39,540 nucleotides of DNA, from positions 1 to 39,540 of the forward strand of contig NZ_ALBT01000083.1 of assembly GCF_000766945.1 (NCBI RefSeq). The letters are read 5' to 3'. Source of the stretch: Cellvibrio mixtus subsp. mixtus J3-8 (lineage in GTDB: Bacteria; Pseudomonadota; Gammaproteobacteria; Pseudomonadales; Cellvibrionaceae). Of this stretch, positions 1 through 39,540 are shown piece after piece. Under the pieces are notes generated by a model. The model saw only the letters and a program-made list of their open reading frames with translations. It did not search any database and was not told where the DNA came from. Numbering within the stretch: position 1 is the stretch's first letter; every line of letters begins with the position of its first letter. The position numbers were made by a program, and so were the translations under genes.

Positions 1-360
1 AAGGAGTCGAAGGGGCCGGGCAATTTTAAAAATTTATTTATGTATGCTCCGGGTGGAAAAAAGGAAGGTATACAAATAATTCCGGTCAGTGAGGTTGCGG
101 CTAAAGATGAGTTCCTGAATATCAAGCGCGCCAGTCGCGATGATCAACTCGCAGGCCACCGTGTGCCACCACAATTGATGGGTATAGTTCCCGATAATAC
201 AGGAGGTTTTGGCGACGTAGAGAAGGCAGCCAATGTATTTGTGGCGAATGAATTAGAGCCGCTGCAAGCTCGGATGATGGAGCTCAACGAACGGGTAGGG
301 GAGGAGGTAATTGCTTTTAATGATTACAGCTTGGCGAAATTAACCTCTACCTCCTTGTGA
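1..360 (+). CDS. Phage portal protein, C-terminal part (P2 gpQ / PBSX family)
   Basis: The frame is open from base 1, so this is the tail of a gene that begins outside the window; the ATG at 40 is internal. About 119 residues remain. The stretch KGPGNFKNLF, followed by IIPVSEVAAKDEFLNIK and then the RDDQLAGHRVPPQLMGI block, is characteristic of P2-type (gpQ) and PBSX-type portal proteins. These form the dodecameric ring at the capsid vertex through which DNA is packaged. The sequence runs to a normal stop with no visible damage. In P2-like phages gpQ is transcribed towards the cos end, so the DNA to the right would be the cos-side end of the prophage. No terminase, capsid or replication gene of that phage lies in the window, so I cannot say whether the prophage is intact. 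Confidence 0.9.
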   Translation, partial: KESKGPGNFKNLFMYAPGGKKEGIQIIPVSEVAAKDEFLNIKRASRDDQLAGHRVPPQLMGIVPDNTGGFGDVEKAANVFVANELEPLQARMMELNERVGEEVIAFNDYSLAKLTSTSL

Positions 361-374
361 GGGCGCCTTAAAAA

Positions 375-905
375 TTAGTTATCGCTGTGCAAACATTTTA
401 GCGGTTGTTTTTTAAATTCTTTATATAGCCACTGAAAATCTTGAAATAGGGTGGGGCGTTGAACTTGCGTTCTAAGATGCATGACAAATGGAGCGAACGC
501 CTCCCAGTCTCTCACAACCGTCCCATATTGCATTCTTTTATATAGCTGTTTATCAAAAACCCCTTCTTTGATTCCATTTGCAATAAATTCATATGCATTA
601 AGAACCTTTAAGAGAGCTTTTCTTTCTGGGGAGTCTTTCTTATCGTTTGCACTTAGTGAGGTAATTTGTTGCGAATGTAACAGCTCATTAATTGCTTCAT
701 TCGCCTCCTGCAATTGAGCATTCTGATTATGGTTTAAAACCATCTCTACAGTTGCTCGCTTTCGGTTGATTGCTTGATTTATGCCAATGGCAATAAACGC
801 TGCAACTGCAGTGATGAGGAGTATTACAAGGTTAATAATTCCTATTACAACTTCCGGTTTAATTGAAGATTCTTCCATTTTTGTTTTATCTATCACTCCA
901 TCCAT
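375..905 (-). CDS. DUF4760-like membrane protein
   Basis: A 176-residue protein with one hydrophobic segment near the N terminus (about residues 19-42, VVIGIINLVILLITAVAAF), followed by a soluble helical tail. The arrangement and the tail (ERKALLKVLNAYEFIANGIKEGVFD, then a YGTVVRDWEAF block) match the DUF4760 family, small single-span proteins of unknown function often carried by prophages and islands. It converges on the portal gene with only 14 bases between the stops, so it is a separate transcript. Two tandem near-consensus promoters precede it. The AGGAG at 928-932 is set for a different ATG (921), not for this start, so initiation may be coupled to a short upstream frame. An alternative internal start is Met10. 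A moron role in the prophage is inference. Confidence 0.7.
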   Translation of the reverse strand: MDGVIDKTKMEESSIKPEVVIGIINLVILLITAVAAFIAIGINQAINRKRATVEMVLNHNQNAQLQEANEAINELLHSQQITSLSANDKKDSPERKALLKVLNAYEFIANGIKEGVFDKQLYKRMQYGTVVRDWEAFAPFVMHLRTQVQRPTLFQDFQWLYKEFKKQPLKCLHSDN

Positions 906-921
906 CTTTGTATAACATCAT
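886..921 (-). other. Candidate 11-codon upstream ORF (possible leader peptide)
   Basis: The reading frame starts at ATG 921 and gives MMLYKDGWSDR then a stop. It has an AGGAG six bases upstream (928-932), better placed than anything in front of the 176-residue gene at 905. It overlaps that gene's first codons in another frame. It may be a translational coupler, or the real start region may differ. Confidence 0.35.
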
Positions 922-936
922 ATGTGACTCCTATTT

Positions 937-966
937 TCTATACCACATAAATTACTTTAGAGTCAA
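937..966 (-). promoter_or_regulatory. Sigma-70-like promoter, proximal, for the DUF4760 gene
   Basis: On the minus strand, TTGACT (966-961) and TATAGA (942-937) are separated by 18 bases. It lies about 30 bases before the gene at 905. Confidence 0.5.
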
Positions 967-980
967 CCTGACTCAAGGTA

Positions 981-1010
981 ACTATAGAGTAGCGCTTTGC
1001 CGCATGTCAA
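981..1010 (-). promoter_or_regulatory. Sigma-70-like promoter, distal, for the DUF4760 gene
   Basis: On the minus strand, a perfect TTGACA (1010-1005) and TATAGT (986-981) are 18 bases apart. It is the better of the two tandem promoters in front of the DUF4760 gene. Confidence 0.6.
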
Positions 1011-1128
1011 CTTGCTTAAGTACTTAAAGTATTTTGTAGCCAATCTTTGACGCCAACTTGTGGCAGAGGTTCCTAAGCTACTGCATTTACTCCCCCTTCA
1101 AATCTTTTGCGCGCAGTCAGGCCCCCGC

Positions 1129-1158
1129 CCCGCCTGCGCTCTTCACGTGCGGGTTTTT
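1129..1158 (+). terminator. Possible terminator or competing hairpin
   Basis: CCCGC (1129-1133) can pair with GCGGG (1149-1153), followed by five T. An alternative stem GCGCAG (1111-1116) / CTGCGC (1134-1139) is mutually exclusive with it. The stems are short and the loop is long. It could equally be a structural part of the prophage end region. Confidence 0.25.
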
Positions 1159-1342
1159 ATTCACCACATTCATCTTGGTCAAAGCCGCGCCGTATTTGGG
1201 CTATGCGTGAGATTGCCGGCTGCAATAAATTATTCGAATTTATTCAAAATTCGCGAAAAGTTGCGTTAGGAACTGCGGAATAAATTAGAGGGTAGTGAAA
1301 GGGGTCGTTTTTAAAAATAAGGGGGGACAGGGAGTGCGCAGC

Positions 1343-1687
1343 CGTGGATCCGTGGAGAGGGGGCTTTTTTATGATTAACGTACTGATTTTATTGATATTT
1401 ATGTCCACAAAAACATCCACAAAAAAGCGTGGATCCACGAAAAAATCCGTGGACTATTTTTTGATCAGCTAGAAAAACCGTGGATGTGCTACTTCTATCT
1501 TTTACCGGTCTTTTTATTTATTTTTCTTTTAATTCAATAAGATAGAGATAGATAAGGATGAGGTGATCAAAAAAGCATCCACGGAGAAAAACAAGAATTC
1601 GTGGAGAAATTGGGGGTATGTGTGGATGGTGAAATAAAGAAAATATATACAAATCAAAGGGTTAAAAAAATGATCCACGGATCCACG
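1343..1687. repeat. Cluster of CGTGGA/TCCACG repeats around an AT-rich patch (candidate origin)
   Basis: Nine exact copies of the hexamer CGTGGA or its complement are seen: 1343, 1351, 1428, 1434, 1448, 1479, 1578, 1600, 1674 and 1682 as start positions (ten if both halves of the palindrome are counted). There are also TCCACA/TGTGGA variants at 1404, 1416 and 1621. The fuller unit is ATCCACGG. Some copies are tandem direct repeats (1342-1357, 1673-1688) and one pair forms the 12-bp palindrome CGTGGATCCACG (1428-1439). An AT-rich run lies between the two halves (about 1500-1560). Iterons plus an AT-rich segment are the usual look of a phage or plasmid replication origin. No initiator gene lies directly beside it. 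An operator array is the alternative. Confidence 0.6.
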
Positions 1688-1970
1688 GTTTTTTGCGTGC
1701 ATTCCCGCCCCCTGACAAGGCTAAAACAGGTGGGGAAGGGCTGTTATCATGTTTTTAAGGGTGGGAGATGTGTCTCTGAGTTCAAGTACTGGATTTGGAC
1801 TTTGTAGGGCGAAAATCATGAATTGCCAGGCAAAGTTTGTGTGAGAAATAGGGCTCTCAAAAAAACGTAAAAAGGGTTGTTTGCTCCTCTGTTTGGTTTG
1901 CAGTACACGTAATCCGCTCACTTATTTTACGTTTTGTGTCCTAATGGCATTGATTTTATTGGGTATTTTT

Positions 1971-1988
1971 GTCCGGCCTCGGGCACCA
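1971..1988 (+). other. Attachment-site core: 3' end of a tRNA-Leu
   Basis: GTCCGGCCTCGGGCACCA fits the 3' end of a tRNA: end of the T arm, acceptor strand CTCGGGC, discriminator A, then CCA. The matching 5' acceptor strand would be GCCCGAG, as in many bacterial tRNA-Leu genes. The bases before it do not form a T loop, so only the 3' end is present. It sits 149 bases before a P4-type integrase, where such elements keep their att site. No second copy was seen in the window. Confidence 0.65.
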
Positions 1989-2100
1989 TCTCCAAATTTC
2001 AGGAAATCCCAGAACGTCTCCAAACCCGCATAAACACTGGGTTTTAAGGCGTTTTTTGTCTATATACGTCCACCGAAATCCTATTGAAGCTACAACCATC

Positions 2101-2134
2101 TGGGGGCACAATTGGGGGCATAAATTTGGAGGCG
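2101..2134 (+). repeat. TGGGGGCA direct repeats in front of the integrase gene
   Basis: TGGGGGCA occurs at 2101-2108 and 2113-2120, with a related TGGAGGCG at 2127-2134 that also contains the ribosome-binding GGAGG. The regular spacing of about one helical turn suggests arm-type integrase sites or autoregulation. Confidence 0.5.
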
Positions 2135-2137
2135 TAA

Positions 2138-3355
2138 ATGGCAACCAATAAGCTCACTGAAGTCGCAATCAAGAAGGCTAAGCCAAAAGAGAAGCCATTC
2201 AAGCTTGCTGATGGCGGCGGTTTGTATTTAGAAGTCATGCCGAATGGCTCCAAATATTGGCGAATGAAATACCGTTTTGGTGGAAAAGAAAAACGTCTTG
2301 CCTTTGGTGTTTATCCATTAATTTCTCTTGCATCTGCACGCGAAAAAACTCGACTCGCAAAACTGGAATTAGTTGAAGGCAAGGATCCGGGCGAGATCAA
2401 AAGACAAGAAAAATTAAGCAAGCGAATTTCTGCATCGAACACTTTTTCAGCGATTGCTGCTGAGTACATTAAGAAGAAAGAAATTGAGGGCGCTGCTCCC
2501 GTAACCCTCGATAAGCTCAAGTGGATAGTTGATCAAAAGTTATCCCCTTTTATCGGCAACACCCCTGTTTCAGAAATCACTTCAGCAAAGTTGCTCGTAC
2601 CATTACGGCAAATCGAAATTGACGGTTTGCACGAAACTGCTAACCGAGCCAAAAGGGTTGCCGGTCAGGTCATGCGCTATGCAGTCGGTTTGGGGTTGGC
2701 TAATAGAGACCCATCCCAAGATCTTAAAGATGTATTGGTCACCGCCAAGGCCAACCACAGGGCTGCCATTACCGACCCAAAAGAGCTGCGCAAGGTTCTC
2801 ATCAGTATTGATAGCTACAGCGGTACGCCGGAAGTCAGGGCTGCTCTAAGGCTCACCCCAATACTATTTCAGCGCCCAGGTGAAATCCGACAAATGGAAT
2901 GGGCTGAGATCAATTGGGAAAAGGAGTATTGGGAAATCCCGGCAGGCAAAATGAAAATGCGCTCTGCCCACATAGTGCCTCTTCCAAGGCAGGCCATAGA
3001 AATCTTGAGAGAGCTGGAGCCAATTACCGGGCGCAACCGCTACGTGATGCCCAGCGCCAGACGTGATGGTCGCCCCATGTCAGAAAATGGCGTCCGTACT
3101 GCCTTGAGGTCTTTGGGTTACTCAAACGACCAAGTTACACCTCACGGATTCAGGGCGACGGCCCGTACTATCCTTGATGAGATCTTGCACGTTCGTGTTG
3201 ACTATATTGAACAGCAGCTTGCGCATGCTGTTAAGGATACAAATGGCCGGGCGTACAACCGGACTAGGCATCTTCCTGAACGGAAAGAGATGATGCAGGT
3301 GTGGGCGGATTATTTGGATGCCTTGCGCGTTGGCAAACACCGTCAGGAAAAGTAA
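2138..3355 (+). CDS. P4-type tyrosine integrase (DUF4102 N-terminal domain)
   Basis: A 405-residue site-specific recombinase that inserts and excises the island by strand exchange at an att site. The N terminus (LADGGGLYLEVMPNGSKYW, then RFGGKEKRLAFGVYP) is the DUF4102 arm-binding domain of P4/CP4 integrases. It is followed by a SAM-like core-binding domain and the catalytic domain. Visible catalytic residues are Arg246 (in RPGEI), His336 and Arg339 (HGFR), His363 (LAHAV) and the nucleophile Tyr373 (GRAYNR). The length is normal and the gene looks intact. GGAGG lies seven bases before the ATG. The tRNA-Leu 3' fragment at 1971 is the probable att site, and P4-type integrases commonly use tRNA-Leu genes. 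It opens the island that carries the defence genes. Confidence 0.95.
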   Translation: MATNKLTEVAIKKAKPKEKPFKLADGGGLYLEVMPNGSKYWRMKYRFGGKEKRLAFGVYPLISLASAREKTRLAKLELVEGKDPGEIKRQEKLSKRISASNTFSAIAAEYIKKKEIEGAAPVTLDKLKWIVDQKLSPFIGNTPVSEITSAKLLVPLRQIEIDGLHETANRAKRVAGQVMRYAVGLGLANRDPSQDLKDVLVTAKANHRAAITDPKELRKVLISIDSYSGTPEVRAALRLTPILFQRPGEIRQMEWAEINWEKEYWEIPAGKMKMRSAHIVPLPRQAIEILRELEPITGRNRYVMPSARRDGRPMSENGVRTALRSLGYSNDQVTPHGFRATARTILDEILHVRVDYIEQQLAHAVKDTNGRAYNRTRHLPERKEMMQVWADYLDALRVGKHRQEK

Positions 3356-3393
3356 AGGTGGCCAATTCATAAAGTATATAAACAGGTCATCTA

Positions 3394-4278
3394 TCATTGA
3401 ATAGGGATGTTGTTATCTGTTGCTGAGATATCGTGTAGTTGCCCCCTTTTAGAGTTCTTAAATGCTTGATTGATAATGTATTCAAGCATTTGATTTAGGT
3501 TGACGTTGTTAACTCTTGCCAAAGTTTCAAGCTGGGTCTTGGTCTCTGTACTTAGCACATAAGTACTTTGCTTTTTCTTCTTTTTGTGAAGGTTTGCTCG
3601 ATATTTCTGTTGGGCCCATGCTTGTTTCAGTTTGCTTTGATGCTCGCGTAACTCGGCAGGATTACCGTCCCACATGTCAAAAATAGATAAAATATCCAGA
3701 TACATTTCTTCTGTACTAGTGGGATTGTAATCTTTCCAGTTCACGTAATCCTTCATGCTCTCTCTAATATATGCCCATGCCCATTCAATTTGACTTTGAT
3801 TTTTAATGTCCAACCAAGCAAGCTTTCTATCATTTTGTAATATTTGAGCCCATTCTGACTTGGCCTGGTTGATGAACATGCGCTTGTTTTCTAAGTTTAC
3901 CGGCCACCAGTCTATGGCAAAGATAAAATTTTCATAAACTATCTCTGTACCGCCAGCTTTTATAGAAAGTCTACCAGCGCCTTTTGCTGCTTTTGCCCAG
4001 TAGTAGGCTATCCATTTTAAAAGTCGGGAATCATTTTTATTGATCCATGCAAGTTCACTCTCAAATAAAAGACGATCCCCACTTTGATGTTTCAATAACT
4101 CTATTTCTTTAAGATTTGAATCATTTGCAAGGGCGTAAACTTTTAGCTTTTTCTCTCTTAATGAAAAGCTATCCGTATCTAAGATTGACTCTGTTTCGCG
4201 CATATTCATATAAGCGGAGATCCAGTTGATCTCTCTTTTAGTCAATTTTTCGATAAGGTCATCTGTTTGCAGTGGCAT
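3394..4278 (-). CDS. Hypothetical island protein with a ribbon-helix-helix-like C terminus
   Basis: A 294-residue protein I cannot assign to a named family. It is rich in Trp and charged residues (repeated W-A-W-A patterns such as IEWAWAYIRES), with no membrane segment. After a lysine run (HKKKKKQ, about residue 240) the C terminus reads STETKTQLETLARVNNVNLN then QMLEYIINQAF. This resembles the strand-helix-helix pattern of small ribbon-helix-helix DNA-binding proteins. It converges on the integrase (stops 38 bases apart) and diverges from the AlpA gene across a 268-base AT-rich region that must hold both promoters. Position suggests a role in control or maintenance of the element, but this is inference. 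Confidence 0.6.
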   Translation of the reverse strand: MPLQTDDLIEKLTKREINWISAYMNMRETESILDTDSFSLREKKLKVYALANDSNLKEIELLKHQSGDRLLFESELAWINKNDSRLLKWIAYYWAKAAKGAGRLSIKAGGTEIVYENFIFAIDWWPVNLENKRMFINQAKSEWAQILQNDRKLAWLDIKNQSQIEWAWAYIRESMKDYVNWKDYNPTSTEEMYLDILSIFDMWDGNPAELREHQSKLKQAWAQQKYRANLHKKKKKQSTYVLSTETKTQLETLARVNNVNLNQMLEYIINQAFKNSKRGQLHDISATDNNIPIQ

Positions 4279-4546
4279 AAATCACTCAGTAATATTTCAG
4301 ATTAATTTAGTGCTTAATAAAGACTTAATTAAGCATAATTTACGTCTCATTTAAGTTATCAATTTAGACTAATTGTTGTATAAATAAAGGTATCTTGGCA
4401 GTTTTCATGCGTTCGCACTTAATCTGTCCTTCTAGGTTACTCAGAAAACTTGAGATTTTTGCTTTAACTTTCTATTGCGTAACGACTATCAAGAAACAAA
4501 AAATACTTCCTTCCCTTATCTCATGACTCAAATATTGGAGGCAGTC

Positions 4547-4759
4547 ATGAGAATTATTCGTTTAAAAGAAGTGATAGATAGCACCGGTCTGGCCCGATCG
4601 ACTGTTTATAAATATGTCGCTGAAGGTTCGTTTCCTAAGCCCGTGTCATTGGGGGATAGGTCGGTTGGCTGGGTGGAGAGTGAGGTGCACGAGTGGGTGC
4701 TAGCTCGTATAGAAGAACGAGATAGGGGTGAGGTTTTCTCGGGTAAGGTAATAGCCTAG
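4547..4759 (+). CDS. AlpA-family excisionase/transcription regulator
   Basis: A 70-residue protein beginning MRIIRLKEVIDSTGLARSTV, followed by YKYVAEGSFPKPVSLGDRS and VGWVESEVHEW. This is the full AlpA signature: a MerR-like winged helix that binds DNA to drive excision or integrase expression in CP4-57 and P4-like elements. I chose ATG 4547 because GGAG precedes it at 4537-4540 and the family starts here. A longer TTG frame from 4475 adds residues with no family match. It is followed at once by a hairpin terminator, so it is probably monocistronic. The combination with the P4 integrase and the YfjJ/Gp2-like gene repeats the CP4-57 gene set. Confidence 0.9.
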   Translation: MRIIRLKEVIDSTGLARSTVYKYVAEGSFPKPVSLGDRSVGWVESEVHEWVLARIEERDRGEVFSGKVIA

Positions 4760-4763
4760 CTAG

Positions 4764-4786
4764 AGGAGGGCGCGCCCCCTCCTTTT
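4764..4786 (+). terminator. Rho-independent terminator after the AlpA gene
   Basis: AGGAGGG (4764-4770) pairs with CCCTCCT (4777-4783) over a six-base loop and ends in four T. It begins five bases after the AlpA stop. Confidence 0.75.
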
Positions 4787-5020
4787 ATGCTGCTTTTTAA
4801 ATAATATGTAAATTTTTTGGAAATATAGCTCTTTCAGAATTGTGGGGCTTATGCTGCCTTAATGAGGGTTTTATAGGGGCTGGCTTAAATCATGGCTGTA
4901 GGGAATATTAGTATAGTTAATTAAGATTGGTTTCTTAATAGCTTTAATGTGTGCTGTCACTGCGTAACTTTTTATGTGTGCTCCAGAGGTTATGTAACAA
5001 CTAACCTTTAGGAGTATCAC

Positions 5021-5686
5021 ATGAGTAAGCGAGTATCAGGTCAATATCACTTATCTCTGCATCAGCAGCCTACCTATAAAGGGCTTCCCATACTTAACTG
5101 TAAGGATGGCTTCGTAGAGGAATATCTGGAACGATTGCTATGCACAATCAATCGTAGCCTTCAGTGTCACTCGAAAGTATTTGCTGCAAGAGTCGATTTG
5201 CATTTTCCCCAATATCATTTCCCTGAGGGGCAGGAGATTTTTTCAAACGAATATCTGCACCTATTTATCAAGGCTTTAAGGCGTAAGCTCCAGCGCTACA
5301 AAACCGAAAAGCAGGGTGCGGGGCAGCGTGTGCATAGTCTGGGTTTTGAATATGTTTGGACTAGAGAATATGGCCCTTCTAGTGATAAGCCTCACTTCCA
5401 TCTCCTCCTGCTATTCAGTGGTCATGCATTCAATTCGTTAGGTCATTTTTCTAATGCCCATGAAAGTCTGTATAACCGCATTGGTGAATCTTGGGGAGAG
5501 GCGTTGGGCGTTCATGTGGTTGAAGGAAACAAATTCACTCACTTTCCTGAAATTGGTCAATATTTGGTAGATTCTAGAAATGCAGACCAAATGGCTCAGG
5601 TGTTCTGCCGGGCTAGCTATCTCGCCAAGGTCGTCTCCAAAAATTTCCATGATGGATTTCATGTGTTTGGTGGTAGCCGAGAGTGA
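5021..5686 (+). CDS. Inovirus Gp2 / YagK-YfjJ family HUH replication protein
   Basis: A 221-residue protein of the inovirus Gp2 type, the family of E. coli YfjJ and YagK in the CP4-57 and CP4-6 elements. It shows the HUH endonuclease core: His125-Phe-His127 in PHFHLLLL binds the metal, and the Tyr200 region (ASYLAKVVSK) fits the Y-x-x-K nicking motif. Such proteins nick one strand to start rolling-circle replication. TAGGAG lies seven bases before the ATG. The length agrees with the family and nothing looks broken. It is flanked by the AlpA terminator and by the defence cluster's leader region. It is the element's likely replication initiator; whether it acts on the repeats near 1343-1687 is unknown. 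Confidence 0.8.
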   Translation: MSKRVSGQYHLSLHQQPTYKGLPILNCKDGFVEEYLERLLCTINRSLQCHSKVFAARVDLHFPQYHFPEGQEIFSNEYLHLFIKALRRKLQRYKTEKQGAGQRVHSLGFEYVWTREYGPSSDKPHFHLLLLFSGHAFNSLGHFSNAHESLYNRIGESWGEALGVHVVEGNKFTHFPEIGQYLVDSRNADQMAQVFCRASYLAKVVSKNFHDGFHVFGGSRE

Positions 5687-5737
5687 TGTTTTTAGGTGAC
5701 CATTGTTTGTCTAAGGTGGTTGCCTTGCTTCTTTAAT

Positions 5738-5747
5738 GGGGGGGGGG
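5738..5747 (+). repeat. G10 homopolymer tract upstream of the defence cluster
   Basis: Ten G in a row, about 95 bases before the candidate promoter and 152 bases before the start of the giant helicase gene. Such tracts slip in length during replication. Confidence 0.8.
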
Positions 5748-5841
5748 TCGTAATCCCGCGAAATTTGATTTGGTTCTCAAAATTGCTAATATCGGATAAA
5801 ACCACTATCTGTTTGCTTTTGGGATGGCAGGCGCCACTCGT

Positions 5842-5868
5842 TTGACTGGATAGAAGGGGTCGTATAGT
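5842..5868 (+). promoter_or_regulatory. Candidate promoter of the 14-kb defence cluster
   Basis: TTGACT (5842-5847) and TATAGT (5863-5868) lie 15 bases apart, shorter than the ideal 17. The distance to the ATG at 5900 is suitable and AGGGA precedes that start. No other clear promoter was seen between 5687 and 5899. Confidence 0.4.
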
Positions 5869-5899
5869 TACTCAACATATCCAAACAAAGGGAACCGTA

Positions 5900-8800
5900 A
5901 TGGTCGAGTCTGTTGCGAATAAGCTGGAAAAAAGCCGTCAGTCTTTGCTTGATCTGTCCACAAGAAATCGTCTTCTGAGTCTACCCAAGCGAGCTACCGG
6001 TAAGCTTCTGAACATCTACGATGAACTAACTTCCGAGGTCTACAAAAGGCTCGTTCTTGAGAGCAAAAGTATGACCTTCCTGCCAGGAAGGACAGTAGAG
6101 CAAGATCCTGACGAAGTCGCGCCTGATGACGAGAGTGGAGTTTCGCTTCCCCAGCCCGATGATGAGCTGGATGAAAATGGGATGGCCACTCGCCATAAGG
6201 ATGCGAAGCTTCAAACCAAACTCGCATCCGATAAGTTGCAGCACCGTTTGCTTGAAATGTATTACGACGCCCGTACTTTTATTGAAGAGCAGGGCGTTAA
6301 CATCCTCTACCTTGGTTTGGGCCAGCTTAAATGGTTTGACCGAAATGCCCCCGATAAAGAGCGTTCTGCTCCTCTGATTCTCTTACCAGTTGCATTGGAG
6401 CGTAAAAGCGCAGCAGAGCGTTTTCACCTTGTATGGTTGCAAGAAGATGCTTCGGAAAATTTATCGTTAGCGGCGAAACTAAAAGCCGATTTCGGTTTGA
6501 TATTGCCGGAGTTCAAAGCCGGTGATGATTTCGATCCGGTTGCTTATATTGATGAAGTTTCGAAGTCTATCTCTTCGCAGGAGGGTTGGTCTGTTGAGCC
6601 CAATGCGATGGTGCTTGGCTTTTTCAGCTTTGCAAAATTCCTCATGTACCGGGATTTAGATCCGGAAACATGGCCCGCGAACAAACGTATCGATCAGCAA
6701 CCACTCATCTTGGCTACCTTACAAAACGGCTTCCCGGCACGAGGTGAGATTTTTCCAGACAATACCCATGTCGATAAAATCGTACCCGTCTCTGAACAGC
6801 GCCATGTGGTTGATGCAGACAGTTCCCAATCTCTTGCTATCGAGGCTGTGCGTAAAGGTGAAAACTTGGTTATCCAGGGACCACCTGGTACAGGTAAATC
6901 CCAAACAATCACTAATGTCATTGCAGCAGCTGTCGCTGATGGTAAAAAAGTCCTTTTCGTATCTGAAAAAATGGCTGCTTTAGAAGTGGTGTATCGCCGA
7001 CTAAATGCCATAGGTTTAGGCCCTGCCTGTATTGAGTTACACAGTAATAGAACGAATAAACGCAGGGTTCTTGACGAGCTAAAAGCGGCACGTGATTTAG
7101 GACGTCCAAAGATAGAGCGGCGGGACGAATTGGTTCAGGAGTTGAGCAAAACCCGTGATGAGTTGAATCGTCATGTGGCGGTTATGCATGCGCGGGTAAA
7201 GCCTACCGGGATAACGCCCTTTAATGTGGTTGGGCATCTTGTTCGATTACAGAATATTCGTTTATCCGGGTTGCCTACCTTGTTGGAAAAACCTGAGGCT
7301 TGGACTTACGAAGATTTTCGCGCTCGCAAAACACTTCTATCGGATTATCAACAAAAAGCAGAAAAAGTTGGCGCTGCTGCAAGTCACCCATGGCGAGGTT
7401 GTGGTCACCTAGCGTTGCTGAAATTGGATGCTGATAATCTTCAGGAAAAAATCCCCAACGTTCAAATCCTTTCAGAAGATCTTTTAAGCATCACCCAGGG
7501 ATTAGCGAATGCGTTAGGTTTTGCATCGCCGAGTACACTGACTGAAATAGCTGAGCAGATTCGTCTGAGCAAGTTAATTGGGGCGGCTCCTACTCTTGAT
7601 CGCGCTGCTGTTGCAAATGCGATTTGGAGTAACGGCATAAAAGAACTGGCTTCGTTGGTAGAGCTTGGCGTCAAATTCCAAAGCAGTTACACAAAACTAC
7701 AACAGTCCTTTGTTGAATCGGCTTGGAAAGAAGAGCTCGATCCCTGTCGTAGACAAATTGCCGCTAACGGTGACTCCTTGTTCCGTTTTTTAATGGGCGA
7801 TTATAGGAAAGCATTGGCGACAATAAAGTCACATTGCAAAGCAGAATTTCCAAAATCAAAACAGGAACGGCTGGCATTAGTTGATGAATTAATTGAGTCG
7901 CAACAGTTGCGTAAATCCATTGCGGACAAAGATTCTATTGGGCGAGCAGCCTTCGGAACGCTCTGGGGCGGCGAAAAAAGTGATTGGGGTAAGTTGGGTG
8001 AAGTTCTTCACTGGATGAAGGGGCAGGATGGCAATGGGCTGTCTGAAACATTTCGTTCGATGTATTCAGCGTTGCCGGAACCAACAAAATGCACACAACA
8101 AGGTGTCTTGGCAGAAAAGCAATCACAACTATTTCAACAAGCACTCACTTCATTAATTACCGCTTATAAACTCGATCTAAAAGAAGCATTTGGTGTTGAT
8201 AGTGAAAATGCAATCAATCTCTCTGAGCTGAATGCCCGTTTAGCATCCTGGAAGGCAGAGCCAGAGCGCTTGTTTGATTGGATGCAATATCAATATATCA
8301 GGAAAGAGGCAAGGGAGCGCGGCTTGGGCGAACTGATCAATCAGTTAGAAAAAGGCGTAATACCACTTGAGCAAATTATTTTGTATTTCGAGCGTGCTTA
8401 CTACGAGCGTTTACTGAAAGGTTTAAGCAACAGCTTGCCTGAATTGGCAACTTTTGATGGCGACCAACATACCAATAAGGTGGAACGTTTCCGCACACTT
8501 GATAAGCAGCGTATAGAGTTGGCTAGAGCAGAAGCTGCGTTAAAGCATTTTGATCAAATTCCCCGAACCGTCGGTGGTATTGGCCCGATGGGCACGTTGA
8601 ATGCTGAGATTGCTCGTAAACGCGGACATATGCCACTCAGAAAACTTTTCAAACTAACCGGCGAAGCAATTCAAGCAATTAAACCAGTTTTTATGATGAG
8701 TCCTCTTTCTGTTGCACAATTTTTAGAACCAGGGTCAGTTGAATTTGACATCTTGGTTATCGATGAGGCCAGTCAAATTGAACCAGTCGACGCACTAGGC

Positions 8801-10642
8801 GCAGTTGCCAGATGCAAGCAACTGGTTGTGGTTGGTGATGATCGCCAATTACCGCCAACCCGCTTTTTCTCCCGCATGACGACCGAATCAGAAACCTCTG
8901 ACGATGACGACGAGTCCTTCGTTGCTGGTGCAAGCGATGTTGAAAGTATCCTGAGTCTTTGCATGGCTCGCGGCATGCCACAAATGATGTTGCGTTGGCA
9001 CTATCGTAGTCGCCATCAATCGTTGATTGCAGTCTCTAATCAGCAATTCTATAAAAATGAATTGTTTATCGTTCCAAGCCCATTTACTGCTGCCTCAGGA
9101 GCGGGGTTAAGGTTTAACTATGTTCCCAATGGTGTATTTGATAGTGGTGGGACGCGAGTAAACCGCGAAGAGGCAAAAGTTATTGCTGCGAAAATTATTG
9201 AGCATGCCAAAAATAATCCCCACCAAAGCTTGGGGGTCGCTGCATTTTCCCTTCAGCAAAAAATAGCAATTCAAGATGAACTTGAACTGCTGCGCCGCAA
9301 ACATTTGGACGTTGAACCTTATTTTAATAATCATCCGAATGAGCCCTTCTTTATAAAAAATCTTGAAAATGTTCAGGGGGACGAGCGTGATGTAATTTTC
9401 ATTTCTGTTGCCTACGCAAGAAACTCGTCCGGTTATTTGCCGATGAAATTTGGCCCCGTCAGTATGGACGGTGGAGAGCGAAGACTTAACGTACTTATTT
9501 CTCGTGCAAAACTGCGCTGCGAAGTGTTTTCTTCAATTAAGGCGGAAGATATCGACCTTGATCGTGGTAAAGGGAAGGGTGTTGCTGCGCTCAAGGTTTT
9601 CTTGAGTTACGCGGAGACCGGCAGGTTATCAATCGCAAGTCGTGAAAGTAGGGAGATGGAGTCTCCGTTTGAAGAAGAGGTTAAAGCTGCCTTGGAGGCG
9701 AAAGGCCTAACCATCCATCCTCAAATCGGAATTGCAGGATTCTTTATTGATCTAGCTATCTTGGATCAAGAGAAAACAGGCCGTTACTTACTGGGTATTG
9801 AATGCGATGGTACGAGTTACCATTCATCACGTTCAGCTCGTGATAGGGATCGCTTGCGTCAGGCCGTGTTGGAAGATCATGGGTGGATATTGCATCGAGT
9901 CTGGAGCACCGATTGGTTTAGACAACCTGAAAGAGAAGTAAACAAAATTCTCAGTGCGTTGGATGCGGCTAAAGCAGAGCTAACTGCTCGGCAAGAAAGG
10001 GATATACAAAAAGAGGCGGGTAGAGTACAGGTAAATATTGTTGATCGAGATGACCATTCTGTTATCGAGTTAACTACATTAAAGAACGAAGCAAATAAAT
10101 ATCAGGAAGCAAATTTTGATGTTCCCAAGCATGTAGAGCTTCATGAAGTCCCGGTAACTCGCCTCGCTCAAATTATTCATCAAGTTGTAGAAATTGAAGG
10201 GCCTATCCATAACGATGAAGTTATTACTCGTATTAGAACTTTATGGGGGCTTCAGCGTGCGGGCAATCGAATTCGTGATGTGTTGGAAGAAGCCAAAAAA
10301 ATCGCCTTAGCTGGAGGAGGTGTATCTGCGGATGGAGACTTTTTGGATATTTCTAACCGGCCTATACGGGTTCGTGACCGTTCTGATGTGTTATCAGTAA
10401 ACCTCCGTAAACCGGAGTTCTTACCACATCAAGAGATTCATGAGGCGATCAATAAAGTCTTGCTTGATAACCTGGGTGGCAAGAGGGATGAAATTCCATC
10501 TGAGGTTGCAAAAAGGCTAGGTTTTAATGTGGTTAGCTCTCAGCTAAGAGATCTAATCTCAAGCGGACTGGATGTTTTACATCACAGAGGAAAGGTTGAA
10601 TTATCAGAAGGAATTTTTCGTTGGAGCAACACTAATATTTAG
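5900..10642 (+). CDS. DUF4011 - SF1 helicase - REase - DUF3320 protein (Hhe-like)
   Basis: A 1580-residue multidomain protein. Domains in order: DUF4011 at the N terminus (LLDLSTRNRLLSL near residue 15); a superfamily 1 helicase of the DNA2/NAM7 type with Walker A GPPGTGKS at 327-334, Walker B VIDEAS near 953-958, GDDRQLPP after it, and the late motif NVQGDERDVIFIS; a Vsr/MTES_1575-like PD-(D/E)xK nuclease about 1250-1350 (Glu1258, Asp1284, Glu1301 in GIECDG); then DUF3320 about 1416-1465. The same order of domains is, to my knowledge, that of the single-gene Hhe defence protein and related giant helicases. It should unwind or translocate on DNA and cleave it. All key motifs are present. It is the first gene of the plus-strand cluster, 134 bases before the SIR2 gene, and begins with AGGGA and ATG. 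Confidence 0.9.
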   Translation: MVESVANKLEKSRQSLLDLSTRNRLLSLPKRATGKLLNIYDELTSEVYKRLVLESKSMTFLPGRTVEQDPDEVAPDDESGVSLPQPDDELDENGMATRHKDAKLQTKLASDKLQHRLLEMYYDARTFIEEQGVNILYLGLGQLKWFDRNAPDKERSAPLILLPVALERKSAAERFHLVWLQEDASENLSLAAKLKADFGLILPEFKAGDDFDPVAYIDEVSKSISSQEGWSVEPNAMVLGFFSFAKFLMYRDLDPETWPANKRIDQQPLILATLQNGFPARGEIFPDNTHVDKIVPVSEQRHVVDADSSQSLAIEAVRKGENLVIQGPPGTGKSQTITNVIAAAVADGKKVLFVSEKMAALEVVYRRLNAIGLGPACIELHSNRTNKRRVLDELKAARDLGRPKIERRDELVQELSKTRDELNRHVAVMHARVKPTGITPFNVVGHLVRLQNIRLSGLPTLLEKPEAWTYEDFRARKTLLSDYQQKAEKVGAAASHPWRGCGHLALLKLDADNLQEKIPNVQILSEDLLSITQGLANALGFASPSTLTEIAEQIRLSKLIGAAPTLDRAAVANAIWSNGIKELASLVELGVKFQSSYTKLQQSFVESAWKEELDPCRRQIAANGDSLFRFLMGDYRKALATIKSHCKAEFPKSKQERLALVDELIESQQLRKSIADKDSIGRAAFGTLWGGEKSDWGKLGEVLHWMKGQDGNGLSETFRSMYSALPEPTKCTQQGVLAEKQSQLFQQALTSLITAYKLDLKEAFGVDSENAINLSELNARLASWKAEPERLFDWMQYQYIRKEARERGLGELINQLEKGVIPLEQIILYFERAYYERLLKGLSNSLPELATFDGDQHTNKVERFRTLDKQRIELARAEAALKHFDQIPRTVGGIGPMGTLNAEIARKRGHMPLRKLFKLTGEAIQAIKPVFMMSPLSVAQFLEPGSVEFDILVIDEASQIEPVDALGAVARCKQLVVVGDDRQLPPTRFFSRMTTESETSDDDDESFVAGASDVESILSLCMARGMPQMMLRWHYRSRHQSLIAVSNQQFYKNELFIVPSPFTAASGAGLRFNYVPNGVFDSGGTRVNREEAKVIAAKIIEHAKNNPHQSLGVAAFSLQQKIAIQDELELLRRKHLDVEPYFNNHPNEPFFIKNLENVQGDERDVIFISVAYARNSSGYLPMKFGPVSMDGGERRLNVLISRAKLRCEVFSSIKAEDIDLDRGKGKGVAALKVFLSYAETGRLSIASRESREMESPFEEEVKAALEAKGLTIHPQIGIAGFFIDLAILDQEKTGRYLLGIECDGTSYHSSRSARDRDRLRQAVLEDHGWILHRVWSTDWFRQPEREVNKILSALDAAKAELTARQERDIQKEAGRVQVNIVDRDDHSVIELTTLKNEANKYQEANFDVPKHVELHEVPVTRLAQIIHQVVEIEGPIHNDEVITRIRTLWGLQRAGNRIRDVLEEAKKIALAGGGVSADGDFLDISNRPIRVRDRSDVLSVNLRKPEFLPHQEIHEAINKVLLDNLGGKRDEIPSEVAKRLGFNVVSSQLRDLISSGLDVLHHRGKVELSEGIFRWSNTNI

Positions 10643-10776
10643 TTCTTCGTAAGTGAATTTTAATCAACTATTCCATGTTTCTGAAAGAAGGAAAACTCAA
10701 AAGCTTTTCTAATTTTTTGCTTCAAACAACAATTGATGCTTGTAAGATCAGTCAGCTCGTTATCTGAGAGAGAAAT

Positions 10777-12054
10777 ATGAGTCAAAATACAGTACATAAT
10801 CCAGATCGTTATATGGCGGACTTGAGGCAAATACTGTCACAAGGGAAAAAGCGTATTGGTATATTATTGGGTGCAGGGGCGCCTGTATCTTTAAGAGTCG
10901 ATGGCGAAGGAAAGTTAAGTGATACAGGCAGCTCAATTATCCCTGATGTTGCTGGGCTTACGAAATATGTGTTCGAAAATATTCTTGATGAAGATAGAAA
11001 AATTGTCGATCTTTTGCTGCCTGAGTTGGATCCCAATCCTAATATTGAAACAATACTGACCCGAATTCGCAGGCTTTCCCAAGCTATTGGAACTATTAAG
11101 ATTCATGGGTTGGATGGCTCAGGCTATGAGGCTCTTGCAGAAAGAATATGTGAGAAAATCGGAGAGCGAGTGGCGCCATCATTACCGCAAGAAGTAAATC
11201 CGTACACTGAATTAGTTTCATGGGTCAGCGGCATTACCAGAGATCATCCCGTAGAGATTTTTTCTCCTAACTATGACTTACTTCTTGAAGAAGCTTTTGA
11301 GCGAGCGCATCTACCTTATTTTGATGGGTTTTCTGGGGCCCATAAACCATTTTTTGATCCAACGAGTGTTGCAACTGATCGACTTCCTTCTCGTTGGTCC
11401 CGTTTATGGAAGATCCACGGTTCACTTGGATGGGATATTTCTGGTGGGACAGTTATTAGAACGGGAAGCCGAAGTGCGACAAAATTAATATATCCAGATC
11501 ACCTAAAATACGATCAAATATCGCGCCAGCCATTTTCATCTTTATTTGAAAGATTGAAATCCTTTCTTACCACTCCAGATAGCCTTTTAATTTGCACGGG
11601 GTTTTCATTTTTTGATTCTCACATTGCTGCTGTTCTAGATGAAGCATTAGAAGCGAATAAGCACACTGCGGTTCTTGCTTTTCAATATAAAAATTTATCC
11701 GATGAAATGTATGCTGTTGGTTTAGCATTAAAGCGGCCAAATATGAGTGTTTATGCACGAGACGGTGCTGTAATCTTTGGTGTGAAAGGCAATTGGGTTC
11801 CAGGGCAATCGCCTAGTAATGAGTGGCTTAACATTCGGCGCACCTTTTGGGGAGGAACTGGAGAAAACACATCAAATCAATTTCTTCTTGGCGATTTTTC
11901 TAAATTAGCTAGATTTTTTGCTCTTTCGCAATCATCTGAATTTATTTTTCAAAAGAATGCTGATGATGCTATCACGGAAGGAGAAGACTCTCCTTCTTCA
12001 GTTGATGAGGAAGATAGTATGAGTGCAGGAGAGAATAATGACTCTAAGTCGTGA
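10777..12054 (+). CDS. SIR2-like NADase (defence effector)
   Basis: A 425-residue SIR2-family protein. GILLGAGAPVS (Gly32-Ala35 region) is the NAD-binding loop. FSPNYDLLLE contains Asn165 and Asp167, matching the SIR2 N-x-D motif, and KIHGSLGW supplies the catalytic-type His214. The later LLICTGFSFFDSHI block is typical of SIR2_2 proteins. In phage defence such proteins usually destroy NAD+ when triggered, stopping infection by killing or arresting the cell. The last 35 residues are acidic and low in complexity. The gene overlaps the start of the HerA gene by 17 bases, so the two are translated together. This is the pairing known as SIR2-HerA (Nezha), where both proteins form one large complex. 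GAGAGA precedes the ATG. Confidence 0.9.
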   Translation: MSQNTVHNPDRYMADLRQILSQGKKRIGILLGAGAPVSLRVDGEGKLSDTGSSIIPDVAGLTKYVFENILDEDRKIVDLLLPELDPNPNIETILTRIRRLSQAIGTIKIHGLDGSGYEALAERICEKIGERVAPSLPQEVNPYTELVSWVSGITRDHPVEIFSPNYDLLLEEAFERAHLPYFDGFSGAHKPFFDPTSVATDRLPSRWSRLWKIHGSLGWDISGGTVIRTGSRSATKLIYPDHLKYDQISRQPFSSLFERLKSFLTTPDSLLICTGFSFFDSHIAAVLDEALEANKHTAVLAFQYKNLSDEMYAVGLALKRPNMSVYARDGAVIFGVKGNWVPGQSPSNEWLNIRRTFWGGTGENTSNQFLLGDFSKLARFFALSQSSEFIFQKNADDAITEGEDSPSSVDEEDSMSAGENNDSKS

Positions 12055-13858
12055 TCCAACATATATGGGTTCAGTTGAGTCTGTTTCCGGTTCCTCCGTT
12101 AGTGTACATCTGGCTAAATCAATTGCATCGGGATTATCAATTATCGAGGGTAGAACTTATCGAATTGGCCAGGTGGGGAGCTTTGTACGTATACCTCAAG
12201 GGTATCAAGACTTGTTTGGTGTCGTATCAGAGGTGGGAGCAAAAGCAATGCCTTCCAATTTGGATTCGGCTGCTGGTGAGACTGGTAGATGGATGCAGGT
12301 CCAATTAATTGGGGAGTCTGTTGGTAGCGTATTTGAGCGAGGTATAAGTCAATATCCAAATATTGGAGACAGTGTGCACATAACTACGGAATCAAATTTG
12401 GCTCGTATTTATGGGGCGAGTAAGTTTGGCCAAATTGTTATCGGCACTCTCTCCAGTGCAGAAAGTATTCCTGCTAAGGTATCGTTGAATGAGTTAGTGA
12501 CTAGGCATTCTGCAGTTTTGGGGTCAACTGGGTCTGGTAAGTCCACCACTACGGCAAGCTTGCTACGCTCTATATGTGGGAATTCTGAATACCCGAGTGC
12601 TCGAATTTTGATGCTTGATGTTCATGGCGAATATGCAGAGGCTCTTTCTGATGTTGCAACAATTTTTTCAGTTGATCCAAGGCCTGGAGAAAAGGAGCTT
12701 TTTATCCCGTATTGGGCTCTAAGTAGTAATGAATTGCTTGATTTTTTAACTGGCGGTGTTAAGGACGCAAAAGAAACTGCATTTACGGACAAAATTTTTA
12801 GCCTAAAAATGCAATCTCATAATCATGCAAATTTTGCTGGTGTTGAATCAAACTCAATTACGGTTGATACGCCTATACCTTTTAGTTTGAAAAAATTATG
12901 GTATGAGTTAATTGATTTTGAAATTACAACTTTTGAAGGTCAGCACAGAGATCAGCCTACCAAACAAGATGATGGAGATATCGATGCACTTATTGCGCCG
13001 AAATATAAGCCCCATGGGATGGGTAGCACCCCACCGTTCATTAATACTCAAGCATTAGGAATCAGAAGACAATTAAATTTTCTTAGATCCAGACTTTTAG
13101 ATCGCCGCTATAATTTTTTACTTCATCCTGGTCCTTGGGAACCGGATATAAATGGAGTTCCACAATGCGATTTAGATTTTTTGCTTTCTGAATGGTTGGG
13201 TAATGAAAAACCAATTACTATCCTGGACTTATCAGGGGTTCCAAGTATTGTTTTGGAATTGTTAGTTGGCTCTATTTTGAAAATAGTTTATGAAGCTTTA
13301 TTTTGGAGTAGAGAAAAATCCGAGGGTGGAATAAATAGACCTTTGTTGGTGGTGATGGAGGAGGCCCATCGCTATCTATCAAAAGGGAAGAACAATCTGG
13401 CATCTGAAATAGTTCAGAAAATTGCGAAAGAAGGTCGCAAGTATGGTGTTGGTGCCATGGTAATTAGTCAAAGGCCATCTGAGGTTGATGAAACTATTTT
13501 ATCTCAGTGCGGGACATTTTTTGCGCTGCGTCTTTCGAATCCAGATGACCGGGGGCGAGTACAAGGTGCGTTACCTGATGGGTTGATAACTCTATTAGAT
13601 GTATTGCCAGTACTTCGAACTGGGGAAGCTATCGTAATGGGCGAAGCTGCTAAATTGCCAATGCGTTGTAGAATAACTCTGCCAGAAGAAGAATATCGAC
13701 CTAAAAGCAGTGATCCTAAAGTTGCAGTTCAATGGGCATATGTCAAAAAACTCGAAGGCTACGACCGCGTTGTGGCATCTTGGAGAGCACAAAAACCGCG
13801 CGCTGTTGTTAAAGTACTAGATATAACTAGAAGCTTAATTCCCACTGAAGAAAAATAA
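12038..13858 (+). CDS. HerA-like hexameric ATPase, partner of SIR2
   Basis: A 606-residue HerA/FtsK-fold ATPase. The N-terminal beta-barrel (HAS) domain (SGSSVSVHL, then TYRIGQVGSFVRI) is followed by Walker A GSTGSGKS at 162-169, Walker B VVMEEAH at about 438-444, and the AKEGRKYGVG / ISQRPSEVD segment that carries the arginine finger and sensor. HerA proteins form hexameric DNA pumps; in defence they are the scaffold and motor for an effector, here the SIR2 protein encoded just before. I prefer ATG 12038, with GGAG seven bases before it, over a GTG at 12023. No damage is seen. AGGAG between this stop and the KTSC gene suggests continued co-translation. Confidence 0.92.
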   Translation: MTLSRDPTYMGSVESVSGSSVSVHLAKSIASGLSIIEGRTYRIGQVGSFVRIPQGYQDLFGVVSEVGAKAMPSNLDSAAGETGRWMQVQLIGESVGSVFERGISQYPNIGDSVHITTESNLARIYGASKFGQIVIGTLSSAESIPAKVSLNELVTRHSAVLGSTGSGKSTTTASLLRSICGNSEYPSARILMLDVHGEYAEALSDVATIFSVDPRPGEKELFIPYWALSSNELLDFLTGGVKDAKETAFTDKIFSLKMQSHNHANFAGVESNSITVDTPIPFSLKKLWYELIDFEITTFEGQHRDQPTKQDDGDIDALIAPKYKPHGMGSTPPFINTQALGIRRQLNFLRSRLLDRRYNFLLHPGPWEPDINGVPQCDLDFLLSEWLGNEKPITILDLSGVPSIVLELLVGSILKIVYEALFWSREKSEGGINRPLLVVMEEAHRYLSKGKNNLASEIVQKIAKEGRKYGVGAMVISQRPSEVDETILSQCGTFFALRLSNPDDRGRVQGALPDGLITLLDVLPVLRTGEAIVMGEAAKLPMRCRITLPEEEYRPKSSDPKVAVQWAYVKKLEGYDRVVASWRAQKPRAVVKVLDITRSLIPTEEK

Positions 13859-13872
13859 ATTAGGAGTATGCA

Positions 13873-14082
13873 ATGGATAGAAATTACGTTTCGTCAACGA
13901 ATATAGCTTCGATTGGCTACGATGAGGGTACTGATACTTTAGAGGTGGAGTTTTTAAATGGTAGTGTTTATCAGTATTACAATATATCCAAGGAAATGTA
14001 TGATCAGTTAATGCAGGCAGGATCTAAAGGACAATTTTTCAATGCTTATATTAAGAATGCATATCCATACTCTAGGGTATGA
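13873..14082 (+). CDS. KTSC-domain small protein
   Basis: A 69-residue protein that consists of one KTSC domain: SSTNIASIGYDEGTDTLEVE, FLNGSVYQYYNI and SKGQFFNAYIKNAY are the conserved blocks. The family is small, of unknown biochemical role, and is found alone or fused to other domains such as lysyl-tRNA synthetase-like proteins. It starts 14 bases after the HerA stop with AGGAG correctly placed, so it is very probably in the same transcript as SIR2-HerA. A sensor, adaptor or accessory role in that system is only inference from position. Confidence 0.85.
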   Translation: MDRNYVSSTNIASIGYDEGTDTLEVEFLNGSVYQYYNISKEMYDQLMQAGSKGQFFNAYIKNAYPYSRV

Positions 14083-14188
14083 TCGCTTAATTAAAGTTAG
14101 TTATGTTTTACTTTTTAAAATTTTATGAACCAGATCGGTGAGGTCATGATATGGTTTTTGTGAAAAAAGTTGCGAAGGAAAAATAGTT

Positions 14189-15592
14189 ATGCACGAAATA
14201 ATCTGCCCTCATTGCAAAAAAGCATTCAAAATTGACGAAGCTGGGTATGCTGATATTCTAAAGCAAGTTCGGGATAACGATTTCGAGCAGCAGTTGCATG
14301 AACGGCTTGAATTGGCAGAGCAAGATAAGCGAAATGCTGTTGAATTGGCTACAACCAAGATCACTAGTGAGTTAGGAAAAGTCGCCTTTGCTAAGGATTC
14401 TGAAATCAAGGAGTTGAAAGCTAAGCTTGAAGCTGGTGAAGTCAAGCAGAAGCTTGCTGTAAATGAAGCGTTAGGTGTTTTGGAAAAAGAGCGTGATGTA
14501 CTGGCGAATGAGCTCAAACAAGCAAAACATGATAAACAGACTGACTTACAGCTTGCCGAAGCGAAGCTTGTGCATGAGCTTCAGAAAGCTACCGCAGTTA
14601 AAGATGGCGAAATTCAGGCGCTGAAAGCCCAACTCGATTCCATTCAGATCTCTCAAAGGCTTGCTATTACTACTGCGGTTAATACAGTTGAAAAAGAACG
14701 TGACCAACTGAAGAGTGACCTTGAGCGAGCAAGACTTGAGAAACAGCTTGCTGAAAGCTCACTCAAAGACAAGTATGAAACGCAAATCAAAGATCGCGAT
14801 GATACGATTGAACGCTTACGCGACATGAAGGCTCGCCTGTCAACCAAGATGGTTGGTGAAACACTTGAGCAGCATTGTGAGATTGAATTTAATCGAATCC
14901 GGGCAACAGCTTTTCCAAAAGCATATTTCGAGAAAGATAACGACGCTCGAAGCGGTAGCAAGGGAGATTACATTTTTCGAGATTCGGACGACGCTAACAC
15001 TGAAATAGTGTCGATAATGTTTGAAATGAAAAACGAAAATGACCAAACCGCTACCAAGAAAAAGAACGAAGACTTCCTAAAAGAGCTAGATAAAGATAGA
15101 AGTGAAAAAAATTGCGAATATGCAGTGCTTGTTTCACTTTTAGAGCCCGATAGTGAGCTTTACAACTCTGGGATTGTCGATGTCTCTCATCGCTTTCCGA
15201 AAATGTATATTGTCCGTCCCCAATTCTTCATCCCAATAATTACTTTACTTAGAAACGCTGCCCAGAATTCACTAAAGTTCAAAACAGAACTAGCACTCGT
15301 TAAGGCCCAGAATATCGATATTACTAACTTTGAGAGTGAGCTCGATGAATTTAAGACAGGCTTTGCTAGAAATTATGAGTTGGCCTCCAAGAAATTTAAA
15401 ACTGCAATAGATGAAATTGATAAAACTATTGATCACCTTCAAAAAACTAAAGAAGCTCTTCTTGGTTCTGAAAATAATCTTCGTCTTGCCAACAATAAAG
15501 CGGATGATTTGACGGTTAAGAAACTAACCAAAAATAACCCAACGATGGCTGCAAAGTTTGCTGAATTAAAGAGTAGTGAATCACCTAGTTAA
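14189..15592 (+). CDS. DUF2130 protein: coiled coil plus nuclease-like domain
   Basis: A 467-residue protein. It opens with [11 protein letters not shown], a CxxC pair that may be half of a zinc ribbon. A long coiled coil follows from about residue 25 to 225 (heptad-like runs rich in Glu, Lys, Leu). Then comes the DUF2130 core: [19 protein letters not shown], then [10 protein letters not shown] and [20 protein letters not shown]. The D..E-x-K arrangement (GDYIF ... FEMKNE) is the pattern of a PD-(D/E)xK nuclease fold. The function of the family is unsettled; it has been seen near DNA-processing and defence genes. It lies 106 bases after the KTSC gene in the same direction. The start is supported by GAAGGA. 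Confidence 0.88.
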
Positions 15593-15706
15593 AATTGAAT
15601 TTTTATCAAAAGCCAGTAATTGGCGAAAATCTATATCAAGGCCAGATGACATCTTGTTTTTTCAGTTTTAGGGTTATCAATAAAGTTAAATTATTCAGAG
15701 TTGCAG

Positions 15707-17227
15707 ATGAATAGCGCCAAATTAGGTTGGGGGCTTCATGCCTCTGGACGAATGCGTCATATTGAAATGGCTGAGCGAGGAAAGAAATGCGACTGTGTGT
15801 GCCCGGATTGCGGATCACCTCTTATTGCAAAAAAAGGCGATCAAGTGGTATGGCATTTTGCTCATGCCGTACCTATTGAGTGTAACGGCGAGAGTGCATT
15901 GCATCGGGCAGCGAAGCAAGTCATTGAGGATGCTGCAACTAATCATTTTTCAATATTGCTACCAGAAATTTCCGGCACGGTGTCCCAGCAGGATATAAGA
16001 AGACGTCATTTTGAGGGGGTGTGGAGTGTCCCATCTCGCCTTGCTGAAATAAGTGCGGCCAGTCAGGAAGTCAGAATCAGGTCTGATCTAATAGCGGATG
16101 TCTTAGCAATATGTGATCAACAGGAAGTTGCCATTGAAATATGTGTTACTAACAGAAAGACTGAAGTTGAACAGCAAAAATACGAAGCAGCAGATGTATC
16201 TTGTATTGAAATTATGCTTTTCGATATGAAGTGGAATGCTTCGGTTGAACTGATTGAGGAAGCGGTTCTAAGAAGCGCGTCTAGATGCTGGATTCATTGT
16301 GTACATGCCCGATATCGGATAGATGCAGCTAGGGTAGATCTTAATCAAAAAATTCAAGATCAGATTAGAGATGAGGCTGCTACCTTCGATGGATTCTGTT
16401 CGCTTATTATGGATTCAGAGATTAAACAGCTGAATCTGCTTAATTGGCCAATCCTCAAAGCAAAATTTTCTCAAACTAGTGATTCTAGTATTACAACAGT
16501 TGAGGTGAGCGAGACACCGAAAATTACCAAATTTTTAGATGTTTGTTCCAGATTTAACGGAATTATTGAGTCAACGGGAATTGTGAATAATAAAATACCT
16601 GTTGGTGTTTATTTTATTCTTGATGGTATTGATATATCTACCATTTCCATTGGTAGCCCCTCCCTGATTATCTCCGTAGATATCAATGAGTTTGAATCTG
16701 TGAGCCTTGAGAAATGTGGGCTTACTTGGGTTGGAATTGACCGTTGGATCGATAAGTTAAATGCTAAGGCTGTGGAAAAATATCAAAAACGAGAGAATCA
16801 GCGACTGGAGTCTGAAAAAAGAATAGATAGTTTTGCTGAATATTTTATTGGCTTAAATAACTTAGAAAAACTTGCATTTATTGCTAATAAGCTGAACATC
16901 TCACCGCCTTCTTATATCGGTCCTGTTGTTTTTCATTGGAATACAACTTGGTCTATATGGAAGGGACTGGTTTGGTACTACTATGTATTTAAAAAGAAAG
17001 AAGAAGTTGTTTATTTATCCTCAATAGCTGAATGTAAATGGTTATCTCGTCTTTTGAGTTGGTCTGATACAAGTGAATCTATTAACAAACGTCAAAAGGA
17101 CCTGTGGTTTTGGTTTAAAGATCTTGAGTCAATAGGATTGGTGGGGCACGAAGGGGCTCAATTCTTTAATGTTTCTAAGATGCTTCCCAAAAAATTTGTT
17201 CCATGGGAAAAAATTAAAGTTAAATGA
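15707..17227 (+). CDS. CoiA-like protein (predicted nuclease)
   Basis: A 506-residue protein whose N terminus matches the CoiA-like family: a zinc-binding block CVCPDCGSPLIAKKG ending in WHFAH, then a helical ALHRAAKQVIED segment, then RSDLIADVL ... EVAIEICVTN. The last resembles the nuclease core of CoiA, with an acidic residue followed by E-x-C in place of the more usual E-x-Q. CoiA takes part in processing DNA for recombination during competence in Gram-positive bacteria; Gram-negative homologues are mostly island-borne and uncharacterised. The remaining 300 residues, rich in Trp and Ile, match nothing I recognise. ATG 15707 is preferred to TTG 15701. It sits between the DUF2130 and NERD-helicase genes with gaps of about 100 bases. 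Confidence 0.75.
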   Translation: MNSAKLGWGLHASGRMRHIEMAERGKKCDCVCPDCGSPLIAKKGDQVVWHFAHAVPIECNGESALHRAAKQVIEDAATNHFSILLPEISGTVSQQDIRRRHFEGVWSVPSRLAEISAASQEVRIRSDLIADVLAICDQQEVAIEICVTNRKTEVEQQKYEAADVSCIEIMLFDMKWNASVELIEEAVLRSASRCWIHCVHARYRIDAARVDLNQKIQDQIRDEAATFDGFCSLIMDSEIKQLNLLNWPILKAKFSQTSDSSITTVEVSETPKITKFLDVCSRFNGIIESTGIVNNKIPVGVYFILDGIDISTISIGSPSLIISVDINEFESVSLEKCGLTWVGIDRWIDKLNAKAVEKYQKRENQRLESEKRIDSFAEYFIGLNNLEKLAFIANKLNISPPSYIGPVVFHWNTTWSIWKGLVWYYYVFKKKEEVVYLSSIAECKWLSRLLSWSDTSESINKRQKDLWFWFKDLESIGLVGHEGAQFFNVSKMLPKKFVPWEKIKVK

Positions 17228-17320
17228 GATTAGAAGTTAGATTACATTTTTCTTGGATATTTGGTGTTTAATTTTTTAGTTTTCATCTGAATACTTTTTA
17301 TTTTGCGTGGTTTGTAATAA

Positions 17321-19828
17321 ATGGCAGTGATGTACCCAGATTTTGGCCCTAAGGAAAATGATAGCTCGATAGCAGAGCCACTTGTTTATAATTTACTTAA
17401 AAGTGGGCTGGATGATAATTTTCATGTTATCCACAGTCTTCCATGGCTGTCCTCAATTGTGGACAAGTTTAGAGAGGGCAGTAAAAGTCCCATTGGGGAA
17501 ATTGATTTTTTGATTTTTCATGAGTTTTATGGTGTTTTGGCGATAGAGGTCAAGGGCGGGGCAATTCAGCACAATTCCAGTGGATTTTATTATAGTCAGG
17601 GCACGCAGGCATCAAATCCACAGGGACAGCTGAGGCGGGGTGTGTTTGCTCTTCAAAATTGGTTTAAGAATAAAGGGCGGCAACTGTTCATAGGTCACTG
17701 CTTTTGCTTTCCACAATCTCAAGTATCTTTGAATGACCTCCCACCTGAGGCGGTAGATTGGTCATGTGATCCTCCTTTGAATTTAGTGATAGATATTGAC
17801 GATATTCCCAATATCGAAAAGCGCATCACTGAAATTATGGACTACTTTCGTAAGCAGCGATTATTTGAAGCATTTAAAAGTAATGAGTTGTTGCAGCTTG
17901 TATCCTTAATTGTTCCCGAAAAAGACTACAGTCCATGTTGGTATTCCAGAATTGAAAATGACAATAGGGTATGGCTTAGTTTAACTCCTGAGCAGACAGA
18001 ATGTGTTGCTCTTGCGACAAAAAAGACAAAGTTCCTGGTAAGTGGTTGGCCTGGATCAGGTAAAACAATTGTCGCAATACAAACGGCTCGTAATTTATCT
18101 GATAACAATCAGCGTGTATTGTTCTTAACTGTTAATAAGCTTATAGCTGATAAAATCGAAGAAGAATTAACGGACTTTGCCAATACTAGTGTTTTTACCT
18201 TTCATGGTTTATGTCGTCAATCCGCTGAATTTTGTGGTTTGGCAGTTGAGGGTAATGATTGGTTGAATGATGGTGCTTATAAAGCGCTTGAACAATCGAA
18301 AGAGTTTCATTTTTTTGATCAATATGATGCTCTGATTGTTGATGAGGGGCAGGCAATTAGAGAAATCGGTTGGCAGACACTATTTTCTGCGTTCGAACAT
18401 AAGAAGATTGTTGTTATGTATGATGTTGCTCAGGCATTCCCTTATGAGCAGCCGTCTACAGGAGAACAATTGGAAGCGTTTATCGGCGCAAAACCTTATT
18501 TATTAACACAAAGCTTAAGAATTCCAAAAGCAATTTGTAATCGTTTAAAACTGTTTGTTATGCCCGAGTATTCGGTGACAAATCCTCGGTATGAGGAGCT
18601 GGATGCATTAGCCGAAATAGCTGCTCACAGTCAGGAGACCAGTTTATCTCAGGTGATACAGAAGCTTAGAGCAGAGAATATTCCTTTCGAATGGATTACC
18701 GTGCTCAAACCTTCATCGAAAAGTGTTTCTGTAGAATTGGTCCCTCAAGGAATTAGGGTTGAAACAATTGGGCGTTATCGAGGAATGGAATCGCCAATAA
18801 TTATAATTTTTGCTCATGCAGATATGTCGGACACAGAGTTTTTTTGTGCATATTCTAGAGCGACTAGCCGTTGTATAGTGATTTTAGATGCTTTTGATGT
18901 TAGCGAGGAACGGTATTCGAGTTTAGGAAAGGCGTTATATCTTGAGAAAAAAGATGATGTTGATACTGAGTTGAAGAAATCATTTGTTTCAACCGCCATT
19001 CATAATAGTTCTTTGTTATTTGAGCCGGTCATTGGTGGCAGTGTTGCTATTAATTGGTGTGGTTATTGGAATGGTTATTCATTGTGTCCTCAAATACCTG
19101 AGTCCTTTAGATTATTAGTTGTTGAACACTTTACTCAAGTTGAGTCGCCCCTGATTTATACCTGGAGAAATAAAGATCGACAATATTGCAGGTTAATTCC
19201 TGAGCATTCCATAGGTTTTACTTCTTCTGTTTCATTACGGTTTTGTCAGATTTGTGGTGCACTAACACCGCATGTAACAGATATTATTGATATTCAGCGT
19301 GCCCTAATTGATAAGGAGGTTTCAACAGGTGGCATTGGCAATGAGAGGAGAATATGCGTACCTTGTAGAACTAGTTTTAATTCAAGAGATGAGCGTTTTG
19401 AAGGTCATTATGAATATATCAATGATATTCTTGAAAATCCAAATGATCATCCTGATGAGGTAAGGAAGAGCATAGATCCATATCTTTTTGCTATTGGTGT
19501 AATGAAAAGACATAAATTTAAGCATGATGAAAAATTGCTTATTGATTTAATTGATTCACATGCAGGAATTGGTAAGGTTGCAATGGTGTTGGCAATTTTT
19601 GTTTTACATAAAGATTATGTTAGGCGAAGGATTTTTGAATTTAAAATATCAGAAGTGGCCAAGGCGTGCCATAATTTTAATGATGGCTTGAAAGAATTTT
19701 CATTTCCCCAGTGGCAAGGATTTGTAAATGCCGCGTGCGCTAACCTTGAAAAGCTCAAGGTTATTGAGACCGTTAGTAAAGGGCAGAGGAAAATTAATGA
19801 GGAAATATTTGGAACGATAATTGGTTGA
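17321..19828 (+). CDS. NERD nuclease - UvrD-like helicase with C-terminal zinc motif
   Basis: An 835-residue protein. Residues 20-170 form a NERD (nuclease-related) domain, with GEIDFLIF and LAIEVKGG as the D..E-x-K site. A superfamily 1 (UvrD/Rep-type) helicase follows: GWPGSGKT at 242-249, VDEGQ at 340-344 and the late block RVETIGRYRGMESPI with AYSRATSR. The last 290 residues hold two CxxC pairs (Cys642/645 and Cys679/682), probably one zinc site, followed by a helical tail. NERD-helicases are common in defence islands and may cut and unwind invading DNA. This is the last gene of the plus-strand cluster; a strong terminator follows 28 bases after its stop. All motifs are present. A second in-frame ATG is at 17330, and no good ribosome-binding site precedes either start. 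Confidence 0.85.
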   Translation: MAVMYPDFGPKENDSSIAEPLVYNLLKSGLDDNFHVIHSLPWLSSIVDKFREGSKSPIGEIDFLIFHEFYGVLAIEVKGGAIQHNSSGFYYSQGTQASNPQGQLRRGVFALQNWFKNKGRQLFIGHCFCFPQSQVSLNDLPPEAVDWSCDPPLNLVIDIDDIPNIEKRITEIMDYFRKQRLFEAFKSNELLQLVSLIVPEKDYSPCWYSRIENDNRVWLSLTPEQTECVALATKKTKFLVSGWPGSGKTIVAIQTARNLSDNNQRVLFLTVNKLIADKIEEELTDFANTSVFTFHGLCRQSAEFCGLAVEGNDWLNDGAYKALEQSKEFHFFDQYDALIVDEGQAIREIGWQTLFSAFEHKKIVVMYDVAQAFPYEQPSTGEQLEAFIGAKPYLLTQSLRIPKAICNRLKLFVMPEYSVTNPRYEELDALAEIAAHSQETSLSQVIQKLRAENIPFEWITVLKPSSKSVSVELVPQGIRVETIGRYRGMESPIIIIFAHADMSDTEFFCAYSRATSRCIVILDAFDVSEERYSSLGKALYLEKKDDVDTELKKSFVSTAIHNSSLLFEPVIGGSVAINWCGYWNGYSLCPQIPESFRLLVVEHFTQVESPLIYTWRNKDRQYCRLIPEHSIGFTSSVSLRFCQICGALTPHVTDIIDIQRALIDKEVSTGGIGNERRICVPCRTSFNSRDERFEGHYEYINDILENPNDHPDEVRKSIDPYLFAIGVMKRHKFKHDEKLLIDLIDSHAGIGKVAMVLAIFVLHKDYVRRRIFEFKISEVAKACHNFNDGLKEFSFPQWQGFVNAACANLEKLKVIETVSKGQRKINEEIFGTIIG

Positions 19829-19856
19829 TGATTTTTACATAAAAACTCATAGTGAT

Positions 19857-19898
19857 AAGAAGACAAGTCAGTTTTGTAGTGTAGTGACTTGTCTTCTT
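19857..19898 (+). terminator. Strong terminator at the end of the defence cluster
   Basis: A perfect 14-bp stem: AAGAAGACAAGTCA (19857-19870) with its complement at 19885-19898 and a 14-base loop. T/A-rich on both sides, so it may serve both the NERD-helicase gene and the convergent lipoprotein gene. Confidence 0.8.
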
Positions 19899-19951
19899 TC
19901 AAGTTGAAGTGTCAGATTTTGTCGAGACTAGTGCAACTAATAAAAAATAAA

Positions 19952-20710
19952 TTATTTATGTTCATATTCCGTTTTTGATATCAGATTGCCATTTTCATAT
20001 TCTTCTTCCCACTGAACATAGCCATCTTTTAAAAGCCCAATAGAGAAAGTTCCTGCATTGAGAAGCTGAATTTCAGTGGAGGCGGCTTGATACTCATCGT
20101 ACGACGCATTTTGCTTTAGTCCGAAGTGTTTGCGTGTTCCGTGCAATTTTCCATCTTTATAGTTTTCCTCCCATTCACTCCATGTACTAAACCCAGACTG
20201 TTTTCCATCTTCCCAGTCAAGATGGGTTAGTAATTTTTCTCCACTTGCATCCCATATTTTTTCTTCACCTTCCTTTCTGTTTTCTGACCAATGAGTGATT
20301 TGTATTAGTTTTCCTGTTTTGTAGTTATATCGTTCATCTGAACCATCACGTTTCCCTTCTTTCCATGAAGTTTTTGAAACTAAATTTCCGCTTTCTTCAT
20401 CCCATACCTGCTCCACGCCATTTTTAAGATTATTTTTATATTCTAATTTAGTTGTCGTAAATCCATTTTTTGTTTTGCACTCAAAATTCCCATCTAGTTG
20501 ACCCTCCTTCATTTCGACAGAGCAACTAGTGGAAAAAGCTCCTAGGTTGCGGTAGTTCGTTACGGTACCGGTAAACGGTTCATTGTCATTAATTTTGTAA
20601 TGCAGTCCTTGAATGAGCTTTAGCTGTCTTGCATCAATTGTTTGATTGCAGCCGGTAACGATTAGAGTCACAAAGAAGGTGCAAATTAGCGCTGTATATT
20701 TATTGAGCAT
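19952..20710 (-). CDS. MORN-variant (YwqK-like) lipoprotein
   Basis: A 252-residue predicted lipoprotein. The signal peptide ends in the lipobox LIVTGC with the modified Cys at residue 21. The rest is a chain of short beta repeats of the type YKNNLKNGVEQVWDEESGNL and SWKEGKRDG, the MORN_2/YwqK pattern. It would sit on the periplasmic side of the inner or outer membrane. YwqK is annotated as an antitoxin in Bacillus, but that label cannot be carried over here. It diverges from the Xre-type regulator gene across two operator-like palindromes, and the leftmost operator lies 50 bases before its start, so the regulator may control it. Confidence 0.75.
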   Translation of the reverse strand: MLNKYTALICTFFVTLIVTGCNQTIDARQLKLIQGLHYKINDNEPFTGTVTNYRNLGAFSTSCSVEMKEGQLDGNFECKTKNGFTTTKLEYKNNLKNGVEQVWDEESGNLVSKTSWKEGKRDGSDERYNYKTGKLIQITHWSENRKEGEEKIWDASGEKLLTHLDWEDGKQSGFSTWSEWEENYKDGKLHGTRKHFGLKQNASYDEYQAASTEIQLLNAGTFSIGLLKDGYVQWEEEYENGNLISKTEYEHK

Positions 20711-20759
20711 TTTCTTTTTTCCTGTGTTGAAAAGAGGGGTATTTCATTTACGCTGAAAA

Positions 20760-20807
20760 CTAAGGATTCCTTAGTACAATTTGAAGTATAACCTAAGAAT
20801 ATCTTAG
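20760..20807. promoter_or_regulatory. Pair of palindromic operators for the Xre-type regulator
   Basis: CTAAGGATTCCTTAG (20760-20774) and CTAAGAATATCTTAG (20793-20807) share the arms CTAAG/CTTAG. Their centres are 33 bases apart, three helical turns. A TATAAC (20787-20792), a possible -10 for the regulator gene, lies directly against the second operator. This is the arrangement of an autorepressed divergent control region. Confidence 0.8.
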
Positions 20808-20828
20808 CCTCACGTATAGGAGGCTAAG

Positions 20829-21137
20829 ATGCTGATATTCTCCAAAAGGTTAAAGGCAGCAAGGCAAGAAGCTGCTCTATCTCAAGAGCGGTTAGGAATT
20901 TTGGCCGGTATTGATGAAATGTCTGCAAGTGCCAGGATGAATCAATATGAGAAAGGTAAGCATGAACCTGATTTTTCAATGGTAGAACGATTAGCAAAGG
21001 TATTAAATGTGCCTGAAGCGTACTTTTACGCAAAGGATGACGATATTGCTTCGATAGCTGTGCAAATACACAGAATAAATAAAGATAAAAAGGCACAAGT
21101 TTTAATGAGGCTAAAAGAATGTTTATTGGAGTTATAA
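20829..21137 (+). CDS. Xre-family helix-turn-helix regulator
   Basis: A 102-residue Cro/cI-type regulator. The helix-turn-helix spans about residues 5-60 (RLKAARQEAALSQERLGILA, then NQYEKGKHEPDFSMVERLAK, then VLNVPEAYF). The short tail may dimerise. An unusually strong AGGAGG at 20818-20823 precedes the ATG. It is transcribed away from the lipoprotein gene and converges on the RadC-like gene, only five bases apart at their stops. The two palindromes just upstream are its probable operators, giving negative autoregulation. It may also control the lipoprotein gene. The gene looks intact. Confidence 0.88.
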   Translation: MLIFSKRLKAARQEAALSQERLGILAGIDEMSASARMNQYEKGKHEPDFSMVERLAKVLNVPEAYFYAKDDDIASIAVQIHRINKDKKAQVLMRLKECLLEL

Positions 21138-21142
21138 AATGC

Positions 21143-21643
21143 TTAAATTAGGCCTCTTTCAGCAAAACTCACTATATCAATCCCTCCCACCACCAAATGA
21201 TCCAACACCCTGACATCAATAGTATCGAGAGCCTGGATTACACGAGTGGTAATACGTTTGTCAGCTTCGCTTGGCATTGCGGTTCCGCTGGGGTGATTGT
21301 GGGCCAAAATCACGGATGCTGAGTTGTTGTCGAGCACGGCTTTTACGATCTCTCGCGGATAGATTGCGGCACCGTCAATCGTCCCCTGAAATAAGGTTTC
21401 ATAACCAAGAACACCATTTTGATTATCTAGGAAAATAACAATAAAAAGCTCCCGATGTTCTTTGGCGAGAATAATTTGCAGAAATTCTCTCGTGGCATCT
21501 GGTGAGGTTAAATAATTACTGCGGGTAAATCGTTTCGTTACAATTTTTTCTGCCCAATAAAGGACATCTTCCTCCGAAATATTTTCAGGAAGTTTTTCTG
21601 TCTCTGTATTCTCCGTGGAATTTAGATACAAATCGTTACTCAT
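21143..21643 (-). CDS. RadC-like JAB/MPN-domain protein (short, island type)
   Basis: A 166-residue protein with the JAMM metal site AHNHPSG: His115, His117, then Asp128 in PSEADKR, ten residues on. This is the RadC C-terminal domain; the helix-hairpin-helix half of chromosomal RadC (about 225 residues) is missing. This short form is typical of CP4-like islands (YkfG, YfjY, YeeS). Despite its name, RadC has no proven repair role, and the JAMM domain may be a peptidase or nuclease. The N-terminal 25 residues are acidic and unlike the family. It follows the glycine-zipper gene on the minus strand, but a strong hairpin lies between them. Confidence 0.85.
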   Translation of the reverse strand: MSNDLYLNSTENTETEKLPENISEEDVLYWAEKIVTKRFTRSNYLTSPDATREFLQIILAKEHRELFIVIFLDNQNGVLGYETLFQGTIDGAAIYPREIVKAVLDNNSASVILAHNHPSGTAMPSEADKRITTRVIQALDTIDVRVLDHLVVGGIDIVSFAERGLI

Positions 21644-21660
21644 TTTTCATAACTCCTAAA

Positions 21661-21703
21661 AGCATAAAGCCCCGGAGCTTTTTAGGCTCCGGGGCTTTAT
21701 GCT
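21661..21703 (-). terminator. Perfect 18-bp hairpin terminator
   Basis: AGCATAAAGCCCCGGAGC (21661-21678) is repeated inverted at 21686-21703 around a seven-base loop. It ends the glycine-zipper gene on the minus strand. The A/T runs on both arms would let it work in either direction. Confidence 0.8.
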
Positions 21704-21719
21704 GTGGTGGAAATGTAAA

Positions 21720-21998
21720 TTAGTTACTGAAGGTGTAATGGCAGGTATTGCATACGTATTCGCTAATGACCTTTTCATCGATCATCTTGCCAACGGCATG
21801 ACCCGCCTCGCAGCCACTAATAGAACCGCAGATTAGTCCGGCTATTGCGCCAGTAAACATGCCAACAGGGCCGAATATCGTTCCGATTCGATAACCGTAA
21901 ATAGCTCCGCCGATAGTGCCTATAGACGCACCAGTTCTTTGGGCTATTTGCGAGCCGGATACATTTGGAGAATTGCATTTGGGGCAAAAGATACTCAT
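21720..21998 (-). CDS. Small glycine-zipper protein with two CxxC motifs
   Basis: A 92-residue protein. Its start (SIFCPKCNSP) and end (EYVCNTCHYTFSN) each carry a CxxC, which together could bind one zinc ion. Between them is a Gly/Ala/Ile-rich segment (about residues 24-70) with a G-x-x-x-G pattern, a glycine zipper that could insert into a membrane as a hairpin. I do not recognise a named family. GAGGTGAGTT precedes the ATG. It is the first gene downstream of the recombinase on the same strand, 139 bases away. A membrane-perturbing or toxin-like role is possible but unsupported. Confidence 0.6.
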   Translation of the reverse strand: MSIFCPKCNSPNVSGSQIAQRTGASIGTIGGAIYGYRIGTIFGPVGMFTGAIAGLICGSISGCEAGHAVGKMIDEKVISEYVCNTCHYTFSN

Positions 21999-22137
21999 AA
22001 CTCACCTCGATTAAACAATGGCACCGCTTCAAGGGCGGCTCATTGAGATGATGTAGGTTTGAGTTTTTTTAGATTGGTGCGGGTGGAAGAGGGTGGTGAA
22101 AGTATTTCGATGTTGCAATGAATTAACAGTAGCTCTC

Positions 22138-23097
22138 CTATAGTGAGGTTCTACTGAAGCTAATTCCTTGTGATGCTTCCTTTTGCCATGCCATATCGCG
22201 TTTATCGTACCGGGTGGTCGTGCTGACATCGCTGTGTCCCGCGAGTTGCCGAACCGTGTTTAAGTCCACTCCTTTTTCAAGCAGCTGAGTAATGAACGTT
22301 CTGCGCAAATCGTGCGGTGTAAATTTCTCGACACCAGATAATGCTTGCAATGAGGTGAGCATGTAATCCAAGCCACTTGGCGACAATCTATTGTCAATTA
22401 CTTTTCCACTTTTGATAATCTTGCAAAACAGTGCACTGCTACTGCTATGGCGATATTGTTTCCATTCTTTTAAGGCTGCTATTACTTCGGCTGCTAAAAA
22501 TATTTGACGATGCTTTCTGCCTTTGCCCTCCATCACCGTCAAAACACCATTCTTAATATCAATGTCACCAACATCAAGCGAACAGATTTCCGAACAGCGC
22601 AAACCAGCCCCGATGCCTACCAATAAAATCGCACGGTCGCGCGATCTTGCAGTAGGGCAGGTGATTTTGTTGCAGCCTTCGAGCAGTTTTGTGATTTCTG
22701 TGTTTGATAAGCGCCTGCCGGTCCTTGTTGCATTGCCTTTTAATGTTTTAACTGAATTGATTCGCAATAGGGTATCTGCATTGATTTGCCCCAGATTGAA
22801 AGCTGTTTTGGCAACACCTTTTAATCCCGCTAAAGTAAGGTTGATACTGCTAACTGCGTATCCTGCCTCCGTAAATATTGAGCGAATCAGTTGCACTTTT
22901 TCAAAGGTCAGTGTGCTCCAGTCAAAACGTTCGATAGGTTTTTCATGGCCCAGGATAGATGCACATTGTTGTAGTAACGTCTTCATCGATTTTCGTCCTG
23001 TGGGAGCCAGGCTATCCAAATAAATTGAATAAGCTGATTTTATTTCTGTTTTAAATTTTGATGTTGAAAGTTTGGTTTTAACTGCGTGGTTAGCCAT
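22138..23097 (-). CDS. Second tyrosine recombinase/integrase
   Basis: A 319-residue XerC/D-like recombinase, unrelated in detail to the P4-type integrase at 2138. The catalytic set is complete: Arg167 (GAGLRCSEI), Lys192/195 region (EGKGRKHR), His262 and Arg265 (PHDLRRTF), His288 (GHSDVSTT) and nucleophile Tyr297. The N-terminal core-binding domain covers about residues 15-105. Its presence shows that a second mobile unit was inserted or captured inside the island. Which genes it moves is not clear; the Xre-type, RadC-like and zipper genes are candidates. An inverted repeat lies about 100 bases upstream of its start. Confidence 0.92.
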   Translation of the reverse strand: MANHAVKTKLSTSKFKTEIKSAYSIYLDSLAPTGRKSMKTLLQQCASILGHEKPIERFDWSTLTFEKVQLIRSIFTEAGYAVSSINLTLAGLKGVAKTAFNLGQINADTLLRINSVKTLKGNATRTGRRLSNTEITKLLEGCNKITCPTARSRDRAILLVGIGAGLRCSEICSLDVGDIDIKNGVLTVMEGKGRKHRQIFLAAEVIAALKEWKQYRHSSSSALFCKIIKSGKVIDNRLSPSGLDYMLTSLQALSGVEKFTPHDLRRTFITQLLEKGVDLNTVRQLAGHSDVSTTTRYDKRDMAWQKEASQGISFSRTSL

Positions 23098-23496
23098 AAG
23101 GCCTCCTGTTTAAACAGTAATAGAAGTCCTGCGATCAATGGATTTGATCAGGGATAGTTGATGTGTGAAAAGGGTTAGAACGAAGGGGGAGAGTACTAGC
23201 GGTTTAATGCACATTAAACCGAGTAAAAAGATTAGGGAAATCAATAATTAAATTAATCTGAGGAGCGGTTCCTTTCGTATCTCCAGCCGCTGTTCAGGCC
23301 TTTTTTGTTGAGTTAATGCTTGTGTATTGCCTCTAATGGCAATTTGGACGATTTTTTTAAAGGTTTTCTCTCGGTGTGACTGAAACTATCTTTCTTGTTC
23401 AGAGGAATGATGTGTATCTGATTATTTTTGGAGTAGTGAAATAATTAAGTGATTTGGGATAGAATGATATCCAAAATTTTCTCAATGGAGCTGAAA
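23098..23496. other. Intergenic region between recombinase and TIR gene
   Basis: About 400 bases that must hold the divergent promoters. Apart from the inverted repeat at 23200-23221, I see no gene, RNA or clear terminator. AT-rich DNA leads into the TIR gene. Confidence 0.5.
23200..23221. repeat. 10-2-10 inverted repeat upstream of the second recombinase
   Basis: CGGTTTAATG, a two-base spacer CA, then CATTAAACCG: a perfect 10-bp inverted repeat, 103 bases before the recombinase start. It could be an operator. The two-base spacer is too short for an ordinary tyrosine-recombinase crossover site. Confidence 0.65.
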
Positions 23497-24459
23497 ATGG
23501 CGAAGGTATTTTTTTCGTACTCGCATGAGGACGAATCCTATCGTGATCGATTGGAGAAGCACTTGTCACCTCTGCGTCATGAGGGGTTGATCGAATCCTG
23601 GCATGATAGAAGGATTTTAGCAGGCACTGATTTGAATAACGAAATCGATAGGAATATCAATTCGGCTGACATTATTCTTTTATTAGTTAGTGCCAGTTTC
23701 TTAGGTTCTCATTATTGCTATTCTATAGAAATGAAGCGGGCAATGGAGCGGCATCATGCCAAGGAGGCTAGGGTAATACCTGTTATTGTGCATGCTTGTG
23801 ATTGGACAAACACGCCAATTGGTAGGTTATTAGCTGCTCCTAAAGATGGTAAGCCCATTGCTTCTTGGGCGATCATGGATGAGGCTTATCTGGATGTTGT
23901 TCTGCAAATTCGTGCAGTGATAAAAGATTTACACCAAAATCAAGTTCCAATATCCCAATCTCAGGGTGAATCTATCTCTACCACTCAAAAATCAATTGTT
24001 GAGCCCCCCTTTCGTTCCAGCAATCTTAGGCTTAGAAAGACATTTTCAGATTACGACCGCGACCAGTTTTACCAGGAATCGTTTCAATTTATTGCAAAGT
24101 ATTTCGAGGCATCTTTAGCTGAGTTGAAAAATAGAAACCCCGGAATAGATACGCAATTTCGTCAGATTGATGCAAACACTTTCACTGCAACGATTTATGT
24201 GAGTGGAACTCGAAGTAATGAGTGTGCCATTAATCTGGGGGCAGGAACGATAACTGGTAAAGGAATTTCTTACTCATCTGATGTGTCTGTGCGCGGAATG
24301 AACAGCTACAATGAAATGCTCTATGTGGAGGCAGATGATCAGTCCATGTATTTGAAATTAACAGGAATGTGGAATTTTAAAAATCCGGAAGCGAAATTGT
24401 CTCAAGAGGGGGCAGCAGATGCATTCTGGGATATATTAATAAAACCGTTACAACAGTAA
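23497..24459 (+). CDS. TIR-domain protein (predicted NADase)
   Basis: A 320-residue protein with an N-terminal TIR domain, about residues 1-145: KVFFSYSHEDESYRDRLEKH, then ILAGTDLNNEID, and the helix SHYCYSIEMKRAM with the catalytic-type Glu78. Bacterial TIR domains cleave NAD+ or make signalling derivatives after phage is sensed. The C-terminal part (about 180-320, DRDQFYQESFQFIAKYFEAS onward) is a separate domain that I have met in other TIR proteins but cannot name; it may be the sensor. I chose ATG 23497, with GGAG at 23487-23490. ATG 23485 and GTG 23449 are in frame but lie before the TIR start. The FRG gene follows after 48 bases. Confidence 0.88.
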   Translation: MAKVFFSYSHEDESYRDRLEKHLSPLRHEGLIESWHDRRILAGTDLNNEIDRNINSADIILLLVSASFLGSHYCYSIEMKRAMERHHAKEARVIPVIVHACDWTNTPIGRLLAAPKDGKPIASWAIMDEAYLDVVLQIRAVIKDLHQNQVPISQSQGESISTTQKSIVEPPFRSSNLRLRKTFSDYDRDQFYQESFQFIAKYFEASLAELKNRNPGIDTQFRQIDANTFTATIYVSGTRSNECAINLGAGTITGKGISYSSDVSVRGMNSYNEMLYVEADDQSMYLKLTGMWNFKNPEAKLSQEGAADAFWDILIKPLQQ

Positions 24460-24507
24460 AAATATCCAGTGATCATGAGTATTTAAGGACACGAGGTTAA
24501 CAATAAA

Positions 24508-25647
24508 ATGCTTAAAACGGAAATTGCATCTATTGCTGAATATTTGGAGTGGACACAGAAAATTCAGCAAGAAACGGCTCAGGAAAATTCCATTGTTTTT
24601 TATCGGGGTCATGCTGACATTTCTTACCAATTAGTTCCAAGCGTTTACCGTGAAAACAGCGCGGGTGAAAGTTATCGTGCTGTAGAGCATCATTTGTATC
24701 AGGAAATGTTGCGACAAGATCCCATGGCATTTATTAATGATCATACCGTGTTTGATAGACTGGTTCGCATGCAGCATCATGGATTGCCTACAAGATTGCT
24801 TGATGTTACTGCGAACCCTCTTGTTGCTCTGTATTTTGCATGTGAGGATGTTTCATCAGATGATGGTCAAGTGATTGCTTTTTCTAGGGGTTTGTCTTTA
24901 GTTGACTACTCTTCGTCTGTTCCAGAGCATGCATTTGTCGGTTTGGAAGTCCGTTCTAATTTAGATCTGCTGGGTGTGCAAATAGCCGAAAACCTTGTTG
25001 GTTTTTTTAAGAGGTATCAAGGTGTTAATAGTCGATACGCTAAATTTGATCAGGCTTTTCAAGCTGCATTATTGGCTTATATAACAGCATTGGAAAAAAT
25101 AAATTCAAATATGGACATTTTGGGGGTTGCTGCTTTATTGGCAGATATTGACTCTTCCGTTGATTATTTTTCGCAGCAATGGAATGATCTTTTTGGCGCT
25201 GATGTTGAGACAGCAAACTTAAATGATAAGCCGGAGATATTAAGGGCAAATATATTTTTGATGAGTTTCTCTAAAGAGTATTTAGATTTCTCAGCAAAGA
25301 CCATTAAAACCATTTGCGGGCAGTTAAAGATAGGGCAGAGCGACGAACGTTTGTTGCATAGATTTATACAACAATTTACTTTCTATTATTTTGTTAATCC
25401 GCCAATTAATAATGAGCGCATTCGGCGTCAGAGAGGCGCTTTCCTTATTTGCTCTCCTGCTAAAACCATTCATTGGACGATTCAAAATGTGCAACAATCT
25501 ATCGTTGTCACCATAAAAGCTAGCGCAAAAAGTAGTTTATTAAAAGATTTGGCTCACTTGGGTATGACTCGTAGTTATTTGTTTCCTGAACTACACGAAT
25601 TAGCAAAGGAATTGAAAGGAAAGTTTTCACCATTTACAGTCAAGTAG
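24508..25647 (+). CDS. FRG-domain protein, partner of TIR
   Basis: A 379-residue protein with an FRG domain. FYRGHAD (Phe31-Asp37) holds the defining residues, and MQHHGLPTRLLDVTANPLVA (residues 88-107) is the second conserved block, followed by LYFACE. FRG proteins are widespread in islands, often beside TIR or other effectors; their activity is not established, though an ADP-ribosyl- or nucleotide-related reaction has been considered. The C-terminal half (about 130-379) is helical and unnamed. It follows the TIR gene on the same strand with a 48-base gap and converges on jetD, 25 bases away. It probably works as a unit with TIR. Confidence 0.85.
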   Translation: MLKTEIASIAEYLEWTQKIQQETAQENSIVFYRGHADISYQLVPSVYRENSAGESYRAVEHHLYQEMLRQDPMAFINDHTVFDRLVRMQHHGLPTRLLDVTANPLVALYFACEDVSSDDGQVIAFSRGLSLVDYSSSVPEHAFVGLEVRSNLDLLGVQIAENLVGFFKRYQGVNSRYAKFDQAFQAALLAYITALEKINSNMDILGVAALLADIDSSVDYFSQQWNDLFGADVETANLNDKPEILRANIFLMSFSKEYLDFSAKTIKTICGQLKIGQSDERLLHRFIQQFTFYYFVNPPINNERIRRQRGAFLICSPAKTIHWTIQNVQQSIVVTIKASAKSSLLKDLAHLGMTRSYLFPELHELAKELKGKFSPFTVK

Positions 25648-25672
25648 AAGCCTATTATTGAATTAACCTTAA

Positions 25673-26872
25673 TTAAGTTGCGGTATCGGTTGACCTGAGA
25701 CTGAACAGCTGAGAAATATGTTTTTGCACCCAGTGATATCCAATATGCTCTTGCTCCAAACGTAGTCCGGTTTGGATACGGTTATCCCGAAGATGGTTAT
25801 ATAAGTCTAGTTCTTCAGGGGTCAACTTGTGCAGATCTGCTCGTTGAGGTTTATCCTCGATTCCCCATAAAGATTTGTGAGCTTCGAGGGTCGTTCTGTC
25901 CATAAGGAAAGATTTGACATGACTGAAATGGCCGCGTAGTTGATTTAAAATGGCGAAGCCATGAGTATCAATATCTCCCCAATAATGAATGGCACATTGT
26001 TCCAGCCATTGAGCTTTTGCTAATGCATCCCATCCATATCCAGAGCCAAAAATAGCAATTGAGGCTGGTAGGTTAGGTAATGCTAAAAAATTGATTTCAT
26101 TTTCAGTAATTAATATTTTCTGAACGTTAATCTTCAGTTGGCTAAAGCTACTGACATCCAGTGTAATATCTGGACAAGAGATGCCTGTAAGTGCTTGAAT
26201 TTTAGGATCTAGAATACGAAAACGAATGCGTATGGGCTTCTCTAAAAAACCATAGCGGGCTGCGAATTGGCTGGTACCGCTCTTGGTTGTGTCTATGTGG
26301 CTTGCGGGTATAACTAGATCAAGTAGCTCGGAGAGGACAGGGCGGTGCGATTCGATAAATTTAGTGCTTATTAAAGGTATATCCACTTGGCGCAAATAAA
26401 TTTTCGGCAGTGGATGTGTGCTGATCCAATTCACTATGGCTAATAAATGTTGCCACTTGTTTGCCAGCTCGACTGCCAGCAGCGGTCGTTTTTCCAACCA
26501 AGGTAATAGGCCTGGGCAATCTTGATGAGTTTGTTCGACCAATGATTTAAATATATTCCTCTCTTGCTGTTTATCAATGAGGTAGAGGGCATCATCAATT
26601 GAGTCGATCCATATGCGCTGAGGGAGTCTTTGTAACCCTTGCACAGGATGGCGAACCTCTCGCCATTCCACTCGCAGCGATCTGGTGTTTGCCAATTCTG
26701 CGATCCATTTACGTACATCTTCGAAGCGATTAGTGATGTCCGTTGATGAAGGGCTTTTGATTTTCAACGATAATGGAAATGCTGTGTTTCCCGTAACGTC
26801 ATCTCGTAATAAGTCACCGTTGTCCCAAAACCGTAATAATTGAGTTTTTATATCTTTAGGTGTCGTCCACAT
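25673..26872 (-). CDS. jetD: Wadjet JetD nuclease subunit
   Basis: A 399-residue protein with the DUF3322 N-terminal and DUF2220 C-terminal domains of JetD. The Toprim-type site is visible as HYWGDIDTHGFAILNQL (about residues 292-308), with the D-x-D pair that binds metal. JetD is the endonuclease that cuts circular DNA after the JetABC motor has extruded it, which removes plasmids. Its ATG shares one base with the jetC stop (TAATG), so it depends on translation of the end of jetC. It is last in the minus-strand jet operon. The gene itself appears intact, but its coupling may be disturbed by the jetC frameshift. Confidence 0.93.
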   Translation of the reverse strand: MWTTPKDIKTQLLRFWDNGDLLRDDVTGNTAFPLSLKIKSPSSTDITNRFEDVRKWIAELANTRSLRVEWREVRHPVQGLQRLPQRIWIDSIDDALYLIDKQQERNIFKSLVEQTHQDCPGLLPWLEKRPLLAVELANKWQHLLAIVNWISTHPLPKIYLRQVDIPLISTKFIESHRPVLSELLDLVIPASHIDTTKSGTSQFAARYGFLEKPIRIRFRILDPKIQALTGISCPDITLDVSSFSQLKINVQKILITENEINFLALPNLPASIAIFGSGYGWDALAKAQWLEQCAIHYWGDIDTHGFAILNQLRGHFSHVKSFLMDRTTLEAHKSLWGIEDKPQRADLHKLTPEELDLYNHLRDNRIQTGLRLEQEHIGYHWVQKHISQLFSLRSTDTAT

Positions 26873-29800
26873 TATTCTGGAGCCCTAGGTAGGTTGGTTA
26901 CATCTTTATTTTTTTGTTCTCGATATTCTTCGATGGAGAGGTTGCGTAATTTTGAAGCTCGACCACCTTCGTTGTGTACAAAGCCTACATTGGCAACAAA
27001 GGGTTCTATGATGTGAATTTTTTGCAGTGGGGTAACAATTAACAATTGCAGATTAAGTTGTCGGAATAATTTTAATCCATATTGCGCAGATTCATCCGAG
27101 CCGCGCCCAAAAGCTTCGTCAATGACCGCGAAACGGAACGAGCGTGAGCGCACTGCGCCCCATTCCAGTCCGAATTGATGGCCAAGCTTGCCGCAAGAAT
27201 GGTATAGGCCAATTTTTCTTTTTGGCCTCCTGATTTTCCACCTGAGTCCGAATAGTGCTCATGCTCGGTGTCGTCTTCACGCCAGCGCTCACTGGCAGCA
27301 AATAAAAACCAGTTTCGCACATCGGTAACTTTCGCGGTCCATCGGCGATCCTGTTCTGATAAGCCTTCGCGACCTCGGAATCGATCAATAATGGCTTTGA
27401 CCTGCAAAAACTTTTCCTCTGAATATTGTGCATCGTTGATATCTTCAATAGAGCTTGTGAATGCACCCTCAGTGCAAGCGCGTAGTTCTTGTTGGAAATC
27501 GCGAACCTCAGCGTCGGGGCTGGGTTGTGATTCTAAAACTATGTAACGTCCAGAATTGTAGTCGATTCCTGCAAGTGACTTGTTAATGTGCGCGATGCGT
27601 TCTTTAATTGTTTCTCGCTCCCGCGCCAATTGCGCATTAAAGTTGGCTATTTCATTAATAGTGTTAACATTGAGCAGTTCTTTAAAGCGATTGAGAAAAC
27701 GTGGTAGATCATCTTTATTGAGTTGTACTAGTAGATTCTCGTACTCGTAAGTAGCGTCCAGGCTGGCATCGATTTCGGCTGTTTCCAGTTTGAATTTTTC
27801 TTTGAAGAAAGACATGGCTTTAATAATTTTTTCACTTAATCGTCCTTGTGCCTTAGTTTCATTATCAATTTTATTTTGTATCCAGGCTCGCATATCCTGT
27901 TCGCGGTTACCGCAGGATTCTACAGTTAATTGGTGCTCGCCCAGCGCTTCGGCACGCATAGTTTCCAGTTTAGCTAACGACAATTCTTCTACAGTAGCCT
28001 CTTGAAGTAAATCAGCTGTTTGTTGGTGAAGCTCCTGAGCATCGGTATGTTTTTGTTCCACTTTGGCGCGCGTATCTCGTGCTGATTGGAGTTCAGTTAC
28101 AGTACCCTTTAACGTTTGCTGCAATTCTCGCAGATTGTCATTCAGCTGCTTGAGAACATCAGACGCTTGCTCCAGCGCTGAACGCTCATCTTCAAGCCGT
28201 GCGATATTAGTTGCTACGCTAGTCCAGTCAAGCTCTTCAAAGTTCGTAAACTCTTCAAGGCGCGCAAGAGTTTCGAGTCGACTTCGTAATTGCTGGCGTT
28301 CGAATTCTATTTTATTGATCTTTCCGCCCAGATCGCCCAAGCGTTTTTCGAGCTGACGGCGTTTTACCTCCAGCGCGACAATTTTTGCACTGTTGTTCCA
28401 GCCGAGCACATAATGGCTGTCATCCTCAATGCGGTTACGATCATCTTTTTCGTGCCTCCCACTAGGATCTTTAATTTGGCCCGCCCGTGTTATGGCACGT
28501 ACTTCGCGCCGAAACTGTTCTTGGGTCGCACAGCAGGCAACATCGAATCGATGTGTGAGCTCTCGCTCTAGCCAGTCGTAATAGGGGGAATCGAGTTTAA
28601 TTGCTAGCTTGCGGACTAATGAATCACGGTGTAAGTCAGGCATTTCGCCCGATTTGCGTGGTCGCACATGGAAATATACTAAGCGACCACGCAAATGGTT
28701 GTTATCTACCCATTCCGCAACAACTTTATAATGTGCATCAGGTACTAGAAGCGAAAGCCCGAAGCTACGCAAGAGACGTTCTGCCGCTCCTTCCCAATCA
28801 CGTTCTTCTTCGCGTACCTGAATAAGTTCACCTGCGAAAGGCATGTCATCCGCATTCAGCCCCAGTGCGGTACAAATCGCAGTGCGTATCCGGATGTGCT
28901 TATCTTCAATTTTACTTGTGCGATTTTTGAGGCTATCGATTTCACTTGATAGTTGATCATGTTCTTTTTTTCCATCACGCATGATCATGGCTTGCTCAGT
29001 TAATGAGTTCTGTAAATCAGCATCGAGGTTACGCGCATCTTCGCGCCAAAGTGTAAAATTCCCGCGTTGATTTGCAAAATTCTCTGCATCCATTGCTATC
29101 GGTTCACCTAATAAGGTGGCAAGGTCATTGTAGCGTTGTGCTTTAATCTTGCGGGTATCTCGTAATTGTTCTTTCTTGCGAATATCGGCGGCGAGTTTTT
29201 CTAGGCGGTCACCACCGTTGTCATTAATTGCCTGTTTCAGCTCGTCAACTTGGTTACTTTGTTCGTCGTGAATACTCTCAAGATTTTGTACTTGTACATT
29301 TGCGCGGGTCCAGTCTTCGGTCAAAATATTCAGGCGCTTGTTTAGCAAGTTCAGTTTTAACTCAGCAAAGTAAGGGCGAAGGTGTTCACGGCAAGTGCGC
29401 AAGCCTTCGACCTCTGCTACAAGCAACTGATGTCGGTTGCAATCTGCAACGAGCGGTGTTAACAACTCAATTTGTTCTTGTGCTTTGAGTACAGCTTGGT
29501 GAGCACGGCTAAGATCATCAAAATGCGTTATTAGTGCTTGTATTCGTGGAGCAACTTCAAATGGTTCCAGCATGTGGCTGCGTACAAATTCGGTAAGGTT
29601 TCCCACGGATTTCATCGATACGGTTTGATGAAAAAGCTCTAGCGCTTGATCGTTCTCAATACCGAATCGGCGGCGAAACCAAGCAGCATAAGGAGGAAAG
29701 CTGTCATTGATCTCTGCACCTGCATTACGCAATTTTTTACGCAATTGGGTGATGTCTGAACCAAAGTTAGCGAAATCAGTGGCAATAGATAATGCCTTTT

Positions 29801-30272
29801 CTGCCCCCATAAAAAAACGTGCCGGTTGTCCTTGAGAGTCTTTCATCCAGAAAACTTGTGCCAGGCTCACCGTCTGGTCATAGCCGGCGTTATGGAATAC
29901 TCCCAAAATGACAGAATAACCATTGTTATCACGCAAACTAACTGGTTTTGCTGTGCCAGTAATTTCGCTGCGTTCAGATTTATAGTGCCCGAGCACGTAA
30001 GAGCGAAGCGTTCGTTCTTTGTTGTCGGCACCAGCGGCCTTGTTGTAGGCGATACGGTTTGCGGGTACAAGTAGCGTGGTAATGGCATCAACTAAAGTAG
30101 ATTTACCGGAGCCTATATCGCCAGTGAGCAACCCATTTTTACCTTCCAGCTGTAATGTCCACACTCTGCTGTCAAAGGTTCCCCAGTTGAAAACTTCCAA
30201 TCTCTGTAGGCGAAAGCCAGAGAGGGTATCATCGGCTACGAAGTCCAATCCTAAAACTTCCGGGTTATTCAT
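26872..30272 (-). pseudogene. jetC: Wadjet JetC SMC-like ATPase, broken by a -1 frameshift
   Basis: An SMC-like protein of about 1133 residues when repaired. Walker A GDIGSGKS is at 51-58, long coiled coils fill the middle, and the ABC signature SGGQKEK is at about 1014-1020. After Ala1031, at 27179-27180, one base is missing: the open frame runs on for 35 unrelated residues and stops at 27072. The true continuation ([16 protein letters not shown], then the Walker [13 protein letters not shown]) is in the next frame, ending at 26872. So the protein as read lacks Walker B and cannot hydrolyse ATP. There is no slippery sequence at the site, which argues against programmed frameshifting; a real mutation or a sequence error remain. 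It overlaps jetB by 8 bases. Confidence 0.9.
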
Positions 30273-30936
30273 CTTGTGCTCCCTCTTTGTTGGAGCCTGT
30301 GCCCGACAGCGCAGATTGGTAGATCGCTAATCTTGCATCAAATTCGGCTAACCATTGTGCATCGACAAACGCTTTTAGAATTCGGCGAACCTCATAGCTG
30401 TTGGGGCCAGAAGTGGCGCCGGAGGCAGGTTTGAGTTTGTGTAGAAAGCCTAGCTCAACGACTTTGGTGATGGTATTTTCGATCTGATCAATTAGTTTTG
30501 CTTCATTGGGTCCATCGGGAAGAAAAACACGCACTAGTTCTACTATTTCATCGCGGCTGAGTACCAAACGTGTGTCGCCACCGCTGGCATCAAACTCTGC
30601 CAGTTTTTTGCGTAACAGCGCGAGTAGTAAGCTGACTGCAAATGATAGGGGGCGGCGCACAACCAATCGGGGCAGATGGGTTGAGGGTTTATCGTCGGTT
30701 GGGTCAGGTCGACTTTTCAAAAAGGCGTAACCTTCAGCTTCATCCAGGATCAGGTCAAGATTGAGTATTGCCACATAGTCACGTACTCGAGCTTGCAGCT
30801 TCAGTAGCGCTGCCCAGAGGCGTTCATCGCCGTCACGATAGAGTACGTTTTTAAGTAAATTGATTAGCAGTATTGATAAATCATTAGCAGGAGCCTCGGT
30901 GGGGGCTGCATATGTGGTGTTCGAGAATTCTTCCAT
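30265..30936 (-). CDS. jetB: Wadjet JetB (DUF4194), kite-like subunit
   Basis: A 223-residue DUF4194 protein, the MukE/kite-type subunit that links JetA to the SMC-like JetC. Recognisable blocks are [37 protein letters not shown] and [14 protein letters not shown], with winged-helix character. I chose ATG 30936 because AAGGG and GAGG lie just before it; ATG 30948 is in frame but has no ribosome-binding site. It follows jetA by 36 bases and overlaps the start of jetC by 8 bases, as expected in a tightly translated operon. Confidence 0.93.
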
Positions 30937-30972
30937 CCCTTGCCTCATCGTTTGTTCTTATTTAACGATATC

Positions 30973-32430
30973 TTAGCGTGTGAAAATTATCCTGGGTAAC
31001 TGGGCACTACGGGTAAATATCACGCCATCTATTGCCAAGGCTTGCCATTGGATTGGTTCATTTGTGCTTTCATCGACCACAGTTGTGAAAGTCTCACTGC
31101 CCAACTGCAAATAAACCACTAATTCAGCTAGTCCTTGCTGCAAGGGCTGGCTGACCACCAACTCACTCAACGTAATTTGGGCTTTATCTTGTAGGGCGTG
31201 ACGAATGTGACGTGTGAGTCGTGCTTTGTCCACTACCACCTGATCGAAGAGCGCTGATGGATCAATATCCTCATCACCTACTTGCAGCGCAATATTAGCG
31301 ATGATTGGCTTGATTGTTGGTGTGAACAATGGCCGCTCCATCGCTAATTCTATATCGGCTTTGGCTTCAGCCATTTCCATAATGACGCCTTCAGGCGGTA
31401 CTTCCCGTAGCGCTAAAGCTTTACTTTCGATACTTTGTAGAATGTCCATGATGCGGCGGTTTTCCAACCACGCTTGATCATCCAGAAATCTGCGTAATTG
31501 CTGTGATAAGGCAGCAACGGTGCGTTGGGTGTGTTCACCCGCTTCCATCCAATCATAGTGAATTCGCCGTGTGCGAGTGTCGGGGTTCAGGTCACTTACA
31601 GCTGGCAAAGCGAGTACCCGATCCAACAGCTCGGTCAGCTCTTCTTGGCGGCGGCTTGATAGTAAAAACTCCCAGAATGCGCGGAAGCTCTTACCTTGAT
31701 CAGAGTCAGCAATCGCATCTCGTTCCCCCATGATGTCTTCCAAGAGTTCGCCTTTACTGCCTTCCCAGAGAGCAATGCGCTCGCGCACTCGTCGATCAAG
31801 TTGGCGGAAGTTATATTCTACTTCTCGAAAATCGGTCAACAGGTCCTTTGCGCCTTGTATGAACTGTTGAAAACGATCCTTCAGCGCTGTGTCATCCAAT
31901 AACGGAGCATCGCCCGCTATAACGCGGGCAATCTCTGTGTCTATTTCATCACGGCGTTTGTGCAGTTCGGCGATGCGCTTGGCTGGGTCTGTCTCGCTGC
32001 CTTCACTCATTTGTTTGAGCAGATCAAATAGTGTGAGCAAGCGCGATTCGGTACCAATGAACTGCCGTTCGTTCAGTTGTCCCAGCCATGCAATTGCCCT
32101 TTCTGTGGCTGGTGTCAGATCAAACTGTGCTTCATCTGTGCCTGGTTTGTAGAATTTGCGTAACCAACCCTTGTCGGGTGCAGCCCAATCATTGAGGTAG
32201 TCAAGTCCTGATCTGGGGAATGCGTTTTCACCAAGTTGTTGGCGCAATGCATAAAGCTCATCTTCTAATAGCTCAGCCAAGTCCGCTGCCGCTATCAAGC
32301 GGACATTTGGCTGTACAAACACTCGGTACAGAAAACTTGCTACCAATGGGGCATGATCCGAACACAACAACCGCCATGCCGGGTGGTGAGTGCGTAAGTT
32401 GTCGAGGGTAACAAAGTCCAATAGGTGCAT
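30973..32430 (-). CDS. jetA: Wadjet JetA (DUF3375), kleisin subunit
   Basis: A 485-residue DUF3375 protein, which identifies the operon as type I Wadjet. It begins MHLLDFVTLDNLRTHHPAW, the usual start of the family, and keeps the helical middle (RVRERIALWEGSKGELLEDI) and the C-terminal block PLFTPTIKPIIANI. JetA is the kleisin-like protein that bridges the heads of the SMC dimer. It is the first gene of jetABCD on the minus strand, with the promoter presumably in the 380 bases shared with the ankyrin gene. AAAGG lies directly against the ATG, so the ribosome-binding site is poor. No damage is seen. Confidence 0.94.
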   Translation of the reverse strand: MHLLDFVTLDNLRTHHPAWRLLCSDHAPLVASFLYRVFVQPNVRLIAAADLAELLEDELYALRQQLGENAFPRSGLDYLNDWAAPDKGWLRKFYKPGTDEAQFDLTPATERAIAWLGQLNERQFIGTESRLLTLFDLLKQMSEGSETDPAKRIAELHKRRDEIDTEIARVIAGDAPLLDDTALKDRFQQFIQGAKDLLTDFREVEYNFRQLDRRVRERIALWEGSKGELLEDIMGERDAIADSDQGKSFRAFWEFLLSSRRQEELTELLDRVLALPAVSDLNPDTRTRRIHYDWMEAGEHTQRTVAALSQQLRRFLDDQAWLENRRIMDILQSIESKALALREVPPEGVIMEMAEAKADIELAMERPLFTPTIKPIIANIALQVGDEDIDPSALFDQVVVDKARLTRHIRHALQDKAQITLSELVVSQPLQQGLAELVVYLQLGSETFTTVVDESTNEPIQWQALAIDGVIFTRSAQLPRIIFTR

Positions 32431-32809
32431 CCTTTATCCAAATTATGACGCAATATATTTTTCAAATTAGGAGTGTGATTAATAGTATCAGTGGAATCAT
32501 CTTGGCCATTACATTCAATTACAGCAAAAGCTTAATACAGGGCAAATATGTGGTTGAAGTATTAGTTGAGGAGTTGATCAAAAGTTACCTAACCTGTTGA
32601 TTGAGGTGTGGTGCTATGTTAGCCTTTTCTGGCGGTTGCGTAACGCCGTGGGCCGGACATCCCGCTATCCCCATTTTATGGCATCTGTCCTGATATATTT
32701 TTGATTTTTTGACTAATAATCTTTTACCAATCTGCAGGCTCACTGTTTATTTGGCTAACGGGGAAGGCTAATCATCTTAAAGAGCTTGCATGTTTAAAAG
32801 GTTATTATC
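32431..32809. other. Divergent intergenic region between jetA and the ankyrin gene
   Basis: About 380 bases. AT-rich flanks surround a GC-richer patch at 32630-32690. No ORF, tRNA or strong promoter could be fixed. It must contain the start signals of both divergent transcripts, and may be an old junction between elements. Confidence 0.45.
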
Positions 32810-34165
32810 ATGACAGAATATAGTTATACCATCTCTATTGAAAATGCCCATCGCACAATCGAAACTCTTCACAATCAACTTTCAGAACAACACGTAAAAA
32901 TCAAAAAAAGTGTTCTGAAAGAAGTCATTTCTTCTTTGCTCGGATTTGATACGTCCAATGTCTTTGACTCGAAGATAAAGAAATACAAGGAAAGACAAGA
33001 AGCACAATGTGCTTTTGATCATCGCGGACACCATAAAGACGTTCGTGATCTTGTGTTAAAAAGTATAAAGAACCCTTTGAAACTCTATGATTACTTTAAA
33101 AAGTATACAGGTTTTACCACGTTCATAAAATTTTACGAAGATTTCGAGGTAACAGGAGGATATAGATTCAAGGAGAATGATGTTTTGTTTGCCAAGGATA
33201 AATATAGCGCGATAAAAACCGCGCTCAATTGGGATGCAGTTACTCAAATCGAGTTCAAGCACTGGAAAGATGAAGATTTCGATGATCTGCAAGATCAAGA
33301 CGGTGGCTATTGGCTTCTTACATTTATTGGAGATGGTGATGAGCAATATCTTGGAAGTTTCGGAGAGAATTATTTGTGTTCTTCCCGAGATCAATATGCT
33401 TACATGAATTCACCCGATATTCCTCTTGAAAAAATAACTGAGTTTTTTATTGACGAAATGATGCGGGGCGAAACGCCATTTTTTCTGGACAATAGAGAAA
33501 ATTTTGATTTATATCTGCGGGAGTGTATTAGCGAAAACTATGGAGAATCATTCTCCGCCACCACTGAAAATGAATATGTTAAACATATTGAAAAGTTCCT
33601 TCCTTACCTTGGAATCGATGAGATAGTCAGTATGGAGGTTGGCGATGCTCCATTAGCTTTTCTCAAAATATTAAATAATTACGGCGCGTGTTTTGATGCC
33701 CCTGCGCTTCTTGATAATGCGCTCGCTGCGGGTGATCTAGATGTTTGCTACTATTTATTAGGGCAGGGAAGTAGCATAAAAAATCTATTTGCACGTAGGT
33801 CGAAGCATAGTGATGTTAGCTATTTTCATGACAGGATAAGCTGGTTTTATTGTATTTATAGTGCCGATGCTATCGAGAAGGAAAAGCTTTTCGAAGATAC
33901 AAAAAAATACTACAGAACAGCAAAAAAACTAGGTATACCCATTGATAGTTTGGATAATGATGGATGCAGTTTACTTCATCATGCCGCAGGGTATGGATTT
34001 GGAGGGCTTTATGAGTTTTTTATCTCTCTTGGTGCCGATGCAACACTAAAAAACAAAGAGGGTAAAACACCTGAAGTGATTGCACAGGCGGCGGATAAAG
34101 AAATCGCGGAATCTGAATCAAAATTTGAATCTATTTTCGATCAAATTTTCAAGAAGCACGATTGA
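32810..34165 (+). CDS. Large hypothetical protein with C-terminal ankyrin repeats
   Basis: A 451-residue protein. The first 230 residues match no family I know; they start with MTEYSYTISIENAHRTIETL and are rich in aromatic and charged residues. The C terminus has at least one clear ankyrin repeat (DNDGCSLLHHAAGYGFGGLY, then EFFISLGADATLKNKEGKTP) and a degenerate one before it (APALLDNALAAGDLDVCYYLL). Ankyrin repeats bind other proteins, so a sensor or adaptor role is possible. It has no signal peptide. A hairpin terminator follows the stop. It faces away from jetA and is probably monocistronic. Confidence 0.65.
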   Translation: MTEYSYTISIENAHRTIETLHNQLSEQHVKIKKSVLKEVISSLLGFDTSNVFDSKIKKYKERQEAQCAFDHRGHHKDVRDLVLKSIKNPLKLYDYFKKYTGFTTFIKFYEDFEVTGGYRFKENDVLFAKDKYSAIKTALNWDAVTQIEFKHWKDEDFDDLQDQDGGYWLLTFIGDGDEQYLGSFGENYLCSSRDQYAYMNSPDIPLEKITEFFIDEMMRGETPFFLDNRENFDLYLRECISENYGESFSATTENEYVKHIEKFLPYLGIDEIVSMEVGDAPLAFLKILNNYGACFDAPALLDNALAAGDLDVCYYLLGQGSSIKNLFARRSKHSDVSYFHDRISWFYCIYSADAIEKEKLFEDTKKYYRTAKKLGIPIDSLDNDGCSLLHHAAGYGFGGLYEFFISLGADATLKNKEGKTPEVIAQAADKEIAESESKFESIFDQIFKKHD

Positions 34166-34191
34166 GGCAAGTGATTTCTTTTAGTTCATGG

Positions 34192-34214
34192 CGGGGGAGC
34201 TTTTCCCCCGATTT
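34192..34214 (+). terminator. Rho-independent terminator after the ankyrin gene
   Basis: CGGGGGA (34192-34198) pairs with TCCCCCG (34204-34210) over a five-base loop, followed by ATTTTAAAT. It is 27 bases after the stop. Confidence 0.75.
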
Positions 34215-34269
34215 TAAATGTCCGCTAATTTACCGATAAGAAAATCAAAAATCTGATAATAAATTTACA

Positions 34270-34914
34270 TTACTCAATCTTGTTGTTGACGTTTTTAGAT
34301 GGGTAATTATCATAAATTTCCAACATCACCTCAGTAGAAATTTGTTGTCCCATACGCCCGCGTTTTACATGTCGGTGTTCAAATGAAATTGCACCTTTGT
34401 CCAATAATAATTGTTTAAATTGATCGATATATGTCTGCTCGAATTTACTGTTGAAGGTATTGAAGAAAACAACATGCTTACCCTGGAAATTATTATTTTC
34501 CACAAATGCCCAAATGGGTGGGGCAGGGCTGTAGAGCCAAATGGGTGAGCCGAGATAAATAGTGTTGTAAGCCGAAAGGTCAATTTGCCTGGGGCTTATC
34601 TCGGTGCGAATACTGCGCGCATCCTGCATGGCATTCGTCCAACCTTTAAGACCAAGTTCGTAATCTGATGCTTCTAGGCGATAAAAATCCGCCTGCCATT
34701 GCTGCGCAATATGTTGTGCTAACACTGCGGTATTGCCCGAACGGGAAAAAACAATCACAGCAGTTTTTGCTTCCGATTGATTGACATTTTTTGCATGCGC
34801 TAATTTTTCGGCATTATCACGCGCTTGCTGCTTTTCAATGTATGTAACGGCAATTGGTACCATCGCAATTGCCGTTAAGAGTAAGGCGATTCCAACAATA
34901 ATCCACTTGAGCAT
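34270..34914 (-). CDS. Membrane-anchored flavodoxin-like protein
   Basis: A 214-residue protein with an N-terminal hydrophobic anchor (WIIVGIALLLTAIAMVPIAV, residues 4-23) and a flavodoxin fold. The FMN phosphate loop is SRSGNTAVLAQ, and YLGSPIWLYSPAPP is the second flavin-binding loop. Such proteins bind FMN and act as electron carriers or quinone/nitro-reductase-like enzymes, here at the membrane. I chose ATG 34914 (AGGA six bases before) over GTG 34926. It follows the NAD(P)-binding gene by 13 bases on the minus strand, so the two are one operon, probably with the hydrolase gene and under the divergent LysR regulator. Confidence 0.8.
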   Translation of the reverse strand: MLKWIIVGIALLLTAIAMVPIAVTYIEKQQARDNAEKLAHAKNVNQSEAKTAVIVFSRSGNTAVLAQHIAQQWQADFYRLEASDYELGLKGWTNAMQDARSIRTEISPRQIDLSAYNTIYLGSPIWLYSPAPPIWAFVENNNFQGKHVVFFNTFNSKFEQTYIDQFKQLLLDKGAISFEHRHVKRGRMGQQISTEVMLEIYDNYPSKNVNNKIE

Positions 34915-34927
34915 CTGCGTCCTCACT

Positions 34928-35566
34928 TTACATGAAATACGGTTTATCGCCGTCGCTGTTGGGTTTATTCACGCCCAGATTTTCACCCAGATGCAATTCG
35001 GGATTGATAATAATGTTGCTGATTAACTCGCCCACACTCTTGCGTGATACTACGGTGCCTTTGAATGGTTCGCCTTTGGTAGTGATTTCATAATCCACTT
35101 CGTTTTCATCCGTTAACCAAGCTGGGCGCAGAATGGTGTAGTCCAAGCCGGACGCCTCAATGAGATCCGCTGTACGGCGATAAGGTTTGAGGTCTTCACC
35201 GATAATCGCGTGGTTCCATTCGCCAAATTTTCCGGGTATTTCGTTGTAGATGCCTAGCGATAACACGAACACCAGGCGTTTTACACCTTCGGATTGCATG
35301 GCGGTGATAATGGCTTGTGCTTGTTTATCGAGATCGTCACCGATCAGGTTGGCATAAACGAAATTCTGTCCAGCCATGGTTTGTTTGAGCAACTTTTTGT
35401 CCAGCACATTGCCGATCACCACTTTGGCGTTCGTGGGCTCTCTACCAGTGAGCTTTTTGGGATTGCGCAGCAGCAAGGTCTGGTTGATGTTCTGATCATC
35501 GGCTAGCGCCTTAACTACCCATTGCGCGATTTGGCCGCTAGCGCCAAGTATGAGCAGGTTATTCAT
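34928..35566 (-). CDS. NAD(P)-binding NmrA/SDR-like protein
   Basis: A 212-residue atypical short-chain dehydrogenase. NLLILGASGQIAQWVVKAL is the Rossmann loop (G-A-S-G-x-I-A), and LDYTILRPAWLTDENE is the usual C-terminal block of NAD(P)H-binding (NAD_binding_10) proteins. No classic Y-x-x-x-K was found, so it may be a redox sensor or a reductase with another proton donor. AGGAA precedes the ATG. It is followed by the flavodoxin gene after 13 bases and preceded by the hydrolase gene after 119 bases, all in one direction. Confidence 0.82.
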   Translation of the reverse strand: MNNLLILGASGQIAQWVVKALADDQNINQTLLLRNPKKLTGREPTNAKVVIGNVLDKKLLKQTMAGQNFVYANLIGDDLDKQAQAIITAMQSEGVKRLVFVLSLGIYNEIPGKFGEWNHAIIGEDLKPYRRTADLIEASGLDYTILRPAWLTDENEVDYEITTKGEPFKGTVVSRKSVGELISNIIINPELHLGENLGVNKPNSDGDKPYFM

Positions 35567-35685
35567 GATGTGATTCCTGTTTCGAATTCAGAATGGGAAT
35601 GGCCGCAGTGTTTATGCCGGTATTACTACCGTTGCCGCTGCGGCTTTTGCTTGGGCGTGTTAATCCGAAAAGTAGCCCAAAGGAG

Positions 35686-36663
35686 TTAGTCCATATACTT
35701 GGCCAGGAATGACAACACTTTCTGTGGATGGCGGCCAAACCAGTTGTAGCCATCACCGAACCGGCTAGTCGTGCCTTCAATCCAATAAAGTTCTTTATCG
35801 CTGGTACCCAAAGCATTGAAGGTGCGCTCTGCATCTGATGGATTATTGATGACTGCATCTTCCAGAACTTGCCACATCAGGATGGGAATATCTTTTACAT
35901 TCGGTGCCCAGAGTGCGCCGGACATATCAGCGGCAGCGAAACCGCCCAGCTTCAATAACTCCAGATCGATCAACTCCTGATACTGCGATATGCTTTGGTA
36001 ACCAGAAAGTTTTTCAAACACGGATGTCATGTTAGGTACCAGCGGGCTGGCCATACATTTCACATTCTTGAATAACTCCGGATGCTTGGTGATTGCCGCG
36101 TACTGCGAAATACCACCTAGGCATTGACTGAAAAGAGCGACATCCATTTTGCTCAGGCGCGGGTGGGCATCGACAAATTTCTTCACTCCTACGCAATCGC
36201 GCCATTCCCATTGGCCGACACCGCTAACACCGTTATTTGCTGCACCGCTTTGCCCGTGGTTGCGGAAATCGTAGGTCAAAACGTTGTAACCTGCATCGGT
36301 CAGGTGTTTGTACTGGATAACGAAATCAATCTCGACCGCTTCGACGAAGTTGCTCCAGGGCTCGCCCATGTGGCCAGGGTAACCCGCGCGGCACATCGGC
36401 AGGGCATGATTGAAAATAACGAGTTTGTTGCTTTCACCACCTTTGGCCGGGATGTACCAGGCTTCGAGTGGAGTGCCATCATCCGAGGGGATGGACAGGT
36501 CGTACCAGCCAGTCATGCCGTATTCGTCGGGATTTTTGAAGATAAAACTGCGCGGCATTTTGATCATACCGGCCAGCGCTTTGACTTTAGCGTGATCATC
36601 GGCAGAGATGGTTTTTTCCTGTTCCAGGGCTTTTTGCATTCTTTCTTTTGAAATTCCAGTCAT
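35686..36663 (-). CDS. Alpha/beta hydrolase with a Cys at the nucleophile position
   Basis: A 325-residue alpha/beta hydrolase. FNHALPM (near residue 84) marks the oxyanion region, YDFRNHGQSG (131-140) is typical, and the nucleophile elbow is FSQCLGG, with Cys181 where Ser is usual. His312 near the C terminus can complete the triad. Cysteine at this site occurs in dienelactone hydrolases and some relatives, so the enzyme may still be active. The substrate cannot be told. TAGGAG precedes the ATG. It is divergent from the LysR gene, which makes it the likely first target of that regulator; the two minus-strand genes downstream may be co-transcribed. Confidence 0.82.
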   Translation of the reverse strand: MTGISKERMQKALEQEKTISADDHAKVKALAGMIKMPRSFIFKNPDEYGMTGWYDLSIPSDDGTPLEAWYIPAKGGESNKLVIFNHALPMCRAGYPGHMGEPWSNFVEAVEIDFVIQYKHLTDAGYNVLTYDFRNHGQSGAANNGVSGVGQWEWRDCVGVKKFVDAHPRLSKMDVALFSQCLGGISQYAAITKHPELFKNVKCMASPLVPNMTSVFEKLSGYQSISQYQELIDLELLKLGGFAAADMSGALWAPNVKDIPILMWQVLEDAVINNPSDAERTFNALGTSDKELYWIEGTTSRFGDGYNWFGRHPQKVLSFLAKYMD

Positions 36664-36794
36664 GATGGTGACTCCTAAAAATATCTAATGGTGGGTGAGA
36701 GTGGCATGTTTGCGGTTGGAGTTGCATCACATGCATGAACCCATCTTAGGCTCGCTATTGTGTTGGATAAATAGGCTTTAAAAGACATAAGTCG

Positions 36795-36807
36795 TTAGTT
36801 AAACTAA
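36795..36807. promoter_or_regulatory. Candidate LysR box
   Basis: TTAGTT-A-AACTAA is a perfect palindrome with the T-N11-A form of LysR sites. It lies five bases before the LysR start, a place suited to self-repression. Confidence 0.5.
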
Positions 36808-36812
36808 ACAAT

Positions 36813-37766
36813 ATGCCTATACAACCATCAACACTCTACGTACTGACTTGGTTCGCCCACATTGCCCGCCACCGTAGCTTCACCAAAGCCGCTACGGAAA
36901 TGGAGGTCACGCGGGCGGCTTTGTCACAACACCTGAAAGGGTTGGAGCAGCAGCTGAATGTACGTTTAATCAATCGCACCACACGGGATATGTCGCTGAC
37001 GGAAGAGGGGCAGCGTTTACTGGATGTGCTGCAACCTGCGTTAGCCTCTATCGAGAAAGCCATCGCGGAATTGGGTGAGGCGAGTGCGGAACCCTCGGGG
37101 TTAATCCGCATGAATAGTTCACGCATCGCCGCACGGCTATTGATCGAGCCTCATATGGGAAGGTTTTTAGCGCGCTATCCCAAACTGCGGTTGGAATTGG
37201 TGATGAACGATGGCTTCTCCAATATTGTTGCCGATGGAATGGATGCGGGTATTCGATTGGGCGAGAGTTTGGACGAGCACATGGTAGCGGTGCCCATTAC
37301 ACCGCCCATCGAAATGGCGATTGTTGGTTCACCGGCTTACTTTGAACAGTATGGTGTTCCCAAAACGCCAGAGGATTTGATAAATCACAACTGCTTGGCT
37401 TATCGCTTTACTTCCAGTGGCACGATTGATCGCTGGTCATTTACCTCGTCGGATGACCAAACAAATACCCTCGTGTTTGAGCCTAAAGGTAATGCCATCT
37501 TCAATGATGACGAGAACATGCTTAACGCGGCGGTGCAGGGCGTGGGCTTGATTAAGTATCTGGATATTTGCGTTCGTAAACATCTTGAAGATGGACGGTT
37601 AGTGCGAGTGTTGGCACCCTGGTGTCAGCCATTTCCAGGTTTTTATCTCTATATTCCATCGCGTGCGCAAATGCCAGCCAAAATCCGCTCGCTGATGGAT
37701 TTTTTGATTGAACAGCGAGAGCAGCTTGTGATGGAAATCCGTGAGAGCAATCTAAAAAGAAATTAA
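36813..37766 (+). CDS. LysR-family transcription regulator
   Basis: A 317-residue LysR regulator. The winged helix-turn-helix covers about residues 5-65 (SFTKAATEMEVTRAALSQHL, then LTEEGQRLL), followed by the substrate-binding domain from about 90 to 300. It resembles the large group of regulators of the PA-like 'LysR next to oxidoreductase' type. It is divergent from the alpha/beta hydrolase gene with a 149-base spacer, and so likely activates the hydrolase, NAD(P)-binding and flavodoxin genes in response to a small molecule. The ATG is close to the palindrome described and has no good ribosome-binding site. The gene is complete. Confidence 0.93.
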   Translation: MPIQPSTLYVLTWFAHIARHRSFTKAATEMEVTRAALSQHLKGLEQQLNVRLINRTTRDMSLTEEGQRLLDVLQPALASIEKAIAELGEASAEPSGLIRMNSSRIAARLLIEPHMGRFLARYPKLRLELVMNDGFSNIVADGMDAGIRLGESLDEHMVAVPITPPIEMAIVGSPAYFEQYGVPKTPEDLINHNCLAYRFTSSGTIDRWSFTSSDDQTNTLVFEPKGNAIFNDDENMLNAAVQGVGLIKYLDICVRKHLEDGRLVRVLAPWCQPFPGFYLYIPSRAQMPAKIRSLMDFLIEQREQLVMEIRESNLKRN

Positions 37767-37823
37767 AAAGAAAAGGGTTCGGTACTCTTCATTTTAAAGG
37801 CTATAGGACGATTGAGTTCTATT

Positions 37824-37900
37824 GTACGTAAGCTATCCGTACGTGTTGATCTGGAGGGTGGTTTGGTTGTATCATTTTTTGTACGGGTGTTTTCCGTACA
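37824..37900. promoter_or_regulatory. Operator region of the toxin-antitoxin pair
   Basis: Two inverted repeats share the GTACG core: GTACG/CGTAC at 37824-37842, and TGTACGG / CCGTACA at 37880-37900 with a seven-base spacer. They lie just before the antitoxin gene, where a ribbon-helix-helix antitoxin complex would bind and repress. Confidence 0.7.
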
Positions 37901-37924
37901 ATTTCACTATATTCGAGGTATCCC

Positions 37925-38194
37925 ATGGCGACATCCCGCTTAGACATGCGCCTTGATGAGCAAATTAAGGCCAAGGCTGAAAAAGCCTCAGTATTGCTGG
38001 GCCATAAGAGCCTGACTGATTATGTTGTTAGTGTACTGAATGAAAATTCGACCAAAGTCATAGCCCAATATGAATCCATGACTGTAGAAAATGATGTTTT
38101 CGATAGATTTATGGATGCATGTAATAAGGCCAGCAAACCCAATTCCGCACTGACAAACGCCGTTCAATTTGCCAAAGAACAGGGATTTAAGTGA
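37925..38194 (+). CDS. DUF1778 (TacA-type) antitoxin
   Basis: An 89-residue DUF1778 protein. The N terminus (SRLDMRLDEQIKAKAEKASV, then LLGHKSLTDYVVSVL) is a ribbon-helix-helix DNA-binding domain; the tail (about 55-89) would wrap around and block the toxin. Antitoxins of this type neutralise GNAT toxins and repress their own operon. GAGGT precedes the ATG. It overlaps the toxin gene by four bases (GTGA). The two inverted repeats upstream are its likely operators. Confidence 0.93.
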   Translation: MATSRLDMRLDEQIKAKAEKASVLLGHKSLTDYVVSVLNENSTKVIAQYESMTVENDVFDRFMDACNKASKPNSALTNAVQFAKEQGFK

Positions 38195-38721
38195 GTTATA
38201 CAAAAGAATTTGTCAGCCTGGATAAAACAATCCATGACAGAGAGTCTTTTGATTGTGGTGAGCCTGAATTAAATAGCTTCATTCGAAGCCAGGCTTCAAG
38301 ACTTATGGATGCGGGCATCAGCAAAACTATGGTGTTGCCTGCATCCTTATCTTTACCGAATGGAAAAGTGCCTATCTGTGCGTTTTATTCCATTGCGCCA
38401 TCATTAATAAAGCGTGAAGACTTACCAGAGGGGATCGCTAAAAAACTACCTCGCTATCCTATCCCGGTATTTCTTCTCGCGCAGTTAGCAGTGCACCAGG
38501 AATTTAAAGGTTTAGGGTTGGGTAAGGTTGCTCTTGTGAATGCGCTTGAATACTTCCACAACATTAGCGCTCATATGCCAGCATATGCTGTGGTAGTGGA
38601 TTGCCTCAATAAAAGTGCAGAAAGCTTTTATTTAAAGTATGGGTTTCAGGAATTGTGTAAATACAACGAACGCTCCCGATTGTTTATTCCCATGAAGCAG
38701 ATGTCTGAGTTGTTCGGATAA
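38191..38721 (+). CDS. TacT-type GNAT acetyltransferase toxin
   Basis: A 176-residue GNAT protein. FDCGEPELNSFIRSQASR is the family's N-terminal block, QLAVHQEFKGLGLGK binds acetyl-CoA, and ESFYLKYGFQEL carries the catalytic Tyr. Toxins of this type acetylate the amino group of aminoacyl-tRNA and stop translation. The GTG start overlaps the antitoxin stop by four bases, so the two are translationally coupled. The gene is full length. It would help keep the element, or act in phage defence. Confidence 0.93.
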   Translation: MSYTKEFVSLDKTIHDRESFDCGEPELNSFIRSQASRLMDAGISKTMVLPASLSLPNGKVPICAFYSIAPSLIKREDLPEGIAKKLPRYPIPVFLLAQLAVHQEFKGLGLGKVALVNALEYFHNISAHMPAYAVVVDCLNKSAESFYLKYGFQELCKYNERSRLFIPMKQMSELFG

Positions 38722-38904
38722 TGTTTTAGCCTCTCTCTCCAATGAGGAATTCCATTTTTACTGAGTTATGGATTTTATTTTGGAAAATGCATGCGATAAC
38801 CTTCATTGGTAAGAGGGGGCGCTTCTGTGCTCAAAGCGGACTAAGTCCTATTTTAATTCGAGTCTGAGCTTAATTGTCTCTAGTCCTAATATGGGATATC
38901 TGTT

Positions 38905-39528
38905 ATGAGTGAAGATATGAAAAACAAAGGAATGCCGATATATTTGGATAATACTCCAAGAAATATTTCTGACTCGTTAGAGGCTGTTGAGGTGGATTCT
39001 TGGTATCCTTCAAATAGTGCTTCCCAAAAATTATGGCGATGTTTGGAGTCTTTAAGAGATTTAGATGATCTTTTAATTGATTCGTCGAATCAAAAAAATT
39101 CTACGAAAAGAAAAAGAAAGTTAAAGATTGCGCTAACTCCTTTACATTCTTTAATTATATCTTTAGATGATCTTTGCAATAATATTCAATGCAATGAGGA
39201 AACTCGTGGGTTGTTAGATGATTCAAAGGTTAAGGAAGTGTCAGAGATACAAAAAATATATTCTCGTCTTTTGCCTCACGATCACAAGTCAAATATTACA
39301 ACTGCCAGAAATAAGCTTTCTGCGCATGTTGATAAAAACATATTTCCGTTAGAGGCTCAGAAAATTGGTGGAGTAATCACTTCTAGTGAGTTTGGGCGAT
39401 GGCTGCATATTTGTTTGCATTTAATTTTAGATTTAACAAAGCTCGATATATATCAGTGGTCTTGTAAGTCTCCAGGTAAAGAATATGTGGACTTCCCAGA
39501 CTTTACTAGACACCCGAAAGCCTCATAA
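38905..39528 (+). CDS. Hypothetical protein with a HEPN-like R-x5-H motif
   Basis: A 207-residue soluble, largely helical protein that I cannot place in a family. ARNKLSAHVDK contains Arg135, Asn136 and His141, the R-x(4-6)-H arrangement that marks HEPN ribonucleases, and a helical hairpin could fit around it. The motif is short, so this is only a hint. It lies 183 bases after the toxin gene on the same strand, in AT-rich DNA unlike the genes to its left. The start has a weak ribosome-binding site. Confidence 0.55.
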   Translation: MSEDMKNKGMPIYLDNTPRNISDSLEAVEVDSWYPSNSASQKLWRCLESLRDLDDLLIDSSNQKNSTKRKRKLKIALTPLHSLIISLDDLCNNIQCNEETRGLLDDSKVKEVSEIQKIYSRLLPHDHKSNITTARNKLSAHVDKNIFPLEAQKIGGVITSSEFGRWLHICLHLILDLTKLDIYQWSCKSPGKEYVDFPDFTRHPKAS

Positions 39529-39540
39529 TCTAACTTCAAG

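Follow-up and report, generated by a model that had tools for sequence, protein, structure and literature searches.

Organization of the cluster

The question raised by this locus is whether seven adjacent genes of Cellvibrio mixtus subsp. mixtus J3-8, which read like a defence cluster, form one composite system or are separate modules stacked side by side. The genes lie in a 39,540-nt stretch of DNA, referred to here as the window, which begins at base 1 of its contig in a genome of 5.18 Mb. An earlier note had left both possibilities standing and described the cluster as holding at least four predicted nucleases, three motors and an NADase, closed by a strong terminator. ORF calls and Pfam profiles find all seven reading frames where that note had placed them, on a single strand and with the domains it named:

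5900..10642, + strand: giant protein DUF4011-SF1 helicase-MTES_1575 REase-DUF3320 (PDC-S37), apparently a separate single-gene module (Pfam, PADLOC)
10777..12054, + strand: predicted SIR2 NADase of the Nezha unit, with N165-Y166-D167 and H214 (Pfam, PADLOC)
12023..13858, + strand: HerA ATPase of the Nezha unit (Pfam, PADLOC)
13873..14082, + strand: KTSC protein, putative split-off third subunit of Nezha (Pfam, linkage)
14189..15592, + strand: DUF2130 protein, possible PD-(D/E)XK nuclease, occasional companion of the unit (Pfam)
15701..17227, + strand: CoiA-like protein, CoiA_N plus a possible nuclease domain, apparently a stacked module (Pfam)
17321..19828, + strand: NERD-helicase, apparently a stacked module (Pfam, PADLOC)
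19857..19898, + strand: terminator-like hairpin with 14-nt arms (folding against shuffles)

Pfam recognizes DUF4011, AAA_11/12, the MTES_1575 REase and DUF3320 in the giant, and in the other six proteins, in order, SIR2_2; DUF87/HerA; KTSC; DUF2130; CoiA_N; and NERD with AAA_19, the UvrD-like helicase matches of the last being weak. The three motors and the NADase hold as domain predictions from these profiles. The nuclease count fared less evenly, since MTES_1575 and NERD are recognized by profile, whereas the sole pointer to a nuclease in the DUF2130 and CoiA-like proteins is a residue pattern. The spacing, described as gaps of about 100 bases with one overlap and one gap of 14 bases, measures 134, -32, 14, 106, 108 and 93 nt in gene order. 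A stable hairpin does follow the NERD-helicase gene: its perfect 14-nt arms (19857-19870 and 19885-19898) fold at -24.5 kcal/mol (z -4.6), a stability equalled by none of 200 shuffles. However, its U-tract is short and weak, and it is absent from the output of a simple terminator scan. The promoter scan yielded 21 sites where shuffles gave 36.7 and is uninformative, an Rfam search gave no match, and a search of an E. coli collection and a plasmid collection gave no near match of the cluster.

A SIR2-HerA-KTSC unit across bacteria

The clearest association within the cluster emerged from a scan of genome contigs for relatives of HerA, of which the best 80 of 121, at 57-78% identity, were used; because they were found through HerA peptides and are the best 80 of 121, these loci lean to close relatives. 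Every one of the 80 has SIR2 upstream of HerA and KTSC downstream of it or fused to it, on the same strand, with the proviso that flank lengths vary, a few SIR2 matches are partial and locus L056 is cut by a contig end. In 67 loci KTSC has its own gene directly after HerA, and in the other 13 it is fused to the HerA C-terminus. The next commonest neighbour family is found at only 9 of the 80, and when 1500 ORFs of the 80 loci were clustered, SIR2 was recovered in 79. The loci, many of them in metagenome bins, fall in eight named phyla: Pseudomonadota (65), Verrucomicrobiota (3), Chloroflexota (3), Thermodesulfobacteriota (2), Actinomycetota (2), Myxococcota (2), Spirochaetota (1) and Bacillota (1), with one locus assigned to no phylum. 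On a HerA tree of 79 of the 80 loci and seven of eight KTSC-bearing plasmid rows (L172 left out), the presence of KTSC is explained by one change and its fusion or splitting by at least four, with the warning that long branches meet in this tree; the plasmid rows come from 16 hand-picked among the 60 matches listed, of 128 in all. Because of the 80/80 linkage, the fusions, the changes on the tree and a solved HerA that itself ends in KTSC (8wiv, see below), the sequences indicate that the real unit of this cluster is SIR2-HerA-KTSC, a KTSC-bearing branch of Nezha, present here in its split form.

The residues expected of a working system are well conserved. SIR2 N165-Y166-D167 and H214 are kept in 78 of 79 aligned rows, and the Walker A and Walker B stretches of HerA (G167-T175 and L442-E447) in nearly all of the 80 loci; fold comparison confirmed the HerA fold for the protein of the window. 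The two genes are adjacent, and they score 529 bits (SIR2) and 543 bits (HerA) against PADLOC models. In Vibrio cholerae Nezha, the available part of PMC11559045 reports that SIR2 N168A or H227A abolishes immunity and that deletion of herA raises plaquing. By analogy with that account and with PMC11263360, we assign the corresponding roles to N165 and H214. Homology likewise suggests that the SIR2 of the window depletes NAD+. A HerA hexamer would most likely dock onto SIR2 rings, presumably in the 12:6 SIR2-HerA assembly of Nezha, and infection would lead SIR2 to hydrolyse NAD+, which would stop phage growth.

Two further arrangements of this unit may be mentioned. On a plasmid of the archaeon Natrinema zhouii (L179 4193-5285), SIR2-HerA-KTSC is followed by genes annotated as ADP-ribosylglycohydrolase, which could process SIR2 products. 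At five loci (L050, L052, L053, L054 and L055), a KAP NTPase-like gene, recognized by Pfam in L050, the one locus run, follows a fused HerA-KTSC and is possibly another accessory of the unit.

Relation to known systems

The closest solved relatives by sequence are those of the SIR2/HerA antiphage complex (8wiv, 8wld, 8woc, 8wod and 8wof), with 263 bits for SIR2 and 592 bits for HerA. The HerA sequence of 8wiv ends in a KTSC domain, whereas KTSC is a separate gene in the window. The Nezha systems of E. coli (8j4u, 8su9 and others) and, as far as the partial text of PMC11559045 goes, of V. cholerae likewise combine a SIR2 NADase with HerA of the same fold; with 120 bits, however, HerA of the E. 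coli system is a much more remote relative, and its chain has no KTSC match. The main text of the V. cholerae paper, which names its system SIR2-herA, does not contain the word KTSC, and the published accounts, in the portions available, describe Nezha as two genes. HerA and KTSC are also common to the HerA-KTSC-endoDNase variants of PMC9503650 (partial text), although the window has SIR2 in addition. HerA-DUF4297 differs in its effector, DUF4297 in place of SIR2, and its chains have no KTSC match. The portion of the literature covered by our searches connected KTSC with HerA in PMC9503650 and a jumbo-phage paper alone, the first being the relevant one; the SIR2/HerA structure papers may well discuss it. 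SIR2-HerA-KTSC is thus a variant of the known Nezha and not a new system.

KTSC as a putative third part of Nezha

On sequence grounds, KTSC appears to be a third component of Nezha that has so far been little described; its tie to SIR2-HerA, overlooked by the earlier note, holds at all 80 loci. PADLOC has no match to the KTSC of the window at E 1e-3. The family is rare, being found in 10 of 185 genomes of the window's class and in 1 of 14 control genomes. Its nine other places comprise one SIR2-HerA-KTSC locus, one shortened HerA-KTSC and seven with neither HerA nor SIR2, the last judged within the stretch examined, which for two of them is a short contig. Locus L189 has a 476-aa HerA-KTSC frame that lacks the N-terminal half of HerA, on a contig without a SIR2 match.

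That KTSC stands alone in seven of the ten genomes that have it, as far as the stretches examined show, is what one would expect if it were a mere linked passenger or a translation-related RNA-binding protein instead of a subunit. We regard this as very unlikely, given its linkage to HerA at 80 of 80 loci, the 13 fusions, the at least four changes between fused and split forms and the solved HerA that carries the domain. KTSC would then be a small subunit associated with HerA, the free counterpart of the domain that related systems carry fused to the HerA C-terminus; its probable role at that C-terminal face is to bind nucleic acid or to gate activation.

DUF2130 as an occasional companion

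DUF2130 occurs in the flanks of 5 of the 80 HerA loci and was not found in the flanks of the remaining 75. In the three Bradyrhizobium loci (L068, L070 and L077) it follows KTSC directly with a 4-nt ATGA overlap, a recurrence of the order SIR2-HerA-KTSC-DUF2130 that the earlier note had missed; it lies upstream in L027 and upstream on the opposite strand in L060. Its identity at these loci was established by Pfam runs on L060, L068 and L077. In addition, DUF2130 is the second gene after KTSC on one Bradyrhizobium plasmid. Its base rate of 19 in 185 genomes of the window's class leads us to estimate that fewer than 0.1 such locus would be expected in 80, bearing in mind that the taxa of the two samples differ. 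The association with the unit is therefore real but minor, and involves two lineages besides the window (Bradyrhizobium and Aquabacterium). The excess of DUF2130 beside the unit over the chance expectation means that the stack is in part non-random.

These counts bear on the suggestion that SIR2, HerA, KTSC and DUF2130 are a functional unit of four genes with the other three stacked beside it. The Bradyrhizobium loci with their overlap, the related plasmid and the low expectation from the base rate all speak for such a unit, yet we consider it unlikely: 75 of the 80 loci have no DUF2130 in their flanks, the placement of the gene varies among the few lineages that have it, and at other loci a metallophosphoesterase, KAP NTPase or DUF2779 gene takes the place after KTSC. 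Under the preferred three-gene reading, DUF2130 could serve the unit as an accessory nuclease. The D...ExK pattern consistent with this (D260, E279, K281) is nearly invariant, the predicted model is poor (pLDDT 60.9) and a PDB sequence search gave no match at the limits set. A scan of viral contigs yielded eight DUF2130 relatives, and the part of the literature searched for DUF2130 together with phage held nothing related.

The giant, CoiA-like and NERD-helicase genes

The giant matches the PADLOC candidate family PDC-S37 over nearly its full length (1921 bits, residues 1-1572 onto 1-1543 of a 1550-position model); its match to Hhe reaches 761 bits in three stretches, the best being residues 774-1358. 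PDC-S37 is named nowhere in the literature searched, nor did that literature contain DUF4011 together with DUF3320. PDB sequence searches returned solely helicase-core and RecA-type matches for the giant, and none for the CoiA-like and NERD proteins at the limits set. The CoiA-like protein has CoiA_N (residues 27-62) as its sole profile match, and its D...E pattern was read by eye. Counting the window's own, relatives of S37 occur in 17 of 321 genomes (E 1e-50), of NERD in 8 of 321 (E 1e-10) and of the CoiA-like protein in 15 of 244 (E 1e-3), and the viral-contig scans contained no relative of any of the three.

A composite system in which all seven proteins cooperate against phage would be in keeping with the shared strand, the short gaps and the hairpin at the end, which would also fit one transcript, and with the SIR2-HerA-KTSC-DUF2130 order and 4-nt overlap of the three Bradyrhizobium loci. 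It is nonetheless a most improbable explanation. Neither CoiA nor NERD is present at any of the best 80 HerA loci, and S37 is present at one or two of them. No two of the seven occur together in any of 37 neighbourhoods of S37, CoiA, NERD and DUF2130 relatives (E 1e-5; 29 genome stretches and the eight viral-contig DUF2130 loci), a count that could miss a close recurring set because the CoiA and NERD relatives are distant, at about 23-36% identity in the longer matches, and some stretches are short contigs. Two weaker matches were not counted as present: a NERD-like match of 73 residues (E 8.5e-6) near the KTSC-less HerA of L185, and an S37 match at L172 (E 0.001). Base composition points the same way for part of the set, as third-position GC is 0.40 in S37 and 0.37 in DUF2130 against 0.29-0.30 in SIR2 and HerA; it does not set apart the CoiA-like (0.32) or NERD (0.31) gene. 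On the neighbourhood counts at the HerA loci and in the 37 stretches we rejected one seven-gene unit, and within the genomes searched the seven genes are together only here. The giant, the CoiA-like protein and the NERD-helicase instead look separately stacked, and would be independent modules loaded beside the Nezha core. Of the two options the earlier note had offered, stacking therefore fits these three genes, but not KTSC, which belongs with SIR2-HerA.

KTSC in phage genomes

KTSC matches were found in 74 of 50,697 phage records at E 1e-3. The HerA of the window matches one record of the same set at E 1e-20, in a gene annotated as terminase, a threshold that a distant HerA could escape. 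Five KTSC records, all from the top of the match list, were scored against a Nezha KTSC profile, on which its own training members reach 96-132 bits. Caulobacter phage Seuss (109.1 bits) and Providencia phage PSTNGR2lys (101.5 bits) fall in that range, the other three phages score 61-75 and the seven chromosomal KTSC 28-63. The score does not cleanly separate these kinds, because KTSC of more distant plasmid Nezha units, the three nearest excepted, score 24-80. A KTSC tree (62 rows and 70 columns, with every second Nezha row of the 80 retained and L178 left out because its KTSC fell below the cut) does not resolve the phage rows; a Nezha KTSC is the nearest row by path for two of the three phages in focus.

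The phage genes differ in their settings. In Seuss the KTSC gene overlaps a small upstream gene near rIIB, and in PSTNGR2lys and Chenonceau it is an unannotated frame on the strand opposite to the annotated genes there. In Shewanella sp. phage 1/41 (L201 2001-2483), KTSC forms the start of a 160-aa protein encoded between lysozyme and portal genes, a position also compatible with a function in the virion or in lysis. One might propose that one Nezha branch depends on KTSC as an obligate yet exchangeable subunit acting as sensor or gate, and that the orphan KTSC of some phages mimic it or compete with it, blocking or triggering Nezha. We think this quite unlikely as a whole, and it is speculative to regard the KTSC of Seuss and PSTNGR2lys as candidate anti-Nezha mimics or triggers. 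If KTSC were obligate, two-gene cloned tests of split systems would be incomplete, KTSC would offer a handle on how Nezha senses infection, and the orphan phage KTSC would be direct candidates for counter-defence or trigger.

The probable carrying element and its surroundings

Upstream of the cluster lie the features of an integrative element:

1971..1989, + strand: att-like 19-nt repeat, left edge of the putative carrying element, identical to the tRNA-Leu(UAA) 3' end region
2138..3355, + strand: tyrosine integrase with an Arm-DNA-bind_3 domain (Pfam)
4475..4759, + strand: AlpA regulator (Pfam)
5021..5686, + strand: YagK/YfjJ-type protein, weak match to a replication-associated domain

An intact tRNA-Leu(UAA) with the same 19 nt is present on a different contig of the same genome, and the DNA match to 9 of 20 further genomes of the genus starts at 1971 or 1972. 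Because of this repeat and this edge, the cluster is most likely cargo of an integrative element inserted at the 3' end of tRNA-Leu. With up to three mismatches allowed, the repeat occurs once in the window, and the right end of the element was not found. The available part of PMC9122126 names SIR2 and HerA among the hotspot cargo of P4-like satellites, so SIR2 and HerA as such cargo are already known. On contig C9 of the same genome (L170), the intact tRNA-Leu(UAA) is followed immediately on its 3' side by a different integrase-like gene, so that the site may serve more than one element.

Taken together, we consider it probable that a mobile integrative element at the 3' end of tRNA-Leu bears a stack of defence genes, with a three-gene KTSC-bearing Nezha as its core and S37, CoiA-like and NERD modules that act independently.

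Just past the cluster, an HTH gene, RadC and a second tyrosine integrase (20829-23097) suggest a second mobile-element boundary, and beside RadC there is a terminator-like, perfect 18-nt inverted repeat with a 7-nt loop (21661-21703). At 23449-25647, a TIR gene matching ThsB (394 bits) is followed on the same strand by an FRG-domain gene (PDC-S15), possibly a Thoeris-like or TIR-FRG pair. On the minus strand, 25673-32430 holds a Wadjet set of JetA, JetB, JetC and JetD matching type-1 PADLOC models.
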